Source: Pseudomonas mandelii (GTDB lineage: Bacteria > Pseudomonadota > Gammaproteobacteria > Pseudomonadales > Pseudomonadaceae). Taken from it: DNA of 64,000 nt. The notes beneath the pieces were generated by a model, which was not told the origin of the DNA, searched no databases, and was given only the letters and a program-made list of their open reading frames with translations. Numbering within the stretch: position 1 is the stretch's first letter; each line of letters begins with the position of its first letter. Below, one piece after another: positions 1-64,000 of this stretch. The translations under genes and the position numbers were made by a program. The DNA is taken from contig NZ_LT629796.1 of NCBI RefSeq assembly GCF_900106065.1, positions 992,001 through 1,056,000 on the forward strand. Reading direction: 5' to 3'.

Positions 1-637
1 CACTCATGTTCGACTTGCGCAGGTACTCGGTGACCCAGCCGGTGTTGTCCGGCGTGATATTGGCGGCGCTGTCGAACGTCAGCAAAAACAGCCGGTCATG
101 CATCTCTTCGCCGTTGCGCTCATAGTCACCAAAACGATCGACTTCGCTGCTGCTCTGCGGAAACAGGGCCGCCTTGCGCAGTTGCTCGTCCAGATACTGG
201 GCGTGGAACAACCGGCTCGGCTCCGACCACTTGATGTAATAGCTGTCGTCGCTGACCTGAAACTTGGCCGCTTGCTGGCGCAGGGTGTCCATGTCCTCGA
301 CGAGGAAACAGAAGGAAGCATCCTGATCGCAGCTCTGCTGGGCGAAGTTGTAGTTGGTCAGCAGTCGCTGCCACAGGCGCTGGCGCAGGTTGTTGACGGC
401 CTCCAGATTAATCTTGCGCAGGCCCAGACGCTGGGCCAGGCTCGCTTCATCCAGCGACTCGCTCGCCAGCAGCACCCGCGAAAACATGAGGATTTCGGCG
501 CGTGATGCCACGTCGAACAGCGTCGGGCTGCTGAGCTTTTCCGGCCAGGTGCTGCGATCAAGCGTCGCCACATCGCCCGGCGCCGCCATGGCACCAAAGC
601 TCAATAGCCAGGCCGATAATAGAAAAACGATACGCAA
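1..637 (-). CDS. Polysaccharide deacetylase-like protein, 5' part only
   Basis: The gene runs leftward off the window, so only about 212 N-terminal residues are visible. I place the start at a TTG because a GGAG lies 8 nt upstream of it, and the next ATG upstream is out of frame. The product begins with a hydrophobic segment and an AMA-A signal cleavage site, so it is probably exported. A Cys-rich helical middle (SCDQDASFC) is followed by LLTFDS near residue 190. That position fits the first motif of a NodB polysaccharide deacetylase domain, although the usual second Asp of TFDD is Ser here. The catalytic His residues would lie outside the window. Substrate is unknown. It stands back to back with yaaA and is not part of the alginate operon. 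Confidence 0.6.
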   Translation of the reverse strand, partial: MRIVFLLSAWLLSFGAMAAPGDVATLDRSTWPEKLSSPTLFDVASRAEILMFSRVLLASESLDEASLAQRLGLRKINLEAVNNLRQRLWQRLLTNYNFAQQSCDQDASFCFLVEDMDTLRQQAAKFQVSDDSYYIKWSEPSRLFHAQYLDEQLRKAALFPQSSSEVDRFGDYERNGEEMHDRLFLLTFDSAANITPDNTGWVTEYLRKSNMS

Positions 638-710
638 TGGGATGTCTCCATAACAAAACCCGCGCGGCACTATAGCTGATCCTGCCCACATTCCCGCAGC
701 CGCACTGACC

Positions 711-806
711 CCCGTAGGAGCGAGGCTTGCCCGCGAAGGCGGTGTGTCAGTTGGCATCACCGGTAACTGGCACACCGCCTTCGCGGGCAAGCCTTGCTCC
801 TGCAGG
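711..806. repeat. Paired inverted REP elements (BIME)
   Basis: A gtaggagcgaggcttgcccg arm and its inverted copy (cgggcaagccttgctcctgc) flank a short centre. This is the typical Pseudomonas REP doublet. It lies between the deacetylase-like gene and yaaA. Confidence 0.9.
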
Positions 807-902
807 GTTTGTGCAACACCACCGATCACCTATGGACTTGATAGCTGGAGTCAACCGGTCCAACCCCCTAGAATCGCCCCCACGATTAAAGGAGACGACT
901 TC

Positions 903-1682
903 ATGCTGATGGTGATTTCCCCCGCCAAGACCCTCGACTACGAAACACCGCCGGCGACCCAGCGCTTCACCCAGCCGCAATACCTGGACCACTCCCAGGA
1001 ATTGATCATGCAACTGCGCGACCTGACGCCCGCGCAGATCAGTGAGTTGATGCACGTCTCCGACAAGATCGGCGGCCTCAACGCCGCGCGTTTCGGCAGC
1101 TGGACGCCAGCGTTCACACCGGAAAACGCCAAGCAGGCATTGCTCGCCTTCAAGGGTGACGTTTACACCGGCCTCAACGCACAAACTTTCAGCGAAGCCG
1201 ATTTCGATTACGCGCAACAGCACTTGCGCATGCTCTCAGGCCTGTACGGCCTGCTGCGTCCTCTGGACCTGATGCAACCGTATCGTCTGGAGATGGGCAC
1301 CAAACTGGCGAATGCCCGTGGCAAGGACCTGTACGCGTTCTGGGGCACCCGGATCAGCGAATGGCTGAACGAAGCCCTGGCCGATCAGGGCGACGACGTG
1401 TTGTTGAACCTGGCCTCCAACGAGTACTTCTCGGCGGTCAAACGCAGTGCCCTTAACGCACGCATTATTAATACCGACTTCAAGGACCTTAAGAACGGCC
1501 AATACAAGATCATCAGCTTCTACGCGAAAAAAGCGCGCGGAATGATGAGTCGTTTTGTCATTGAAGAGCGCGTCAACGACCCGGCAGACCTCAAAAACTT
1601 TGACGTTCAAGGCTATCGCTACAGCGCCGAACAGTCTAAACCGGACCATCTGGTGTTCCTGCGCGATCACGCGCCAGAGTAA
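903..1682 (+). CDS. yaaA: Peroxide stress protein YaaA (UPF0246/DUF328)
   Basis: The 259-residue product matches YaaA throughout, with [14 protein letters not shown] at the N-terminus and internal [22 protein letters not shown] and [10 protein letters not shown] blocks. In E. coli, YaaA limits intracellular free iron and protects DNA during hydrogen peroxide stress; it is cytosolic and binds DNA. The start is fixed by AAAGGAGA 6 nt upstream. It is monocistronic and followed by about 800 nt of non-coding DNA before algD. The length is normal and nothing is missing. Confidence 0.95.
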
Positions 1683-1831
1683 GCACCTGACCGGCGCACG
1701 ACGGCAAAAAATCGTCGTGCGTCGACGTCTGATCGTCCAACAATTCCCCACCTTGTTCGCCGACTTATTGGCGCCAGAAATCCATCGCCTGATTTTCTAA
1801 CTTTAGTTTCACTCGACTTTGATGTTTTTTT

Positions 1832-1869
1832 TCAGTAGTGGCACTGAAATTTTTTATCAGTAGTGGCAC
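1832..1869. promoter_or_regulatory. Direct repeat TCAGTAGTGGCAC upstream of algD
   Basis: The 13-mer TCAGTAGTGGCAC occurs at 1832-1844 and again at 1857-1869, 25 bp apart, in an AT-rich setting between yaaA and algD. The spacing of about 2.4 helical turns suggests tandem binding sites for a regulator. The regulator is unknown; AmrZ or AlgR are possibilities because both act far upstream of algD in relatives. Confidence 0.45.
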
Positions 1870-1993
1870 AAAACTATCTGACTCGATAATAAGCCTATAT
1901 ATAAAGGGCCAAACGGCAAGTGCTATCAATCTGAGAGCAGTGCCATCTTTCCCAATATTTCAAGAAATTACAGAATCGGCGATGGGCGGGCAG

Positions 1994-2020
1994 GAACTAT
2001 GTCCAAATGCGTAGCTCATA
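1994..2020 (+). promoter_or_regulatory. Candidate AlgU (sigma-22) promoter, distal
   Basis: GAACTA, 16 nt, then TCATA resembles the AlgU consensus GAACTT-N16-TCtgA. It would give an algD leader of about 460 nt. A long leader is known for algD in P. aeruginosa (about 370 nt). This is a pattern match only; a second candidate lies at 2368. Confidence 0.35.
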
Positions 2021-2367
2021 CCACCGGTAACGATTTTCTCGATGCATGTACGAGATAACTTACGCAGAGAAGAGCGTCACATAGCGAAGTTGTCACATTA
2101 ACTTCTGCAGACCGGACCTCTAATTTGGGCAACACATACAGGACAGGAGATACGCTTATCAATATCCCCTTCAAGGCCAAGGCTGCGCCCCTATAAACGT
2201 GCTCACCTGAGCACCCAACCGCTTGATTTACGGGCTTATTGCCTGGCATTGAGCGCGCAAGACCTTTGCACACGGTCCTCTGATTAGAAGATCGGCTGCA
2301 TAACAGGGCATATCAGAATAATAAGGCCTAGTTGCGCACATCTTGAGTGCACTTATTTAGACACTCG

Positions 2368-2395
2368 GAACTTTGTATGCCTGCACGCGGCACTG
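2368..2395 (+). promoter_or_regulatory. Candidate AlgU promoter, proximal to algD
   Basis: A perfect GGAACTT -35 lies 118 nt upstream of the algD start, in the same CGGAACTT context as known AlgU promoters. The -10 region at the right distance (CACTG) is poor. It may be the true promoter with a degenerate -10, or a decoy. The rest of 1683-2490 holds no gene that I can see. Confidence 0.35.
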
Positions 2396-2490
2396 CGGCG
2401 CCCGTAAGGCCGCACTTGCGAGTGCACTATAACGATGAACACCATTAACTCCGGCCATGTAATGGCTTGATAAACACAGAGGTAATTGCG

Positions 2491-3807
2491 ATGCGCATCA
2501 GCATATTTGGTTTGGGTTACGTCGGCGCAGTATGTGCCGGTTGCCTGTCTGCACGGGGCCATGACGTCGTTGGCGTCGATGTTGCCAAAGACAAAATCGA
2601 TATGATCAACGCCGGCCGTTCGCCGATCGTTGAACCGGGTCTGGGCGAACTGCTGAAGAAGGGTATCGAGACGGGCAAATTGCGCGGCACGACCAACTTC
2701 GCCGAAGCGATTCGCGACACCGACCTGTCGATGATCTGCGTCGGTACGCCGAGCAAGAAGAACGGCGACCTGGAACTGAACTACATCGAAGCGGTGTGCC
2801 GCGAGATCGGTTTTGTCCTGCGTGACAAGACCACCCGCCACACCATCGTGGTTCGCAGCACCGTGCTGCCGGGCACTGTCGCAAACGTTGTCATCCCGAT
2901 CCTCGAAGACTGCTCCGGCAAGAAAGCCGGTGTCGACTTCGGCGTTGCAGTGAACCCTGAGTTCCTGCGTGAAAGCACCGCGATCGCCGATTACGACCTG
3001 CCGCCAATGACCGTCATCGGCGAGTTCGACAAGGCCTCGGGCGACGTTCTGCAATCGCTGTACGAAGAGCTCGACGCACCGATCATCCGCAAGGACATCG
3101 CTGTCGCCGAGATGATCAAGTACACCTGCAACGTGTGGCACGCCACCAAGGTGACCTTCGCCAACGAGATCGGCAATATCGCCAAGGCTGTCGGCGTCGA
3201 TGGCCGTGAAGTGATGGAGGTGGTCTGCCAGGACAAGACGCTGAACCTGTCCCAGTACTACATGCGTCCTGGCTTCGCGTTCGGCGGCTCTTGCCTGCCG
3301 AAGGACGTTCGCGCCCTGACCTACCGCGCCGGCTCGCTGGACGTGGAAGCACCGCTGCTGAACTCGCTGATGCGCAGTAACGAGTCCCAGGTGCAGAACG
3401 CCTTCGACATCGTTTCCAGCCACGACAAACGCAAAGTCGCCCTGCTGGGCCTGAGCTTCAAGGCCGGCACCGATGACCTGCGCGAAAGCCCGCTGGTAGA
3501 TCTGGCGGAAATGCTGATCGGCAAGGGCTACGACCTGAGCATCTACGACAGCAACGTCGAATACGCCCGTGTCCACGGCGCGAACAAGGATTACATCGAG
3601 TCGAAGATCCCTCACGTCTCGTCCTTGCTCAACGCTGACTTCGACGACGTGATCGCCAACTCCGACGTGATCATCCTCGGCAACCGTGACGAGAAATTCC
3701 GCGCCCTGGCGCAGAACGCTCCACACGGCAAGCAAGTCGTCGACCTGGTTGGCTTCATGTCCAAAGCCACCAGCGTCAGCGGTCGTACCGAAGGCATCTG
3801 CTGGTAA
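2491..3807 (+). CDS. algD: GDP-mannose 6-dehydrogenase AlgD
   Basis: A 438-residue UDP-glucose/GDP-mannose dehydrogenase. It makes the four-electron oxidation of GDP-mannose to GDP-mannuronate, the committed step of alginate synthesis, in the cytosol with NAD. The N-terminal Rossmann motif is FGLGYVG near residue 5. The catalytic Cys is C268 in FGGSCLPKD, at the same number as in P. aeruginosa. The C-terminal domain carries GLSFKAGTDDLRESP. I chose the ATG at 2491 (AGAGG 9 nt upstream, MRISIFGLGYVG as in the family) over an in-frame TTG 8 codons earlier. It is the first gene of the operon, behind the long regulatory region. The 218 nt to alg8 are filled by REP elements. Confidence 0.98.
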   Translation: MRISIFGLGYVGAVCAGCLSARGHDVVGVDVAKDKIDMINAGRSPIVEPGLGELLKKGIETGKLRGTTNFAEAIRDTDLSMICVGTPSKKNGDLELNYIEAVCREIGFVLRDKTTRHTIVVRSTVLPGTVANVVIPILEDCSGKKAGVDFGVAVNPEFLRESTAIADYDLPPMTVIGEFDKASGDVLQSLYEELDAPIIRKDIAVAEMIKYTCNVWHATKVTFANEIGNIAKAVGVDGREVMEVVCQDKTLNLSQYYMRPGFAFGGSCLPKDVRALTYRAGSLDVEAPLLNSLMRSNESQVQNAFDIVSSHDKRKVALLGLSFKAGTDDLRESPLVDLAEMLIGKGYDLSIYDSNVEYARVHGANKDYIESKIPHVSSLLNADFDDVIANSDVIILGNRDEKFRALAQNAPHGKQVVDLVGFMSKATSVSGRTEGICW

Positions 3808-3820
3808 CAAGCCGTTCCCT

Positions 3821-3962
3821 GTAGGAGCCAGGCTTGCCGGCGAACCAGACGACTTGATGTGTCAGGTACACCGCCTCGCTCCTGTAGGAGCCAGGCTTGC
3901 CGGCGAACCAGGCAACGCGGTGTGTCAAGCACACCGCCTTCGCGGGCGAGCCTCGCTCCTAC
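3821..3962. repeat. Three REP units in the algD-alg8 gap
   Basis: Two direct copies of gtaggagccaggcttgccgg, with a variant ccggcg core, are followed by one inverted copy (cgcgggcgagcctcgctcct). Together they form a strong compound stem-loop in the polycistronic mRNA. There is no T-run, so it is not a classical terminator. Confidence 0.9.
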
Positions 3963-4025
3963 GGTTTTTTATGCCTGCCTTAACCCCATCGGGCCACCCC
4001 ACAGGCTCGCCCGAGATAGAGACGG

Positions 4026-5516
4026 ATGCAGATTATGCACAGGCTAAAGCACGGCCTACTTCAGGCCGCCGGTTGGCTGTTTTACCTAAGTTTATTGATG
4101 GGCATCGCCATGGCGTTGCCTGCGTCCACATTCGATTCCGATTCGAAGGATTTTATCTTCCTCATCGGTTTCATCGGCATCTGGCGCTACTCGATGGGCG
4201 CCACGCACTTTGTGCGCGGGATGCTGTTTCTGTACGTGGTCTACCCGCACCTGCGGCGCAAAGTGCGCAAGCTGGGTGACGCGGCAAACCCGTCCCATGT
4301 TTTCTTGATGGTCACCAGCTTCCGTATCGACGCGCTGACCACCGCCCAGGTCTACGCCTCCGTCATTCGCGAAGCGATCGACTGCGGCCTGCCGACCACC
4401 ATGGTCTGCTCCATCGTCGAAATGTCCGATGAGAAGCTGGTGAAAAGCCTTTGGACGAAGATGAATCCGCCGGATCGGGTCAAGCTCGACTTCGTGCGCA
4501 TTCCCGGCACCGGCAAGCGTGATGGCCTGGCCTACGGTTTCCGCGCCATCTCCCGCCACCTGCCGGACGACCGCGCAGTGGTTGCAGTGATCGATGGCGA
4601 CACCGTGCTCGCCGAGGGCACCGTGCTCAAGACCGTGCCGTGGTTCCAGCTGTTCGGCAATGTCGGCGGCCTGACCACCAACGAGTTCTGCGAAGTGCGC
4701 GGCGGCTACATCATGAGCGAATGGCACAAACTGCGATTTGCCCAGCGCCACATCAACATGTGCTCGATGGCCTTGTCCAAGCGAGTACTGACCATGACCG
4801 GCCGGATGTCGGTGTTTCGCGCAACCGTGGTCACCAACCCGGACTTCATCGCCGACGTGGAAAGCGACTCGCTGCAACACTGGCGCCTGGGCCGCTTCAA
4901 GTTCCTGACCGGTGACGACAAGTCGAGCTGGTTCAGCCTGATGCGCCTGGGCTACGACACGTTCTACGTGCCGGACGCCGCGATCCACACCGTGGAGCAT
5001 CCGCCGGAAAAAAGCTTCATCAAGGCCAGTCGCAAACTGATGTTCCGCTGGTACGGCAACAACCTGCGCCAGAACGCCCGCGCCCTGGGCCTGGGGGTTA
5101 AACGCCTCGGCCTGTTCACCTCGGTGGTGCTGTTCGATCAGCGCGTGTCGATGTGGACCTCGTTGCTGGGCTTGACGGTCGCGCTGATCGCCAGCTTCAA
5201 GTACGGCACCGCGTTCATCCTGGTGTACCTGCTGTGGATCGGCATTACCCGCCTGATCCTGACCGTGCTGCTGTCGTTGTCCGGCCACCGGATCGGCCCG
5301 GCCTACCCGGCGATTCTCTATTACAACCAGATCGTCGGCGCGCTGGTGAAGATCTACGTGTTCTTCCGTCTCGACCAACAGTCCTGGACTCGCCAGCCCA
5401 CTTCCCTGACCCGTGACCTCGCCAGCTTTCAACGTTGGTTCAACACCTGGTCGTCTCGGACCATGACCTTCTCCGCCGGCAGCATCTTTGTTGCCGTGCT
5501 GCTGATGATGGTCTGA
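4026..5516 (+). CDS. alg8: Mannuronan synthase Alg8 (GT2)
   Basis: A 496-residue inner-membrane family 2 glycosyltransferase. It polymerises mannuronate from GDP-mannuronate and threads the chain across the membrane with Alg44. Two hydrophobic segments lie in the first 85 residues. The catalytic domain carries VIDGDT (D190, D192), LTGDD and the [13 protein letters not shown] block in place of QxxRW. Several membrane helices follow to the C-terminus. The start could be M1 (MQIMHRL) or the ATG 3 codons later. It is 36 nt upstream of alg44, whose PilZ domain it needs for activity. Confidence 0.97.
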
Positions 5517-5552
5517 CCGCCCCCTTATTGAATTAACCAGGAAAACGCCCCT

Positions 5553-6722
5553 ATGAATACCGCCGTCAACGCCAACGTAGTGCATGAGTCAGAAGCCCAG
5601 CGCCAACACGCCCGAGTGAAAATCCCGGCCAAGCTGCGTTTCTTCGGTCCCGACCGGACCCCGGTGGAAGCTCGAGTGATCGACCTCTCCGCTGGCGGCC
5701 TGGCCTTCAACGCCGGTCAGCTGCCGCTGAAAACCGGCGATGTGTACAAGGCGCGCCTGCAATTCGTCATCGATAACCTCGGTCTGGCCATGGACGTGGA
5801 ATTGCTGATCCGCTCCGTCGACCGCCAGACCGGCCGCATCGGTTGTCAGTTCCAGAACCTGGAGCCCCAGGATATTTCCACCCTGCGTCACCTGATCACT
5901 TCGCACCTGGCCGGCGACATCGTCAGCATGGGTGAAGTGCTGGCGACCCTGCAGCGCGACAACTTCACCAAGGCGCGCAAGATGAAGGACGGTGGCCACG
6001 GCATGACCGCGTTCGGTCGTCTGCGCGCCGTGACCTTCAGCCTGGCGATTTTCATCGTCGGCCTCGCGGCGTTCGGTTTCATCTTCAAGTCGGTGTACGG
6101 CATGTACTTCGTCAGCCACGCCCAGGCGGGCCTGGTCAGCGTGGCAGGCATGAACATCACCATGCCCCGCGACGGCACCGTACAGAGCCTGATCAAGGCT
6201 GACGGCGTTGCTGCCAAAGGCGCGCCGCTCGCAACGTTCAGCACCAGCATGCTCGACGTACTCAAGGGCCATCTGGACGACAACCAACTGCAACCGGCCA
6301 AGGTTGAAGAACTGTTCGGCAAGCAAATGACCGGCACCCTGACCTCGCCGTGCGATTGCACCGTGGCCCAGCAACTGGTCGCCGACGGTCAGTACGCCAG
6401 CAAAGGCGACGTGATCTTCCAACTGGTGCCGCGCAACAGCGAAGCCAATGTTGAAGCGCGCTTCTCCTATCGCCAGTTCGGCGATGTGCTGCCAGGCAAC
6501 ACGGTCAGCTTCCAGATCGCCGGTGAAGACAAAACCCGCAGCGGCAAGATCGTCAGCAGCACCAGCCTGAAAAGCGCCGACCTTTCCTCGGACATCCGCG
6601 TGCTGATCCAGCCTGACGAGCCGCTCGACAGCAAGTTCGCCGGTCGCCCGGTTGAAGTGAACAGCACCCGTGGTCCGAACCTGAACTGGCTGATCGACAA
6701 AGCCATGGCCGCCGGTATTTAA
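5553..6722 (+). CDS. alg44: Alginate co-polymerase Alg44, c-di-GMP-binding PilZ protein
   Basis: A 389-residue inner-membrane partner of Alg8. The N-terminal PilZ domain has the full c-di-GMP motif: R17 and R21 in QRQHAR, then D44, S46 and G49 in DLSAGG. A single membrane helix lies around residues 155-180. A periplasmic barrel-sandwich (HlyD-like) region follows, which is thought to link the synthase to AlgK/AlgE. C-di-GMP binding is required for alginate polymerisation in P. aeruginosa. All key residues are present, so this operon should respond to the diguanylate cyclases and phosphodiesterases encoded further along the window. Confidence 0.97.
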   Translation: MNTAVNANVVHESEAQRQHARVKIPAKLRFFGPDRTPVEARVIDLSAGGLAFNAGQLPLKTGDVYKARLQFVIDNLGLAMDVELLIRSVDRQTGRIGCQFQNLEPQDISTLRHLITSHLAGDIVSMGEVLATLQRDNFTKARKMKDGGHGMTAFGRLRAVTFSLAIFIVGLAAFGFIFKSVYGMYFVSHAQAGLVSVAGMNITMPRDGTVQSLIKADGVAAKGAPLATFSTSMLDVLKGHLDDNQLQPAKVEELFGKQMTGTLTSPCDCTVAQQLVADGQYASKGDVIFQLVPRNSEANVEARFSYRQFGDVLPGNTVSFQIAGEDKTRSGKIVSSTSLKSADLSSDIRVLIQPDEPLDSKFAGRPVEVNSTRGPNLNWLIDKAMAAGI

Positions 6723-6731
6723 GCAGAGGAC

Positions 6732-8138
6732 ATGCCCGTGACTAGCCCACTCAGAATCCTGCCGGTCCCGCTGACCCTGGCCATGGCAATTGCTCTGGCC
6801 GGTTGTGCCGGCCTTCCAGACCAACGTCTGGCTAACGAAGCCCTCAAGCGCGGTGACACCGCGCTGGCGGCGCAGAATTACCAGCAACTGGCAGACCTGG
6901 GCTACAGCGAAGCACAGGTTGGCCTGGCCGATATCCAGGTCGATAGCCGTGACCCGGCGCAGATCAAACAGGCCGAGGCGACTTATCGCGCCGCGGCCAG
7001 CGTCTCGCCGCGGGCCCAGGCTCGCCTGGGTCGTCTGCTGGTGGCCAAACCCGGCTCCACCGAAGCCGAACAGCACGAAGCCGAAGGCCTGTTGAAAAAA
7101 GCCTCGGCCGCTGGTGAAGGCAACACCCTGATCCCGCTGGCGATGCTGTACCTGCAATACCCGCACAGTTTCCCCAACGTCAACGCCCAGCAGCAGATCA
7201 GCCAATGGCGCGCCGAGGGCAAACCGGAAGCGGGCCTGGCTCAAGTGCTGCTCTATCGCACCCAGGGCACTTACGACCAGCACCTGGACGAAGTGGAAAC
7301 CATCTGCAAAGCGGCGTTGAACACCACCGACATCTGCTACGTCGAACTGGCCACGGTCTATCAGAAACAGGCCAAGCCTGAGCAACAGGCCGAGCTGATC
7401 AAGCAGATGCAAGCCGCTCACGCTCGCGGCACGGTCACCGCTCAACGCGTGGACAGTGTGGCTCGCGTATTAGGCGATGCGAGCCTGGGCAAGACCGACG
7501 AGAAAACCGCTCAGTCGCTGCTCGAAGGCATCGCTCCGGGCTACCCCGCTTCCTGGGTCAGCCTCGCACAATTGCTCTACGACTTCCCGGAACTGGGCGA
7601 CGTCGACACGATGATGAAGTATCTGGACAACGGCCGCGCCGCCGACCAGCCGCGCGCCGAACTGTTGCTGGGCAAGCTCTATTACGAAGGCAAAATGGTG
7701 CCGGCCGACGCGAAGGCCGCCGAAGAACACTTCAAGAAAGCCGTCGACCGAGAAGTGGCCGCCGATTACTACCTCGGCCAGATCTACCGTCGCGGTTACC
7801 TGGGCCAGGTCTATTCGCAGAAAGCGCTGGACCACCTGCTCAAGGCTGCGCGCAACGGCCAGAACAGCGCCGACTTCGCCATTGCCCAACTGTTTTCCCA
7901 AGGCAAGGGCACCAAGCCCGACCCGCTTAACGCTTACGTCTTCAGCCAATTGGCCAAGACGCAGAACACCCCGCAAGCCACCGAGCTTGCGCAAACACTC
8001 GAAGCCCAACTGCCGCCTGCCCAGCTCGCCGAGGCCAAACGCCTGTTGAAACAAGAACAGGACGTTCGTGGTGCCTTGAGCCAGAACACGCTGGAACTGC
8101 ATGCCCTGCAAGAAGAAGACGGCGAGGAATCCCTATGA
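6732..8138 (+). CDS. algK: Outer-membrane lipoprotein AlgK (Sel1/TPR scaffold)
   Basis: A 468-residue lipoprotein with lipobox LAGC at C25. The rest is a run of Sel1-like TPR repeats, for example [27 protein letters not shown] and [16 protein letters not shown]. AlgK assists the localisation of the AlgE porin and bridges the periplasmic alginate complex. The start ATG has AGAGG 6 nt upstream and lies 9 nt after alg44. Its stop overlaps the algE start (ATGA), which implies translational coupling of scaffold and porin. Confidence 0.96.
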
Positions 8139-9622
8139 AGCTGAATCCATTCGTGAAGGCCGGTATTGGCCTGTCGTTCGCCCTGTTGTGGTCGTGCCCG
8201 ACCCTGGCGGCCCTGACTGAAAGCAAAAACTACGGCCTTGATGTGAAAATCACCGGCCAGTCCCAAGACGACACCGATCTGGGCACCGCAAGCGGCGGCG
8301 ACGTCAACGGCGTCGGCCTCGACCTGCGTCCATGGATCTACGGCGAAAGCGGCGCGTGGAGCGGCTACGCCATGGGTCAGGCCGTGACGTCCACCGACAT
8401 CATCGAGACCGACACGCTGCAGCAGGCCGACAGCGACGGCACCCAGACCACCGACAACGGTGATCGCAAGAGCAAGAAAAACTACCTGGCGATGCGCGAG
8501 TTCTGGGTCGGCTACAGCGGCCTGACGCCGTACCCTGGCGAGATCCTCAAGCTCGGTCGCCAGCGCCTGCGCAACGACGACGGCCAATGGCGCGACACCA
8601 ACATCGAAGCCCTGAACTGGACCTTCGACACCACCCTGTTGCGTGCCAACGCCGGTGTGGCCGAACGCTTCAGCGAGTACCGCACCGACCTCAACGAGCT
8701 GGCTCCGAAAGACAAGGATCGCCTGCACGCTTACGCCGATGCGGCGTATCAGTGGACACCGGGCAACTGGGTCGGCATTCGTGGTCATCACACCCACGAT
8801 GACGGCAAGCTTGACTATCCGCAACCTGGTGTTCCGGCCGATTCTCTGGACAAGAAAGAGAACGGCGACATCAGCTGGATCGGCCTGACCGCCGACAGCG
8901 ATGCCTACAACTGGCGCAACACCAACACCGTCAATTACTGGGGCAGCGTCACCGGCATGAGCGGCGACCGCGACACGGTCAATCCGCTGAACGCCGACGG
9001 CACTCCGCCGGCACAAGCCAAGACCAGCGGCAACGTCGATGGCTGGGCCACTGACCTGGGCGTGCGTCTGCGCCTCGATCCGCAATGGCAAGTCGGTGCA
9101 GCCTATGCCCGCGCCAGCGCCGATTACGAACAGAACGGCCTGGAAAGCAATCGCTCGAACTACACCGGTACCCGTTCGCGGGTTCACCGTTTCGGCGAAG
9201 CCTTCCGTGGCGAAATGAACAACATGCAGACCGCTACGCTGTTCGGCTCGTGGATGCTCAACGACGAATACGACGCCAGCGTGATCTACCACAAATTCTG
9301 GCGTGTCGACGGCAACAAGCCGGTCGGCAGCAACGGCATCAACGCCGTGCAGAACGACACCGACGACGTGACCGGCGCCGTGCTCTCCAGCACGTCCCTG
9401 CCGCTGGAAGATGGCAACAAAGACCTCGGCCAGGAAATGGACGTGGTCGTCACCAAGTACTTCAAGCAAGGCCTGCTGCCGGCCTCCCTGAGTCAGTCGA
9501 TCGATGAGCCTTCGGCCCTCGTGCGCTTGCGTGGCGGTGTGTTCAAGCCGGGCGATGCGTATGGCAAAGGCGTCGATTCGTACATGCACCGCGCGTTTAT
9601 CGACGTGATCTGGCGCTTCTGA
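8135..9622 (+). CDS. algE: Alginate outer-membrane porin AlgE
   Basis: A 495-residue outer-membrane beta-barrel that exports the anionic alginate chain. A signal peptide (about 26 residues, cleaved near TLA-ALTE) is followed by alternating amphipathic strands rich in Trp, Tyr and Arg. It ends in the aromatic terminal strand FIDVIWRF, the signal for Bam insertion. The start overlaps the algK stop. The length is close to that of P. aeruginosa AlgE (490 residues). Confidence 0.96.
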
Positions 9623-9648
9623 TGCGAACCGCGAAGGGAGTTCCTGAC

Positions 9649-11238
9649 ATGAACAGTCCGAAGAGAGGCTCGTTGACCTTGCTGGCCGGCGCGATGCTGC
9701 TGGCCAGCTCGGCGGCCTTCGCCACTGCGGAGCCGGTAGCGCCCGCGCAGAAAGGGCAGCCGGCGACCATTGCCAAGGGGCTGCAACAGGCCAAGACCTA
9801 CACTGTCAACAGCGCGCCGACCGAGCCGCTGGAACTGGCTGCGCCGAAGCTGCCGGACACCTCCGGCTACACCGCCGAAGCCATCGCCGCGAAAGTCGTG
9901 CGCACCAAGGCCGGCAAAATCAGCGTGCGCCGGATGATGCAGGAGAACGCCCTGAAGGACTTCATCGGCGGCGATAACAAGATGGCCGAGTGGGTGGTGC
10001 GTCAGCACGGCATCCCACAGGCGATCTTCGTCGACGACGGCTACATGAACCTCAAGGATCTGGCCAAGAAACTGCCCAAGCAGTACTTCAGCGAAACCTC
10101 GCCGGGTGTGTTCCTGGCGAAGTTGCCGATCGTGGTAGGTGAGAAAGGCATCCTGGAAATCGACAAGCAGACCCAGGAACTGCGCCTGTCCCAAGAGTCC
10201 GGTTCGTTCCTGGTCAACGACGGCCAGCTGTTTGTGCGTGATACCAAAATCACTGGCTGGAGCGAGAAGGCAAACGCCCCGGCGGCCTTCAAGTCGCCGA
10301 AGGAATTCCGTCCGTTCCTGCTGTCCTGGGGCGGCACCCAGACCTACATCGCCAACAGCAAGATCGCCAGTTTCGGCTACGCCAACAGTAAGTCTTACGG
10401 CGTGAGTATTTCCCAGTACACGCCGAACATGGCCAAGGTGCTCAAGCGTCCTGAACCGACCGGCTGGATCGTCGGCTCCGAGTTCTCGGACATGTGGTAC
10501 GGCTTCTACTGCTACGAGACCCGCGACTTCGTGGTCAAGGGCAACACTTACAAAGACAACATCGTCTACGGCATTGACCCGCATGACCGTTCCCACGGAC
10601 TGATCATCGCGGACAACACCGTATTCGGGACCAAGAAGAAGCACGGGATCATTATTTCCCGTGAGGTCAACGACAGTTTCATCTTCAACAACCGCAGCTA
10701 CGACAACAAGTTGTCAGGCATGGTGATTGACCGTAACAGCGTGAACAACGTCATCGCCTACAACGAGATCTACAAGAACCACACCGACGGCATCACCCTC
10801 TACGAGAGTGCTGACAACCTGCTGTGGGGCAACAAGGTGATCAGCAATCGCCGCCACGGCATCCGTATTCGTAACAGCGTGAACATCCGTCTCTACGAAA
10901 ACCTCGCCATGGCCAACGGCCTGACGGGCGTCTACGGCCACATCAAAGACCTGAGCGACACCGACCGGGACATCAAGCTCGACCCGTTCGACGCCCAGGT
11001 GTCGCTGATCATCGTCGGTGGCGAACTGGCCGGCAACGGCAGCGGACCGCTGTCCATCGACTCGCCGCTGAGCGTCGAGTTGTATCGCGTGTCCATGCTC
11101 GCCCCGACCAAATCCAGCGGCATCAGCTTCAACGGGATCCTTGGCGAGCGCCAGGATGAAATTCTCGACCTGCTGGTGCGCCAGCAGAAAGCCGTGCTGA
11201 TCGACCCTGTCGAACGCCAGACCGAAATGCAGGACTGA
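9649..11238 (+). CDS. algG: Mannuronan C5-epimerase AlgG
   Basis: A 529-residue periplasmic epimerase that converts mannuronate to guluronate residues in the polymer, one of the few sources of G residues in Pseudomonas alginate. A signal peptide ends near ASSAAFA. The body is a right-handed parallel beta-helix with CASH-type repeats. The catalytic DPHD motif is at D310-D313. I prefer the ATG at 9649 because GAAGGGAG lies 8 nt upstream; an ATG at 9622 overlapping the algE stop has no such site and would add nine residues before the signal peptide. AlgG also protects the chain from AlgL. Confidence 0.96.
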   Translation: MNSPKRGSLTLLAGAMLLASSAAFATAEPVAPAQKGQPATIAKGLQQAKTYTVNSAPTEPLELAAPKLPDTSGYTAEAIAAKVVRTKAGKISVRRMMQENALKDFIGGDNKMAEWVVRQHGIPQAIFVDDGYMNLKDLAKKLPKQYFSETSPGVFLAKLPIVVGEKGILEIDKQTQELRLSQESGSFLVNDGQLFVRDTKITGWSEKANAPAAFKSPKEFRPFLLSWGGTQTYIANSKIASFGYANSKSYGVSISQYTPNMAKVLKRPEPTGWIVGSEFSDMWYGFYCYETRDFVVKGNTYKDNIVYGIDPHDRSHGLIIADNTVFGTKKKHGIIISREVNDSFIFNNRSYDNKLSGMVIDRNSVNNVIAYNEIYKNHTDGITLYESADNLLWGNKVISNRRHGIRIRNSVNIRLYENLAMANGLTGVYGHIKDLSDTDRDIKLDPFDAQVSLIIVGGELAGNGSGPLSIDSPLSVELYRVSMLAPTKSSGISFNGILGERQDEILDLLVRQQKAVLIDPVERQTEMQD

Positions 11239-11248
11239 GGATAATTTT

Positions 11249-12709
11249 ATGCACCCACACTTGATCAAATTACTCAGCCTGTCGGCCCTGACCGCCGGCA
11301 TTCTCGCGGCCAGCGCCGGCGTCCGTGCCGATGAAGCTGCCAGTAAAGTAAGTCCGCCGAGCTTCAGCGCCGAACCGTGCTGCAACCTGTGCCCCGAAGC
11401 CCATGACGCGAAGAACTACACCACGCGTTATCAGCAGAACTTCACCACGCTGGTGCAGGCTCAGGGCGACTGGCTGTTCCGGACCCAGGAAGACTTGCGC
11501 ACCGAATTCGACACCACCCCCGCCGGCTACAAACGCATGAAAGAGCTGCACGATGCGTTCAAGAGCAAAGGCGTGGAACTGGTCATCGTTTACCAGCCCA
11601 CCCGTGGTCTGGTGAACCGCAACAAACTGAATCCGGAAGAAAAAGCCAAATACGATTTCGACAAGGCGCTGAAGAACTACAAGACCATGCTCGGCCGTTT
11701 CGCCGCCATGGGCTACGTGGTTCCGGACCTGTCGCCGCTGACCAACGAATCGCTGCCCGACACCCTGCCGGCCCACGACTTCTACTTCCGCGGCGACCAA
11801 CACTGGACGCCGTATGGCGCCCAGCGCACGGCGAAAATCGTCGGCGAGAAAATCAAGCAACTGCCTGAGTTCGCTGACATTCCCAAGCGCGAATTCGAGA
11901 GCCATAAGTCGGGTCGCATGGGCAAGACCGGAACATTACACAACATGGCCGGTCAACTCTGTGGCACCAGCTACGCGATCCAGTACATGGATCAGTTCAC
12001 CACCGAGCCCAAGGGCGAAGCGGCCGACGGCGACCTGTTCAGTGACTCGGGCAATCCCGAGATCACCCTGGTCGGCACCAGCCACAGTGGCAAGAACTAC
12101 AACTTCGCCGGTTTCCTCGAAGAGGCCATCGGCGCCGACATCCTCAACGTGGCGTTCCCCGGCGGTGGCCTGGAAGGTTCGATGCTGCAGTACCTGGGCA
12201 GCGAAGAGTTCCAGACCAAGCCGCCGAAGATTCTGATCTGGGAATTCTCGCCGCTCTATCGCCTCGACCAGGAAACCATCTACCGCCAGATGATGGCGCT
12301 GCTGGACAACGGTTGCGAAGGAAAGGATGCACAGATGACCGGCAGCACCACGTTGAAACCGGGCAAGAACGAATTAATGGTCAACAGCAAGAACCTGAAC
12401 CTGCAAAACGGCAGTCACCAGGTCGACATCCGCTTCGCCGATCCATCGGTGAAAACTTTGCAAGCCACCCTCTGGTACATGAACGGTCGCCACGAGGACA
12501 TCAAAATCGAAAAACCGGAAACCTCCGACACCGACGGGCGCTTTGCCTTTGAGTTGCGCACGGACGAAGACTGGGCCACGCAGAATGTGCTGGCCGTCGA
12601 AATCCAGGGCCCTGAAGCAGGTGCCACGCCACAGAAAGTCGAAGCGAAAATCTGCAAACGCAATGTATTCCCTGGCGCTGGGCAGCGTACCGCTCAAGCC
12701 GGGCAATGA
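11249..12709 (+). CDS. algX: Alginate O-acetyltransferase AlgX
   Basis: A 486-residue periplasmic protein with a signal peptide, an N-terminal SGNH-like acetyltransferase domain and a C-terminal carbohydrate-binding domain. The catalytic set is visible: D183 and H185 in GDQHWTP, and S278 in GTSHSG. The spacing is the same as in the P. aeruginosa D174/H176/S269 triad. AlgX takes acetyl groups delivered through AlgI, AlgJ and AlgF and places them on mannuronate O2/O3. A Cys pair near residue 45 (CCNLC) and others may form structural disulphides. It lies 10 nt after algG. Confidence 0.96.
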
Positions 12710-12720
12710 GGCAACCTCTT

Positions 12721-13854
12721 ATGACATGCATGCAAACCCGAACTTTGAAAAAGTTACTCGCGCCCTCCCTGCTGACGTTGGCGATGTTCGCCGGCGCCAC
12801 CCAGGCCGCCGCGCCACTGCGCCCGCCACAGGGTTACTTCGCGCCGATTGAAAAAGTCAAAACCGGCGACAAGAGCGAAGGCTGTGATGCGATGCCGACG
12901 CCGTACACCGGCTCACTGCAATTTCGCAGCAAGTATGAAGGCTCCGACAAGGCCCGTTCGACCCTGAACGAGGCCTCGGAAAAAGCCTTCCGCGACACCA
13001 CCGCCGACATCACCAAGATGGAGCGCGGCACCAGCAAGCGCGTGATGCAGTACATGCGTGACGGTCGTCCGGAACAACTGGAATGCACCCTGAATTGGTT
13101 GACCGCCTGGGCCAAGTCCGATGCGTTGATGTCCAAGGATTTCAACCACACCGGCAAATCCATGCGCAAATGGGCATTGGGCAGCATGGCGTCGGCTTAC
13201 ATTCGCCTGAAGTTCTCCGATTCGCAACCGCTGGCCAACCATCAGCAAGAGTCGCAGTTGATCGAAGCCTGGTTCAGCAAAATGGCGGATCAGGTGGTCA
13301 GCGATTGGGACAACCTGCCGCTGGAAAAAACCAACAACCACTCGTACTGGTCCGCCTGGTCGGTGATGGCAACGTCCATCGCCACCAACCGTCGCGACCT
13401 GTTCGACTGGGCAGTGAAGGAATACAAAGTCGGCGCCAATCAGATTGACGCCCAGGGTTTCCTGCCCAACGAACTCAAGCGCCAGCAACGCGCCCTCGCC
13501 TATCACAACTACGCCCTGCCGCCGCTCGCGATGATCGCCAGTTTCGCTCAGGTCAACGGTGTGGACTTGCGTCAGGAAAACAACGGCGCGCTGAAACGCC
13601 TGGGTGACCGGGTGTTGTCGGGGGTTAAAGACCCGGACGAGTTCGAGAAAAAGAACGGCAAGGAACAGGACATGACCGACCTCAAGGTCGACTCGAAATT
13701 CGCCTGGCTCGAACCGTTCTGCACGCTCTACACCTGCTCGCCGGATGTACTCGAGAAAAAACACGAGATGCAGCCGTTCAAGACCTTCCGCCTCGGGGGT
13801 GACCTGACCAAGGTCTACGACCCGGCCAACGAGAAAGGCAAAAAAGGTTCGTAG
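12721..13854 (+). CDS. algL: Periplasmic alginate lyase AlgL (PL5)
   Basis: A 377-residue polysaccharide lyase family 5 enzyme. It cuts alginate by beta-elimination and clears polymer that strays into the periplasm. A signal peptide ends at TQA-AAPL. The active-site blocks are NNHSYW (Asn-His pair) and [11 protein letters not shown] (Arg and Tyr). GAGG 9 nt before the ATG at 12721 supports this start; an ATG at 12706 overlapping the algX stop lacks a ribosome-binding site. The 213 nt gap to algI holds a REP pair. Confidence 0.95.
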
Positions 13855-13870
13855 CCAAAGCACAAAACCT

Positions 13871-13961
13871 TGTAGGAGTGAGCCTGCTCGCGATTGCGGC
13901 CTGACATTCAACATTCATGTCGACTGACACGCCCTCATCGCGAGCAGGCTCACTCCTACAG
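13871..13961. repeat. REP pair in the algL-algI gap
   Basis: tgtaggagtgagcctgctcgcgat is paired with an inverted atcgcgagcaggctcactcctaca across a 45 nt centre. The arms are near perfect, so the hairpin should be very stable in the mRNA. Confidence 0.9.
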
Positions 13962-14067
13962 AGGGTCAGTGTCAGGTTTGAGATTTGAGTAATGCCCTCT
14001 GGATTTTGATGGGGGGTTTGGGGGGGCCGTTGGCCCTTGACTGTTGGTTAAACATGGAGAGACCGGG

Positions 14068-15633
14068 ATGGTATTTTCATCCAACGTGTTCCTGTTTTTG
14101 TTCCTGCCGATCTTTCTCGGCATGTACTACTTGAGCGGAATACGCTATCGCAACCTGCTGCTGCTGCTCGCCAGCTACGTGTTCTATGCCTGGTGGCGTG
14201 TGGACTTCCTTGCGCTGTTCGCAGCCGTCACGTTGTGGAACTACTGGATCGGCCTCAAAGTCGGTGCCGCAGGCGTTCGGACCAAACCGGCACAACGCTG
14301 GTTGCTGCTGGGCGTGGCCGTCGACCTGTGCATTCTCGGCTACTTCAAGTACGCCAACTTCGGCGTCGACAGCATCAACGCGATGATGACGTCGGTCGGT
14401 CTGTCGCCGTTCATCCTGACCCACGTGCTGTTGCCGATCGGGATCTCGTTCTACATCTTCGAGTCCATCAGCTACATCATCGACGTCTATCGGGGAGACA
14501 CCCCGGCGACCCGCAACCTGATCGACTTTGCCGCATTCGTGGCGATCTTCCCGCACTTGATCGCCGGCCCGGTGTTGCGTTTTCGCGACCTCGCCGACCA
14601 GTTCAACAACCGCACCCACACCCTCGACAAGTTCTCCGAAGGTGCCACGCGGTTCATGCAGGGTTTCATCAAGAAGGTCTTTATCGCCGACACCCTCGCG
14701 GTGGTGGCCGACCATTGCTTTGCCTTGCAGAACCCGACCACGGGCGACGCCTGGCTGGGCGCCCTCGCCTACACCGCGCAGTTGTATTTCGACTTCTCCG
14801 GCTACAGCGACATGGCCATCGGCCTGGGCTTGATGATGGGTTTCCGCTTCATGGAAAACTTCAAGCAGCCGTACATCAGCCAGTCGATCACCGAGTTCTG
14901 GCGTCGCTGGCACATCAGCCTGTCGACCTGGTTGCGTGACTATCTGTACATCACCCTCGGCGGTAACCGTAAAGGCACGCTGATGACCTATCGCAACCTG
15001 TTCCTGACCATGCTGCTCGGTGGTCTGTGGCACGGCGCGAACATCACCTACATCATCTGGGGTGCGTGGCACGGCATGTGGCTGGCGATCGAAAAGGCCC
15101 TGGGCCTGAACACCTCGCCACGCAGCATCAACCCGATCCGCTGGGCCCTGACTTTCCTGCTCGTGGTCATGGGCTGGGTGATCTTCCGTTCGGAAAACCT
15201 GCACGTCGCCGGTCGCATGTACGGCGCGATGTTCAGCTTCGGCGAATGGTCGTTGTCGGAACTCAACGCGGCCAGCCTCACCGGCCTGCAAGTGGCGACC
15301 CTGGTGGTGGCTTACATGACCCTGGCGTTCTTCGGCATCCGCGATTTCTACAGCAACCTGCCGCCTGAGAAGACCAAGCCTGTGGTCAACGTCGAGGCCG
15401 ACGGCCCGGCCGCTGCCACGCCTGGAATGATCAAAGCCGTACCGGGCGACAACCCGACCAGCATCCACGAGCCTGGCTACACCGTTGGCGTTGAAGCCAC
15501 CGTGCAACCGGCCTACTGGACCGCGGACTGGTCCCGCTACGTGATGCGCACGCTGGTACTGGTGCTGTTCATCGCCTCGATTTTCAAACTCTCGGCGCAA
15601 AGCTTCTCGCCGTTCCTTTACTTCCAGTTCTGA
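14068..15633 (+). CDS. algI: Alginate O-acetylation protein AlgI (MBOAT)
   Basis: A 521-residue polytopic inner-membrane MBOAT protein that moves acetyl groups from a cytoplasmic donor across the membrane for alginate acetylation. The MBOAT signature is FWRRWHISLSTWLRDY near residue 280, followed by GGLWHGANITYIIWG with the catalytic His. Ten or more hydrophobic segments are visible. The ATG at 14068 has GGAGAG 7 nt upstream and gives the family length (520 in P. aeruginosa). The preceding 100 nt contain a G-rich stretch (ggggggtttggggggg). Confidence 0.97.
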   Translation: MVFSSNVFLFLFLPIFLGMYYLSGIRYRNLLLLLASYVFYAWWRVDFLALFAAVTLWNYWIGLKVGAAGVRTKPAQRWLLLGVAVDLCILGYFKYANFGVDSINAMMTSVGLSPFILTHVLLPIGISFYIFESISYIIDVYRGDTPATRNLIDFAAFVAIFPHLIAGPVLRFRDLADQFNNRTHTLDKFSEGATRFMQGFIKKVFIADTLAVVADHCFALQNPTTGDAWLGALAYTAQLYFDFSGYSDMAIGLGLMMGFRFMENFKQPYISQSITEFWRRWHISLSTWLRDYLYITLGGNRKGTLMTYRNLFLTMLLGGLWHGANITYIIWGAWHGMWLAIEKALGLNTSPRSINPIRWALTFLLVVMGWVIFRSENLHVAGRMYGAMFSFGEWSLSELNAASLTGLQVATLVVAYMTLAFFGIRDFYSNLPPEKTKPVVNVEADGPAAATPGMIKAVPGDNPTSIHEPGYTVGVEATVQPAYWTADWSRYVMRTLVLVLFIASIFKLSAQSFSPFLYFQF

Positions 15634-15644
15634 GGGATCTGACC

Positions 15645-16820
15645 ATGACCCGCTCATTACGTATCTTCTACATCGCCCTGTTCATGGTGACCCTGCTGGT
15701 GCTGGGCCTGTGGTCGACGCGCAGCTTCTTCGGCTTCAGCACCAACGCCGATGCGACGGTGCTCAATGGCCGCTGGGCCAAGGCTGTGGAAACGCACTAC
15801 GACGAGGAGTTCCCGATCAAGCGCCTGGGCACCAACCTTTGGGCCGCGCTGGATTTCAAACTGTTCAACGAAGGTCGTCCGGGCGTTGTGCTCGGCCGCG
15901 ATCAATGGCTGTACAGCGATGAAGAATTCAACCCGATCGTCAACGAAGAGTTGAACCTGCAAGGCAACTACGCGCTCGTAGAAGGCGTACGCCAGGAACT
16001 CAAGGCCAAAGGCGTGAAACTGGTGATGGCGATTGTGCCGGCCAAAACTCGCCTGTACCCGGAACACCTGGGCGCAGTGAAACCTTCGAGCATTCACGCC
16101 AACCTCTATGAAGACTTCCACGCTCGCGTGGCAGCCAACAAGATCATCGCGCCTGACCTGTTCGGCCCGATGCTCAAAGCCAAGCTGGACGGCGAGCAAG
16201 TGTTCCTGCGCACCGACACCCACTGGACCCCGGAAGGCGCGCAAATCGCCGCCGAGACCCTGGCCAAAACCATTGCCGAGAAAACCCCGCTCAGTGGCGA
16301 GCCGCAACGCTTCGTCACCGAACCTGCGGAGAAGGTCACGCACAAGGGCGACCTGCGGTTGTTCCTGCCGCTGGACCCGCTGTTCGAAAACCTGATGCCG
16401 AAGACCGAGCCGTTGCAAAAGCGCAACACCGTGGTCGCGCAAGACCAGCCTGCCGGTGATGACGCGCTGTTCGCCAACACCGAAGTGCCGGTGGCCCTGA
16501 TCGGCACCAGCTACAGCGCCAACCCTAACTGGAACTTCGTCGGGGCGCTGAAACAAGCGCTGAACAGCGACGTGGTCAATTACGCCGAAGACGGCCACGG
16601 CCCGATTCTGCCGATGCTCAGCTACCTGAAAAGTGATGCTTTCAAGAACAGCCCGCCACAGGTGCTGATCTGGGAGTTCCCTGAACGTTATCTGCCTGTG
16701 AACAACGAAATAGGCGACGCCGACCCGCAGTGGGTCGCAGAGCTCAAAGAAGCCGGCGCCCGCCAACAAAACGTAGCCGCAAACACTAAATCCGAGACGC
16801 CCGACCGGGCGCAAAACTGA
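15645..16820 (+). CDS. algJ: Alginate O-acetyltransferase AlgJ
   Basis: A 391-residue SGNH-like acetyltransferase with an uncleaved N-terminal signal anchor facing the periplasm. The catalytic residues are D191 and H193 (TDTHWTPEG) and S289 (GTSYSANP), one position off the P. aeruginosa numbering. It is homologous to the N-terminal half of AlgX and acts between AlgI and AlgX. It is 11 nt downstream of algI. The C-terminal 30 residues are low-complexity and variable. Confidence 0.96.
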   Translation: MTRSLRIFYIALFMVTLLVLGLWSTRSFFGFSTNADATVLNGRWAKAVETHYDEEFPIKRLGTNLWAALDFKLFNEGRPGVVLGRDQWLYSDEEFNPIVNEELNLQGNYALVEGVRQELKAKGVKLVMAIVPAKTRLYPEHLGAVKPSSIHANLYEDFHARVAANKIIAPDLFGPMLKAKLDGEQVFLRTDTHWTPEGAQIAAETLAKTIAEKTPLSGEPQRFVTEPAEKVTHKGDLRLFLPLDPLFENLMPKTEPLQKRNTVVAQDQPAGDDALFANTEVPVALIGTSYSANPNWNFVGALKQALNSDVVNYAEDGHGPILPMLSYLKSDAFKNSPPQVLIWEFPERYLPVNNEIGDADPQWVAELKEAGARQQNVAANTKSETPDRAQN

Positions 16821-16837
16821 AAGAGAGAGGTACTACC

Positions 16838-17491
16838 ATGACTTTCACTACTACTCCTCGCCGTCTCGCCAAGACCTTCGCACTTGTTGCTGGCATGAGC
16901 GTGTTGTCGATGTCCGCCTTCGCTGGTGACGCTGCACTCTACGGCCCGACTGCACCGAAAGGTTCGAGCTTCGTCCGTGTCTACAACGCCGGTAACGCTG
17001 AAGTCAGCGCCACCGTCGGCAGCACCAACCTGGCCGAAGTCGCGCCGCTGTCCAGCACCGACTTCAGCTTCATGCCGGGCGGCGACTACAGCGCCAAGGT
17101 CGGCAGCCAGACCCTGCCGGTGAAACTGGCCGGTGATCACTATTACACCCTGGTCAACAACGCCAGCGGCGCGCCGCAACTGATCGAAGAGCCGCCGTTC
17201 AAGAACAAGCAGAAATCCCTGGTTCGCGTGCAGAACCTCAGCGACAAGGCCCTGACCCTGAAAACCGCTGACGGCAAGACCGAAGTGGTTCCATCCGTAG
17301 CGGCCAAGGGCCGTGGCGAACGTGAAATCAACCCGGTCAAAGTCAGCCTGGCCCTGTACGACGGCGCGACCAAAGTCGGCGACGTGAAACCGGTTGCCCT
17401 GGAACGCGGTGAAGCCGCCGTGCTGTACGTCACCGGTAAAGGCAGCAGCCTGTCGCCAGTCTGGGTAAAACGCCCGGTTTCGACGCGCTAA
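16838..17491 (+). CDS. algF: Alginate O-acetylation adaptor AlgF
   Basis: A 217-residue periplasmic protein with a signal peptide ending at SAFA-GDAA. Two beta-rich domains follow, each beginning with an SFVRVYN or SLVRVQN strand, which suggests an internal duplication. AlgF is required for acetylation but has no catalytic motif, and in P. aeruginosa it bridges AlgJ and AlgX. It has AAAGAGAGAGG 5-10 nt upstream and lies 17 nt after algJ. Confidence 0.95.
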   Translation: MTFTTTPRRLAKTFALVAGMSVLSMSAFAGDAALYGPTAPKGSSFVRVYNAGNAEVSATVGSTNLAEVAPLSSTDFSFMPGGDYSAKVGSQTLPVKLAGDHYYTLVNNASGAPQLIEEPPFKNKQKSLVRVQNLSDKALTLKTADGKTEVVPSVAAKGRGEREINPVKVSLALYDGATKVGDVKPVALERGEAAVLYVTGKGSSLSPVWVKRPVSTR

Positions 17492-17518
17492 ACATTTTGC
17501 CTGACTGACGCTGTTCCC

Positions 17519-17610
17519 TTGTGGGATCGAGCCTGCTCGCGATAGCGGTCTGACATTCAACATTGATGTCGACTGATACGCCGCCTTCGCGAGCAGGCTC
17601 GCTCCCACAT
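17519..17610. repeat. REP pair in the algF-algA gap
   Basis: tgtgggatcgagcctgctcgcgat is paired with cgcgagcaggctcgctcccaca. This is the third paired REP inside the operon, and it fills the only long gap between algF and algA. Confidence 0.9.
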
Positions 17611-17705
17611 TGAACCGCAGTGCCAGTCGGGACACGGAATAAGAACAAGAGTGAAACGACAGAACGCAGTAGCTCTGACCCATACGATTTTCAAGGAGTA
17701 ACAAC

Positions 17706-19157
17706 ATGATTCCGGTGATCTTGTCAGGTGGTAGCGGCTCACGTCTTTGGCCGCTTTCGCGTAAGCAATTCCCTAAACAGTTCCTCGCCCTGACCGGCGA
17801 ACACACGCTGTTCCAGCAAACCCTGGAACGCCTGGTGTTTGAAGGCATGGACACCCCGATCGTGGTCTGCAACAAAGACCACCGCTTCATCGTCAACGAG
17901 CAGCTGAGCAACCGTAAACTGGAAACCCAGCGCATCCTGATGGAACCGTTCGGCCGCAACACGGCGCCGGCCGTGGCCCTGACCGCGATGATGCTGGTCA
18001 ATGAAGGTCGCGACGAGTTGATGCTGGTGCTGCCGGCCGACCACGTGCTGGATGACCAGAAAGCCTTGCAACGTGCGCTGGCCCTGGCCACCGTCGCTGC
18101 CGAAAACGGCGAAATGGTGCTGTTCGGCGTTCCGGCCACCAAACCGGAAACCGGCTACGGCTATATCAAATCGACCGCTGACTCCCTGCTGCCCGAAGGC
18201 GTCAGCCGCGTCTCGCACTTCGTCGAAAAACCGGACGTCAAGCGCGCCACCGAGTTCGTCCAGTCCGGCGGTTACTTCTGGAACAGCGGCATGTTCCTGT
18301 TCCGTGCCAGCCGCTTCCTGGAAGAGCTGAAAAAACACGATCCAGACATCTACGACACCTGCCTGCTGACGCTTGAACGCAGCGAACAGGATGCCGACAC
18401 CGTCACCATCGACGAAGCGACTTTCGCCTGCTGCCCGGACAATTCCATCGATTACTCGGTCATGGAAAAAACCCAGCGCGCCTGCGTCGTACCGCTGACC
18501 GCCGGCTGGAGCGATGTCGGTTGCTGGTCGTCGCTGTGGGAAGTGAACGAAAAAGACGCCAACGGTAACGTCACCAAAGGCGACGTGGTCATTCAGGACA
18601 GCAAGAACTGCATGATCCACGGCAACGGCAAACTGGTGTCGGTGATCGGCCTGGAAAACATCGTGGTCGTCGAAACCAAGGACGCCATGATGATCGCCCA
18701 CAAGGACAAGGTCCAAGGCGTGAAACAGATGGTCAACACCCTCAACGAGCAGGGCCGCAGCGAGACCCAGAACCACTGCGAAGTCTATCGTCCGTGGGGC
18801 TCCTACGACTCGGTGGACATGGGCGGCCGTTTCCAGGTCAAGCACATCTCGGTCAAGCCGGGCGCGTGCCTGTCCCTGCAAATGCACCATCACCGCGCCG
18901 AACACTGGATCGTGGTCAGCGGCACGGCCGAAGTGACCTGCGACGAAAACGTGTTCCTGCTCTGCGAGAACCAGTCGACCTACATCCCGATCGCCTCGGT
19001 TCACCGCCTGCGCAACCCGGGCAAGATTCCACTCGAGATCATCGAAGTGCAATCGGGCAGCTACCTGGGTGAAGACGATATCGAGCGGTTCGAAGATATC
19101 TACGGTCGCTCCACCCCGATCGAACGCGGCGTGTCGGTGAAAACCATCGCGCAGTAA
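17706..19157 (+). CDS. algA: Bifunctional phosphomannose isomerase / GDP-mannose pyrophosphorylase AlgA
   Basis: A 483-residue cytosolic enzyme for the first and third steps of GDP-mannose synthesis. The N-terminal nucleotidyltransferase has GGSGSRLWPLSRKQFPKQF at residues 6-24 and FVEKP near residue 175. The C-terminal type II isomerase cupin (about residues 350-480) has QMHHHRAEHW, which supplies metal ligands. AAGGAG stands 8 nt before the ATG. It is the last gene of the operon and is followed by a strong terminator. Confidence 0.97.
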   Translation: MIPVILSGGSGSRLWPLSRKQFPKQFLALTGEHTLFQQTLERLVFEGMDTPIVVCNKDHRFIVNEQLSNRKLETQRILMEPFGRNTAPAVALTAMMLVNEGRDELMLVLPADHVLDDQKALQRALALATVAAENGEMVLFGVPATKPETGYGYIKSTADSLLPEGVSRVSHFVEKPDVKRATEFVQSGGYFWNSGMFLFRASRFLEELKKHDPDIYDTCLLTLERSEQDADTVTIDEATFACCPDNSIDYSVMEKTQRACVVPLTAGWSDVGCWSSLWEVNEKDANGNVTKGDVVIQDSKNCMIHGNGKLVSVIGLENIVVVETKDAMMIAHKDKVQGVKQMVNTLNEQGRSETQNHCEVYRPWGSYDSVDMGGRFQVKHISVKPGACLSLQMHHHRAEHWIVVSGTAEVTCDENVFLLCENQSTYIPIASVHRLRNPGKIPLEIIEVQSGSYLGEDDIERFEDIYGRSTPIERGVSVKTIAQ

Positions 19158-19172
19158 GCGTTCAGTAAAACA

Positions 19173-19237
19173 AAAGCCCCCGTCCAGTCCGCTGCGTTTT
19201 CCCTATCCGCAGCGGGTTGGTCGGGGGCTTTTTTTTT
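19173..19237 (+). terminator. Intrinsic terminator of the alginate operon
   Basis: AAGCCCCCG pairs with CGGGGGCTT, and inside it CCGCTGCG pairs with CGCAGCGG. Nine T residues follow directly. This is a two-tier GC stem with a T-tract, 16 nt after the algA stop. Confidence 0.93.
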
Positions 19238-19361
19238 GTTCGTTCCCACGCTCTGCGTGGGAGTTCAGCCCGGGATGCTCCGCGTCCCATTGGAACGCGC
19301 AATGTCCATTCCCTCAGCCCTTCGGTAGGATGGTGGCCATGAGTTCAAGGAGCGTTCAAAC

Positions 19362-19826
19362 ATGTTCATCGGCGTCTTGCTGGTTATTACCTGGCTGATC
19401 CTGTTGCTGCGCTACCCGGCCAAGGCCTTGCCCGTCTCGGTGGCGGCCGCCATCGGCCTGGGTCTGGTGGCCACGTGGGTGATCTGGATGGACAACCGCG
19501 AGGTCAAGCAACTGGCGCGCCTGGAGTTGCGCATCACCTACGCGCCGGAACACTGCCCGGCAGACCGGCCGTTGAAATTGACCATGAACAACGGCAACGA
19601 CGTGCCGCTGACCGAGTTGCGCTGGCGTGTCGCCGCGTATGCGCCGGGCGATACGGTCAATCTGGCCGACAATCAATACACCGCCCCGCGCTATCGCGGC
19701 CCCGGCGAACTGCAAGCCGGCGCCAACTGGGAAGACTGCTTGCCCCTGCCGCCGCTGCGCCCTGGCTATCGCCCGCAAACCCTGGAGTTTCGCGCCGAGC
19801 GTTTGCAGGGTAGTTTCTCCGACTGA
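19362..19826 (+). CDS. Small membrane-anchored hypothetical protein
   Basis: A 154-residue protein of unknown function. The first 45 residues form two hydrophobic segments (FIGVLLVITWLILLL and a second around residues 24-42). They are followed by a soluble part of beta-strand character with a CPADRPLKLTMNNGND block and two Cys residues that could pair. Similar Pseudomonas proteins are annotated only as conserved hypothetical or, without evidence, as multidrug transporter. Coding is supported by AAGGAG upstream and by consistent codon use. It sits 33 nt before an SDR gene and may be co-transcribed with it. Confidence 0.75.
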   Translation: MFIGVLLVITWLILLLRYPAKALPVSVAAAIGLGLVATWVIWMDNREVKQLARLELRITYAPEHCPADRPLKLTMNNGNDVPLTELRWRVAAYAPGDTVNLADNQYTAPRYRGPGELQAGANWEDCLPLPPLRPGYRPQTLEFRAERLQGSFSD

Positions 19827-19859
19827 TCCCCCTACTTCTTTTTGCACAAGGACCGCGCC

Positions 19860-20684
19860 ATGCCCGTTGCGTTGATTACCGGTTGTTCCAGCGGCATCGG
19901 CCGCGCCCTCGCCGATGTGTTCAAAGGGGCCGGATACGAAGTCTGGGCCAGCGCCCGCAAGGCTGAAGATGTGGCCGCGTTAACCGCCGCCGGATTCACG
20001 GCCGTACAGCTGGACGTCAACGACGGCGCGGCGCTGGAACAGCTGAGCGAGCGGATCAACCAGCAACATGGCGGCCTCGATGTGCTGATCAACAACGCCG
20101 GCTATGGCGCCATGGGGCCGCTGCTCGACGGCGGTGTGCCGGCGATGCAGCGCCAATTCGAAACCAATGTGTTCGCGATTGTTGGCGTGACCCGCGCGCT
20201 GTTCCCGGTATTGCGTCGGGCCAAAGGGATCGTGGTAAACATCGGCAGCGTTTCCGGGGTGTTGGTCACACCGTTTGCCGGCGCGTATTGCGCCTCGAAA
20301 GCCGCTGTCCATGCCTTGAGCGATGCATTGCGCATGGAGCTGGCGCCGTTCGGTGTGCGCGTGATGGAAGTACAGCCGGGCGCCATCGAATCCAGCTTCG
20401 CCAAGAATGCCGGGCATGAGGCGGAGCAGTTGATCACCGAGCAATCGCCGTGGTTTCCCTTGCGCGAAGGTATTCGTGCGCGGGCCAAGGCCTCTCAGGA
20501 TAAACCGACCCCGGCCAAGGAGTTTGCCGGTGGTTTGCTCAAGGCTGTGCAGCAGAGCAAACCTCCGCGCCTGATTCGTCTGGGCAACGGCAGCCGGGCG
20601 TTGCCGTTGTTGGCGGGGTTGCTGCCTAAAGGGTTGCTGGAGGCGGGGTTGATGAAGCGGTTTGGGCTTAGGGGGCAACTGTAG
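19860..20684 (+). CDS. Short-chain dehydrogenase/reductase (SDR)
   Basis: A 274-residue classical SDR. The NAD(P)-binding TGCSSGIG is at residues 8-15, followed by LDVND and NNAGYG. The catalytic Ser is in NIGSVSG, and the active-site YCASKAA supplies Tyr and Lys. The C-terminal extension (residues 200-274) resembles the SDR branch that includes retinol- and 17-beta-hydroxysteroid-dehydrogenase-like proteins. The substrate cannot be told. The start is the ATG with AAGGA 7 nt upstream; an earlier in-frame ATG lacks this. Confidence 0.9.
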   Translation: MPVALITGCSSGIGRALADVFKGAGYEVWASARKAEDVAALTAAGFTAVQLDVNDGAALEQLSERINQQHGGLDVLINNAGYGAMGPLLDGGVPAMQRQFETNVFAIVGVTRALFPVLRRAKGIVVNIGSVSGVLVTPFAGAYCASKAAVHALSDALRMELAPFGVRVMEVQPGAIESSFAKNAGHEAEQLITEQSPWFPLREGIRARAKASQDKPTPAKEFAGGLLKAVQQSKPPRLIRLGNGSRALPLLAGLLPKGLLEAGLMKRFGLRGQL

Positions 20685-20701
20685 GACTGCGTTATCGTTT
20701 T

Positions 20702-20768
20702 TCGCGGGCAAGCCTCGCGCCTACAGGCTCGCGTCGTTCGCAATATTTGCCCAGGCTTGCCCGCGAAG
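20702..20768. repeat. REP pair
   Basis: tcgcgggcaagcctcgcgcctaca is followed by an inverted ccaggcttgcccgcga. One arm is shortened. Confidence 0.8.
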
Positions 20769-20806
20769 ACGTCAGACCAGACGCTGCAAAAACTCAGGAA
20801 ACAACC

Positions 20807-21205
20807 ATGACCGACTACACCGACTACTTCGACGAAGTCATCCAGGCCCACGTCGCCATCGAACAATGGCTGGCCGAAGAACGAGACGACTCGGCACTTG
20901 AACAACTGCTGAGCCGGTTTTCACCACAGTTTTCCATGATCTCGCCCCTCGGCCGGGTGCTGGATTTCGAAGCGTTGAGCGAGTTGTTCTTGCTGGCCGG
21001 CGGGAAGAAACTTGGCTTCAGGATCGAGCTCAGCGAGTTGCGGGGTATTGCACTGTACGACGGTGGCGCGGTGGTGGGTTATCGCGAGCAGCAGACCGAT
21101 GCGACGGGCCTGCACTCGGATCGCCGCTCGACAGTAGTGTTTGAGAAACAGGCCGGTGGCAAGGTGGTTTGGCGACATTTGCATGAGACGTTTTGCAAGG
21201 GCTGA
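20807..21205 (+). CDS. SnoaL-like / DUF4440-type small protein
   Basis: A 132-residue soluble protein. The helical N-terminus (YFDEVIQAHVAIEQWLAEE) and later strands (RSTVVFEKQAGGKVVWRHLHETF) fit the NTF2-like alpha+beta barrel of SnoaL/DUF4440 proteins. No catalytic residues can be assigned. AGGAAACAACC precedes the ATG. It is a single gene between REP elements and the convergent efflux operon, and its function is unknown. Confidence 0.75.
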   Translation: MTDYTDYFDEVIQAHVAIEQWLAEERDDSALEQLLSRFSPQFSMISPLGRVLDFEALSELFLLAGGKKLGFRIELSELRGIALYDGGAVVGYREQQTDATGLHSDRRSTVVFEKQAGGKVVWRHLHETFCKG

Positions 21206-21233
21206 GCCTTTGTCTTATGCCTGACGGACCGAG

Positions 21234-22082
21234 TCAGTTAACCACGACCGTGCACGTAATCCCCGCCGCCAAAAGAACACCTTCCGGCACTTCATCAATG
21301 TGAATCCGCACCGGCACTCGCTGCGCCAGGCGCACCCAGTTGAACGTCGGGTTCACATCCGCAATCAGCTCGCGGCTCTCCGGGTTGTCCCGGTCGTAGA
21401 TGCCACGGGAGATGCTTTCCACATGCCCCTTCAACACCTCGCCGCTCATCAACTGCATGTCGGCCTTGTCGCCCACCCGCACATGCGGCAGTTTGGTTTC
21501 TTCGAAGAAGCCATACACCCAGAATGAGTTCATATCGACCACAGCCATTTTCGCTTCGCCGATGCGCGCGTAGTCACCGCGATGCACGTTGAGGTTGGTG
21601 ACATAGCCGTCCACCGCAGCACGGACCTCGGTGCGTTTGAGGTTCAGTTCAGCCGCTTCCAGTTGTGCCTGGGCATGCTGGTAATCGGCCAGGGCCGAGT
21701 CGGCGATGTTGCTGGCGTCGTCGCGGTTTTCCTTCGAGATCACCAAGGCGTCCATGTCGGCGCGGCGATGGGCGTTGACCTTGCGCATCTCCCACGTCGA
21801 CTTGCGCGAGGCCACCAGGGCCTGCGCCTGTTTGACCGCGATGCGGTAGTGCTCGGGGTCGATGCGCATCAGCAGATCGCCCTTCTTCACTTGCTGGTTG
21901 TCGCGCACCGGCACGTCCACCACTTCCCCGGTGACGTCGGCGGCGACGTTGATAATGTCGGCGCGTACCCGGCCGTCGCGGGTCCACGGCGTGTCCATGT
22001 AATGCACCCAAAGGGTCCGGCCGATCCATATCGCAAGGGCCAGTACCAGCAACGTGGCGAGCAGGCTGAAAAGCTTTTTCAT
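21234..22082 (-). CDS. HlyD-family periplasmic adaptor of a FUSC efflux system
   Basis: A 282-residue membrane fusion protein. An N-terminal anchor (residues 5-25) is followed by the WTRDGRVRADIINVAADVTGEV lead strand, a lipoyl half-motif, an alpha-hairpin, and the AVDGYVTNLNVHRGDY second half. The same layout is seen in AaeA and EmrA-type adaptors. It would link the FUSC inner-membrane pump (22298-24490) to the NodT outer-membrane channel (24666-26177). It lies 25 nt after the DUF1656 gene on the same strand. The substrate is probably an aromatic acid or similar organic acid by analogy with AaeAB; this is inference. Confidence 0.9.
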   Translation of the reverse strand: MKKLFSLLATLLVLALAIWIGRTLWVHYMDTPWTRDGRVRADIINVAADVTGEVVDVPVRDNQQVKKGDLLMRIDPEHYRIAVKQAQALVASRKSTWEMRKVNAHRRADMDALVISKENRDDASNIADSALADYQHAQAQLEAAELNLKRTEVRAAVDGYVTNLNVHRGDYARIGEAKMAVVDMNSFWVYGFFEETKLPHVRVGDKADMQLMSGEVLKGHVESISRGIYDRDNPESRELIADVNPTFNWVRLAQRVPVRIHIDEVPEGVLLAAGITCTVVVN

Positions 22083-22107
22083 CAGGGCCTTCTTCAGAAA
22101 TAGAGAG

Positions 22108-22314
22108 TCAACGGTAGACAGTCAGCGCCAGAGCGCCGAACAGACAGGTAAACAGGCTCAGGCGCAGCAGCGCCGGGTGCCAGAAGAAGCGGTACAGATC
22201 GAACCCGGACAGGAACCGGTCCAGCGCCCAGGCCAGCGCCGCGGCGATGAAAAACATCAGCGTCATGGTGGGCATGTACACGCCGTGGAAGGCGATTTCA
22301 CGAGGCATGTTCAA
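22108..22314 (-). CDS. DUF1656 small inner-membrane protein
   Basis: A 68-residue protein with two transmembrane helices (about 14-34 and 48-66). It carries the family start PREIAFHGVYMPTMT and the DLYRFFWHPALLR linker. DUF1656 proteins (AaeX type) nearly always lie between the adaptor and the FUSC pump. The start codon overlaps the end of the FUSC gene by 17 nt, so the two are translationally coupled. Confidence 0.92.
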   Translation of the reverse strand: MNMPREIAFHGVYMPTMTLMFFIAAALAWALDRFLSGFDLYRFFWHPALLRLSLFTCLFGALALTVYR

Positions 22315-24490
22315 GTCCTTGGGGCCGGGTCCCGGCGTAGGCGGCGAGCGGTGATTGCGGGTCCAGCAGCGAGGTGCGGATGAAGTGCAAATAGCTCTTC
22401 ACCCGCCGCAACGCGGAGGTGTCGAAGTGCGGCGCGAACGGTTCGTCGGTGGCTTGCACGCGGCTGATGGCATGGTCGACCGCGATCAGGCCGCGTTCCA
22501 GATTGCTCGGGCTCGGTTGCAGAAATAGCCGCACCAGCGAGCGCCCCATCACGCGGATTGCCTGGCGCCACGGCTGGGATTCGGCGTAGGCCGGATGCAC
22601 CGGCAGAATCGCCTGTTCCTTGCGCAACTCGATGATCGCGTGGCCGACTTCCAGCACCACGAACATCCAGCGCAGCAAATCCCGTTGCACCTGCGGCTGC
22701 CCCACCGCGAGGCCGTAAGCCTGATGCAGCAAGTCCCGGGTGCGGCTTTCGAAACTCGAAGCCAGGCCCTTTAGCTTGCCGCTGATCGCATACACCACTT
22801 GCCCACGCAAATCCTGCTCGAGCCGGCGCCACAACCAGCGGCTGTTCGGCGGCAGAATGATCGCCCCGGCCGCCGCGCACACCAACATGCCGAGCACCAT
22901 GGCGATGTAGTCGTTGATGAACGCGTAAGGGTTGTAGACGGTGAGGTTGTCCGGCACCGAACCGGTGCTGAAGAAGATCAGCAACCCGAGGCCGACACCG
23001 GCATATTGCGGCCGCGACGTGAGGAACGAACCGAGCACGATCACCGGCGCGAGCATCACGCACAGCAAGGGAAAACCGTCGATCCACGGGAAGATGAAAA
23101 ACATCTCGACGAAGCCGATCAGTGCCCCGAGGAATGTGCCGCAGGCCATCTGGAACGCCATGCGTTTCGGGTTCGGTGTCGCCGCAGACAGACCGACGGT
23201 AGCCGCAGCGATCAGCGTCATGGTCGCCCCGCTCGGCCACGCCGTTGCCACCCAATAACTGCCCAGCACCACCAGAATGAACGCCGCCCGTATCCCCGAC
23301 GCCGCCGAGGCCATCCAGTTGGTTTGCGGGGTGAACGGCTCGTCCCATTGCTCGCGCGCATGGCTGTGATCGGCCAGTGAAGCGTGGGTCTGTGCATAAC
23401 TGTGCAACTCGTCGACGAAGCGATAGAGCAGTTCGTAGGCGGTATGAAAATCGAGCTGCTCGGCGTCGCTCGGACCACTCTCCTGAAAGGTCGCCCGCAG
23501 GCTGCGAACCCGCGCCGGCAGGTTTTCCTTGTAAGTCGCCAAGGCGCTGGCCAGGCGTGCGGCGTCGGGGCTGGTCAAGGCGCGACCGCTGAAGCCATCG
23601 AGCAATTCCGCAAGATCCTGCAGCCCCGGTTTGATCGCCGCCACCACGTGGTCAGCGCCGCTGCTGCGCAAGCGTTCGAGCAATTGGTGCAAGGCGTTGA
23701 AGCGCGTAGTGATGCCCATGAATTCGCTGTTCAAGCGACTCAGTCGTCCGTTGCGTCGACGCATGTGCGGGTCTTCGAACACGGTGACGCTGCGCAGCCC
23801 TTCCAGCCCCACGGCCTCGGCAATAAAGCGCACGTTACTGGCTTCGAAAGCCTCGGGTTTGCTGCGACCGCGCAAGCCATCGGTAACGAACAAGGCGAAC
23901 ACACCAAAGCGCTGATACAAGGCGTTGCGCATCGCCGCGCTGGCGGTTTGCGGCAGGATCGCGGCGCTGACCACGGTGGCGCAAAGAATCCCCAGCGAGA
24001 TCTCCAACACCCGCCAGACCGCGGCCATGAACGCGCCGTCCGGGTGGGCCAACGCGGGCAAACCGACCATCGCGGCGGTGTACCCGGCGAGCACGAAACC
24101 GTAGGCGCGAAAATTGCGATAACGCGCCGCGCCGGCCGAGCAGAGGCCGACCCAGATCGCCAGCGAGCCGAGGAACAGTTCGGTGTTCTGGGCGAACAAG
24201 GCAATCAACGCGACCATCACCGCTGACCCGGCCAGCGTGCCGAGAAAGCGGTAAAAACTTTTGGCGAACACCTGGCCGCTTTGCGGTTGCATGACAATGA
24301 ACACGGTGATCATCGCCGTGCGCGGTTGCGGCAACTCCAGGCGCATCGCCAGCCACAGGGTGAGGAACGCGGCGAACAGCACTTTGAAAATGTAGACCCA
24401 GGTCACGCCGTCGCTGCGTGCCCAGTCGAAGAAACCCCGGCGCCATTCAAGGGAATACAGCCAGCGCAGAGGTGCAGGCGAGGGAGTCAT
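22298..24490 (-). CDS. FUSC-family efflux pump (AaeB-like)
   Basis: A 730-residue inner-membrane protein with two blocks of about six transmembrane helices (residues 30-185 and 390-530). Each block is followed by a cytoplasmic helical domain, the FUSC (fusaric acid resistance) arrangement. VTWVYIFKVLFAAFLTLWLAMRLELPQPRTAM is typical of the N-terminal helix pair. It is co-transcribed with DUF1656 and HlyD genes. The nearest characterised relative is the AaeB p-hydroxybenzoate efflux pump, but the substrate is unproved here. Confidence 0.92.
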   Translation of the reverse strand: MTPSPAPLRWLYSLEWRRGFFDWARSDGVTWVYIFKVLFAAFLTLWLAMRLELPQPRTAMITVFIVMQPQSGQVFAKSFYRFLGTLAGSAVMVALIALFAQNTELFLGSLAIWVGLCSAGAARYRNFRAYGFVLAGYTAAMVGLPALAHPDGAFMAAVWRVLEISLGILCATVVSAAILPQTASAAMRNALYQRFGVFALFVTDGLRGRSKPEAFEASNVRFIAEAVGLEGLRSVTVFEDPHMRRRNGRLSRLNSEFMGITTRFNALHQLLERLRSSGADHVVAAIKPGLQDLAELLDGFSGRALTSPDAARLASALATYKENLPARVRSLRATFQESGPSDAEQLDFHTAYELLYRFVDELHSYAQTHASLADHSHAREQWDEPFTPQTNWMASAASGIRAAFILVVLGSYWVATAWPSGATMTLIAAATVGLSAATPNPKRMAFQMACGTFLGALIGFVEMFFIFPWIDGFPLLCVMLAPVIVLGSFLTSRPQYAGVGLGLLIFFSTGSVPDNLTVYNPYAFINDYIAMVLGMLVCAAAGAIILPPNSRWLWRRLEQDLRGQVVYAISGKLKGLASSFESRTRDLLHQAYGLAVGQPQVQRDLLRWMFVVLEVGHAIIELRKEQAILPVHPAYAESQPWRQAIRVMGRSLVRLFLQPSPSNLERGLIAVDHAISRVQATDEPFAPHFDTSALRRVKSYLHFIRTSLLDPQSPLAAYAGTRPQGLEHAS

Positions 24491-24523
24491 GAGTATCCTG
24501 GAAGCACGTGAGGCAAAAGAGAT

Positions 24524-24640
24524 TCTGTGGCGAGCGAGCTTGCTCGCGCCGGGCTGCGTAGCGGCCCCAATATTCGGGCAGCCACCTCACATGTTGTGAG
24601 TGCTGCGCACTCAAGCGGGAGCAAGCTCCCTCGCCACAAA
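24524..24640. repeat. Inverted repeat (tgtggcgagcgagcttgctcgc family)
   Basis: tgtggcgagcgagcttgctcgc is paired with gcgggagcaagctccctcgccaca. This is a second Pseudomonas repeat family, different from the gtaggagcgagg REPs. Confidence 0.85.
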
Positions 24641-24665
24641 TGCGGATGTACCTGGAACATCGTGT

Positions 24666-26177
24666 TCAATTCGAGAGGCTCTTTAAAAGGGCCGGGGTTT
24701 TCGGTGCCTGGGTCTGGCTGTCCTTCGGCACATCATTTCCTGCACCCAGCCCGCCACCCAGCGCTGTCACCAATTCGGCGTGGGCACTCAGGCGTGCGGC
24801 CTGAACCTGCTGCTGGACCTGCTGCTGCTTGAACAACAAGGTTTGGGCATTGAGCACGTTGAGGTAGTCGGTGAGCCCGCGCTGCCAGGCGACCATCGCG
24901 ATGTCATAAGTCTTCTGCGCAGCGGCCACCGACTCGGCGGCGAAGGTTTGCTGCTTGTCCATGGACTCGCGGCGGATCAACTGGTCGGAGATGTTTTTCA
25001 GCGCGTTGACCAGCGTCTGGTTGTACTTGGCCACGGCGATGTCATACCCGGCAGAGGCTTCGCCCAGCTCCGAACGCAAGCGCCCGCCGTCGAAGATCGG
25101 CAACGAGATCGCCGGGCCGACGCTGTAGTTGAGTTTCTTGCCGGTCAAAAACTCCATCGCCCCACCGCCAGTGGCCATGTAGCCGAGGCTGCCGACCAGA
25201 TCGACGTTGGGGTAGAAACCGGCGTGGGCGACATCGATGCCCCGCGCCTGGGCCGCCACTTGCCAGCGGCTGGCGACCACGTCCGGACGTTGACCGAGCA
25301 ATTGCGCGGGCAATGACGACGGCAGTTTCAGCGGCGCGGCCAATGACAGCGTGGGCCGTTGCAACTGCGCGCCCTCGCCTGGACCTTTCCCCGCCAGAGC
25401 GGCCAGTTGGTTACGGCTCAGGGCGATTTCCTCGTCCAGCGCGTCGATCTGGCGATGGGTTTCCGGCAGCGGCGTTTCAGCCTGACTGACATCGAAATGG
25501 GTGCCGATGCCGCCGTTCAAGCGTTTTTGCGCCAGATCGAGAATTTGCTGCTGCTGTTTCAGGGTCGCCTCGACAATGTCCCGTTGTGCGTAGTGCAGCG
25601 ACAGTTCGATGTAGGCGCGCACGATATTGTTCTGCAATTCGAGTTGGGCCAGACGCGCTTCGGCGGCCGTCATGTGCGCCATGTCGACGGCGCGCTCGGT
25701 GGCGTTGCTTTCGCGGCCCCAAAGGTCGAGGGCGTAGCTGAAACCCAGTGCAGCGTTGTTGTCCCAGGTGGTCGTGTTGGCCAACTCGCCCGGCCCGTAA
25801 AACTGATCGGTCGGCCAGTTGTGGCGCTTGAGGGTGGATTCGCCATTGATCTGCAACGACTCGGCAGACTCGGCGATGCCGGCCATGGACCTGGCCTGTC
25901 GCACCCGCGCGGCGGCCATGGCCATGGTCGGGCTGCCTTGTACGGCGAGGTCGATCCAGCGGTTCAATTGCGGGTCGCCATAGGCCTGCCACCATTGTGC
26001 GGTGGGCCAGTGAGCGTCCTGCGCGGCGCTCTGGATGGCGTCGTCGGTGGCCAGTGAATTGGCCTCCAGTGCCTTGCCCTGCGGGGCAATTCCTCCGGTT
26101 CCGATGCAGCCGCCGAGGGTCAGGGATAAAGCCAGAACACTGAGCGTCTGAAGCGCTCTGTTGATGCGACGCGGCAC
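24666..26177 (-). CDS. NodT-family outer-membrane efflux lipoprotein
   Basis: A 503-residue TolC-type channel of the NodT lipoprotein group. The lipobox LGGC places the lipidated Cys at residue 24. Two OEP domains follow, with the duplicated WWQAYGDPQLNRWIDLAVQGSP and helical barrel segments. It is upstream in the same direction as the FUSC set, separated by a 175 nt gap with a repeat, so it probably belongs to one efflux unit. It is divergent from the LysR regulator. Confidence 0.92.
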   Translation of the reverse strand: MPRRINRALQTLSVLALSLTLGGCIGTGGIAPQGKALEANSLATDDAIQSAAQDAHWPTAQWWQAYGDPQLNRWIDLAVQGSPTMAMAAARVRQARSMAGIAESAESLQINGESTLKRHNWPTDQFYGPGELANTTTWDNNAALGFSYALDLWGRESNATERAVDMAHMTAAEARLAQLELQNNIVRAYIELSLHYAQRDIVEATLKQQQQILDLAQKRLNGGIGTHFDVSQAETPLPETHRQIDALDEEIALSRNQLAALAGKGPGEGAQLQRPTLSLAAPLKLPSSLPAQLLGQRPDVVASRWQVAAQARGIDVAHAGFYPNVDLVGSLGYMATGGGAMEFLTGKKLNYSVGPAISLPIFDGGRLRSELGEASAGYDIAVAKYNQTLVNALKNISDQLIRRESMDKQQTFAAESVAAAQKTYDIAMVAWQRGLTDYLNVLNAQTLLFKQQQVQQQVQAARLSAHAELVTALGGGLGAGNDVPKDSQTQAPKTPALLKSLSN

Positions 26178-26213
26178 TGCTGCGATTTCCTGAGAGAAGG
26201 GGCGTACGAGGTC

Positions 26214-26297
26214 CTGTAGGAGCGAGGCTTGCCCGCGAAGGCGGCGACATCGTTGGTGACTGTCACGCCGCCTTCGCGGGCAAGCCTCGCTCCTACA
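26214..26297. repeat. REP pair between nodT-like and lysR-like genes
   Basis: tgtaggagcgaggcttgcccgcgaaggcgg is mirrored by ccgccttcgcgggcaagcctcgctcctaca with perfect arms. Confidence 0.92.
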
Positions 26298-26447
26298 ATG
26301 ACCGGCGCAATTCTAGGGGGCGGTCTGTACGGCGATAAGCTGGGAATCCTGTGAATCTTTGTTACCGTTAACGCGATAATCCCTTGGTCGGGGTCTCAGA
26401 CTCTGAAACCTTGTGTCACAATTTGCCATCGCACCCGAGAGCACCCC

Positions 26448-27416
26448 ATGGACACTTTGCAAAACATGCGCGCCTTCAGTTACGTGGCCGAGGCCGGCAG
26501 CTTCACCGCCGCCGCCGTGCAACTGGACACCACCACGGCCAACGTCTCGCGCGCGGTCTCCAACCTGGAAGCCCACCTGCAAACCCGCCTGCTCAACCGC
26601 ACCACCCGTCGCATCGCCCTGACCGAGGCCGGCAAACGCTATCTATTGCGCTGCGAGCAGATCCTGGCCTACGTCGAAGAGGCTGAAGCCGAGGCCAGCG
26701 ACGCCCACGCGCGCCCGGCCGGGCAGCTCAAAGTGCACACCATGACCGGCATCGGTCAGCACTTCGTGATCGACGCCATCGCCCGTTATCGCAAGACCCA
26801 CCCCGACGTGACCTTCGACCTGACCATGGCCAACCGCGTGCCGGACCTGCTCGACGAGGGCTACGACGTGTCCATCGTGCTCGCCAGCGAACTGCCGGAC
26901 TCAGGGTTCGTCTCCCAGCGCCTGGGCATCACCTACAGCATCGTCTGCGCCTCGCCGGCGTATGTGAAAGCCAACGGCTGCGCGCACAAGCCCAGCGACT
27001 TGCTTAACCACGCGTGCCTGCGTCTGGTGAGCCCGGTGATCCCGCTGGAGAAATGGACTTTTGACGGCCCGGAAGGCCAGGAAATGGTCACCATCAACAG
27101 CTCGCCGTTCCTGGTGAACTCGGCTGACGCGATGAAAACCGCAATCATCAGCGGCATGGGCGTCGGCGTGTTGCCGGTGTACGCGGCGATTGAAGGCCTG
27201 CGCAACGGCACACTGGTGCGGGTGATGCCGAACTACCGCTCGCAAGAACTGAACCTGTATGCGATCTACCCGTCGCGCCAGTACCTGGACGCGAAGATCA
27301 AGACCTGGGTCGAGTACTTGCGCGGGTCGTTGCCGGAGATATTGGCGGCGCATCAGGCGGAATTGGTGGCGTATGAATTGAGTGGGAGTCTGGGTGGGGC
27401 TCGGGTGGCGAACTGA
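26448..27416 (+). CDS. LysR-family transcriptional regulator
   Basis: A 322-residue LTTR. The winged helix-turn-helix covers residues 1-62 (MRAFSYVAEAGSFTAAAVQLDTTTANVSRAVSNLE), and the effector domain runs from about residue 90 to 295 (HFVIDAIARYRKTHPDVTFDLTM and later). It is divergent from the NodT-HlyD-FUSC cluster, which is the normal position for the regulator of that cluster (compare AaeR). The intergenic region probably holds its operator, but the REP pair there obscures the promoter. Confidence 0.93.
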   Translation: MDTLQNMRAFSYVAEAGSFTAAAVQLDTTTANVSRAVSNLEAHLQTRLLNRTTRRIALTEAGKRYLLRCEQILAYVEEAEAEASDAHARPAGQLKVHTMTGIGQHFVIDAIARYRKTHPDVTFDLTMANRVPDLLDEGYDVSIVLASELPDSGFVSQRLGITYSIVCASPAYVKANGCAHKPSDLLNHACLRLVSPVIPLEKWTFDGPEGQEMVTINSSPFLVNSADAMKTAIISGMGVGVLPVYAAIEGLRNGTLVRVMPNYRSQELNLYAIYPSRQYLDAKIKTWVEYLRGSLPEILAAHQAELVAYELSGSLGGARVAN

Positions 27417-27439
27417 TTTCACGGTCCTACAGACGCAGT

Positions 27440-27737
27440 GATTTTGGGGAATGTTTCCGACGGGTTCTGTCGGTTGTTGGGTCAGACGGGAAATGGGTAG
27501 GCTTTGTGGGTCGCTGCAAAATCAGCGGCCAGGTCTGGAAAACCTGGCGAACACTTACCAAACCCCATGGCATACTGCGGCGCTTTTTTCTGCACGCAAA
27601 TCCTTGTTATGGCGGCTGTGCGCGGGAGACCTTCGGGTCTACCGGGTTTTGGTGGGTGTCCCGGTTTTTCCAGTCCGCGCATGGCTGCCACCCTTTCGTC
27701 TGGAAAACGAAAGATGGCAGTTCCACTTCATCTGCCA
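27440..27737 (+). promoter_or_regulatory. Hairpin-rich leader upstream of the DUF6124 gene
   Basis: About 300 nt without a convincing gene but with several clear stem-loops. GCTG-CAAAAT-CAGC is at 27514-27526. CCAGGT-CTGGAAA-ACCTGG is at 27529-27547. AGACC-TTCG-GGTCT, with a UUCG tetraloop, is at 27627-27640. CTTTCGT-CTGGAAA-ACGAAAG is at 27693-27713, extended by an outer CTGCCA/TGGCAG. The two CTGGAAA loops are identical although their stems differ. I have seen similar leaders before DUF6124 and related small genes in Pseudomonas, but I know of no named RNA family for it. Confidence 0.55.
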
Positions 27738-27752
27738 ATGAGTAACTTCCGC

Positions 27753-28130
27753 ATGATCAAAGAAACACCGAACCCTCCGGAAACCGACGACGTTTCCCCC
27801 TACGAATCCCTCGATTCCAAAAAACTCAACGAAGCCGCCGAACGCGCGCTGGATCACTACCTCAACCCCGCCGCCCTCAAATCCCCAGCCATCCGCAAAC
27901 CCAGCACCATGTTTGTGATCGCACCGGACATCAAAGACGAAGACCTGCTGGCCCACACCTGCGAGTCATTGGCCCAGGCCAGCGTGATGGCGAGCGACTT
28001 CGCGGACCATCTGGAAGGCCCGTACCGGCACAAGGCGATGGCCATTCAACAGATCGTCATGCTGGCCGAACTGGCCGCAAACCGGATGCTCGATAACGTC
28101 GCCGTACCCAACCCTGCGCCACATAGCTGA
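27753..28130 (+). CDS. DUF6124 family protein
   Basis: A 125-residue soluble Pseudomonas-specific protein of unknown function. It starts IKETPNPPETDDVSPYESLDSKKLNEAAERALDHYL and then has an amphipathic helical C-terminal half (LLAHTCESLAQASVMASDFADHL). I use the ATG before IKETPN, since homologues begin there; an in-frame ATG 5 codons upstream (MSNFR) is possible. Neither has a clear Shine-Dalgarno site, which fits with control by the structured leader just upstream. It is a single gene followed by REP elements. Confidence 0.8.
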   Translation: MIKETPNPPETDDVSPYESLDSKKLNEAAERALDHYLNPAALKSPAIRKPSTMFVIAPDIKDEDLLAHTCESLAQASVMASDFADHLEGPYRHKAMAIQQIVMLAELAANRMLDNVAVPNPAPHS

Positions 28131-28150
28131 TCCTCCGGTGTGAACTGTTT

Positions 28151-28319
28151 CCCTGTGGGAGCGAGCCTGCTCGCGAAAGCGGTGAGTCAGACGACTTCAA
28201 TGTCGAATGTTAAACAGCCTTCGCGAGCAGGCTCGCTCCCACAATGGATTGGTGGGTACCTGCAAAAGAGATTGGTCGGCTGTCAGGCCGCCTTCGCGGG
28301 CAAGCCTCGCTCCTACAAG
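28151..28319. repeat. REP cluster: one pair and one single unit
   Basis: tgtgggagcgagcctgctcgcgaa is paired with ttcgcgagcaggctcgctcccaca (28153-28243). A lone cgccttcgcgggcaagcctcgctcctaca follows at 28290-28318. Two REP subfamilies stand side by side. Confidence 0.9.
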
Positions 28320-28787
28320 AATTCAGCGTACAGCTTTTGATTCTCACCACTCATCAGGCCGAGCGTTAGCTCGCCTGCAGCTCTTGATCTTGATCCACCC
28401 GCCCCGTCGGGAGGCTGAGTGGAGGTGTTCATCCGGGGAGTGGCGCGCAGCGCCGTTCGACGCAGTCGAACACGCTGCATGTAGGTCGTCGCGAAGCAGA
28501 CCGGAGGGCAGTGTCCCCGGATGGATACCGGAGCGAAGGAACGCCGAGCCCAGGCGAGGGGCCGGACGTTTGGGGCGAGCCTTTTTTTGCTTACTTTTTT
28601 TTGGCGTTTGAAAAAAAGTGAGTCGCCGTAAGGGCGAAACCGCCAGCCGCCGTAACCGCAGGAATGGATATGTACCCGGTCAACCACAACATGGTCGGCC
28701 CGAAGGCCGCCATCGCTGACAGGCCAGCGCCCACAGAAACTCCCGGGCAATTCGCGGACTCGCGCAACAACGGGGAAGAATGTTAGC
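28320..28787. repeat. Non-coding stretch resembling a dispersed Pseudomonas intergenic repeat
   Basis: There is no convincing gene in these 470 nt. The sequence has a Pro/Arg-codon-like composition with many short palindromes (gcgcagcgcc, gttcgacgcagtcgaac). It contains an inverted repeat, ACTTTTTTT at 28593 against AAAAAAAGT at 28611, and the motif gagtcgccgtaagggcgaaa. I recognise closely similar text between genes in other P. fluorescens-group genomes, but cannot prove copy number here. Confidence 0.4.
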
Positions 28788-28826
28788 GTGCTTGGCATTC
28801 ACCAAGCCCCGACGAGCCCTCCTCCC

Positions 28827-29801
28827 ATGAAAAAGACCGTCCTCGCCTTCAGCCGCGTCACCCCGGAAATGGTCGAGCGCCTCCAGCAAGACTTCGACGT
28901 CATCGTCCCCAACCCGAAAAACGGCGACATCAACGCCCAGTTCAACGAAGCGCTGCCCCACGCCCACGGCCTGATCGGTGTCGGCCGCAAACTTGGCCGC
29001 GCACAACTGGAAAACGCCGCCAGACTCGAAGTCGTCTCCAGCGTCTCCGTCGGCTACGACAACTACGACGTCGCCTACTTCAACGAACGCGGGATCATGC
29101 TGACCAACACGCCGGATGTCCTCACCGAAAGCACCGCCGACCTGGCCTTCGCCCTGCTCATGAGCAGCGCCCGCCGCGTCGCCGAGCTCGATGCCTGGAC
29201 CAAGGCCGGACAATGGCAAGCCACCGTCGGCGCACCGCTGTTTGGCTGCGATGTACACGGCAAAACCCTGGGCATCGTCGGCATGGGCAACATCGGTGCG
29301 GCCATTGCCCGTCGCGGGCGGCTGGGCTTCAACATGCCGATCCTCTACAGCGGCAACAGCCGCAAGACTCAGCTGGAGCAAGAACTCGGCGCGCAATTTC
29401 GCAGCCTTGACGAACTGCTGGCCGAAGCCGATTTCGTTTGCCTGGTGGTACCGCTCAGCGAGAAAACCCGGCACTTGATCAGCCACCGCGAACTGGCCCT
29501 GATGAAGCCGAGCGCCATCCTGGTCAACATCGCGCGCGGTCCGGTCGTGGATGAGCCCGCCCTGATCGAAGCGCTGCAAAACAACCGCATTCGCGGCGCC
29601 GGGCTGGACGTCTACGAGAAAGAACCATTGGCCGAGTCGCCGTTGTTCCAGCTGAAAAACGCGGTGACGTTGCCGCACATCGGCTCCGCCACCCATGAAA
29701 CCCGCGAAGCCATGGCCAACCGTGCGTTGGCTAACCTGCGCAGCGCACTGCTGGGCGAGCGCCCGCAAGACCTGGTCAACCCGCAAGTGTGGAAAGGCTA
29801 A
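28827..29801 (+). CDS. D-2-hydroxyacid dehydrogenase (GhrB / 2-ketogluconate reductase type)
   Basis: A 324-residue NAD(P)-dependent reductase of glyoxylate, hydroxypyruvate or 2-ketogluconate. The Rossmann motif is GIVGMGNIGAAIARR. The catalytic residues are Arg in NIARGPVVDE, Glu in GLDVYEKEP and His in LPHIGSAT. SGNSRK after the second strand favours NADPH. The start ATG follows a CCTCC-rich stretch with no good Shine-Dalgarno, but homologues begin MKKTVLAFSRV. It is monocistronic with a terminator-like hairpin behind it. Confidence 0.9.
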   Translation: MKKTVLAFSRVTPEMVERLQQDFDVIVPNPKNGDINAQFNEALPHAHGLIGVGRKLGRAQLENAARLEVVSSVSVGYDNYDVAYFNERGIMLTNTPDVLTESTADLAFALLMSSARRVAELDAWTKAGQWQATVGAPLFGCDVHGKTLGIVGMGNIGAAIARRGRLGFNMPILYSGNSRKTQLEQELGAQFRSLDELLAEADFVCLVVPLSEKTRHLISHRELALMKPSAILVNIARGPVVDEPALIEALQNNRIRGAGLDVYEKEPLAESPLFQLKNAVTLPHIGSATHETREAMANRALANLRSALLGERPQDLVNPQVWKG

Positions 29802-29807
29802 CTAAAA

Positions 29808-29837
29808 CGGGCAGAGACTTATAAAGTCTCTGCCCGC
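29808..29837 (+). terminator. Terminator-like hairpin
   Basis: CGGGCAGAGACTT and AAGTCTCTGCCCG form a perfect 13-bp stem with a 4-nt loop, 7 nt after the dehydrogenase stop. A T-tract is nearly absent (ctcctta), so it may act as a processing or stability hairpin rather than a strict terminator. Confidence 0.65.
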
Positions 29838-29943
29838 TCCTTACATAACTTGCAATTCAGTCAGCCCACTAAAATAGTTCAAGCGCTATACACTCACCAC
29901 CACTTATCCGACCCACGAAAAACAGTGATGGAGCACTCTAGCC

Positions 29944-30453
29944 TTGAACAGTATTACTACCGACAAGATCATCAGATACAGCAAGCTGGCACTAATGACT
30001 TATATAAGCTTTTTTGGCCTGCTGGTGATGTACAGCAACTTCACCGACTACGCATCCAACTATGAGTACGTCAGTCATATTCTGAGCATGGACACCACCC
30101 GGGAAAACATCAACCTGAACTACCGGGCAATCACCTCACCCATGCTCCACCACCGGATCTATTGGTTCATCATTACACTTGAAGTGATCTATACGGCCTT
30201 CTGCCTGATTGGTGCCTATTATCTTTTCCATTACAGGAATGCGCCGGCCGAGGAATTCCATGAGGCCAAAAAGTTTTCAATCATCGGATTATTGATCGCC
30301 ATATTTGTCTACTACGTTTGCCTGCAAGTGATCGGCGTTGAATGGTTCAACATGGACGAATCACAAACCTGGAATGCCAAGGACTGGGCCCGGCATATTG
30401 TCGACTTCATACTTCCGCTGCTGATATTCGTCGCACTCCGGACCGAGCGCTAA
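29944..30453 (+). CDS. DUF2165-like small membrane protein
   Basis: A 169-residue inner-membrane protein with four predicted transmembrane helices (about 14-32, 73-95, 107-128 and 147-165). FGLLVMYSNFTDYASNYEYVSHILSMDT and a C-terminal DWARHIVDFILPLL resemble the DUF2165 family. The start is a TTG with GGAG 9 nt upstream and no in-frame ATG suitable. Codon use is slightly AT-richer than that of its neighbours. Function is unknown. Confidence 0.75.
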   Translation: MNSITTDKIIRYSKLALMTYISFFGLLVMYSNFTDYASNYEYVSHILSMDTTRENINLNYRAITSPMLHHRIYWFIITLEVIYTAFCLIGAYYLFHYRNAPAEEFHEAKKFSIIGLLIAIFVYYVCLQVIGVEWFNMDESQTWNAKDWARHIVDFILPLLIFVALRTER

Positions 30454-30474
30454 GCGCACTCGGCCCCGACGTAT

Positions 30475-31377
30475 TCAGGCGAGTTTGCCATTGCCTTGCG
30501 CTATCGGCGCCTTGGGTTTGCGGAACACCAGTACGTTGCCAAGCATCACCAACACTAGCCCCACCAATGCCGGCGCGGTCCATTGATAGCCTTCAGCAAA
30601 CGCCGAGACATTCAGCGCCACGACCGGGAACAGCACGGTGCAATAGGCCGCTCGCTCCGGGCCCATACGCCCGACCAGCGTCAAGTAGGCGGTGAAGCCG
30701 ATGACCGAACCCGGAATCACAAGGTACAGCAGCGAGCCGATGTAACGCGCGTTCCATTCCATGTCGAACGGAATGCCCCTGACCAGACACCACACCGACA
30801 ACATCGCGGCGCCATACGCCATGCCCCAGGCGTTAGTGGTCAACGGCTTCAAACCGGCCTTCTGTTGCAGGCTCGAGAGCATGTTACCGGCCGAGAAACA
30901 CAAAGTTCCGAGCAGTGCCAGGCCCAGGCCGAGCAAGGTTTCCGGGCTGGCGGTGTGGCCGGCCAACTCAGGCCAGAACAACAGGCCAAGCCCGGACAAG
31001 CCCAGCGCACCGCCCATCAAAACGTTGCGGGCGATTTTCTGGCCGAAGAACACCCGTGCATTGAGCGCGTTCCACAACGTGGCCGTGGAAAACACCACGG
31101 CGACCAGCCCGCTGGGAATCCACTGACTGGCCGTCAGGAAACACATGAAATTGACGCAGAACAGGCACAAGCCCTGTGCCAGACAGATCAAATGCCCGCG
31201 ACGGTTCATCACTTGCAGGCGCCGGCTGAGCAGCAACAGGACGAACAGCACCAGTGCCGCGAGGCCGAAGCGATAAACGATCGACACGGGAATGGCCACC
31301 ACACCCAACTGCCATTTCAAGGCAATCCAGGTGGTGCCCCAGATCAGCACGGTCAATAAATACAGCGAAAGGTTCAT
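30475..31377 (-). CDS. EamA/DMT-family transporter
   Basis: A 300-residue drug/metabolite exporter with ten hydrophobic segments arranged as two EamA repeats. The first repeat carries IWGTTWIALKWQLG and the second FSAGNMLSSLQQKAG. EamA proteins export amino acids or small metabolites; the substrate cannot be told. It is divergent from an AraC regulator with 138 nt between the starts, so that regulator probably controls it. It runs towards the DUF2165-like gene with only 21 nt between the stops. Confidence 0.9.
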   Translation of the reverse strand: MNLSLYLLTVLIWGTTWIALKWQLGVVAIPVSIVYRFGLAALVLFVLLLLSRRLQVMNRRGHLICLAQGLCLFCVNFMCFLTASQWIPSGLVAVVFSTATLWNALNARVFFGQKIARNVLMGGALGLSGLGLLFWPELAGHTASPETLLGLGLALLGTLCFSAGNMLSSLQQKAGLKPLTTNAWGMAYGAAMLSVWCLVRGIPFDMEWNARYIGSLLYLVIPGSVIGFTAYLTLVGRMGPERAAYCTVLFPVVALNVSAFAEGYQWTAPALVGLVLVMLGNVLVFRKPKAPIAQGNGKLA

Positions 31378-31515
31378 GACTAAGGCTCCTCAATAGGAAC
31401 TCAGTGTCCTGCGACCAGCGTGGGCGCACTTGCATAAACTTGCGCTTTTGTCGTGGCAGAGGCTGGCAGCGCATGGTCTACGGAGTAGGATGCAAGGCGT
31501 TGGAGAGAAGCCATC

Positions 31516-32391
31516 ATGCCCACACTGGAAACCCTGCAAGTCTTTCAAGCCCTCAACCGCTCGCCCAATGCTCGTCTGGAGCAAAGCGCCGAGCTCGGTG
31601 ACGGCATGGCTGCAGCCTTGTGGAGCAACCATCACGACGCCCAGGATTACGAAGCGCCGAGCCACCACACACTGTCGTGCTACATCGCCGGCGGCACCGG
31701 CACGTTCCGCCGCGATCAGCCCGGCACCAAGGGCGGCCCGGACAAGCTGTGCATCCTGCCGGCCGAGCATCAGTCGGGCTGGGTGATCAACGGCGACATT
31801 CGCCTGGCCCATGTGTATTTCAGCCCCGAACAATTCGCCCTCGGCTGCGTCACGCTGCTGGACCGCGAGCCTCGCGAACTGCAATTGCGCGAAGCCACTT
31901 TCCTTGACGATCCAGCGCAGGCCCGACGCTTTCGGCAGATGCTCACCCTCAGCTGGGACGAACCCGGCGAGCGCCTGCTCACCAGCAGCCTGGCTCACGA
32001 AATGCTCAGCCACGTGTTGCTCGGCCAAGTCGGGATGCGTGAGGGCTTGCGGTTAAAAGGCGGATTGGCGGCGCACCAGCGGCGGCAGTTGGTGGAGTTC
32101 ATCGACAATCAATTGGCCGAGGCGATCAGCCTGGGGCAATTGGCGGCGTTGTGTACGCTGTCGGAATATCACTTTGCGAGGATGTTTCGGGAGAGCTTTG
32201 GCTTGCCGCCGCATCAGTATGTGTTGGCGCGCAGACTGGGCCGGGCGCGGGAGTTGTTGCGTTCGACATCGCAGCCTTTGGGAGAGATTGCATTGGCGTG
32301 CGGCTTTGCCAGTGCGAGCCATTTCACTAATCGGTTTCGGCAGGTTTTGGGTGGAACGCCCGGCGAGTATCGGCAGGCGTTTTTGCGTTAG
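31516..32391 (+). CDS. AraC-family transcriptional regulator
   Basis: A 291-residue regulator with an N-terminal sensing region (cupin-like, about residues 20-130). The C-terminal double helix-turn-helix covers residues 190-288 (SLGQLAALCTLSEYHFARMFRESFG and ACGFASASHFTNRFRQVLGGTPGEYR). It is divergent from the EamA transporter, its likely target. The last 90 codons show a shift to G-rich third positions but remain normal coding. It is intact. Confidence 0.9.
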   Translation: MPTLETLQVFQALNRSPNARLEQSAELGDGMAAALWSNHHDAQDYEAPSHHTLSCYIAGGTGTFRRDQPGTKGGPDKLCILPAEHQSGWVINGDIRLAHVYFSPEQFALGCVTLLDREPRELQLREATFLDDPAQARRFRQMLTLSWDEPGERLLTSSLAHEMLSHVLLGQVGMREGLRLKGGLAAHQRRQLVEFIDNQLAEAISLGQLAALCTLSEYHFARMFRESFGLPPHQYVLARRLGRARELLRSTSQPLGEIALACGFASASHFTNRFRQVLGGTPGEYRQAFLR

Positions 32392-32416
32392 TCCCGACAT
32401 TTGCAGCGCCCGTCAT

Positions 32417-32491
32417 GCCGTCTTCGCGGGCAAGCCTCGCTCCTACACGGACAACGTAAAACGTGTAGGAGCGAGGCTTGCCCGCGAAGAA
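32417..32491. repeat. REP pair
   Basis: cgtcttcgcgggcaagcctcgctcctaca and tgtaggagcgaggcttgcccgcgaaga form a convergent pair between the araC-like gene and the TonB receptor gene. Confidence 0.9.
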
Positions 32492-32509
32492 CGATTACGC
32501 GGTCTGCGA

Positions 32510-34939
32510 TCAGAATTCCAGTGTGCTGGACAACGAGATCTGCCGCGAATCCCCCATTGACACAAAGAACCGGCTCGCCGCCGAGGTGTAGTAGGTGCGG
32601 TCAAACAGGTTCTTCACGTTGAGCTGAAACTTGACCTTCTGCCCTTCGACCTTGGTGTCGTAGGTCGCGAAGGCATCGGCCACGGTGTAGCTCGGCAAGT
32701 CGAAATCGTTGACCGCGTTACCCGCCCGCTCGCCAACATACCGCGCGCCCGCGCCGACCCGCAGTTGATCGCCGCCCACAATGGTGCCGAAGTCATAGAC
32801 CGCCGACAGCGAGCCGCTGTTCTTCGCGACGTTTTGCAGTTTTTTGCCCTTGTAGGTCGGGTCTTCGGTGACCTCGGCATCGGTGTAGGCATAGCTGCCG
32901 ATCAGGCTCCAGCGGTCGCTGAGCTGGCCGCTCAAATCCACTTCAAGACCCCGGGAGCGTACCTCGCCGGCGGCGCTGTAAATCGTCACCGGGCCTTCGG
33001 AGTTGGCCACCAGCACGTTGCGTTTCTTGATGTCGAACAGCGCGACGTTGCCGGTCACGCGCCCTGGCATGTCGAGCTTGGCGCCGATTTCCCACGACTT
33101 GGCTTCTTCCGGCGCGACGCTGCCGTCGAGCACGGTGCTGCTGCCGCTCAACGGCGCGATGGTTGAGTTGGGTTTGAACGATTCGGTGTAGCTGCCGTAG
33201 AACGACAGTTCATCGGTGAACCGATAGACCAGACCGGCGCGCGGCACCCATTTCTGACCGTTGCTGTCGGTGTTGGCCTGGAACGGCACGCCTTTGCCGG
33301 CGTATTGGTCGTATTCCTGGAAGCGTGCGCCTGCGACGAAAATCCATTGATCGGTGAGGTGGATCGAGTCCTGCAGGAAGATCGAATCGCTGCGCAGTTC
33401 ATCGGTCTGCGCACTGTCCGCCGGGCTGACCGTGGTGCCGGCGACTTCGCGGCCATAGACCGGGTTGACGTAGCTGAAGGTGCTCAGGCTTTTCTGGCGG
33501 ATCAGGTCTTCGCGGTAGATCTTGCGGTATTCGTCATCGATGCCGAACACCAGGTCGTGTTGCATACCCAATACGTTCACCTTGCCTTCGAGGCTGGCGG
33601 TGGTGAAACGGTCGGTGCTGATCGCGTTTTGAGTGCCGTCCATACTGCGGGTCAGCGTGCCGCGTCGGGTGTCGATGGCGGTGACGCGCACCTGGCTGGC
33701 GTCGTAGGTTTCACGGTTCCAGCTGTAGCCGAAATGAGCGTTCCAATTGTCGTTGAGCTCGTGATCGGCCTCGAAGTGGTAAAGGTCCGAGCGGCCTTCC
33801 ATGTTGTTGAAGGGCTCGTCCAGGCGTTCATTGCGCGAGATGTCCAACGGATGGTTGGTGCGCGGATCGATGACCGTGCCGCGGTCGAACGGGGTCAGGA
33901 ACTCGCGGTGTTCGTAGGAAAACAACAGCGTGGTGCTTTCGCCGAACCACGCCAGTGACGGCGCCACCAGCGTGTCGCGGTGGGTGCCGAAGTTGCGCCA
34001 GTAATCTTCGTCTTCGTGGTCCAGCACCATACGGTATGCAAAGCCGGAATCACCCAGTGCGCCGGTGCTGTCGAGGCCACCGCCGCTGCCGTTTTTACCG
34101 TCGCCGTAGGTCGAACCGCGCAGTGTCAGGGCGTTGTATTGCTCAAGCTCGGGTTTCTTGCTGACCATGTTGACCACGCCGCCCGGGTCCTGGATGCCGT
34201 ACAGCAGCGAGGCCGGTCCCTTGAGGACTTCGACCCGGTCCACGGTCGCATTCATGCCGCGGCCCTGCACGATCGGCATGCCGTCGCGCATGATCGAGCC
34301 GTTGCGGTTGTCGCCGAAACCGCGGGTCATCACCGAGTCCTGGGTGCTCGCCAGCGTGTTGCCCTGAGTGATGCCGCTGACGTTGGCCAGCGCATCATCC
34401 AGATTGCGCGGCGCCTGATCGCGAATGACCTGGGCCGGAATGACGTTGACGGTCTGCGGGATGTCCTGGAGCAAGGCCGACGAGCGCATCACCGAGCTGG
34501 TGGGCGGCGGCTGATAGCTCATGGACTGATCGGCCACCGAGTTGATGGTGGTGGTGCCCAGATTCAATGTGCCGGCGCTGGGCAGCGGTTCAAGCACCAG
34601 GGTGTGAGCATCGCTACGGCGGAAGGTGAGGCCCGAACCGCTGAGCAAACGCTGCAGGGCCTGCTCGGCGCTCAACGGGCCATTGACCGCCGGGGCGGTG
34701 AGCCCGTAAGGCGCTTCATCGGTGTAGACCACGCTGATTCCGGTGACGCGGCTGAAGTCGCTCAAGGCCTGGGGCAGCGGTTTGGCAGCGATGGCGAAGC
34801 TGAACGGCGTAAGCGGCTGCGTATTGCCCGCCTCAGCGGCCGATGCGACGCTCGAAGGCAGCAAGGCCAACGCCGACATACTCAGTGCAGAAGCACCCAA
34901 CCACTGTTTGACCGAACCCGGTTTTGCCCTGGACTTCAT
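32510..34939 (-). CDS. TonB-dependent siderophore receptor with signalling domain
   Basis: An 809-residue outer-membrane receptor. A signal peptide (about 34 residues) is followed by an STN secretin-like signalling domain (about residues 45-115, FSFAIAAKPLPQALSDFSRVTG). The plug has SSALLQDIPQTVNVIPAQVI and GFGDNRNGSIMRDGMP, and the 22-strand barrel ends in SLSSTLEF. The STN domain shows that it transmits a ligand signal to an anti-sigma factor, here the FecR encoded 216 nt upstream on the same strand. The ligand is not determined; the plug text is in the FiuA/FpvA superfamily (ferric hydroxamate or pyoverdine type). Confidence 0.95.
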   Translation of the reverse strand: MKSRAKPGSVKQWLGASALSMSALALLPSSVASAAEAGNTQPLTPFSFAIAAKPLPQALSDFSRVTGISVVYTDEAPYGLTAPAVNGPLSAEQALQRLLSGSGLTFRRSDAHTLVLEPLPSAGTLNLGTTTINSVADQSMSYQPPPTSSVMRSSALLQDIPQTVNVIPAQVIRDQAPRNLDDALANVSGITQGNTLASTQDSVMTRGFGDNRNGSIMRDGMPIVQGRGMNATVDRVEVLKGPASLLYGIQDPGGVVNMVSKKPELEQYNALTLRGSTYGDGKNGSGGGLDSTGALGDSGFAYRMVLDHEDEDYWRNFGTHRDTLVAPSLAWFGESTTLLFSYEHREFLTPFDRGTVIDPRTNHPLDISRNERLDEPFNNMEGRSDLYHFEADHELNDNWNAHFGYSWNRETYDASQVRVTAIDTRRGTLTRSMDGTQNAISTDRFTTASLEGKVNVLGMQHDLVFGIDDEYRKIYREDLIRQKSLSTFSYVNPVYGREVAGTTVSPADSAQTDELRSDSIFLQDSIHLTDQWIFVAGARFQEYDQYAGKGVPFQANTDSNGQKWVPRAGLVYRFTDELSFYGSYTESFKPNSTIAPLSGSSTVLDGSVAPEEAKSWEIGAKLDMPGRVTGNVALFDIKKRNVLVANSEGPVTIYSAAGEVRSRGLEVDLSGQLSDRWSLIGSYAYTDAEVTEDPTYKGKKLQNVAKNSGSLSAVYDFGTIVGGDQLRVGAGARYVGERAGNAVNDFDLPSYTVADAFATYDTKVEGQKVKFQLNVKNLFDRTYYTSAASRFFVSMGDSRQISLSSTLEF

Positions 34940-35070
34940 TGCTCATTGACCTGTGTAGAACCTACGGGATGCGAATGACTCGCAGTTTCAGTCACTACAC
35001 GGATGGGGGTTGGGTTTACCTCATCATAATTTTGAAAATAATTTTTGCGGGGTGATGTGGCGTTAAGCCT

Positions 35071-35141
35071 GACGCCTTCGCGGGCAAGCCTCGCTCCTAC
35101 AAGGATCGCGCGAACCTGTAGGGGGGCGGACTTGCCCGCGA
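35071..35141. repeat. REP pair between fecR-like and receptor genes
   Basis: cgccttcgcgggcaagcctcgctcctaca is followed by an imperfect inverted copy (tgtaggggggcggacttgcccgcgatg). Confidence 0.8.
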
Positions 35142-35155
35142 TGGGGCCGGCAGCC

Positions 35156-36145
35156 TCACCGCAAAATAATCAGATGCCCCATCACCTTGGTCTGCTCAAA
35201 CCCCAAAACGCCCTGCAACGAACCCAACACCGCCTGCGGATCCTTGCTCGGAAAACTGCCACTGACCCGCCGCGCGGCCAGTTCATCGTTGAGCAGCACA
35301 ATCCGCCCCGGGTAATAACGCCCCAGATCCTGCACCACATCGGCCAGGGTGACCTTGTAGTAATTGAGCCACCCCTGACGCCAGGCCAGTTGCGCTTCAC
35401 TATCAACCACACGCAGCTTTTGCGCCGAACCTTCGCCATACGCCACTTGCTGGCCAGCGGTCAGAATCTGCTGCTCGGCGTGCCTGTCCGCTGTCACGCC
35501 GACCCGTCCTGACAGGACCGTGACCTGCGCACCATGGGGCTGCAAACGTACTTCGAACTGAGTGCCGAGCACCCGGGCCTGGCCCTTTTCAGCGTCGACC
35601 ACAAACGGATCGCCCGTGTGGGTCACGCTGAAGAATCCGGCACCGCGACGCAGCTGAACGTGGCGCTCGCCGCCACTGAAATCCACGGCAATGGCGCTGT
35701 CGGCGTCCAGCGTCACTTGCGACTGATCGGCCAGCGTCACGGTGCGAATTTCACCTGGCGCAGACACATAGTCCGCCCCCAGATCATCGATCCAGCGCAT
35801 CGGCTGCCAACCCGCGCCGATGCCGATCATCAGCACCAGGCACGCGGCCATGGCCAGCACGCCAGACCAGCGCCGCACGCGGGTGCGTCGGGATCGGTTC
35901 ATCGCATTGAGGTAACCCTGCAAGGCGAAAGCGTCTTCATCGGCCAGGGTCCGTGCGGGCATTTCGCTCAACTCCCACAGCACTTGCGCCTGGGCGTAAG
36001 CCTCGGCGTGGGCGGGATCGGCCTGGAGCCAGCGGCTGAAAGTGAGTTGATCGCCGCTGCTCGGTTGGTCATGCAACAGGCTCAGCCAGGCGAGTGCAGC
36101 CTGCTCTTGAGCGGGCGTCGGGGTGACGCGGTCGAGTTGATTCAC
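35156..36145 (-). CDS. fecR: FecR-family anti-sigma factor / regulator
   Basis: A 329-residue single-pass inner-membrane protein. The N-terminal DUF4880-type region has ALAWLSLLHDQPSSGDQLTFSRWLQADPAHAEAYA. A membrane helix lies near residues 95-115. The periplasmic FecR domain (GEIRTVTLADQSQVTLDADSA) and a C-terminal secretin/STN-like domain (DVVQDLGRYYPGRI) receive the receptor signal. The start is a GTG that overlaps the sigma-factor stop by 4 nt (GTGA), which gives stoichiometric coupling. The same reading frame stays open far upstream but has no function there. Confidence 0.93.
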   Translation of the reverse strand: MNQLDRVTPTPAQEQAALAWLSLLHDQPSSGDQLTFSRWLQADPAHAEAYAQAQVLWELSEMPARTLADEDAFALQGYLNAMNRSRRTRVRRWSGVLAMAACLVLMIGIGAGWQPMRWIDDLGADYVSAPGEIRTVTLADQSQVTLDADSAIAVDFSGGERHVQLRRGAGFFSVTHTGDPFVVDAEKGQARVLGTQFEVRLQPHGAQVTVLSGRVGVTADRHAEQQILTAGQQVAYGEGSAQKLRVVDSEAQLAWRQGWLNYYKVTLADVVQDLGRYYPGRIVLLNDELAARRVSGSFPSKDPQAVLGSLQGVLGFEQTKVMGHLIILR

Positions 36146-36708
36146 GGTGCTTTCCCTGGCGTGCGCGTTGGCGGTTCCCGCAAACTGGCCTTGCAGGCAT
36201 CGAGGGCGCGCATCATGTGTTTTTCCACGGCGCTTTGGGACAGGCCCATGGCCTTGGCGATCTCCGCGTATTTGCGGCCATGGATGCGGTTGAGCAGAAA
36301 GATTTGCCGGGTACGTTCCGGCAATGCGCGCAACGCCGCTTCGACGTGACGCAGGTCGTTGCCCGCCTCCAGCGCCGCTTGTGGTTCGCTGCCCTGGCTG
36401 TCCGGTTGATCCGGCATCCAGCCTTCGTTGACCCGCACCCGCGTGCCTTCGCTGCGCAAATGGTCGATGGCGATGTTGCCGGCGCAACGCAGCAGGTAAG
36501 TGCTGAGTTCCTCGACCTGCACCAGCGGACGCCGCCAGAAACGCAGAAACAAGTCCTGCACCAGATCGGCGGCGGTAGCGCGGCAGCCGACACGCCGGCT
36601 CACCAGCGCTTCCATCTGCGAACGCTGGGAAAGGAACACCTGAAGGAAATGCGCACGGGCGCCGCGATATTCGTCGTCGCGGGATTCCGGGGGATCGCTG
36701 GTCATCAT
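36142..36708 (-). CDS. fecI: ECF sigma-70 factor (FecI type, iron starvation)
   Basis: A 188-residue ECF sigma factor. Region 2 spans about residues 25-95 (ATAADLVQDLFLRFWRR, STYLLRCAGNIAIDHLRSE). Region 4 spans about 125-178 (LPERTRQIFLLNRIHGRKYAEIAKAMGLSQSAVEKHMMRAL). It should direct transcription of the receptor gene when the siderophore is bound. The start ATGATG overlaps the DUF3325 stop (ATGA), and its stop overlaps the fecR start. It is the coupling point of the whole locus. Confidence 0.93.
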   Translation of the reverse strand: MMTSDPPESRDDEYRGARAHFLQVFLSQRSQMEALVSRRVGCRATAADLVQDLFLRFWRRPLVQVEELSTYLLRCAGNIAIDHLRSEGTRVRVNEGWMPDQPDSQGSEPQAALEAGNDLRHVEAALRALPERTRQIFLLNRIHGRKYAEIAKAMGLSQSAVEKHMMRALDACKASLREPPTRTPGKAP

Positions 36709-37028
36709 TGCGCCAACACGGCGACGGGACTGGCAAGCAGGCTCAACCCAGCCAACGCCAGGGCCAGTCGCGGGCGATAAGGCATCAACAACACCAGCAG
36801 CAAGGCGCTGAGCATCAACACCGCAAACCACTCCACCAACCCGAGCCCCCAACCGGTTTTCGCCACCGCCGCCCATAATGAAACTGCCAGCAGCAACCAG
36901 CCGCCCAGCTTGAACGTTTTGCGTCGCCGGGCAGACGGCTGGCGCCCCAGCAGTTCGCCGTGATGCCGATCCATTGATAAACACAGCGCGGTGAAACCGC
37001 CGTAGCAGAGCAGCAGGGCCAACAGCAT
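36705..37028 (-). CDS. DUF3325 small membrane protein
   Basis: A 107-residue inner-membrane protein with three or four transmembrane helices. The family pattern is LCYGGFTALCLSMDRHHGELLGR near the N-terminus. DUF3325 proteins occur with PepSY and DUF3649 proteins beside siderophore receptors. Their role is unknown, probably in siderophore reduction or inner-membrane handling. The start directly abuts the PepSY stop (TGAATG). Confidence 0.88.
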   Translation of the reverse strand: MLLALLLCYGGFTALCLSMDRHHGELLGRQPSARRRKTFKLGGWLLLAVSLWAAVAKTGWGLGLVEWFAVLMLSALLLVLLMPYRPRLALALAGLSLLASPVAVLAQ

Positions 37029-38609
37029 TCAGTTCACCTTTTGCTCAAGCATGATCAATCGGGCGCGTTCTTTGGCGACGCGAACGGTCTGCCCGGTGCG
37101 CTGCATTTTCCAGGCAGCCCAGGCCAGGAACAGGCCACTGCCCAGGCAGGTCAGATCGAACCCGGCGAGCGTCCAGTCACCTTGAGCCAGCGTCACGCCC
37201 AAGTGATACGGCGTGGTCAGCGCGCTCAACAGCGGCACCCCGCAGAACAGCAACGCGGCCAGCGCCAATTGCTCGATCCATGCCGCGCGACCACAACGTA
37301 ACACTGCGTGAACCACGCTCAAGCCCCAGACGATGAAGAAGCTGTTCACTTCCCAATCCGCCCGGGTGGCCATCTCCACCGGCAGCAACCGATTGGCCCA
37401 GAAAAATGCCGCCACCGCGACCACCAGCCCGGACATGCTGGCAATGTTCAGCACTTCCACCAGCCGCAGTTCGAAGGGCATTACACCGCTTTTCACATGT
37501 TTGAGCTGACGCTTGCCGAGCCAGATCACCAGACCGGTTCCGATCATCGCCGTGCTCGCCACCCCGCAGATGAAGTACAGCCAGCGCAGCACGGGGCTCG
37601 CGAAATGGCCCATGTGCAAGCCATAGAAACTGCCGGCGATGGCCATCGGCACCGGTTGCTGTGGCGTGGCGCTGAGTTGCTGGCCGGTCACGCCGTGGAA
37701 GGTCACCGCGCTGCTGGCGTCATAAATCACGCGGTCTGCATCATCCCTTGAGACGACAATCGAGGCATTCGCATCCCCCGGATTGTTCACCGTCAGCCGT
37801 TCCGCCCGGCCGCCCGACCACTGCGCGCGCGCCCGCTCCAGCAACGGCGCCATCGGTGCCAGTTCCGCCGGTTTGCCGGCCAGTTCGGGCGTGCCGGAGG
37901 CCGGGAATACCTCCGCGTAAAACGCGCGGGGATCGCCTTTGTACGAAGCCAGGATGCTCGCCGGCATCACCATCGCCATGAAAATCACCAGGCTGCTGTA
38001 GGTGATCATCAGGTGAAACGGCAACACCAGAACGCCCACCGCGTTGTGCCCGTCCAGCCAGGAACGCTGGCCTTTGCGCGGGCGGAAGGTGAAGAAGTCC
38101 TTGAAGATTTTCTTGTGGGTGATGATCCCGGTGATCAGGCCGATGAACATCACCATGGCCGCGATGGTCGACAACCAGCGGCCCCACGGATAGGGCATTT
38201 GCAGCTGGAAGTGGAAGCGATAGAAGAAATCGCCGCCCATCGATTCGCGGCCCTGCACTTCGCTGCCGGTTTGCGCGTCGAGCAGTTTCTCGGTGAATTG
38301 CCCGCGCTCGCCGGGCTTGGCCGGGGTCTGTTGCCAGCGCACTGACAGGCCCGGTTCCCGGGCACTCGGCAGGTCGATCAACCAGCGCGAGGCGCCGGCC
38401 GCGTGTTGCTGGAGGTAGTTTTGCGCCAGCGTCAGACTGGCTTCGGAGGTCACCGCACGCGCCGGTATCTCGGGCTGCATCCAGTGACTGATCTCGTCCT
38501 TGAAATAGGCGAGCGTGCCGGTCAGGAAAATCGCGAACAACAACCAGCCGAAGGTCAACCCGGCCCAGGTGTGCAACCAGGCCATCGCCTGACGAAATCC
38601 CTCTTTCAT
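37029..38609 (-). CDS. PepSY-domain iron transporter / reductase-like membrane protein
   Basis: A 526-residue inner-membrane protein with about six transmembrane helices. HTWAGLTFGWLLFAIFLTGTLAYFKDEI forms the first, with the helix His typical of PepSY_TM proteins. A periplasmic PepSY region (residues 35-150) follows, and paired His in FYGLHMGHFASPV lie later. Related proteins (FpvG, FoxB, PiuB) reduce ferric siderophores in the periplasm or take up the chelates. I choose the ATG at 38609, which overlaps the DUF3649 stop as ATGA, over a start 5 codons upstream. Confidence 0.9.
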   Translation of the reverse strand: MKEGFRQAMAWLHTWAGLTFGWLLFAIFLTGTLAYFKDEISHWMQPEIPARAVTSEASLTLAQNYLQQHAAGASRWLIDLPSAREPGLSVRWQQTPAKPGERGQFTEKLLDAQTGSEVQGRESMGGDFFYRFHFQLQMPYPWGRWLSTIAAMVMFIGLITGIITHKKIFKDFFTFRPRKGQRSWLDGHNAVGVLVLPFHLMITYSSLVIFMAMVMPASILASYKGDPRAFYAEVFPASGTPELAGKPAELAPMAPLLERARAQWSGGRAERLTVNNPGDANASIVVSRDDADRVIYDASSAVTFHGVTGQQLSATPQQPVPMAIAGSFYGLHMGHFASPVLRWLYFICGVASTAMIGTGLVIWLGKRQLKHVKSGVMPFELRLVEVLNIASMSGLVVAVAAFFWANRLLPVEMATRADWEVNSFFIVWGLSVVHAVLRCGRAAWIEQLALAALLFCGVPLLSALTTPYHLGVTLAQGDWTLAGFDLTCLGSGLFLAWAAWKMQRTGQTVRVAKERARLIMLEQKVN

Positions 38610-38911
38610 GCGTGGCCCATCCAATTAGCCAACCCCGACACCGCCGCCAGCAGCAGGCTCGCCACAATCAATCCGAACCAGGCTCGCCAGGCACTGCGAC
38701 AGGCAAAACACCAGAGCACCGCGATCAGGTAGGCCAGAAAAGAGCTCATCATCCCGGTCACCACCGCTTCGGCCCGGGCCATCGGCAACCATGAACTCAA
38801 GCTGACACTGGCCAGCGCTGCGACGATATAGCCGCCCAACACCGCAGCCAGCACTCGAGAAGTGACCGCCAATCGATAAGGAACGGGGAGCGTGCGGGTT
38901 TTGCCTTTCAT
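38606..38911 (-). CDS. DUF3649 small membrane protein, first gene of the iron operon
   Basis: A 101-residue protein with three transmembrane helices. It has the family pattern YRLAVTSRVLAAVLGGYIVAALASVSL and a conserved WCFACRSAWRAW. It is the promoter-proximal gene of the DUF3649-PepSY-DUF3325-fecI-fecR run, whose four junctions are all overlapping or abutting. A Fur-box-like sequence lies 60 nt upstream of the start. Confidence 0.88.
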   Translation of the reverse strand: MKGKTRTLPVPYRLAVTSRVLAAVLGGYIVAALASVSLSSWLPMARAEAVVTGMMSSFLAYLIAVLWCFACRSAWRAWFGLIVASLLLAAVSGLANWMGHA

Positions 38912-38971
38912 GGTTCGACCTTGAAACCAGGTGAGGCCGCATCAAAGTCATGGGGCCAACAAGACCGCAAT

Positions 38972-38990
38972 ATTAATGATAAATATTCTC
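38972..38990. promoter_or_regulatory. Candidate Fur box
   Basis: attaatgataaatattctc matches the 19-bp GATAATGATAATCATTATC consensus at 14 positions. It lies 61-79 nt upstream of the DUF3649 start, where Fur would repress the iron operon. Confidence 0.65.
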
Positions 38991-39206
38991 ATACGCAAAA
39001 GAGTTCCGATGAGATCGCTTGTTCCGGACAGTTCGATTGCGATGCGAGGGGTGCCAAGCCGCTGATCCGCGGGCTCGGGAACGATCAGTTGATTGATCGG
39101 CAAAACGAAAACGGGCCTGCTTACTAACTTATACCCTAACGACACATATTTTTTGAGGAGAGTACTTAAAACCTAGTGAAATCAGGATATTGAGCACCAA
39201 AGATTT

Positions 39207-39226
39207 ACGATGTATATATACATCGT
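39207..39226. promoter_or_regulatory. Perfect 20-bp palindrome
   Basis: ACGATGTATATATACATCGT is a perfect dyad, located where the core iron locus gives way to the mobile trio. It could be an operator or an end of the inserted element. No second copy is visible in the window. Confidence 0.5.
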
Positions 39227-39243
39227 TATACATCCCAACTCCC

Positions 39244-39272
39244 AAGCGCCGCGGTAACGTCGGCGCTTTTTT
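39244..39272 (+). terminator. Intrinsic terminator, plus orientation
   Basis: AAGCGCCG-cggtaacgt-CGGCGCTT is followed by TTTTTTC. No plus-strand gene precedes it within 300 nt, so it either closes an unrecognised small transcript or insulates the gmtX 3' end. Confidence 0.55.
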
Positions 39273-39295
39273 CGTAATCGGAACCGTAACCCCCG

Positions 39296-39309
39296 CCCCC
39301 CCCCCCCCC
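39296..39309. repeat. Poly-C tract (14 C)
   Basis: A run of 14 C, preceded by ccccg, lies 38 nt beyond the gmtX stop. Such homopolymers are prone to slippage. It is intergenic here. Confidence 0.85.
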
Positions 39310-39347
39310 GCACCAGTTCCCATTGACTGCGGGCTGGCCTTTGAGGG

Positions 39348-40010
39348 TCAATCGCCCAGTACCTTTCGGATAGCACGGGCAAAGCCCACCTCGAACACCG
39401 TCCGGCCGCGCTCGCTCAGGATCTCTCCGTGGCTGCCTTCATGCAGGTCACGTTCTTCCAGGTAATCGGCCGACACTGCCTTCTGCAAGGCATCGCGTTC
39501 TGATGGGGTCAGGTGTGCGGACAGGGAGAGCACAGCCACAGGCTGCTTTCCAGACGCAACCGAAATGGTCGCACCCAAGGGGCGCCGGTCCACGGTTAAC
39601 TGTGTCGTGGACTTCAGGACGTTGAGTTGCGCCTTGAGCGTGTCACGTTCTGAGATAATGGCCTGCATGATGGAACGGATAGCTGGGTCCCCGATGCGCA
39701 TCAAGTACTCATGGCTTGCCAGCATCTTTTTTGGTTTGGGAGCAGGCGGCCCGGCATAGGCCGCCCAAGCTTCAATAAGGATTCGGTAGTCTGCGGATTG
39801 GGCATTGTAGAGCGCGCGCCCTTTCATGATGCCCTCGGCTTCGATCAGGCGACCTATTGCTGGCAACGAAAACTCCCGCGAGCCGGTCTCGTTCTGCTTG
39901 CCGCACACCTCATGCATCTTTGTCAGGTTTGCCCTGCGGTTCGAGCGTCCGCCTTTCGCGAGTAGCGACTCAAGGACCGCGTCCGGATGGATGTCGGTTA
40001 TTCCGTTCAT
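39348..40010 (-). CDS. gmtX: Gamma-mobile-trio protein GmtX
   Basis: A 220-residue protein matching the third member of the gamma-mobile trio. It has an N-terminal helical region (HPDAVLESLLAKGGRSNRRANLTKMHEVC) with a helix-turn-helix-like look, a central coiled segment (IISERDTLKAQLNVLKS) and a C-terminal domain ending VFEVGFARAIRKVLGD. Its biochemical function is not established; in the published trio it always accompanies GmtY and GmtZ on transferable islands. It lies 3 nt after gmtZ, which implies one operon. The element boundary on this side probably falls between here and 39.1 kb. Confidence 0.85.
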   Translation of the reverse strand: MNGITDIHPDAVLESLLAKGGRSNRRANLTKMHEVCGKQNETGSREFSLPAIGRLIEAEGIMKGRALYNAQSADYRILIEAWAAYAGPPAPKPKKMLASHEYLMRIGDPAIRSIMQAIISERDTLKAQLNVLKSTTQLTVDRRPLGATISVASGKQPVAVLSLSAHLTPSERDALQKAVSADYLEERDLHEGSHGEILSERGRTVFEVGFARAIRKVLGD

Positions 40011-40013
40011 GCT

Positions 40014-42602
40014 TCATCTCTCTTGAAGAAGTGCTTCCCCGCGGGAGTGCCTGGTAAAGTTTGCCGTGGGCAACAACGAAGTGAGATCCAAGTTGAAGTG
40101 CTGGCTGAGACTGACACCCGCATCTATCAGGTGAATGACTTCTCGCTTCCCCAGGGCCGGATTTTTCGGGTTCATTTGCCGAGCCAAGTGCCGCAGGAAG
40201 GCGTTACCCACTTTGAGCTGCTCTTCTTCGCTTAACAGCATGAATACCGGCGCCATATCGTCTCGATAAAGCACTGCATCAAGCAATTGACTACGGCGAA
40301 ACACAGCCTTGCCCGGTTCTAGGTCGGGATAGACCTCAACGTCTTCACACACGCCCGCGAGCTGGAGCAATTCGGACTCTGTTTCCTCGAAGGTGACATG
40401 GACGTCCGCTACCGTGCCGACAGCAATCATTTGCGTACAATTATCATGGGGGGCCTCAAGCGCCGCCTTACAACGTTCAATGAGTCGCCAGCAAGAGACC
40501 AAGTCTTCGGCGAGATCACTGAAGCGTTTCATGGACTTTTCCCATACACGCTCAGCTTGTCGATAGTCGTTCATTCGGGTGAAGGGATGGCGGATTTCTT
40601 CAGCATCTATTTTTTGCTTTTTCAGATGCTGGAGTTCGTTTTCCGACGCGAGGCAGGTGTTTCGCGCTTCGTCGAAATGGTAGGCGAGTGTGTTGAAGTG
40701 GGAGGTGAGTGCAGGCAGGTGGTGTGGTTCCGTTACGAACCAGCGGCAACGTATGCAGTTGCGAATGCCTCCTGGAACGGGCGTGAATTTTGGAACCGAT
40801 GGTGACCCGATATTCACCCCGCCGTTGTGGCAGCCATCGACCGCACTGTTTTCTTCTAATGCGCTAGTGTTCCCACCAACAAGGCAAAGGCCGTGGTGCA
40901 TGGGCACCCAGCCCGTCGGGTTGCGGGCGGCAGGATGCTCTGGGATGGCGGCCGCGACACTCGATATGCTGTTACAGATAATATTCTGTAGAAGCTCACC
41001 GTGCTCGGTGTCGAGCAAAAACGTCTGAATGCTCGCTTCTTTGTTCGCCTCCAGGCGATCTGCCGCACCGAGCAGTATGTCGCGAATGTGCGTCGCACCA
41101 GGCTTTGTGTAGTAAATGGTCATCAGCAGGCGGCTGTGTCCGACCAGCTTTTGGAGTATGGGGAAAGGTACTTTCCCATCCAAGGCAAGAGCGGTGATGA
41201 GGGAGACACGCAAGCTGTGTAGGGGGAATAAAGTCTTCGACGCATAGACACCGGGCTCCACCGGGGGAATAAAAAGAATTGGAGTACCGTTGCGATGGGT
41301 TTCGCCCCTAGCAGCAAGTCGCTGTTGAAGGGTTTCAAGCAGGCGGTACCAGCTAGGTGCCAATGTCATTTCTTTAAGCGGAAGATGGTGCTCGCCCTCA
41401 GCTGTTTCAGGCATCCGAAAGAGAAAGCAGGCGTCAGCATAACTGGCGAGCTGCACGTCGGTCTTTACCTTTAAATGGCGACCGTCAAGTTCTGCCCAAG
41501 GCGTACGCCGTGAGATGGGGTTGTACTTCTCTTGCCAGTTACGCAGCTTCTCCAGCCAATAGAAGACATCTTGATGTACCGGTCCGCCGACGAGCCAAGG
41601 CAGGTTGTAGCCTTTGTCAGGGCCGAACTTTAAGGTGTCGGAGGTCTTGTTGGTGCTGATGTACAAAATCGTTGAAACAGCCTCACCATCGGCTAGTGGA
41701 TTACTTTTTCGGAACACGCCCTGTTGCAAGGGCCTTCGTTCGCTGCCCTGCGCGAGCGGGCTCGAATTTAAAGCCCAACCCTCTGCTGAGAATCGCCAGG
41801 TGTCCGCTTCTCCGGAATCGAGCATACGAACCTGGAACGTGCGCAGAGGCAAGATGAGCTTCACTAACAGGGCCACCCAACGGACGGGACTCCATATTTC
41901 CAAGCGAGTGTCAGTTCGTATCGGGCGTACACGCCATATGCAATCTGGGTCGTTTTTGTCGATCTGGTCTTCTGAGACTTCAAACCAGTCGGGCGCACAG
42001 ATCCCGGATTTGCCGATCCCGCTACCTATCGCGCTCTGCGCCCAATGCCAGTCTTTGAAATGCGGACCGGCCGCCAATATCTGTCGCAGTTCATCAATAT
42101 AGCCGTAGGGGAGTGGCGAATGGACGCTCTCGTCCCGCTTGGGGATCGCACACCTGGAAAGACGGGGCACCGGATTGTAGAACGCCGGTGAGACCACCAA
42201 CTGCCCGTAATCAGAGGTTTCGCTAAAGTCGAGCAGCAAAACGAAATTAAGGAACGCATGGATAGTGTTGTTGTAGTTGATACCGTCGACCGAATCAGGG
42301 CATACCGTGCGATAAAAATCGGGCAGAATCGTATCTCGGCTCAAGAATGCGGCGGGGTCGAGTGGCAGCCCCTGCCTGATAATGTAACGTTCCAGGAAAA
42401 TAGCCATCGCTGTAAGCCGAGATGCCATCCCCCGCACTTCGCCCTTCAACCATTTCACAGCCAAGCGTTGCCACGGAGCAAGCTGGGGGTATTCACGTCC
42501 TACCCAGCCAAGGGACGTGTCACTCTTGCGAGTCAGTCCCTTCTTCTTTGGTACCGTGATTTCGGATACAGATGGCTCGATCGCTTTCTTTTCTTGAGAC
42601 AT
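40014..42602 (-). CDS. gmtZ: Gamma-mobile-trio protein GmtZ (VPA1269 family), with recombinase-like core
   Basis: An 862-residue protein of the VPA1269 family. A tyrosine-recombinase-like core can be read in it. An Arg lies in LPLRTFQVRMLD (about residue 240), H462 and R465 in LHSLRVSL, GHSR about 20 residues later, and tandem Tyr (Y497, Y498) in MTIYYTK. Beyond the core is a Cys/His segment (NCIRCRWFVTEPHH) that may bind zinc, then a long helical C-terminal region. Family members are known from the gamma-mobile trio between GmtY and GmtX, exactly this order. It follows gmtY by 9 nt. Confidence 0.88.
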   Translation of the reverse strand: MSQEKKAIEPSVSEITVPKKKGLTRKSDTSLGWVGREYPQLAPWQRLAVKWLKGEVRGMASRLTAMAIFLERYIIRQGLPLDPAAFLSRDTILPDFYRTVCPDSVDGINYNNTIHAFLNFVLLLDFSETSDYGQLVVSPAFYNPVPRLSRCAIPKRDESVHSPLPYGYIDELRQILAAGPHFKDWHWAQSAIGSGIGKSGICAPDWFEVSEDQIDKNDPDCIWRVRPIRTDTRLEIWSPVRWVALLVKLILPLRTFQVRMLDSGEADTWRFSAEGWALNSSPLAQGSERRPLQQGVFRKSNPLADGEAVSTILYISTNKTSDTLKFGPDKGYNLPWLVGGPVHQDVFYWLEKLRNWQEKYNPISRRTPWAELDGRHLKVKTDVQLASYADACFLFRMPETAEGEHHLPLKEMTLAPSWYRLLETLQQRLAARGETHRNGTPILFIPPVEPGVYASKTLFPLHSLRVSLITALALDGKVPFPILQKLVGHSRLLMTIYYTKPGATHIRDILLGAADRLEANKEASIQTFLLDTEHGELLQNIICNSISSVAAAIPEHPAARNPTGWVPMHHGLCLVGGNTSALEENSAVDGCHNGGVNIGSPSVPKFTPVPGGIRNCIRCRWFVTEPHHLPALTSHFNTLAYHFDEARNTCLASENELQHLKKQKIDAEEIRHPFTRMNDYRQAERVWEKSMKRFSDLAEDLVSCWRLIERCKAALEAPHDNCTQMIAVGTVADVHVTFEETESELLQLAGVCEDVEVYPDLEPGKAVFRRSQLLDAVLYRDDMAPVFMLLSEEEQLKVGNAFLRHLARQMNPKNPALGKREVIHLIDAGVSLSQHFNLDLTSLLPTANFTRHSRGEALLQER

Positions 42603-42611
42603 TGGCTTTCC

Positions 42612-44009
42612 TTATTCACAGACGTTCATCGCGCTCATCAAATCAGTCGTCGCAAGGCCGTTCTCAATTTGTTTCTCACGCAGTCGGTGCGCGGCCGCTG
42701 CGAGTTCCGCCAAGACCTCTCGGGTCGTAGCTTGCGTATAAACCTCCTGACTTTCCAATGAGGCGTGATGCATAAAGCGCCGAATCAATGTTTTATCCAC
42801 GCCTGCGGAACGCAGTCGCCGGCCATAGGCGTGCCGATGTCCATGCGGTGTTGTTCCCAGTGCCTTGCCCACTGTGAGGCCTATGCGCTCGCATGCCGCA
42901 GCATGAGCCTTGTTGTATTGAGTCAGCGTATACATCGCGCCGACGGGAGCCCGGTACAGATTGATGAAAGCGAAAGGGTGGTCACGCTCAAAGCGCACGA
43001 CTTGGTCGAGGTAGCGTCGCCAGAGGTGCAGAAACCATTCGCCATACTCCGGTAGGAACCAATAGGCCTGCTTGTAATAGGGGGCGTCGTGTATACCGCC
43101 TTTCCACCCAGCATGACGGCGATCAAGTAAATCAGTACGCGGCGCCAAGCCGAACTCATTGGCAAGGTATTCCGCTCGATTACCTTTTCGGGATTTTCCA
43201 CGTTCGTCATACCAATCACTGGGGGCTGCACCGTGGCTTGGATGGTGAATGAGGACCTTGGCTTGGCCTGGGTTCGCGGAATCGGGGAACACGTCGGGGA
43301 TATAGAGGTGGAAAGGCTCGGATTCGCGGAAGCCGGCGCCGTGCTGCAGCAATGTGATGAGCATGCCACGGTAATCGTAGCGACCGGCTGTACGAAATCC
43401 CTTCATCAGAAGCTCCTCGAAACGCTCCTCTGGAAATGCCGGCGGTTCGTCTTTTTCAACTTTGGGGAGACGTCGACCACGCACTCGGTGTCCCGTTTCC
43501 AGCGATACGTTCGCGGCCCACGTATGCCCAAGAAATGCCTTGCTGCGCCGATACTGGTACGCAGCCTCGTCGGTCTGTCGGTCGAAGGCGCCACCCGCAT
43601 AGCGGGGATTCACCTTGGGCGCCTCGGGGCGCATCTCGCCGAGCCATTCGAAGAAGTCGGTCAGGTGGGTGATGATGTGCGAGGCATCCTGTGGCGACCG
43701 CGGAGCCCAGCATAACCCGCTAGGATCGATTCCGGTTTCGCGGTCGAACGTCCCTGTGTAGAGGCGCTGAGCAAAGTTCTGAAACAGGTGATAAGTGTCG
43801 CGCTCGGCGGGGTTGCTTTGCAGGTACTCGAGAAACATTCGCACCGAGCGTGCGACCTTTGTCATCCACGTCAGACTTCGGTCGTGACTGTGGTGAAGGC
43901 AGTAATCGAGCAGTGGTTCCAGCACACCGCAGGACGTCAACAAAGCTGGAAGCTCTGTGTAGGCACCAGTGGCATCTGAGTAGACGCGAGTCTTTACGGT
44001 CACAAACAT
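42612..44009 (-). CDS. gmtY: Gamma-mobile-trio tyrosine recombinase GmtY
   Basis: A 465-residue site-specific tyrosine recombinase, first gene of the trio. The N-terminal SAM-like core-binding domain spans about residues 40-150. The catalytic set is complete: R228 (GAGFRESE), H389 and R392 (PHGHRHAYG), the H of MHHASLES, and the nucleophile Y424 (SQEVYTQ). It should cut and rejoin the ends of the island. The ATG at 44009 opens MFVTVKTRVYSD. It is preceded by a small co-directional gene and, further up, by the nested dyad at 44335-44429. Confidence 0.9.
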   Translation of the reverse strand: MFVTVKTRVYSDATGAYTELPALLTSCGVLEPLLDYCLHHSHDRSLTWMTKVARSVRMFLEYLQSNPAERDTYHLFQNFAQRLYTGTFDRETGIDPSGLCWAPRSPQDASHIITHLTDFFEWLGEMRPEAPKVNPRYAGGAFDRQTDEAAYQYRRSKAFLGHTWAANVSLETGHRVRGRRLPKVEKDEPPAFPEERFEELLMKGFRTAGRYDYRGMLITLLQHGAGFRESEPFHLYIPDVFPDSANPGQAKVLIHHPSHGAAPSDWYDERGKSRKGNRAEYLANEFGLAPRTDLLDRRHAGWKGGIHDAPYYKQAYWFLPEYGEWFLHLWRRYLDQVVRFERDHPFAFINLYRAPVGAMYTLTQYNKAHAAACERIGLTVGKALGTTPHGHRHAYGRRLRSAGVDKTLIRRFMHHASLESQEVYTQATTREVLAELAAAAHRLREKQIENGLATTDLMSAMNVCE

Positions 44010-44039
44010 GATGCGTGCTCTATCTGTGGAGTGTGCAGG

Positions 44040-44237
44040 TCAAAGCGTCCATTCGTGGCTTTCTTCAACGACCTGATGCGACTCGCTGACCACGATGAGC
44101 GCCTTGCCGCGATGCACCAGGCAAAAACTGGATACGAGGTCAGCATCGACACCGGCAGCAGCTGGTGTATCGCCAAGTGCGCCGATCCAGATGTAGCGGT
44201 GAGTTTCGAGGCACGCCAGGTAATAGCCGGTAGGCAT
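44040..44237 (-). CDS. Small hypothetical protein upstream of gmtY
   Basis: A 65-residue product from the second of two close ATGs, chosen because GGAG lies 8 nt upstream of it; the first ATG would add two residues. It reads MPTGYYLACLETHRYIWIGAL and ends VVSESHQVVEESHEWTL, with a beta-then-alpha look and no known motif. It is 30 nt upstream of gmtY on the same strand, so it is probably the first gene of the transcript. Function is unknown; an excision or regulatory role would be guesswork. Confidence 0.5.
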   Translation of the reverse strand: MPTGYYLACLETHRYIWIGALGDTPAAAGVDADLVSSFCLVHRGKALIVVSESHQVVEESHEWTL

Positions 44238-44334
44238 ATGCATTGCTCCAATCGATGAAGTTGCGAGGTGCCAAGCGTGCTGAAGTTATAGAAGACAGAT
44301 TAAGATATGGCAACGATGTGAAATGTGAACGCTC

Positions 44335-44429
44335 CGTAAACGTTGTCTATGGGGTTTACGGATGCGTTGTGTAAACCACTTTTATGACTTGTTAACCTAA
44401 GTGGTTAACAGTGCAAAAATTAGGTTTAC
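44335..44429. promoter_or_regulatory. Nested symmetrical dyads of GTWWAC motifs upstream of the trio
   Basis: Six GTWWAC motifs occur in 95 nt. GTAAACC (44371), GTTAACC (44391), GGTTAAC (44403) and GGTTTAC (44423) form two inverted pairs with one shared centre at 44400, separated by 13, 5 and 13 nt. A third inverted pair, CGTAAAC (44335) and GTTTACG (44354), lies next to them towards the trio. This is an operator array or a recombination site. The following 44430-44749 is AT-rich and shows no gene. Confidence 0.6.
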
Positions 44430-44749
44430 AAGCTCATGAATGTCCGCTCGATGATAGAAGGATCACAAACATTCGTCCGTTTTCCTAATTTAATCAGGTG
44501 CCTAGGACCTGGACACTTTTAACCAAGCAGTTCTGGTGCCGACGGAGTGCTTCGATGCGCAATATCGAAGTTTTTTTCGATACCCACGAATTTCTAACGA
44601 TGGCACATTACGGAAACTGAAGATGTCTAGGAACCAAACGGCCTAGATCAAATAGCACGCGCAGCGAGAAAAGCGCCATCCAAGGAAACGACTAGAATGG
44701 GCGTGGTTGCTTTTTACTGAACGCAAAAAGGTCACCATAGTATTTTTCC

Positions 44750-46173
44750 TTACTCATAGCGGAGAGCCATTTGGTTAAGACATTGCAACCGTCGATCCAG
44801 TTCGATACTTGGCTTTGCTTTAATCATGCGATCCAGGATCTTGGGTACTCCGTAAAGACTACTGGTGCAACCTGGTCCGAAAAGTTTCCAGAGCAAAGTC
44901 AAAGTCTCACTAGGAAACTTATCAGGTGCTTCAGACGACTCGATCGCATAAAGACTGCCACGGCCATGTAAAGGAGTTAGATAAGGAAGTAATTGATTTA
45001 AAGCCTCAGGAAACGCATCTGCCGCTGCGATCGCAAGCTCGGCGAAATGTTGCGTCAGCTCCTTTTCGCACAACTCGCGGTCACGCGACCATCTGGCAAG
45101 TAAACGACCTATGCTGGTACGCCATGCCTCGGCTGGACCGCCCTCAATCTCATGAATCCATTGCACGAGCAAGCGTACGGCGCCCTCACGCAACGAAGGA
45201 GGGCCCTTTTTGAGCGCCAAATCCGTTTGCTCGAGTGATATACCCCAATGATCGGCATTTTGCTCTCGACGAATGATCGATAAGGCTGGTGCCATGATTT
45301 TAGCGGCTGCCCTCCTTGAGCTTTGATCCCTGCCACCGATTTCTGTAACACCTTGCAGAATGTGCTTACAGAATACCTGCGACATTTCAGGCGACAGGTT
45401 TGCCCGATTGACTAACACTGAGCGCAGCGCCGCTGCCTCGGCAGATTCACCAGTAAGTGCAGCGTCGAGTATCCCTGTCACAGTTTGCCCATCGATTGAT
45501 AGAACAAATGCTGCATCGCGTATCAGGACTGCACGCGCATATACGCCTTGGCGGCCCTCTATCGAGGCCGCATGTGCGATATTCCTCAGCAAGTCCGGCC
45601 TAATAACCTCACCCGCCTGACGACACCATTCAATGTCCGCCAGCAGCGCTTGGGTGAGTCGCCCTATTGGCGAATTAATCGCATCTTCTGCAAGTTCGCG
45701 ACTCGCATCGAAAGGTTCGATTTCATGCTCTACGGCACTTGAAAGCAAACGTGGCCACCAATCTACAAGTGTCAGAGCCGATTGCCGAGGAGTACTGAAG
45801 TAGAGATCCGCTAGGCGGTCAATTATGATTTTAAAAAAGATTCATTCGCAGGTTTAATCACCTCGAAAATGCTGATGACAAGTTCGCTGCGGCTTCCATC
45901 AGGCTCTCCTTGCGGAAACGAAAGGGAGCCGATGAGAGTGCCCCATAGCGGGGCGTTTGAAGAGTCAAGCTCCGCCTGGGCAAGCGTGTCGAAGGCCCCT
46001 CTCGGGTCAGTCCGGCAATAGACGCTCCAACCCAGTTGCTTTCTTATGTCAGGGCTATGGATGACTTGGCGGGCCACCTCCAGCCTTTCACCATCTCCCG
46101 CGTCGATGATTGGCTGTGCGTCTCCGATAACTGTCTGAACGCCGTAACTATAGGATCCGAAGAAATCGCGTTC
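44750..46173 (-). pseudogene. Decayed large gene (C-terminal part), frameshifted
   Basis: Two overlapping frames on the minus strand read as one protein. The upstream frame (46173-45823) contains GERLEVARQVIHSPDIRKQLGW and ends NESFLKS. The downstream frame (from about 45825 to 44750) contains DRLADLYFSTPRQSALTLVDWW and ends DRRLQCLNQMALRYE. Joining them needs a -1 shift at 45830, exactly at TTTTTTA. The fused product, about 470 residues, is helical and looks like the C-terminal part of a much larger protein, perhaps of the SIR2/DUF4020 or STAND type carried as defence cargo; I am not sure of the family. No start codon fits the upstream end, so a 5' deletion is likely. Confidence 0.5.
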
Positions 46174-46449
46174 TTACACGTCTCGATCCAGATATTCCCG
46201 CGTCCTCTTGATAGCGGCTAACTCAGTGGAGCCGCGTCCGGACAGCATCCCAGAAACGCTGAGCATGTTGAGTCGCAACCACACCTCCGAATCGCGTGCG
46301 TGGACGCGCCAATCAACCTGACCTTCCTCAATTGTGTAATTTTCGTAGTAGGAGTTTCCTTCAGTGAGGATGCGCTGACAGCTTTGACACCGGTAGGGTT
46401 TCTGGTGGGGAGGAAGCGGGTTTAGCCGAGACAAGGTGAGCAGACTCAA
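46174..46449 (-). CDS. Short Cys-pair protein or 5' remnant
   Basis: A 91-residue reading frame from a TTG. It has YRCQSCQRILTEGNSYYENY, which looks like half of a zinc ribbon, and ends REYLDRDV just at the border of the decayed gene. The frame stays open upstream to about 46593 and includes a CPKNWHY that could supply further ligands, but no ATG or GTG start is present. It may be a true small gene with an odd start or a fragment. The stop TAA is in frame with the pseudogene that follows. Confidence 0.3.
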   Translation of the reverse strand: MSLLTLSRLNPLPPHQKPYRCQSCQRILTEGNSYYENYTIEEGQVDWRVHARDSEVWLRLNMLSVSGMLSGRGSTELAAIKRTREYLDRDV

Positions 46450-46690
46450 GTAATGCCAGTTTTTTGGGCATCCACTCTCCTTACCTCGCTGAGTTGGCGA
46501 CGGCGAGTCGCGCGCAGTCGCGGACTCGATGATCGCAACATCGCCATCAGAGCGATCTGGGACTGAATGCAGGGAGACCGCCTATTCCAATGTCGCGCTT
46601 CGCTCGATCACTACTACATAGGCCGAGATTGAGGGTGGCCGAACTGATGGAACCTTACCCGGAATCTCTTCGTTCTGGATCGTTCGGAGA

Positions 46691-46744
46691 TTCAGGTTCA
46701 GGTTCAGGTTCAGGTTCAGGTTCAGGTTCAGGTTCAGGTTCAGG
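46691..46744. repeat. Nine tandem copies of TTCAGG
   Basis: A 54-nt perfect hexanucleotide array in the gap before the REC-GGDEF-EAL gene. The unit is a multiple of three, but no convincing gene runs through it. The rest of 46450-47051 shows no other feature. Confidence 0.95.
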
Positions 46745-47051
46745 GTGAGTCTCTGCCGGCATTGATTACTAAGGAATTACTGAAATGCGCAAGGTTCGGC
46801 ACCTCACTTCGAGCTTAAATGGGAATCTAGTCTTCGAAACTGGATTTGCCAGTTGTTTCGGCCTTTACTCAAGATTCGCTATGCCCGGAGAAAACGATTG
46901 TCGGTTTGATAGTCCCCTTCCGTCGAAGCGAATTCGTTGAGCTATGCTGAGAGTCACCGAAAGCGATGTATTTGCTTCAGTTACTGGCCACCAGGGATGG
47001 AACCTGTATGTATTCAGTTCTTTATATCCAAAACTTAATCGGAATGGCCGG

Positions 47052-49337
47052 ATGAGCAGTCTGGTCACTCGCGTTAATCGGCGCATCTTGATCGTTGACG
47101 ACACACCGTCAATTCATGACGATTTCCACAAAACTCTCGGCCCGGCAGCGGATCCCGAAAATGGCTTGGCGTCTGCTGAAGAAGCCCTGTTTGGCAGTAC
47201 CGCCGCCGCGCTGCAAGACTTCGAACTCGACTCTGCCTTTCAGGGCCTCGAAGCCTTGGACAAGGTCGAAGAGGCCCTGGCCAAGGACCTGCCCTATGCC
47301 ATGGCTTTCATCAACATGCGCATGCCCCCCGGCTGGGACGGCCTGGAAACCATCGAACGGCTCTGGCAGGTCGACCCCAAGCTGCAAGTCGTACTCTGCA
47401 CCGCATACTCCGACTACTCCTGGGAAAACATCGCCGAACGCCTGGAACTGGGTGATCGCCTGCTGATCCTGAAAAAGCCTTTCGATGCCATCGAGATCCG
47501 TCAGATGGCCAGTACGCTGACGGTCAAATGGCAGATGACCGAAGACGCCGCCCTTAAAATGAACCTGCTGGAACAGGCTGTCGAAGAAAGGACCCGCGAG
47601 CTGTCCGACGCTAACATCATTGTGCAGAACAGCCCGACCATTCTGTATCGGCTGCTTGGGGAGCCATCGTTCCCCTTGACGTATATCTCTCACAACATCA
47701 CCAAGTTCGGTCATGTCGCGGCCAATCTGGTGGCATCTGCCAACTGGGCCCGGGAGCTGATTCATTCCGAAGATCTGGGAAAACTCGACGCAGCCATGGC
47801 CCAGGTTCTGGACCGGCATGCCGCTGGTGCATCCATCGAGTTCCGCCTACGTACCGGTGATGGCCTGTGGCGCTGGGTGGAAAATCGCTATGTACCGGTA
47901 CGCGATGACGACGGGCGTTTGCTCGAGGTTGAAGGAATCATCATCGACATCAGCGAACGCAAGCAGGCCGAAGAGCACATCACCGAGCAGGCACGCACCG
48001 ACGCGCTGACCGGGATGGCCAACCGCGCGACGCTCAACGAGCGCCTGCACCAAGCCTTCGCCGCCACCCGCCGTGGCGCGACGGGGTTTGCGGTGTTCTA
48101 TCTGGACCTGGATCACTTCAAACGGATCAACGACAGCTTCGGCCACACAGTGGGGGATTTGCTGCTGCAGGAGGTTGCCCGACGCATCAAGGCTTGTGTG
48201 CGAGAAAACGACGTGGTGGCACGCATGGGCGGTGACGAATTCACGATTCTTCAGCTCGATGTCAGCGACCCGACACAGGCGGCGACCCTGGCCGCCAAGG
48301 TTCTCGATACGTTGGGGCATCCCTATGCGCTCGACGGCAACAACCTGCGGATCTCGGTCAGCATCGGCATCAGCCTCTACACCAGCAGCAGTGGCGTCAG
48401 TGCCGACAGCCTGCTGGACCAGGCCGACATGGCGCTGTACCGCTCTAAGGACCAGGGCCGCAACCAATACAACTTTCATTCCAAGGAGATCGACCAGGAA
48501 GTACTTGACCGGTTCACCATCGCCAACGAGTTGAAACTGGCCATCGAGCGGAACGAACTCGAATTGCACTACCTGCCCGAGGTGGACCTGAGTTCAGGCA
48601 GGATTCTGGGTATGGAGGCCCAAGTGCGCTGGAACCACCCTCAGCGAGGGCGGCTGAGTGCTGACACCTTCCTCCCCGCCGCGGAAAAAACCGGTGCCAT
48701 CATCGCCCTGGGACATTGGGTGTTGGACCGGGCCTGCCAGCAGATGCGGCAGTGGCGGGACCAAGACATGGCGCCGCCGGTGATCGCGATCAACCTGTCC
48801 CTGGCCCAACTAAAAAGCGGCCCGGAACTCATTTATGACGTGCTGCGCACCACCGTCCACTGGAACCTTTGTCCCTGGGATCTGCGGTTCGACGTGACCG
48901 AAGCGACCCTGGCGCAGACCAAGTGGAGCCACAACGATGTGCTTCCGCGTTTATGCGCGCTGGGGGTGAAAGTCGCCATCGACGACTTCGGCACCGAATA
49001 CTCGTCGTTCGACTACCTCAAGACTTATAAAATCAACCACATCAAGATCGCCCAGAACTTCATCGACAACGCGATCCGTGACCCGGCCGGCGCCACGACC
49101 CTACGCGCGATCATCAACTTCGCCCGTGAAATGGGGATCGGGGTCATCGTCGAAGGCGTGGAAACTCAGGAACAATGTGACTCATTGATTTCTACAGGCT
49201 CGCCTATAACGGCGCAGGGCTTTTATTTCAGTAAAGCCGTTAGCCCCCGTCAAGCCAGCGAGCTCTTGCAGATCGGCAGTATTGATCCGGATGGAAGCAG
49301 TCAGACTGCCAGCCCCTCATCCGAGGGCCCGAAATGA
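47052..49337 (+). CDS. REC-PAS-GGDEF-EAL response regulator with degenerate REC and EAL
   Basis: A 761-residue cytosolic protein. REC (residues 10-165) keeps the acidic pair D16/D17 and the Lys in LKKPF, but the phospho-acceptor position is N88 (AFINMRMPPGWDG). PAS lies at about 195-310, and GGDEF (315-480) has intact MGGDEF. EAL (490-740) departs from consensus: MEAQVRW for EALLRW, DVTE for ExTE, KIAQNF for KIDRSF and DDFGTEYSS for GYSS. It should make c-di-GMP rather than destroy it, without receiver phosphorylation. The ATG at 47052 is chosen because it starts the REC family text; 36 extra upstream codons are open. Its stop overlaps the next start (ATGA). Confidence 0.85.
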   Translation: MSSLVTRVNRRILIVDDTPSIHDDFHKTLGPAADPENGLASAEEALFGSTAAALQDFELDSAFQGLEALDKVEEALAKDLPYAMAFINMRMPPGWDGLETIERLWQVDPKLQVVLCTAYSDYSWENIAERLELGDRLLILKKPFDAIEIRQMASTLTVKWQMTEDAALKMNLLEQAVEERTRELSDANIIVQNSPTILYRLLGEPSFPLTYISHNITKFGHVAANLVASANWARELIHSEDLGKLDAAMAQVLDRHAAGASIEFRLRTGDGLWRWVENRYVPVRDDDGRLLEVEGIIIDISERKQAEEHITEQARTDALTGMANRATLNERLHQAFAATRRGATGFAVFYLDLDHFKRINDSFGHTVGDLLLQEVARRIKACVRENDVVARMGGDEFTILQLDVSDPTQAATLAAKVLDTLGHPYALDGNNLRISVSIGISLYTSSSGVSADSLLDQADMALYRSKDQGRNQYNFHSKEIDQEVLDRFTIANELKLAIERNELELHYLPEVDLSSGRILGMEAQVRWNHPQRGRLSADTFLPAAEKTGAIIALGHWVLDRACQQMRQWRDQDMAPPVIAINLSLAQLKSGPELIYDVLRTTVHWNLCPWDLRFDVTEATLAQTKWSHNDVLPRLCALGVKVAIDDFGTEYSSFDYLKTYKINHIKIAQNFIDNAIRDPAGATTLRAIINFAREMGIGVIVEGVETQEQCDSLISTGSPITAQGFYFSKAVSPRQASELLQIGSIDPDGSSQTASPSSEGPK

Positions 49338-49573
49338 ATATGTCTGATAGTGCTGCTAACCGGCGAATTCTGATCATCGACGATACGGCCTCAATTCATC
49401 AGGACTTTCGAAAGTTTCTCCGCCAAGAGCAGGGTGATGAGATACCCGTAGCCTCCATCGAAAACGTGTTGTTCGGAGCCGCTCGGTCTGAACGGCAGAC
49501 CTTCGAAATCGACTCGGCTTATCAGGGGCGCGAAGCGCTAAACTTAGTGAATACATTTTGTTCTCCACCCTGA
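49334..49573 (+). pseudogene. Truncated receiver-domain gene
   Basis: A 79-residue frame that repeats the N-terminus of the gene before it: RRILIIDDTASIHQDFRKFL and SAYQGREALNLV. After about residue 72 the receiver text stops and NTFCSPP and a stop follow. The phospho-acceptor region is absent, so this is the remnant of a second, tandem REC protein cut by recombination. It is coupled to the upstream gene by ATGA. About 86 nt of unassigned sequence follow. Confidence 0.7.
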
Positions 49574-49659
49574 ATTGAGTTCGGGGACATCAATGAGACG
49601 AATTGTTATTTTCTAGTCTTCTCGGGGGCAGACTGTACCGACACATGGAGGTCCGGCGC

Positions 49660-52191
49660 ATGAAGTACAGACAGCCTGGGTATACAGCGATTGCTTTGGT
49701 CATTGATGATGATCCCTTCATCCGGCTGCTCGCTCGCGACGCCTTGGAAAAGATCGATTTGAAGGTAGAGGAGGCGGGCGATGGGGCATCAGGTCTGTCC
49801 GCCATTGCTGCACTGGCGCCCGATATTATCCTGCTCGACGTCATGATGCCCGATATGGATGGCTTTGCAGTGTGCCGCCAGGCGCTCCTGATCCCTGGCG
49901 CCGAGCTCACCCCCGTCCTGATGCTCACCGCCCTTGAGGACACAGACTCAATCAATCAAGCCTATGAAGCTGGCGCCACCGATTTCATCAGTAAACCCAT
50001 CAATTGGTCGATACTGGGGCATCGGGTGCGCTACATGTTGAAAGCGAGCGCCTTGTTGCGCAATGTCATCAAGAGTGACTTGCAGTTGGCGAAAGCCCAG
50101 CATATGACCTCAGTTGGGAGTTGGGAGTGGAGTATCGAAGCCGACATCACTTCCTGGTCGGAGGAAATGTATCGGATCTGCGGGGGCATATCCGGGACGT
50201 TTGATCAAAGCTATCAAAGTTTCCTTGCGCTGGTGTATCCGGCAGATCGGCAACAGGTCGAAACGGCGATGCGCAATGCGCTCGAACAGGTGAGTGCTTA
50301 CGATGTCGAGCATCGCTTGCTGCGCCCGGACGGCACGGAGCGCATCGTCCATGGGAAAGCGGAAGTCATCTGCGACGCCAATGGCAAGCCCGTTTTGATG
50401 TCCGGAACGCTGCAAGACATCACATTACGCAAGCAGGCGGAGTTACACATCAGTCATCTTGCCAACTACGATACGCTAACCGATCTTCCCAACCGGAATC
50501 TGTTGCATGACTGCATGGCGCAGTCGATCTTGCTGGCCCGTCGGACCGGGCAACAGTTGGTCATGCTATGTCTGGACCTGGATGGATTCAAGTTCATTAA
50601 CGACGGCTTCGGCCATGCTGTCGGGGACACCTTGCTCAAGATGGTCGCCATCCGGCTTCAGGGGGCGATCCGTAAGTGCGACACGGTGGCGCGCCTGGGC
50701 GGGGACGAATTCGTGCTCATCTTGCTCGGCCTGACCGACGACGGCAGGGACCTGGGGTCCATGCCGCAAAGAGTACTGGACACGTTTGCGCAGCCCTTCA
50801 TCGCCGACACTCATGAACTGCACGTGACCGCGAGTATTGGCGTGAGCGTCTTCCCCGGCGATGGCGACACCAGTGACACCTTGCTCAAGAACGCTGATGT
50901 GGCCATGTATAGTGCCAAGGAGAAAGGACGCAATTGCTTCCAGTTTTACGCGCGAGACATGAGTCTGCGCGCTGAGCGTCGTGTGGAGTTGGAAAATGCG
51001 CTTCGCGCGGCGCTCGAACGACAGCAATTCGAACTCCATTATCAGCCCAAAGTCGATCTGCGCAGTGGCAGGATCAGCGGAGTGGAAGCGCTATTGCGCT
51101 GGAACCGCCCGGGTCACGGCATGGTGCCGCCAGACAGCTTCATTGGCCTGGCAGAAGAGACGCGGCTGATCGTCCCGATCGGCGAGTGGGTCTTGCGCAC
51201 GGCCTGTGCCCAGGCGAGAAAGTGGCACGATATGGGCTTCGACGGTTTATCCGTCGCAGTCAATTTGTCGGCACGCCAGTTCGCCCACCAAGACATCGTG
51301 CAACTAGTGCGACAGGTGCTTGCAGAGACGGAACTGCCGGCCTGCTACGTTGAGCTCGAGCTCACCGAGAGCGTGCTCATGAGCGACAGCGCTGCCATGC
51401 TCAAAGTACTGCGCGAAATCAAGGAAGTCGGGGTCGTGCTCACGCTCGATGACTTCGGTACCGGCTATTCTAGCCTGGCTTACCTCAGGCGTTTCCCGAT
51501 CGATGTACTCAAGATCGACCGCAGCTTTATCCACAACGTTACCACCGACGTCGACGATGCCTTGCTGGCCAAGAGCATTCTCTTGTTGGCCCAGTCCTTG
51601 AAATTGAAAACCGTTGCTGAGGGCGTGGAAACGCAGGGGCAGCTGGATTTTTTAAGCGCCAATAAATGCGATTCAGTGCAAGGCTTTTACTTCAGTCGGC
51701 CGGTTACGGCGGAAGCGCTGACGGCGATGCTGAGCAGTGATCTTAGCCTGCCTGTGATGCCGCAGGTGGCTGGGCGCGAACGCACCGTGCTGCTACTTGA
51801 CGATGACCCAGATGTACTTAACGCACTCGCGTGCCTGTTTCGCAAGGACGGTTATCAAATTCTTCAGACCACGACGGCGGCCGAAGGCTTCGAACTGCTA
51901 GCCACGCATAAGGTGCAAGTGATCATCAGCGATCAGCACATCACCTCGATGAACGGCACCGCTTTCTTGGGCAAGGTGAAGGAACTGTATCCCGATACAA
52001 TCCGCATTATTCTGTCCGGCTATACGGAGCCGAAGTCGGTCATCGACGCGATCAACGGCGGCGCCGTGTATCGCTTCTTGACCAAACCGTGGGACGACCA
52101 TGTCTTGCGCGATCAGTTGCGGGAAGCGTTTGAACACCACTGGCTGATCTACGGAAAACCAATCCAGGACGATCAGACCCAGGCCTGCTGA
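49660..52191 (+). CDS. REC-PAS-GGDEF-EAL-REC c-di-GMP signalling protein
   Basis: An 843-residue cytosolic protein with five domains. The first REC has D60 ([11 protein letters not shown]) as acceptor. PAS lies at about 155-265. GGDEF (about 275-430) has LGGDEF. EAL (about 445-690) has all key text ([36 protein letters not shown]). A second REC (about 705-820) has [11 protein letters not shown], as in RpfG-type receivers. Both catalytic domains look active, so it may switch between synthesis and breakdown. GGAGG 8 nt before the ATG at 49660 decides the start. It lies 40 nt before the hybrid kinase, its likely partner. Confidence 0.92.
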
Positions 52192-52231
52192 GCGGCACGC
52201 CGGCGCCGGACCAACATGGAAGGAGAGAGTT

Positions 52232-54712
52232 ATGTTTTTGCTGTCGAAACGGTATTTGGCGGCCTTGCTCTTACTGTGCGCAGCGGGCTTGACCTTGGCC
52301 CAGGAACCCAGCGAGAGAGTGCTGGTTGTCGGCAGCGAAGAAGAGTTCCCGCCGTTTTCCACAGGAACCACGAGTGCCACAGCTGGCGGCTTTACAGTGG
52401 AATTGTGGAAGGCTGTGGCTAAGGAGAGCCTCCTGAACTATACGATCCGGGTCGGCCCCTTCAGTCAGATTCTTCAGGAATTCAAAGACGGGAAAATCGA
52501 TGTCCTAATCAACCTGGCACAGTCCGAGCCGAGGCGCCAGTTCGCCGATTTCACTGTGCCGCATGTGACGGTCAATGGTGCCATTTTCGTGCGCAAGGGC
52601 GAGTCCGGTATCGGCGCCGAATCGGATCTGGCGGGCAAGTCGATCATCGTGGTGCAATCTGATCTGGCCCATGACTACGCGATCTCGAAAGGCTGGCAGG
52701 AGCAACTCGTGGTAGCACCGACAACAGCGGACTGCTTCAGACTGCTCGCCGCTGGCAAACATGACGCGGTCCTGATCAGCAAACTGGTCGGCATGCAGAC
52801 TCTGCAGACGCTCAAGATCGACAATGTCCGGCCCCTGAACATCAAAGCCGGCTTTGCACAAAAATTCTCGTTTGCCGTACACAAAGGTAACGCCGATTTG
52901 CTGGCCAGCATCAATGAGGGTATGGCGATAACCAAGCTGGACGGCACTTATGATGCGATTCACAACAAGTGGTTTGGCATCTATGATGAGCGTAGCGTCT
53001 CGCTACACGACACGCTTCCGTATTTGCTGCCGATGATGCTGACGCTGCTGATTCTGGTGGCCTATATGCTCCATCGGCGTCGCACTGAAAACGCCCTGCG
53101 CCACGCCAATGAACGCCTCGAAGAGCGGGTTGCGCTGCGCACGAGCGAACTGGAACAGGCGAAGAACGTGGCCGAGTCGTCGAGCCGCGCCAAAGGTGAT
53201 TTCCTCGCCAACATGAGTCATGAAATTCGCACACCGATGAATGCGATCATCGGCATGTTGTACCTCACACTCAAGACAGAACTCAATCCGAAACAACGCA
53301 ATTATCTCGAAAAAATCGACATCTCCAGCAAACATCTGCTCGGCGTCATCCATGATATTCTCGACTTCTCCAAGATTGATGCGGGTAAACTGGACTTGGA
53401 GTTGATCGATTTCGACCTGAAAGCCGTACTCCAGAACGTAGTCGATCAGGTGTCATTCAGGGCGTTCGAAAAGAGCCTCCGGCTGCGCCTCGAGATCGAT
53501 CCTGGTGTGCCGCGTTACTTGCGCGGCGACCCGCTGCGCCTGACCCAGGTATTGCTCAATTTCGCCAACAACGCCGTAAAGTTCGCCTCCAGCGGTGACA
53601 TCGTCATCAGCGCTTTCGAGGCCGAAGCCGGTAGCAACGACAGTCTGATTCGTTTTGAAGTACAAGATAGCGGTGTTGGCATGAGCGCCGCACAGCAAGA
53701 GACGCTGTTCCAGGCATTCCAGCAGGCCGACACCACGACCACGCGCCGCTACGGCGGCACCGGTCTCGGGCTTATCATCAGCAAGCAGTTGGTGACGATG
53801 ATGGGGGGCGAGGTGGGCATGCAGAGTCAACTGGGTCAGGGCAGCACGTTCTGGTGTGCGATCCGCTTCGTTTTTGGCCGCGCCCCGCTTGGGCTCGACG
53901 ACCCGCAGACATTGGCGCGGCCGACCTGGTTGCGAGGCGCACGTATCTTGCTCGCTGAAGATAACCTGTTCAACCAGCAAGTGTCGATCGACTTACTGGA
54001 GGATGCCGGAGCCGTAGTGTTGCTGGCTAATAACGGAAGCGAAGCGCTTGACCTGTTGGGCCACGAGCGCGTTGACTGCGTGCTGATGGATATCCAGATG
54101 CCAGAGATGGATGGGCTTGAAGCGGCCCGGCGCATCCGTTCCGAGCCGTCCTTTGACGGATTACCGGTGATTGCATTGACAGCCAATGCGCGCAAAGAGG
54201 ATCGCGAGCAGTATATCGCCGCTGGCATGGATGATTTTGTCAGCAAACCGATCGAGCCAGAAGTGCTGTACGCAACGCTTCGAAAATGGCTGCCGGCGCA
54301 GGTGCCAGAGAATCGGACGGCCGCTGCACACCAGCTCCAACGGTCCATGGACGCCATGCCGCAGACCGGGTCGGAGGGTATCGATCTGTCTGTGCTAGCC
54401 AAACTCTGCGTCAATAACCCGGAACGTATTGCGCGCTATGTCGACGTGTTCATGGACTCGGTGCAGCAGGCCGGGGACGAGATCGAATCCGCACTGCAGC
54501 GCGAAGACCTCGCGGCATTGAGCGCCTTAGGGCATAGAATCAAGTCCTCTGCCAGCGCCGCAGGTGCGATGGGGCTGGCCGACCTGGGGCGGACGCTTGA
54601 GACGGTGCAGACGGACAGCAGCCTGGAGCAGGCCCGGTATCTGATCGCTCGACTGCCATTTGTTCTAGAGAAAATCAGGGGGCAGGTGGCAGCGTATACA
54701 AGAAAGCGCTGA
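52232..54712 (+). CDS. Hybrid sensor kinase with periplasmic SBP_bac_3 sensor (EvgS/BvgS type)
   Basis: An 826-residue inner-membrane kinase. After a signal peptide, one periplasmic solute-binding domain (residues 28-255, [14 protein letters not shown]) is followed by a helix (about 268-286), a coiled coil, HisKA with H330 ([10 protein letters not shown]), HATPase (DSGVGM, GGTGLGL), REC with D620 ([11 protein letters not shown]) and Hpt with H768 (LGHRIKSSA). The whole phosphorelay is intact. It is 40 nt downstream of the REC-GGDEF-EAL-REC gene and lacks a dedicated DNA-binding regulator, so that protein is the obvious output. AAGGAGAGAG precedes the ATG. Confidence 0.93.
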
Positions 54713-55214
54713 CGGCATCGCCGCGGCCTCCGCGCCGCGAGCGGGCGCCGCAAAGCGACATCTAGACGATTACCCACAGTGATGGCTTTCGCGAGAATGT
54801 TCTTGAATTAACGTAAAGGTGAGCGGACGGCAGCTCCGATAATGGATACCGAAATGAGACTTGCATCGGCATCGGCATTTGTGAGCGTGCTTTGAAGAGC
54901 GCCAAAAACGGAGGTGATTCCTCCTCGACATTGGTTACAGTTGAACAACCGCTGTCGGCCCAGAGTATGTAAAAACGCTAAATCTCGTTTCAGTTTTCGA
55001 GGCTGAGAGCCAGCCAAGCTTCGCGGCCTGATCAAAGGGACGATGCTTTCTTGGTGAGCTTAACTGGCCCAGCGGCCAGATGTTCGTCGACCGCTTCCTC
55101 AGCACGCCGATGTTCTATCCCCCGCTTCACGTTTGAACCGTGCTAGCAGGTCAGACCGGAGGCGAGCGCCAACGCTGGTGTTGACCCGAAGGTCGGCCTT
55201 CTGTACTTGTGTCG
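54713..55214. other. Non-coding or scrambled interval
   Basis: No intact gene. On the minus strand, TLGRQRLFNCNQCRGGITSVFG (about 54890-54985) faintly resembles the zinc-ribbon start of an IS1595-type transposase, but it is too short to name. An inverted GAGGTGATTCCTC lies near 54910. The interval looks like recombination debris between the kinase gene and the SulP remnant. Confidence 0.3.
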
Positions 55215-55856
55215 TCATTGCGTTTGTCGGCGGACGCCCGGCAATGATCTCCGCTGCGACAGGTGCTATGGCGCTGCTCATAGTAAAGCTAGTTATGGTG
55301 CACGGCTTGCAGTTCCTGCTGGCGGCCGGACGTACTTCTGAATCTGGATACCTTGCTTATCATCCTGCCATACTCGGCGGGCTTAGTCGTCGTCGGCCTC
55401 CTCGAGTCGATGATGACCGCAACCATTGTCGACGACCTCACTGACACGATCAGCGACAAGAACCGCGAGTGCTAGGACCAAGGGATCGCGAATATTACTG
55501 CGGGCCTGCTCGGGGTTATGGCGGGGTGCGCGATGATCGGCCTATGCTCAACGTAAAATCAGGAGGCAGGACGCGCCTCTCCACCCTAAGCGCGGGCGTA
55601 TTGCTCCAGGATGCTGTTCATGGGCGACTGCCTGGCAAGCATTCCCATGGCAGCGTTGGGCGCGGTGATGATTATGGTATCCATCACTACCTTCAGTTGG
55701 CAGTTCATTCGCAACCTGAAGCAATACAACTTCTGGGACATAACCACGGTAGCTGCGTTGGACAAAGTGGTGCTGAAGCTTCGCCGCAACGCTATAGAGG
55801 TGGACGTGATCGGCACGAACCGGGCGATAACCACCCTGATAGTCAGAGGCCCATAG
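55215..55856 (+). pseudogene. SulP-family transporter remnant
   Basis: Pieces of a sulfate-permease-family protein appear in different frames. [20 protein letters not shown] (about 55225-55290) comes first. Next is [20 protein letters not shown] with [15 protein letters not shown] followed by a stop (about 55365-55475), then ITAGLLGVMAGCAMIG. Last is an STAS-like end, VMIMVSITTFSWQFIRNLKQ to IEVDVIGTN. Frameshifts, an in-frame TAG and missing segments show that the gene is dead. A live SulP would be about 500 residues; little more than a third is left. Confidence 0.7.
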
Positions 55857-55889
55857 CTGGTCGGTGCTGGCTTCTGACTCACGAGGGCG

Positions 55890-56254
55890 ATATGAATAAG
55901 CGTCATCTAGACTATGCCGCGGCGCACATTCAGCACATGCAAAAGCTCACCCTCGCATCCGGCTGTCGTATCAGTGGCGGCCAGATACTTCCGGCAAATA
56001 CCCGTAAGACCAAAAATCGAGTGACCGCCCACCTGCGGTTAGCAGCGGTAACGGTCGGAAGAACGAACACCGCACTGGGTGCATTCTATCGGCGTCTCAC
56101 GGTTCGAATTGGCAAAGCCAAGACGGTCACGGCTACCGCTCGAAAGATTGCGATCCTGTTCTAAAACGCCATGCGCTTCGGGATGAATTATCGAGACCCC
56201 GGAGCCAATCACTATGAGCAAAAATATCGGGAACGAGAGGTGAAAGGAGTGTAA
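55890..56254 (+). mobile_element. IS110-family transposase remnant (C-terminal part)
   Basis: The frame reads SGCRISGGQILPANTRKTKN, RVTAHLRLAAVTVGRTNTAL and GAFYRRLTVRIGKAKTVTA, the typical C-terminal Transposase_20 text of IS110/IS1111 elements. A TAA at 56162 replaces a sense codon, and the same frame then continues NAMRFGMNYRDPGANHYEQKY to a TAA at 56252. The N-terminal DEDD catalytic half is absent. Confidence 0.7.
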
Positions 56255-56301
56255 CGACACGCCGCTGAATTGGGCTGACGCTGCAACCGGTGGATGGTGT
56301 T

Positions 56302-56756
56302 TCTTAGGGAGGCCGCCGCGTTATTTGCCAAGGAGTGCGGCTGAAGTACGCCTTTATTAAGCGGCTAGCGGGTGACTACTCCATTCGACGACTTTGCCTG
56401 ACGCTGAAGGTTCATCCCAGCGGCTACTACGCGGGGCTGTCCGAACCTAAATCTGCACGAGCCAAAGATGATCAGCGACTGCTCGGTTTGATCAAGCATT
56501 CCTGGTTGGAGAGCGATGGTGTTTATGGTTATCGCAAGATCCATGAAGACCTGTGCGAGGTTGGCGAGAACTGTGGCCTCCATCGGGTGACCAGGTTGAT
56601 GCGCGTTGTAGGTTTGCGCTCTCAGACGGGATACCGACGGCGATCGGGAAAATCATCAAGATGTTTTACAACCCAAAAACGACGTCATGGTTTCAACAAT
56701 CAGCTATCACCGGTAGAGTTTGAAAAGCGTTACACCGCGAGCTTGGAGAGTGTCTA
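56302..56756 (+). mobile_element. IS3-family OrfB remnant with internal deletion
   Basis: The start of an IS3 OrfB is clear: KYAFIKRLAGDYSIRRLC, VHPSGYYAG and DGVYGYRKIHEDL. After SQTGYRRRSGK the text jumps to the end of the protein (QKRRHGFNNQLSPVEFEKRY) in a shifted frame. The DDE core, roughly 150 codons, is lost. The element cannot move by itself. Confidence 0.8.
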
Positions 56757-56762
56757 GAAAAC

Positions 56763-57030
56763 CCGAGGCGATTCAAGTCGATCATCCAGGTGTCCAGATA
56801 AATCAGGTTGTCCTGGTTAGGTTTGAGGTGCAAGCGTTCCAGAACAGGTGGGAAGTGCCGTTATCGCGCCAGTCACGGAAGCGACAACATTGACCAAGGC
56901 CCGAACCGATCAGGCATGTCGCGCCATGCCCCCCAGAGCACAGAATCCAGAGGATGCCGTTAAGCATGAGTCGACCGTCGAATTGATGATTAGTGGGCAC
57001 AGTGAAGAACGGTGGTATTGCTTGCACTTC
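56763..57030 (-). mobile_element. IS5-family transposase remnant (N-terminal part)
   Basis: The minus strand reads NHQFDGRLMLNGILWILCSG, then in shifted frames MPDRFGPWSMLS, RDWRDNGT and LIYLDTWMID. This is the DUF4096-type N-terminal region of IS5-family transposases. At least two frameshifts are needed. 57031-57272 shows no gene; it holds the promoter region of the next gene. Confidence 0.65.
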
Positions 57031-57272
57031 CTCTAATGGGTGTGAAATCATTTTGACATCAAACCGGAAATCCGGAAATCGCAAGAGGCTAGATCGACGC
57101 TTAACGAGGTAAGTGAAAACTCTCAAAGGCCATTTTTTCAAGGCTAAAGCGGCAACCATTCTTTTAGAAACCACGGCGCATCCAAATGGGTGCACAATAA
57201 CTTATATAACGGACAGCGGTAAGTGAACCACTCACCGTCCTGCAGATTCGCTTTTGCAGTTGAAGGATCTAA

Positions 57273-59852
57273 ATGGCTGACCTCAACCTTTTCAACGCTC
57301 TCAAGACACCCTGTGGCTCCAGTACCGGTTTTGCTCGCCGAACCATGATGCCGTTCGCTGCCCTATTGCTGCTGGTATTCACATTGGCGGCAGTCATACT
57401 GGTCAAGACCGCGCACGACCAAAATGACCAGGCCCGCGACCGAAGTCTGTTCTTCGCCGAAAAGGCGCTGAAAATTCGCCAGGACAAACTGCAACAGTCT
57501 ATTGGTGATTATGCCTTCTGGGGCGATGCCTACCAGAATCTGCACGTTCATATCGATTTGGAGTGGGCCTATACAAGAGGCAATGTGGGAGCGACTCTGT
57601 TTGAGAATTTTGGCTATGAAGGGGTATTTGTCGTCGCGCCAGGCAATCGCACAGTCTACGCGATGATTGACGGGCAGTTGCAGCCAACGGAAATCCAACA
57701 ATGGCTGCAAGGAGATGTCACCGAGTTACTGGAGGAAGCCAAAGCTCGGGCGGCCGATGAGCAAAGCGTTGTGAAGGTTTTTCAAGTCGCGGGGCGACCT
57801 GCCTTGGTCGTTGCCGCAAGCCTCACACCGGGCACTGATCCGTCAGTGCGGAAAGTGCCCGGTCCCCCTTCGGTGCTGTTGTTCGTAGACGTCCTCCGTC
57901 CGGACAAGCTTCTGAGTTTGGGCCAAGACTATGCCTTGACGCAGCTGCGTGTAGCCCGCGATGAAGAGGATGCAGCGCTCGAGCCCAGCCTTAGTATACC
58001 CACGGCTGACGAATCGTCCTTTCTGCTTCGCTGGGATCCCGTACGGCCGGGCAGCCCGCTGCTTACCTTCTTATTACCCGTGCTTGGTATCGCCGGTCTG
58101 ATCATTGGCGCTCTGAGCTGGCTGGTGATGCGCCATGCGATGGCTACCGCGAGGCTGCTGGATGACAGCTACGCCTCACTCGTTGTAAGCGAGGCACGCT
58201 TCCAGGATATCGCGCAAGCGAGCTCCGACTGGCTTTGGGAAACGGATGCGGAGCAACGTTTCCGTTACTTGTCCGGGCGATTCGAGGAAATTACCGGGCA
58301 TTCGCCCGAAGTCTGGTTGGGTAGGCCGTTAAGTGATTTTCTGAAATTTGAGTCAGATTCGCTGGCCAGCTGGGTGACCGATCCCAAGATAAAGGCTTCG
58401 CCCTACACGCCTCTTCCATGCAGCTATCAGTCAGCCAGCGGAAAGTACTGTCTGTGTAATCTGGTTGTGCGTGCGATAAGCAGCCCTGCTGATTTGCACG
58501 GTTACCGGGGAACCGCACGTGATATTACAGCAGAGCTAGAAAACCGAGCACGCATTCAGCAATTGCAGCAATATGACGCTCTGACTGGTCTGCCCAATCG
58601 TAAACATCTGCAAGAGCGGCTTGAAACGCGGATAAAAAGTGAGCACAACAGTTCTATTGCAGTTCTAAACATAAGTCTTGAGCAATTCAAGCATGTCAAT
58701 GATAGTTTTGGCCTTTCGGTTGGAGACCAAGTGCTTGTAGAGCTCTCGCATCGCCTGGAAGGTTTTCTGCGCACCGAGGATTTACTAGCACGTCATGCCG
58801 GTGACGAGTTCATCGTGTTGCTTGATGGTGGGTTTGCCCTTAATGAGTACATTGAAGGACTTTGCAGCCGACTCATCGAATGTGTGGAGCGCCCATTCTG
58901 GGTTGTACATCAGCAGGTCTTCATAAGTGCCAGGATCGGCATAGCGATCTCCCACAAGGATAAGGACGCCACACACGACCTTCTTCGGTCTGCCGAGATC
59001 GCGCTGTATCGCGCCAGACGCCAGATTAAAAGCAAATGGTGTTTCTTTACCCCCGAGATAGATCGCCAAATTAGCGAAGAGAAGCAGTTGGAGAGCGATC
59101 TGTACTTTGCCATCAGTAACGATCAACTATGCTTACACTTCCAGCCGCGATATCGCACCAGTGATCGACATCTGAGCGGAGTAGAAGCCCTGGTGCGCTG
59201 GCAGCATCCACAGCGAGGACTGCTCAGCCCCGGTGATTTCATTGTGCTAGCCGAGCAAAGCGGATTGATCATCCCTCTAGGTGGCTGGGTTTTGCGTCAG
59301 GCCTGTATTCAAGCGATGAGCTTTCCAGAACCTATTTTTGTCTCGGTGAACCTCTCGCCTAAGCAATTTCGTACCCCCGGCTTGGTTGCACAGGTTCAAA
59401 ACATTCTGGATGAATCCGGCCTACCCGCCGCTCGTTTGGAACTGGAAATAACCGAAAGCATGATGTTCGAGGACGCCGAAGGCGCTCTTGCCACCCTGAA
59501 TGAACTCAAGGCTCTCGGGATTCGAATGTCTATGGACGACTTTGGTACCGGATATTCCTCGCTCAGTTACTTGCACAGGTATCCTTTCGACATCCTGAAA
59601 ATCGACCGTAGTTTTACCGCCCGCCTCGATGATGCCGAAGGCGGTCTGGCAGTCGTCCTAGCCATCGTTTGGCTTGGGCATGCCTTGTCAATGCAGGTAA
59701 CGGCTGAAGGAGTGGAGAGCGAAGAGCAACTGAGCCTACTTAACGATATGGGCTGTGATGAAGTCCAGGGGTTCCACCTCAGTCGTCCGATTTCTATGGA
59801 GCAGCTCTGTGCACTACTGACGCAGGCCCACACGAACACTATTGAAACCTGA
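57273..59852 (+). CDS. Membrane-anchored CHASE4-PAS-GGDEF-EAL protein
   Basis: An 859-residue protein. A membrane helix (residues 26-46) is followed by a periplasmic CHASE4-like domain (about 47-265, DYAFWGDAYQNLH), a second helix (about 270-290), PAS (about 310-420), GGDEF (about 430-590) and EAL (about 605-845). The cyclase motif reads HAGDEF, with Ala for the first Gly, so synthesis may be weak. EAL motifs are intact ([36 protein letters not shown]). It is probably a c-di-GMP phosphodiesterase that senses a periplasmic signal. GAAGGATC precedes the ATG. It is a relative of the truncated gene at 63073. Confidence 0.9.
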   Translation: MADLNLFNALKTPCGSSTGFARRTMMPFAALLLLVFTLAAVILVKTAHDQNDQARDRSLFFAEKALKIRQDKLQQSIGDYAFWGDAYQNLHVHIDLEWAYTRGNVGATLFENFGYEGVFVVAPGNRTVYAMIDGQLQPTEIQQWLQGDVTELLEEAKARAADEQSVVKVFQVAGRPALVVAASLTPGTDPSVRKVPGPPSVLLFVDVLRPDKLLSLGQDYALTQLRVARDEEDAALEPSLSIPTADESSFLLRWDPVRPGSPLLTFLLPVLGIAGLIIGALSWLVMRHAMATARLLDDSYASLVVSEARFQDIAQASSDWLWETDAEQRFRYLSGRFEEITGHSPEVWLGRPLSDFLKFESDSLASWVTDPKIKASPYTPLPCSYQSASGKYCLCNLVVRAISSPADLHGYRGTARDITAELENRARIQQLQQYDALTGLPNRKHLQERLETRIKSEHNSSIAVLNISLEQFKHVNDSFGLSVGDQVLVELSHRLEGFLRTEDLLARHAGDEFIVLLDGGFALNEYIEGLCSRLIECVERPFWVVHQQVFISARIGIAISHKDKDATHDLLRSAEIALYRARRQIKSKWCFFTPEIDRQISEEKQLESDLYFAISNDQLCLHFQPRYRTSDRHLSGVEALVRWQHPQRGLLSPGDFIVLAEQSGLIIPLGGWVLRQACIQAMSFPEPIFVSVNLSPKQFRTPGLVAQVQNILDESGLPAARLELEITESMMFEDAEGALATLNELKALGIRMSMDDFGTGYSSLSYLHRYPFDILKIDRSFTARLDDAEGGLAVVLAIVWLGHALSMQVTAEGVESEEQLSLLNDMGCDEVQGFHLSRPISMEQLCALLTQAHTNTIET

Positions 59853-60115
59853 GGCAGGTATTACGGCCAGCGACAATGCTTTTTTACTCGACGTATAAGC
59901 AAGAACACTATCACCCAACATTGGCATAGACATATTCGACTTTATACAAGACGACCGTGCCACACATCTTGCCGCCACACAGCAAGATCGGCGTTTTTCA
60001 AGGTGGTTGCCGCCCCCCATTTTCTCTTGGGCTTGAAATGCAAAAAAAAGCCCACACTTAGTGTAGGTGGCACCTTGCCATGAGCCTTGACGGAGCCAAA
60101 CTCCAGGAGAAAATA

Positions 60116-60388
60116 ATGACACAGGAAAACGCTCAACACGGCCAAGGTGTAGGGAACAAGCCTTCGACCACCAACATAATCGTCAACGCTCGCCCCAGAC
60201 ATGTCGAAGGCACTGAAATCACCTACGCTACGGTTGTTCAACTGGCCTTCGGCGAAAACAATTTGGAGATCATCTACACGGTCTCCTACACAGCACCGAA
60301 GATGCCGGATGGGACTCTGGTTGAGGGGCAATCAGTCGCCATCGAGAACGGGATGAAGTTTGATGTCAAACGCACCAACCGCTCCTAA
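60116..60388 (+). CDS. Multi_ubiq-type ubiquitin-like beta-grasp protein, single domain
   Basis: A 90-residue protein. After a polar N-terminal tail (about 18 residues), one beta-grasp domain reads TNIIVNARPRHVEGTEITYA to IENGMKFDVKRTNRS. The pattern INARPHxVxGxxITYxxVVxLA with a terminal MKFDV strand is that of the Multi_ubiq family, usually present in several tandem copies. The C-terminus is RTNRS and has no di-glycine. AGGAGA 6 nt before the ATG at 60116 decides the start over one 12 codons earlier. Its 3' end overlaps the E1-like gene by 26 nt. It is the presumed conjugated modifier of the cassette. Confidence 0.8.
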   Translation: MTQENAQHGQGVGNKPSTTNIIVNARPRHVEGTEITYATVVQLAFGENNLEIIYTVSYTAPKMPDGTLVEGQSVAIENGMKFDVKRTNRS

Positions 60389-61571
60389 TCCGTCCATTGC
60401 ACGACTGATCGCTGAAGGTTTTGAAATCGATATTCTGCACCAGCATCTGCTGGTGTATTCGATCCCGTACCTCGACCAGCAGCGCAATTTGAAGCTTGGT
60501 ACCCTGGTTTGTCCCTACGTCGAACTAGGCGATCAAGACACCCGTCCGGCTGATCACACTATGTGGCTACAAGGGGACCTCCCTCATATGGCCGATGGCA
60601 GGCCGATGAGTCAGGTGGTTAACCATTCGAATACTCACACCTTGTTCGACCAGTTTCAGGTCCAACATTACCTGTCCAACAAAAATGGCGAGCCTGACTT
60701 CCCCACGAACTTTTACGACAAAGTGGCCCACTACTACATCCTGTTTGTGAGCCAGGCGCGCGTCCACTATCCAAACGCAGACGGCCGAACCGGGATCGTT
60801 CACCCGCAGCGGGATCCAAATTCAGTTTTCAGATACCCAGATACGGCTTCGGCCCGAGCTGGCATCACAGCAGTGACCCAGCGACTTGCGGCCGAGCGTG
60901 TTGCGATCGTTGGGACTGGTGGTACCGGCAGCTACATCCTGGATCTACTTGCCAAAACACCCATCAAAGAAGTCCACCTGTTCGACGGGGATGACTTCGA
61001 ACCTCACAACGCCTTCCGCACGCCAGGAGCGGCCTCGCTCGAAAACTTGCAGGCAAGGCCCAAGAAGGTTGACTACTTGCTTGAAGCCTACGACCCCATG
61101 CGTCGGGGGATCATTCCTCACGCATATCACCTTGAGCAGCGTAATGTCAACGAGCTGGCCGGCTTCAACTTTGTCTTTGTGGCGGTAGACAACGGCCCGT
61201 CACGCAAGCTCATCGCAGATTACCTGGTAGCCGAAGGCATCCCGTTCATCGACGTGGGCATGGGGGTGGAGCAGGAGACCGAAGACGGTGGAGTCGTATC
61301 ACTATCCGGTACCTGCCGGGTGACCCTGGCCACCTCCGACAAGCATGACCATCTACAGCAACGCATGGATTTCCGTGAAGACAAAGAAGAGGTGCTCTAT
61401 CGGAGCAACATCCAGGTCGCAGACCTAAATGCCCTCAACGCCACCATGGCGGTCCTGCGCTGGAAGCAATTCATGGGGTTCTACAGCGACCAGCAGCAAG
61501 CCCATAATTTAAGCTTCGCCCTATCACTTCAGTCTTTGGGACGCGCCGAATGCCCACCGTTCACCGGATGA
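60363..61571 (+). CDS. E1-like ThiF-family adenylyltransferase with DUF6791 N-terminus
   Basis: A 402-residue protein. Residues 10-165 form the DUF6791 region (IARLIAEGFEIDILHQHLLVYSIPYL, HTMWLQGDLPHMADG). Residues 170-390 form a ThiF/E1 Rossmann domain with the ATP loop GTGGTG at 184-189, VHLFDGDDFEPHNAFR, and VFVAVDNGPSRKL. The CxxC zinc pairs common in E1 enzymes are absent. Candidate thioester Cys residues are in SGTCRVT or AECPPF. It should adenylate the C-terminus of the small beta-grasp protein encoded upstream. No E2 or JAB gene is nearby, so the DUF6791 part may supply a transfer function; that is inference. Confidence 0.85.
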   Translation: MSNAPTAPNPSIARLIAEGFEIDILHQHLLVYSIPYLDQQRNLKLGTLVCPYVELGDQDTRPADHTMWLQGDLPHMADGRPMSQVVNHSNTHTLFDQFQVQHYLSNKNGEPDFPTNFYDKVAHYYILFVSQARVHYPNADGRTGIVHPQRDPNSVFRYPDTASARAGITAVTQRLAAERVAIVGTGGTGSYILDLLAKTPIKEVHLFDGDDFEPHNAFRTPGAASLENLQARPKKVDYLLEAYDPMRRGIIPHAYHLEQRNVNELAGFNFVFVAVDNGPSRKLIADYLVAEGIPFIDVGMGVEQETEDGGVVSLSGTCRVTLATSDKHDHLQQRMDFREDKEEVLYRSNIQVADLNALNATMAVLRWKQFMGFYSDQQQAHNLSFALSLQSLGRAECPPFTG

Positions 61572-62026
61572 AGCTTCAGAAGATCCAGCCCGTTTTTGTT
61601 GAGTTCATACCCGAGAAAATCGAGCCGGGCAAGCTGTACATCAGCGAGAAGTACGAGACAGCGATCCACAAGTGCTGCTGTGGCTGCGGTGAAGAAGTAG
61701 TAACACCCCTGTCACCCGCTGAGTGGCGCCTGAGCAAAGGCCCGAGCGGGGTATCGCTGTCCCCGTCGATCGGTAACTGGGATTACCCCTGCCGCTCTCA
61801 CTACTTCATCGCAGAGAACGCGATTGTGTGGGCCGGCTCAATGAGTGACCGACAGATCCAATGGGTGAAGGCGCGGGACCAGCGGGACATGGAGCGGCAT
61901 ATCGCTCATCGCAACTTAAGGCACCAGGAAGCCCAAAATGCCGCGCAGGAACCAGCCGTTTCATCCGGCTTCGGCGCCATGGTTCAGGTAGCGATTGACT
62001 GGCTCAAGTCTTTATTCAAACGGTAA
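61568..62026 (+). CDS. DUF6527 family protein, putative zinc-binding partner of the Ub-like cassette
   Basis: A 152-residue protein. LQKIQPVFVEFIPEKIEPGKLYISEKY is followed by KCCCGCGEEV and a downstream YPCRSHYFI, which together look like a Cys/His zinc site. The C-terminus is a helix with a hydrophobic face. DUF6527 genes accompany Multi_ubiq and ThiF genes in many bacteria; the biochemical role is not known. I take the ATG that overlaps the E1 stop (ATGA); another in-frame ATG lies 6 codons earlier. This is the last gene of the three-gene cassette. Confidence 0.8.
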   Translation: MKLQKIQPVFVEFIPEKIEPGKLYISEKYETAIHKCCCGCGEEVVTPLSPAEWRLSKGPSGVSLSPSIGNWDYPCRSHYFIAENAIVWAGSMSDRQIQWVKARDQRDMERHIAHRNLRHQEAQNAAQEPAVSSGFGAMVQVAIDWLKSLFKR

Positions 62027-62640
62027 GTGTCGCTACAGAGCGTACTCAAACAGGCCAGCCAAATGACTGCTGACACAAAGCTCAACATCGCCTGATAGTT
62101 CCTGGTTAGTCGCTCATATCTGATCGCTATCCGGCGGAACTGCTTCAACTTCTAGAAAAAGCGTTCCACCAGATGGCGAGTCTTGTACAGTTGTCGATCA
62201 AGGTTACGAGGGTTCAGGCGATTCTTTTTCGAGGGGATGATCGCCTCAGCGCCACGACGCTGGATGAAGTCGACAAAAGCGTCTGAGTCATGACCCTTTT
62301 CGGCCAAGACAGCCTCGAGGGCGAAACCCTCGATCAACGCTTCAGCCTGACCATATCCGAGGCTTGTTCAGGCGTTAATAGCAAGACGTCGACCGCGCCA
62401 TGAATCGTGGTACTCAGTCCCCCTTTGGACTTGCCCATGGCCTCGATGTACTGATCTGTTTTTTTGCCGCACTGTGATGATTAACCCGCACGATGCTGCC
62501 ATCCACCATCAAATGCTCTTGGTCAGCATCAGCAGCGAGTGCCTCCATCATGGGCCTTGCCTGGCAACAGATTCTTGATCCATTCCCATTGATCCTCATG
62601 ACGAAGCCTATGGCGACTCATCCGCTGCTTCAAGTCGACT
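62027..62640 (-). mobile_element. IS5-family transposase remnant
   Basis: The minus strand reads from RLRHEDQWEWIKN through LLPGKAHDGGT, EHLMVDGSIVRVNHHSA and LAEKGHDSDAFVDF to a C-terminal VERFF and IRYERLTRNYQAMLSF. This is almost the full IS5-family transposase text, but it is broken by several frameshifts and stops (for example near 62340 and 62440). It immediately follows the DUF6527 gene and probably marks a border of the cassette. Confidence 0.75.
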
Positions 62641-63072
62641 GAAGGTAACGGATTTAACCTGCTCGATTCAAATAAGATCGCCCTCTACGGGATCAACGCC
62701 GTAGCGAAAACGACTGTGCTGAAGGCATTCAATCCTGCGCCGGGCAGGCCACCCTGGCGCGTGACACTAAATCGTTCGTGCTGTTACCCGCCGGGATGAG
62801 CGGCAAGATTGCGGGCGGGGCAATGAAGCCCGTCTAATCGACGAAGAGCGCAGCCATCGATCAACCATCGTGCATGGTCTAGGTAAGAAAAGGGTTTGGC
62901 CTCCTCTAACTACTCTAGCTTGACGGCATCTCGCTTAGCATTGGAGTGCTCATTGACCAAGAATCGATCGAAGGTTAGTTTCCGAAGATCATTCAGACTA
63001 TTGACGATGCAGTGACGTAACGTCGGCCTATGGCTCAGCAAAACGGGTTGACCGCATGGTTGGTACGTTGCT
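62641..63072. other. Interval without a recognisable gene
   Basis: Scrambled sequence between the IS5 remnant and the GGDEF-EAL gene. A short frame reading NGFNLLDSNKIALYGINAVAK at about 62650 looks like a fragment of a larger protein. No promoter or intact gene can be supported. Confidence 0.3.
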
Positions 63073-64000
63073 TTAAACATTGCGTTTATTGCCAGTCGTT
63101 TCTCCAACTTCCACCAAAGCGCTGAAAGCATCCATACTAAGCGGTCGACTTAGGAAATAACCTTGCCCCTCATCACACGACACTGCTTTGAGCAATTGAA
63201 GATGCTCGGCTGTTTCAATGCCCTCTGCGGTAACGGTGAGCGATAACGCGCGACCCAAGCCCACGATAGCCTGGATAATCGACATATTATCGTCGCTCTC
63301 AACGAGTTTGTTTAAAAAGCTGCGGTCTATTTTCAGCCCATCAAATGGGAAGGTGCGCAGGTAGCTCAGCGAAGAGTATCCCGTTCCAAAGTCGTCCATG
63401 GATATGCGTACGCCAAGACGTTTGAGCGTACGCATTACCTTAAGCGCACCTTCGGCATCTTCGAGCATAACGCCCTCAGTAATTTCGAGCTCTACTCGGG
63501 TAGGATCGATTCCAGAGTCGAATAGTATTTTCTGGAGGCGCTCTACCAAATTGCCTCGCTTGAATTCGCTAGGCGAAAGGTTAACCGATACGAACAGACT
63601 TTCCGGCCACCGCGCGGCATATCTGCAGGCGGTATCGATTACCCAGTTGCTCAAGGAAAGAATCAACCCGCTTTCTTCAGCAATGGGGATGAAGGTGTCG
63701 GGAGGTATCAAACCACGTTCAGGATGTTGCCACCGTACCAATGCCTCGGCACCGACCATCTGCCCGTCAGCGATGCGATAGCGCGGTTGGAAATGTAGCC
63801 GCAGCTCTCCGTGTTTGATCGCGAAACGCAGGTCGCTTTCCAAACGGCGGCGCTCAATGATCTTTGCGTTCATATCGCCCGCGTAAAAGCGCCAAGTGTT
63901 ACGACCTCCGGTTTTGGCCTCGTACAATGCGATATCCGCATAACGAAGCAGCTCGGTAGCCTCGCGAGCATCATTTGGCGCCATTGCGATGCCAATACTG
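63073..64000 (-). CDS. GGDEF-EAL protein, C-terminal part (runs off window)
   Basis: About 309 C-terminal residues; the frame is open to the window edge. The end of a GGDEF domain is visible (ADIALYEAKTGGRNTWRFY). A complete EAL domain follows, with [39 protein letters not shown] and AEGIET, so phosphodiesterase activity is likely. It ends SALVEVGETTGNKRNV. It is close in text to the EAL part of the gene at 57273. Upstream domains cannot be seen. Confidence 0.9.
   Translation of the reverse strand, partial: SIGIAMAPNDAREATELLRYADIALYEAKTGGRNTWRFYAGDMNAKIIERRRLESDLRFAIKHGELRLHFQPRYRIADGQMVGAEALVRWQHPERGLIPPDTFIPIAEESGLILSLSNWVIDTACRYAARWPESLFVSVNLSPSEFKRGNLVERLQKILFDSGIDPTRVELEITEGVMLEDAEGALKVMRTLKRLGVRISMDDFGTGYSSLSYLRTFPFDGLKIDRSFLNKLVESDDNMSIIQAIVGLGRALSLTVTAEGIETAEHLQLLKAVSCDEGQGYFLSRPLSMDAFSALVEVGETTGNKRNV

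Follow-up and report, generated by a model that had tools for sequence, protein, structure and literature searches.

A putative mobile operon of the DUF6791 type for Bub-related ubiquitin-like conjugation in Pseudomonas mandelii, with a proposed mechanism

Introduction

The class of bacterial ubiquitin-like operons closest to the locus described here was set out in 2006 by Iyer et al. as type 6e. In Table 1 (row 6e) and the available text of that paper (PMC1779556), it comprises a polyUbl or solo Ubl, a metal-binding protein and an E1 with a 'domain X' instead of JAB, and an inactive E2/RWD-like protein is additionally listed. The Bub operon, whose reference is Citrobacter BubA, BubB and BubCD, is represented here by citations, PDB titles and part of PMC13373217, and the Bub-type loci that we compared encode a Prok-E2_E protein (BubB), a JAB-E1 fusion and a modifier of the Gly type. 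In Bil and type II CBASS (Cap2/Cap3), according to the available parts of PMC11354881 and PMC12355090, Bil relies on a Cys-based E1/E2, Cap2 carries an E2-like domain, and both include a deconjugating protease.

We analyzed a 64,000-nucleotide stretch of the P. mandelii genome (contig NZ_LT629796.1, positions 992,001 to 1,056,000; hereafter the window) that contains a cassette of three genes, encoding a small modifier, an E1-like protein with a DUF6791 domain and a DUF6527 protein (cf. Table 1). The cassette has in common with the domain X version of type 6e, as described in the available text of PMC1779556, a Multi_ubiq-type modifier (solo in Alteromonas macleodii), a distinct E1 domain at the place of JAB, a small, here putative, metal-binding protein and a mobile distribution; the inactive E2/RWD-like protein is a point of difference. 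DUF6791 occupies the JAB position in the E1 and, although the paper's text leaves the identity of domain X unnamed, we infer that the two are the same. With the Bub operon the cassette shares the Multi_ubiq modifier, the Bub-type ThiF domain and the DUF6527 partner, but it has DUF6791 and a Ser end, and neither a BubB gene, a JAB-E1 fusion nor a Gly end. The ThiF-fold E1 and the format of a small, here putative, defence operon are shared with Bil and CBASS, from which the cassette differs by the absence of both a JAB protease gene in the operon and a conserved catalytic Cys in the E1; an E2-like domain of the Cap2 kind was not found either. The initial annotation of this locus contrasted it with known ubiquitin-like operons, but the class itself was described in 2006 (PMC1779556). 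As far as the literature searched goes, with Bub and Bil papers lying outside it, this operon class is uncharacterised, and DUF6527, DUF6791, PRK06153 and 'multiubiquitin domain-containing' are not mentioned there. MccB, ThiF and UBA5 share the adenylation fold of the E1; to our knowledge, none of them has a DUF6791 domain or a Multi_ubiq partner.

Organization of the cassette

All three genes are intact open reading frames on the same strand, with overlaps of 26 nt (modifier/E1) and ATGA (E1/DUF6527). An AGGAG motif is located six bases 5' of the modifier ATG, and the DUF6527 gene starts with the ATG at 61568, an alternative start at 61550 being possible. Pfam assigned the modifier to Multi_ubiq (PF14452, E 4.4e-11, one domain), the E1 to DUF6791 (PF20590, E 6.6e-38) and ThiF (PF00899, E 2.5e-16), and the third product to DUF6527 (PF20137, E 1.5e-22), with all matches exceeding the curated cut-offs, while in NCBIfam residues 1-396 of the E1 correspond to PRK06153.1-3 'hypothetical protein' (585 bits versus a cut-off of 340). 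The three overlapping genes, domain calls and RTNRS modifier end of the initial annotation were thus all correct. The host genome, a single contig of 7.04 Mb, encodes one DUF6791. An HMM search of the whole genome, in which 10 of 16 first-look candidates were scored, gave no match to Prok-E2_E at E 1e-3, and Prok-JAB matches were found at three places only, each more than 1.2 Mb from the cassette.

Table 1 Coordinates of the cassette, its domains and the recombinase genes in the window
Feature	Position	Strand	Basis or remarks
Gamma-mobile-trio recombinase set GmtX, GmtZ, GmtY	39351-44009	-	About 16 kb upstream of the cassette
AGGAG, probable ribosome-binding site for the modifier gene	60105..60109	+	Sequence
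Modifier gene, 90 aa	60116..60388	+	Single Multi_ubiq domain, C-terminus KRTNRS
E1-like protein gene, 402 aa	60363..61571	+	DUF6791 + ThiF adenylation domain
DUF6791 domain, residues 11-161	60393..60845	+	Pfam; His65 and Ser105 invariant
ThiF Pfam core, residues 171-300	60873..61262	+	GTGGTGS loop, Asp208, Arg219, Lys235, Asp276
DUF6527 protein gene, 152 aa	61568..62026	+	Cys36-x-Cys38-x-Cys40, Pro66-Ser67, Cys75-x2-His78

Conservation and distribution of the three-gene unit

Family counts given below are those of samples, obtained from genome searches, related-locus searches and a plasmid tblastn. In the genome contig search, at least 580 of at least 595 matching stretches encoded relatives, of which the best 80 were kept; these are among the 94 loci compared (L015-L108, window included). 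In this sample, the modifier gene and the DUF6527 gene were each present in 93 of the 94 loci and invariably shared the E1 gene's strand, and the adjacent, co-directional order modifier-E1-DUF6527 of the window is also that of its relatives. One partner gene is missing from each of L090 and L043, in both cases at a contig end: the contig begins 204 bases before the E1 gene in the former and stops 343 bases after it in the latter. The 26-nt overlap was kept in 90 of 93 loci (best 80 of at least 580 relatives included), which, together with the frequency of the partner genes, indicates that the association exceeds chance. The modifier, the ThiF-fold E1 and the DUF6527 protein are one conserved unit.

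The 94 loci (best 80 of at least 580 relatives included) were also scanned with JAB and Prok-E2_E HMMs, which detect both domains in 26 of 26 Bub-type loci, i.e., those used to build them, and clear matches were found in L051 only. In that locus, the opposite strand encodes an E1 resembling the JAB type together with an E2_E-like protein, about 2 kb from the cassette, and Pfam recognizes ThiF in this pair, plus Prok-E2_E below the cut-off. A marginal JAB match in L050 turned out to be a RadC-family protein, while a 42-aa ORF in L044 matched the E2 HMM with E 0.039. The constant partner genes, the near-absence of JAB and E2_E and the variable downstream gene (see below) indicate that the three-gene form is the form of the family. 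Consequently, the lack of JAB and Prok-E2_E genes noted initially applies to the cassettes of the sampled relatives as well, and their loss from this copy only, which had been named initially as a refuting outcome, is rejected. As a separate observation, the contig of L051, labelled as an uncultured archaeon, is an instance of a DUF6791 cassette lying beside a JAB/E2_E pair (7001-8507 and 10571-12366).

Within the genus, 9 of 298 genomes contained DUF6791, and within the phylum 8 of 398, the P. mandelii genome being counted in both. The best 80 of at least 580 relatives came from Pseudomonadota, Actinomycetota, Cyanobacteriota, Bacteroidota, Planctomycetota, Acidobacteriota, Nitrospirota, Chloroflexota, Verrucomicrobiota and other phyla. 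Of 72,556 plasmid records, 129 matched the E1, 109 of them across at least 80% of its length, and six loci with relatives were found in viral contigs. In the E1 tree, the window protein groups with those of an Erysipelothrix MAG and Vibrio (support 100/100) inside a 23-row clade that spans three phyla (support 99/99), and eight other E1s of the same genus (L015-L022) are placed elsewhere. Such a cross-phylum clade and the scattering of same-genus E1s suggest that the cassette has been transferred horizontally.

The modifier and its serine end

The 93 sampled modifiers include that of the window, those of 13 genome loci and those of near-identical loci, and are accompanied by 89 different E1 rows. 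All 93 end in Ser (best 80 of at least 580 relatives included), with no tail beyond it; the residue at -2 is K in 49 of them, R in 28, Q in 15 and L in 1, and that at -4 is T in 86, S in 6 and A in 1. The non-Gly end pointed out in the initial annotation is therefore real, but it is no defect of the window copy. Where the 26-nt overlap is missing (three loci), the modifiers are likewise Ser-ended, and thus the overlap with the E1 start is not the sole reason for the Ser. By a crude length rule, 38 of the 93 are longer than one domain.

For comparison, we used 26 Bub-type loci picked for diversity (L110-L121 and L136-L149), a set that omits L122 and L123 (weak E2_E matches) and L124-L126 (below cut-off). 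Their modifiers end at Gly or extend past it: 15 are fused to E2_E, with the junction xNG (10), TEG (3) or TDG (2), and the 11 separate ones have a TEG end (5), TEG with a tail (2) or PG with a tail (4). The PDB constructs halt at the same Gly, since BubA(155-229) ends with NNG and BubB starts after it. Read from these sequences, the two operon types differ by a coupled swap, which we add here: DUF6791 goes with a Ser end, and JAB plus E2_E with a Gly end. The Ser-ended type has apparently already been solved as PDB 9cd2 ('ZDHYS365 multi-ubiquitin domain protein'), a chain that ends with TDKS, as is typical of cassette modifiers, and whose last domain matches the window modifier with 36 bits; it has 222 residues and further Ubl sequence, whereas the latter is a single domain of 90 aa.

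The E1 adenylation domain and its cysteines

E1 sequences were aligned (alignment A2) in 71 rows, i.e., 70 of the 80 genome contig loci that passed a redundancy filter, and the window. The window E1 contains three cysteines (50, 318 and 397) and, as annotated initially, no zinc CxxC pairs; this is not a special trait, however, because such pairs are absent from all 71 DUF6791 E1s and from the E1 of 14 of the 26 Bub-type loci. Among the 71 aligned E1s, drawn from the best 80 of at least 580 relatives, no Cys is invariant, whereas the Arg and Lys of the adenylation site are retained in every one. The non-Gly modifier end, combined with the lack of an invariant E1 Cys, makes standard thioester chemistry unlikely, in line with the different conjugation chemistry that had been one of the alternatives raised at the outset.

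In the predicted model, the adenylation fold extends to about residue 400 and includes Tyr346. Fold searches with the full-length E1 were dominated by ThiF. BubCD was the nearest solved relative, MccB, PaaA and ThiF also being among the matches, and in one fold comparison BubCD ranked first with ThiF within 1 Z unit; in a viral fold library, ThiF-like proteins were the best matches. Tyr346 was paired by eye with the position of BubCD Tyr370, and hhalign did not reproduce this pairing.

Is DUF6791 an E2-like domain?

In the DUF6791 domain, His65, Ser105, Pro35 and Pro74 are invariant in 71 of 71 rows, while Lys107 and Tyr124 (70 each) and Lys120 (68) are nearly so. The predicted model has a helix (10-17), six strands (21-25, 28-37, 43-51, 67-70, 86-95 and 98-104) and a second helix (117-135). 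This order of elements is compatible with E2/RWD folds. With hhalign, residues 1-83 of DUF6791 paired with residues 2-83 of an 11-row E2_E alignment, and the segments aligned by other set-ups were shorter but kept roughly this register; alignments A6 (28 rows) and A7 (11 rows) consisted of rows picked by hand. Profile comparison, put forward as a check in the initial annotation, yielded HH probabilities of 0.9 to 3.1%, the match being poorest when the E2_E set was largest, and the alignments stopped before Ser105 in every set-up. Column shuffles reached the real score in 1, 3, 7 and 14 of 150 cases in the four set-ups. A reversed E2_E control scored 14.8 versus the real 16.7 locally and 5.1 versus the real 4.4 globally, and global profile alignment of DUF6791 to E2_E failed. 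The DUF6791 profile retrieved nothing meaningful from the PDB (best E 0.55 or worse), and no Pfam E2 family matched any of the 71 members at E 1. HH scores were 16.0 to 19.8 for E2_E and 10.3 to 14.9 for JAB, and identification of DUF6791 as JAB was rejected for want of a clear similarity.

All 26 Bub-type E2_E proteins contain WSRH, with an invariant Ser before the last helix (the helix being assigned by eye), and this Ser was paired by eye with Ser105. Taken together, these comparisons tip us slightly toward DUF6791 being E2-like, and we propose that it may serve as a fused, Cys-free E2-like transfer domain. The initial description of the cassette as lacking an E2 is accurate with regard to a Prok-E2_E gene, but may be wrong in substance, given the weak colinearity of DUF6791 with Prok-E2_E.

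The DUF6527 protein

DUF6527 genes adjoin both types of E1, DUF6791-ThiF and Bub JAB-ThiF. Alignment A3 comprised 65 rows (64 of 73 filtered sequences and the window, after nine long or near-identical rows had been removed by hand). Cys36, Pro66, Ser67 and His78 are conserved in all 65 DUF6791-type proteins and in 22 of 22 Bub relatives, Trp53 in 64 and 22, and Cys40 and Cys75 in 65 and 18, respectively. The protein probably binds metal. A non-metal role, suggested at first by the Cys losses in four of the 22 Bub relatives, is not insisted upon, since in three of these another Cys or His lies close by. The predicted model (pLDDT 91.7) had no Foldseek match under E 0.5, which was the outcome of the fold search likewise put forward initially; its VIA fold rows covered C-terminal helices for the most part. 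Against the PDB, one protein query produced two matches (E 0.38 and 0.42) and the profile query none. Three Bub-type operons (L112, L140 and L142) have no DUF6527 annotated beside the E1, though L112 and L142 nonetheless contain an ORF matching the DUF6527 HMM.

On the Synechocystis plasmid pSYSX, Multi_ubiq, Prok-E2_E, JAB-ThiF and DUF6527 genes lie in a row. The gene sll6052, which we take to belong to this plasmid, appears to be its DUF6527 gene. In the available text of PMC1779556, sll6052 is the zinc-finger example of the metal-binding protein, and the printed signature is H-x2-C, versus C-x2-H in the DUF6527 family.

Proposed mechanism and alternatives

The chances are about even, in our judgment, that the locus represents a mobile, DUF6791-type operon for ubiquitin-like conjugation that is related to Bub and acts by the following mechanism. 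The E1 would adenylate the C-terminal Ser carboxylate of a ready-made modifier, for which JAB maturation would be unnecessary because every sampled modifier stops exactly at Ser. The acyl group would then pass, without a cysteine, to the fused DUF6791 domain as an oxyester, the best candidate acceptor being Ser105, aided by His65 and Lys107, and from there the modifier would be transferred to a target amine. Ye et al. (NSMB 2026) reportedly describe an oxyester step in Bub. DUF6527 might be a target adaptor or a deconjugase. The complete scheme, in which a widespread no-Cys, no-Gly system moves an adenylated Ser end to a Ser of the E1-fused E2-like domain, a single E1-E2 protein takes the place of both E2 and JAB, and DUF6527 helps in conjugation or removal, is put forward tentatively, as a possibility somewhat short of an even chance.

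A less probable explanation, though one to be taken seriously, is that DUF6791 is a processing or editing domain replacing JAB, for example a Ser-based deconjugase, and that the E1 hands the modifier straight to targets. The location of DUF6791 at the JAB position, its possibly catalytic Ser105, His65 and Lys107, and the non-significant HH probability for E2_E are compatible with this, but it shows no clear likeness to JAB, with HH scores below those for E2_E, and the modifiers lack a tail that would need processing. We regard as improbable an MccB- or ThiF-like chemistry, in which the activated non-Gly end would form a small-molecule or nucleotide adduct and no protein would be tagged. The fold matches of the E1 do include MccB, PaaA and ThiF, and MccB works on a peptide without a terminal Gly; nevertheless, BubCD fits the E1 better, the modifier is a Multi_ubiq domain common to solved multi-ubiquitin proteins, and the co-conserved DUF6527 is common to Bub operons. 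It is quite unlikely that the modifier is mainly a non-covalent oligomer or signalling platform gated by E1 adenylation: Gong et al. 2025 name oligomerization of bacterial Ubls in their title, and 38 of the 93 modifiers exceed one domain by the crude length rule, but the universal Ser end and the retained adenylation Arg and Lys argue against it. Finally, it is very improbable that the cassette is what remains of a mobile island in decay, since, despite transposase-like fragments on both flanks and no regulator seen beside it, all of its reading frames are open, have the length usual in the family and retain the conserved residues.

For the proposed Ser-to-Ser scheme, single-residue candidates can now be named for the transfer and removal parts of this E2-less, JAB-less branch, i.e., modifier Ser90, E1 Ser105, His65 and Tyr346, and DUF6527 Cys36, Ser67 and His78. 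With the rule that a Ser end accompanies DUF6791 and a Gly end JAB plus E2_E, the question is reduced to tests of single residues. If true, ubiquitin-like activation at a non-Gly end without a cysteine carrier would widen ubiquitin-type chemistry and place it in a very small operon. The coupled swap, the absence of an invariant E1 Cys and the named residues are new here, and the mechanism is put forward as a hypothesis.

Genomic context

Upstream neighbours were scanned at 77 loci (136 of 142 proteins, near-copies omitted). Among the 25 of 53 families listed, Peptidase_M78 (IrrE) and HTH_3 each accounted for 27 of the 136 proteins, WYL for five and UvrD helicase for four. In the available part of PMC13373217, CapH+CapP and CapW are DNA-damage regulators of Bub and CBASS, and CapW or CapH+CapP occur in 219 of 544 Bub operons. 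By analogy, the IrrE, HTH_3 and WYL neighbours seen here may be CapH, CapP or CapW, and expression in many relatives is probably induced by DNA damage. On the P. aeruginosa plasmid L109, HTH and ImmA/IrrE genes are divergent from a DUF6791-type cassette. Beside the window cassette no HTH/IrrE/WYL-type regulator was seen, and the gene upstream encodes a GGDEF-EAL protein. The downstream gene, scored at all 77 loci, is not conserved: among the 25 of 65 families listed, phage integrase was the commonest (4 of 77), and defence-type families were SMODS (two), AbiEii, SIR2_2 and HSDR_N (one each).

The recombinase genes of the initial annotation are indeed present, about 16 kb upstream of the cassette, and the anti-phage role that it suggested from a putative island setting would be no more than a hypothesis. 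On the Klebsiella plasmid L111, GmtX and an integrase adjoin a Bub-type operon. A 332-aa protein (44753-45748) matches the model of the anti-phage sirtuin Dsr1 in its C-terminal part only (model positions 952-1261, E 1.8e-14, far below the cut-off) and is possibly a fragment or a related stand-alone domain. Upstream of the cassette (46944-59852), genes for a hybrid sensor kinase and three GGDEF-EAL proteins, together with an EAL-like ORF downstream (63073-63999), form a dense signalling cluster in a lower-GC stretch. Putative transposase-like remnants flank the cassette at 56335-56757 and 62152-62599 (an HTH_21 match and short minus-strand ORFs). The cassettes of L083, L085, L101 and L105 are preceded by large ORFs (about 1,130 aa), which, judging from their size, may be the UvrD helicase and PD-(D/E)XK families of the neighbour scan.
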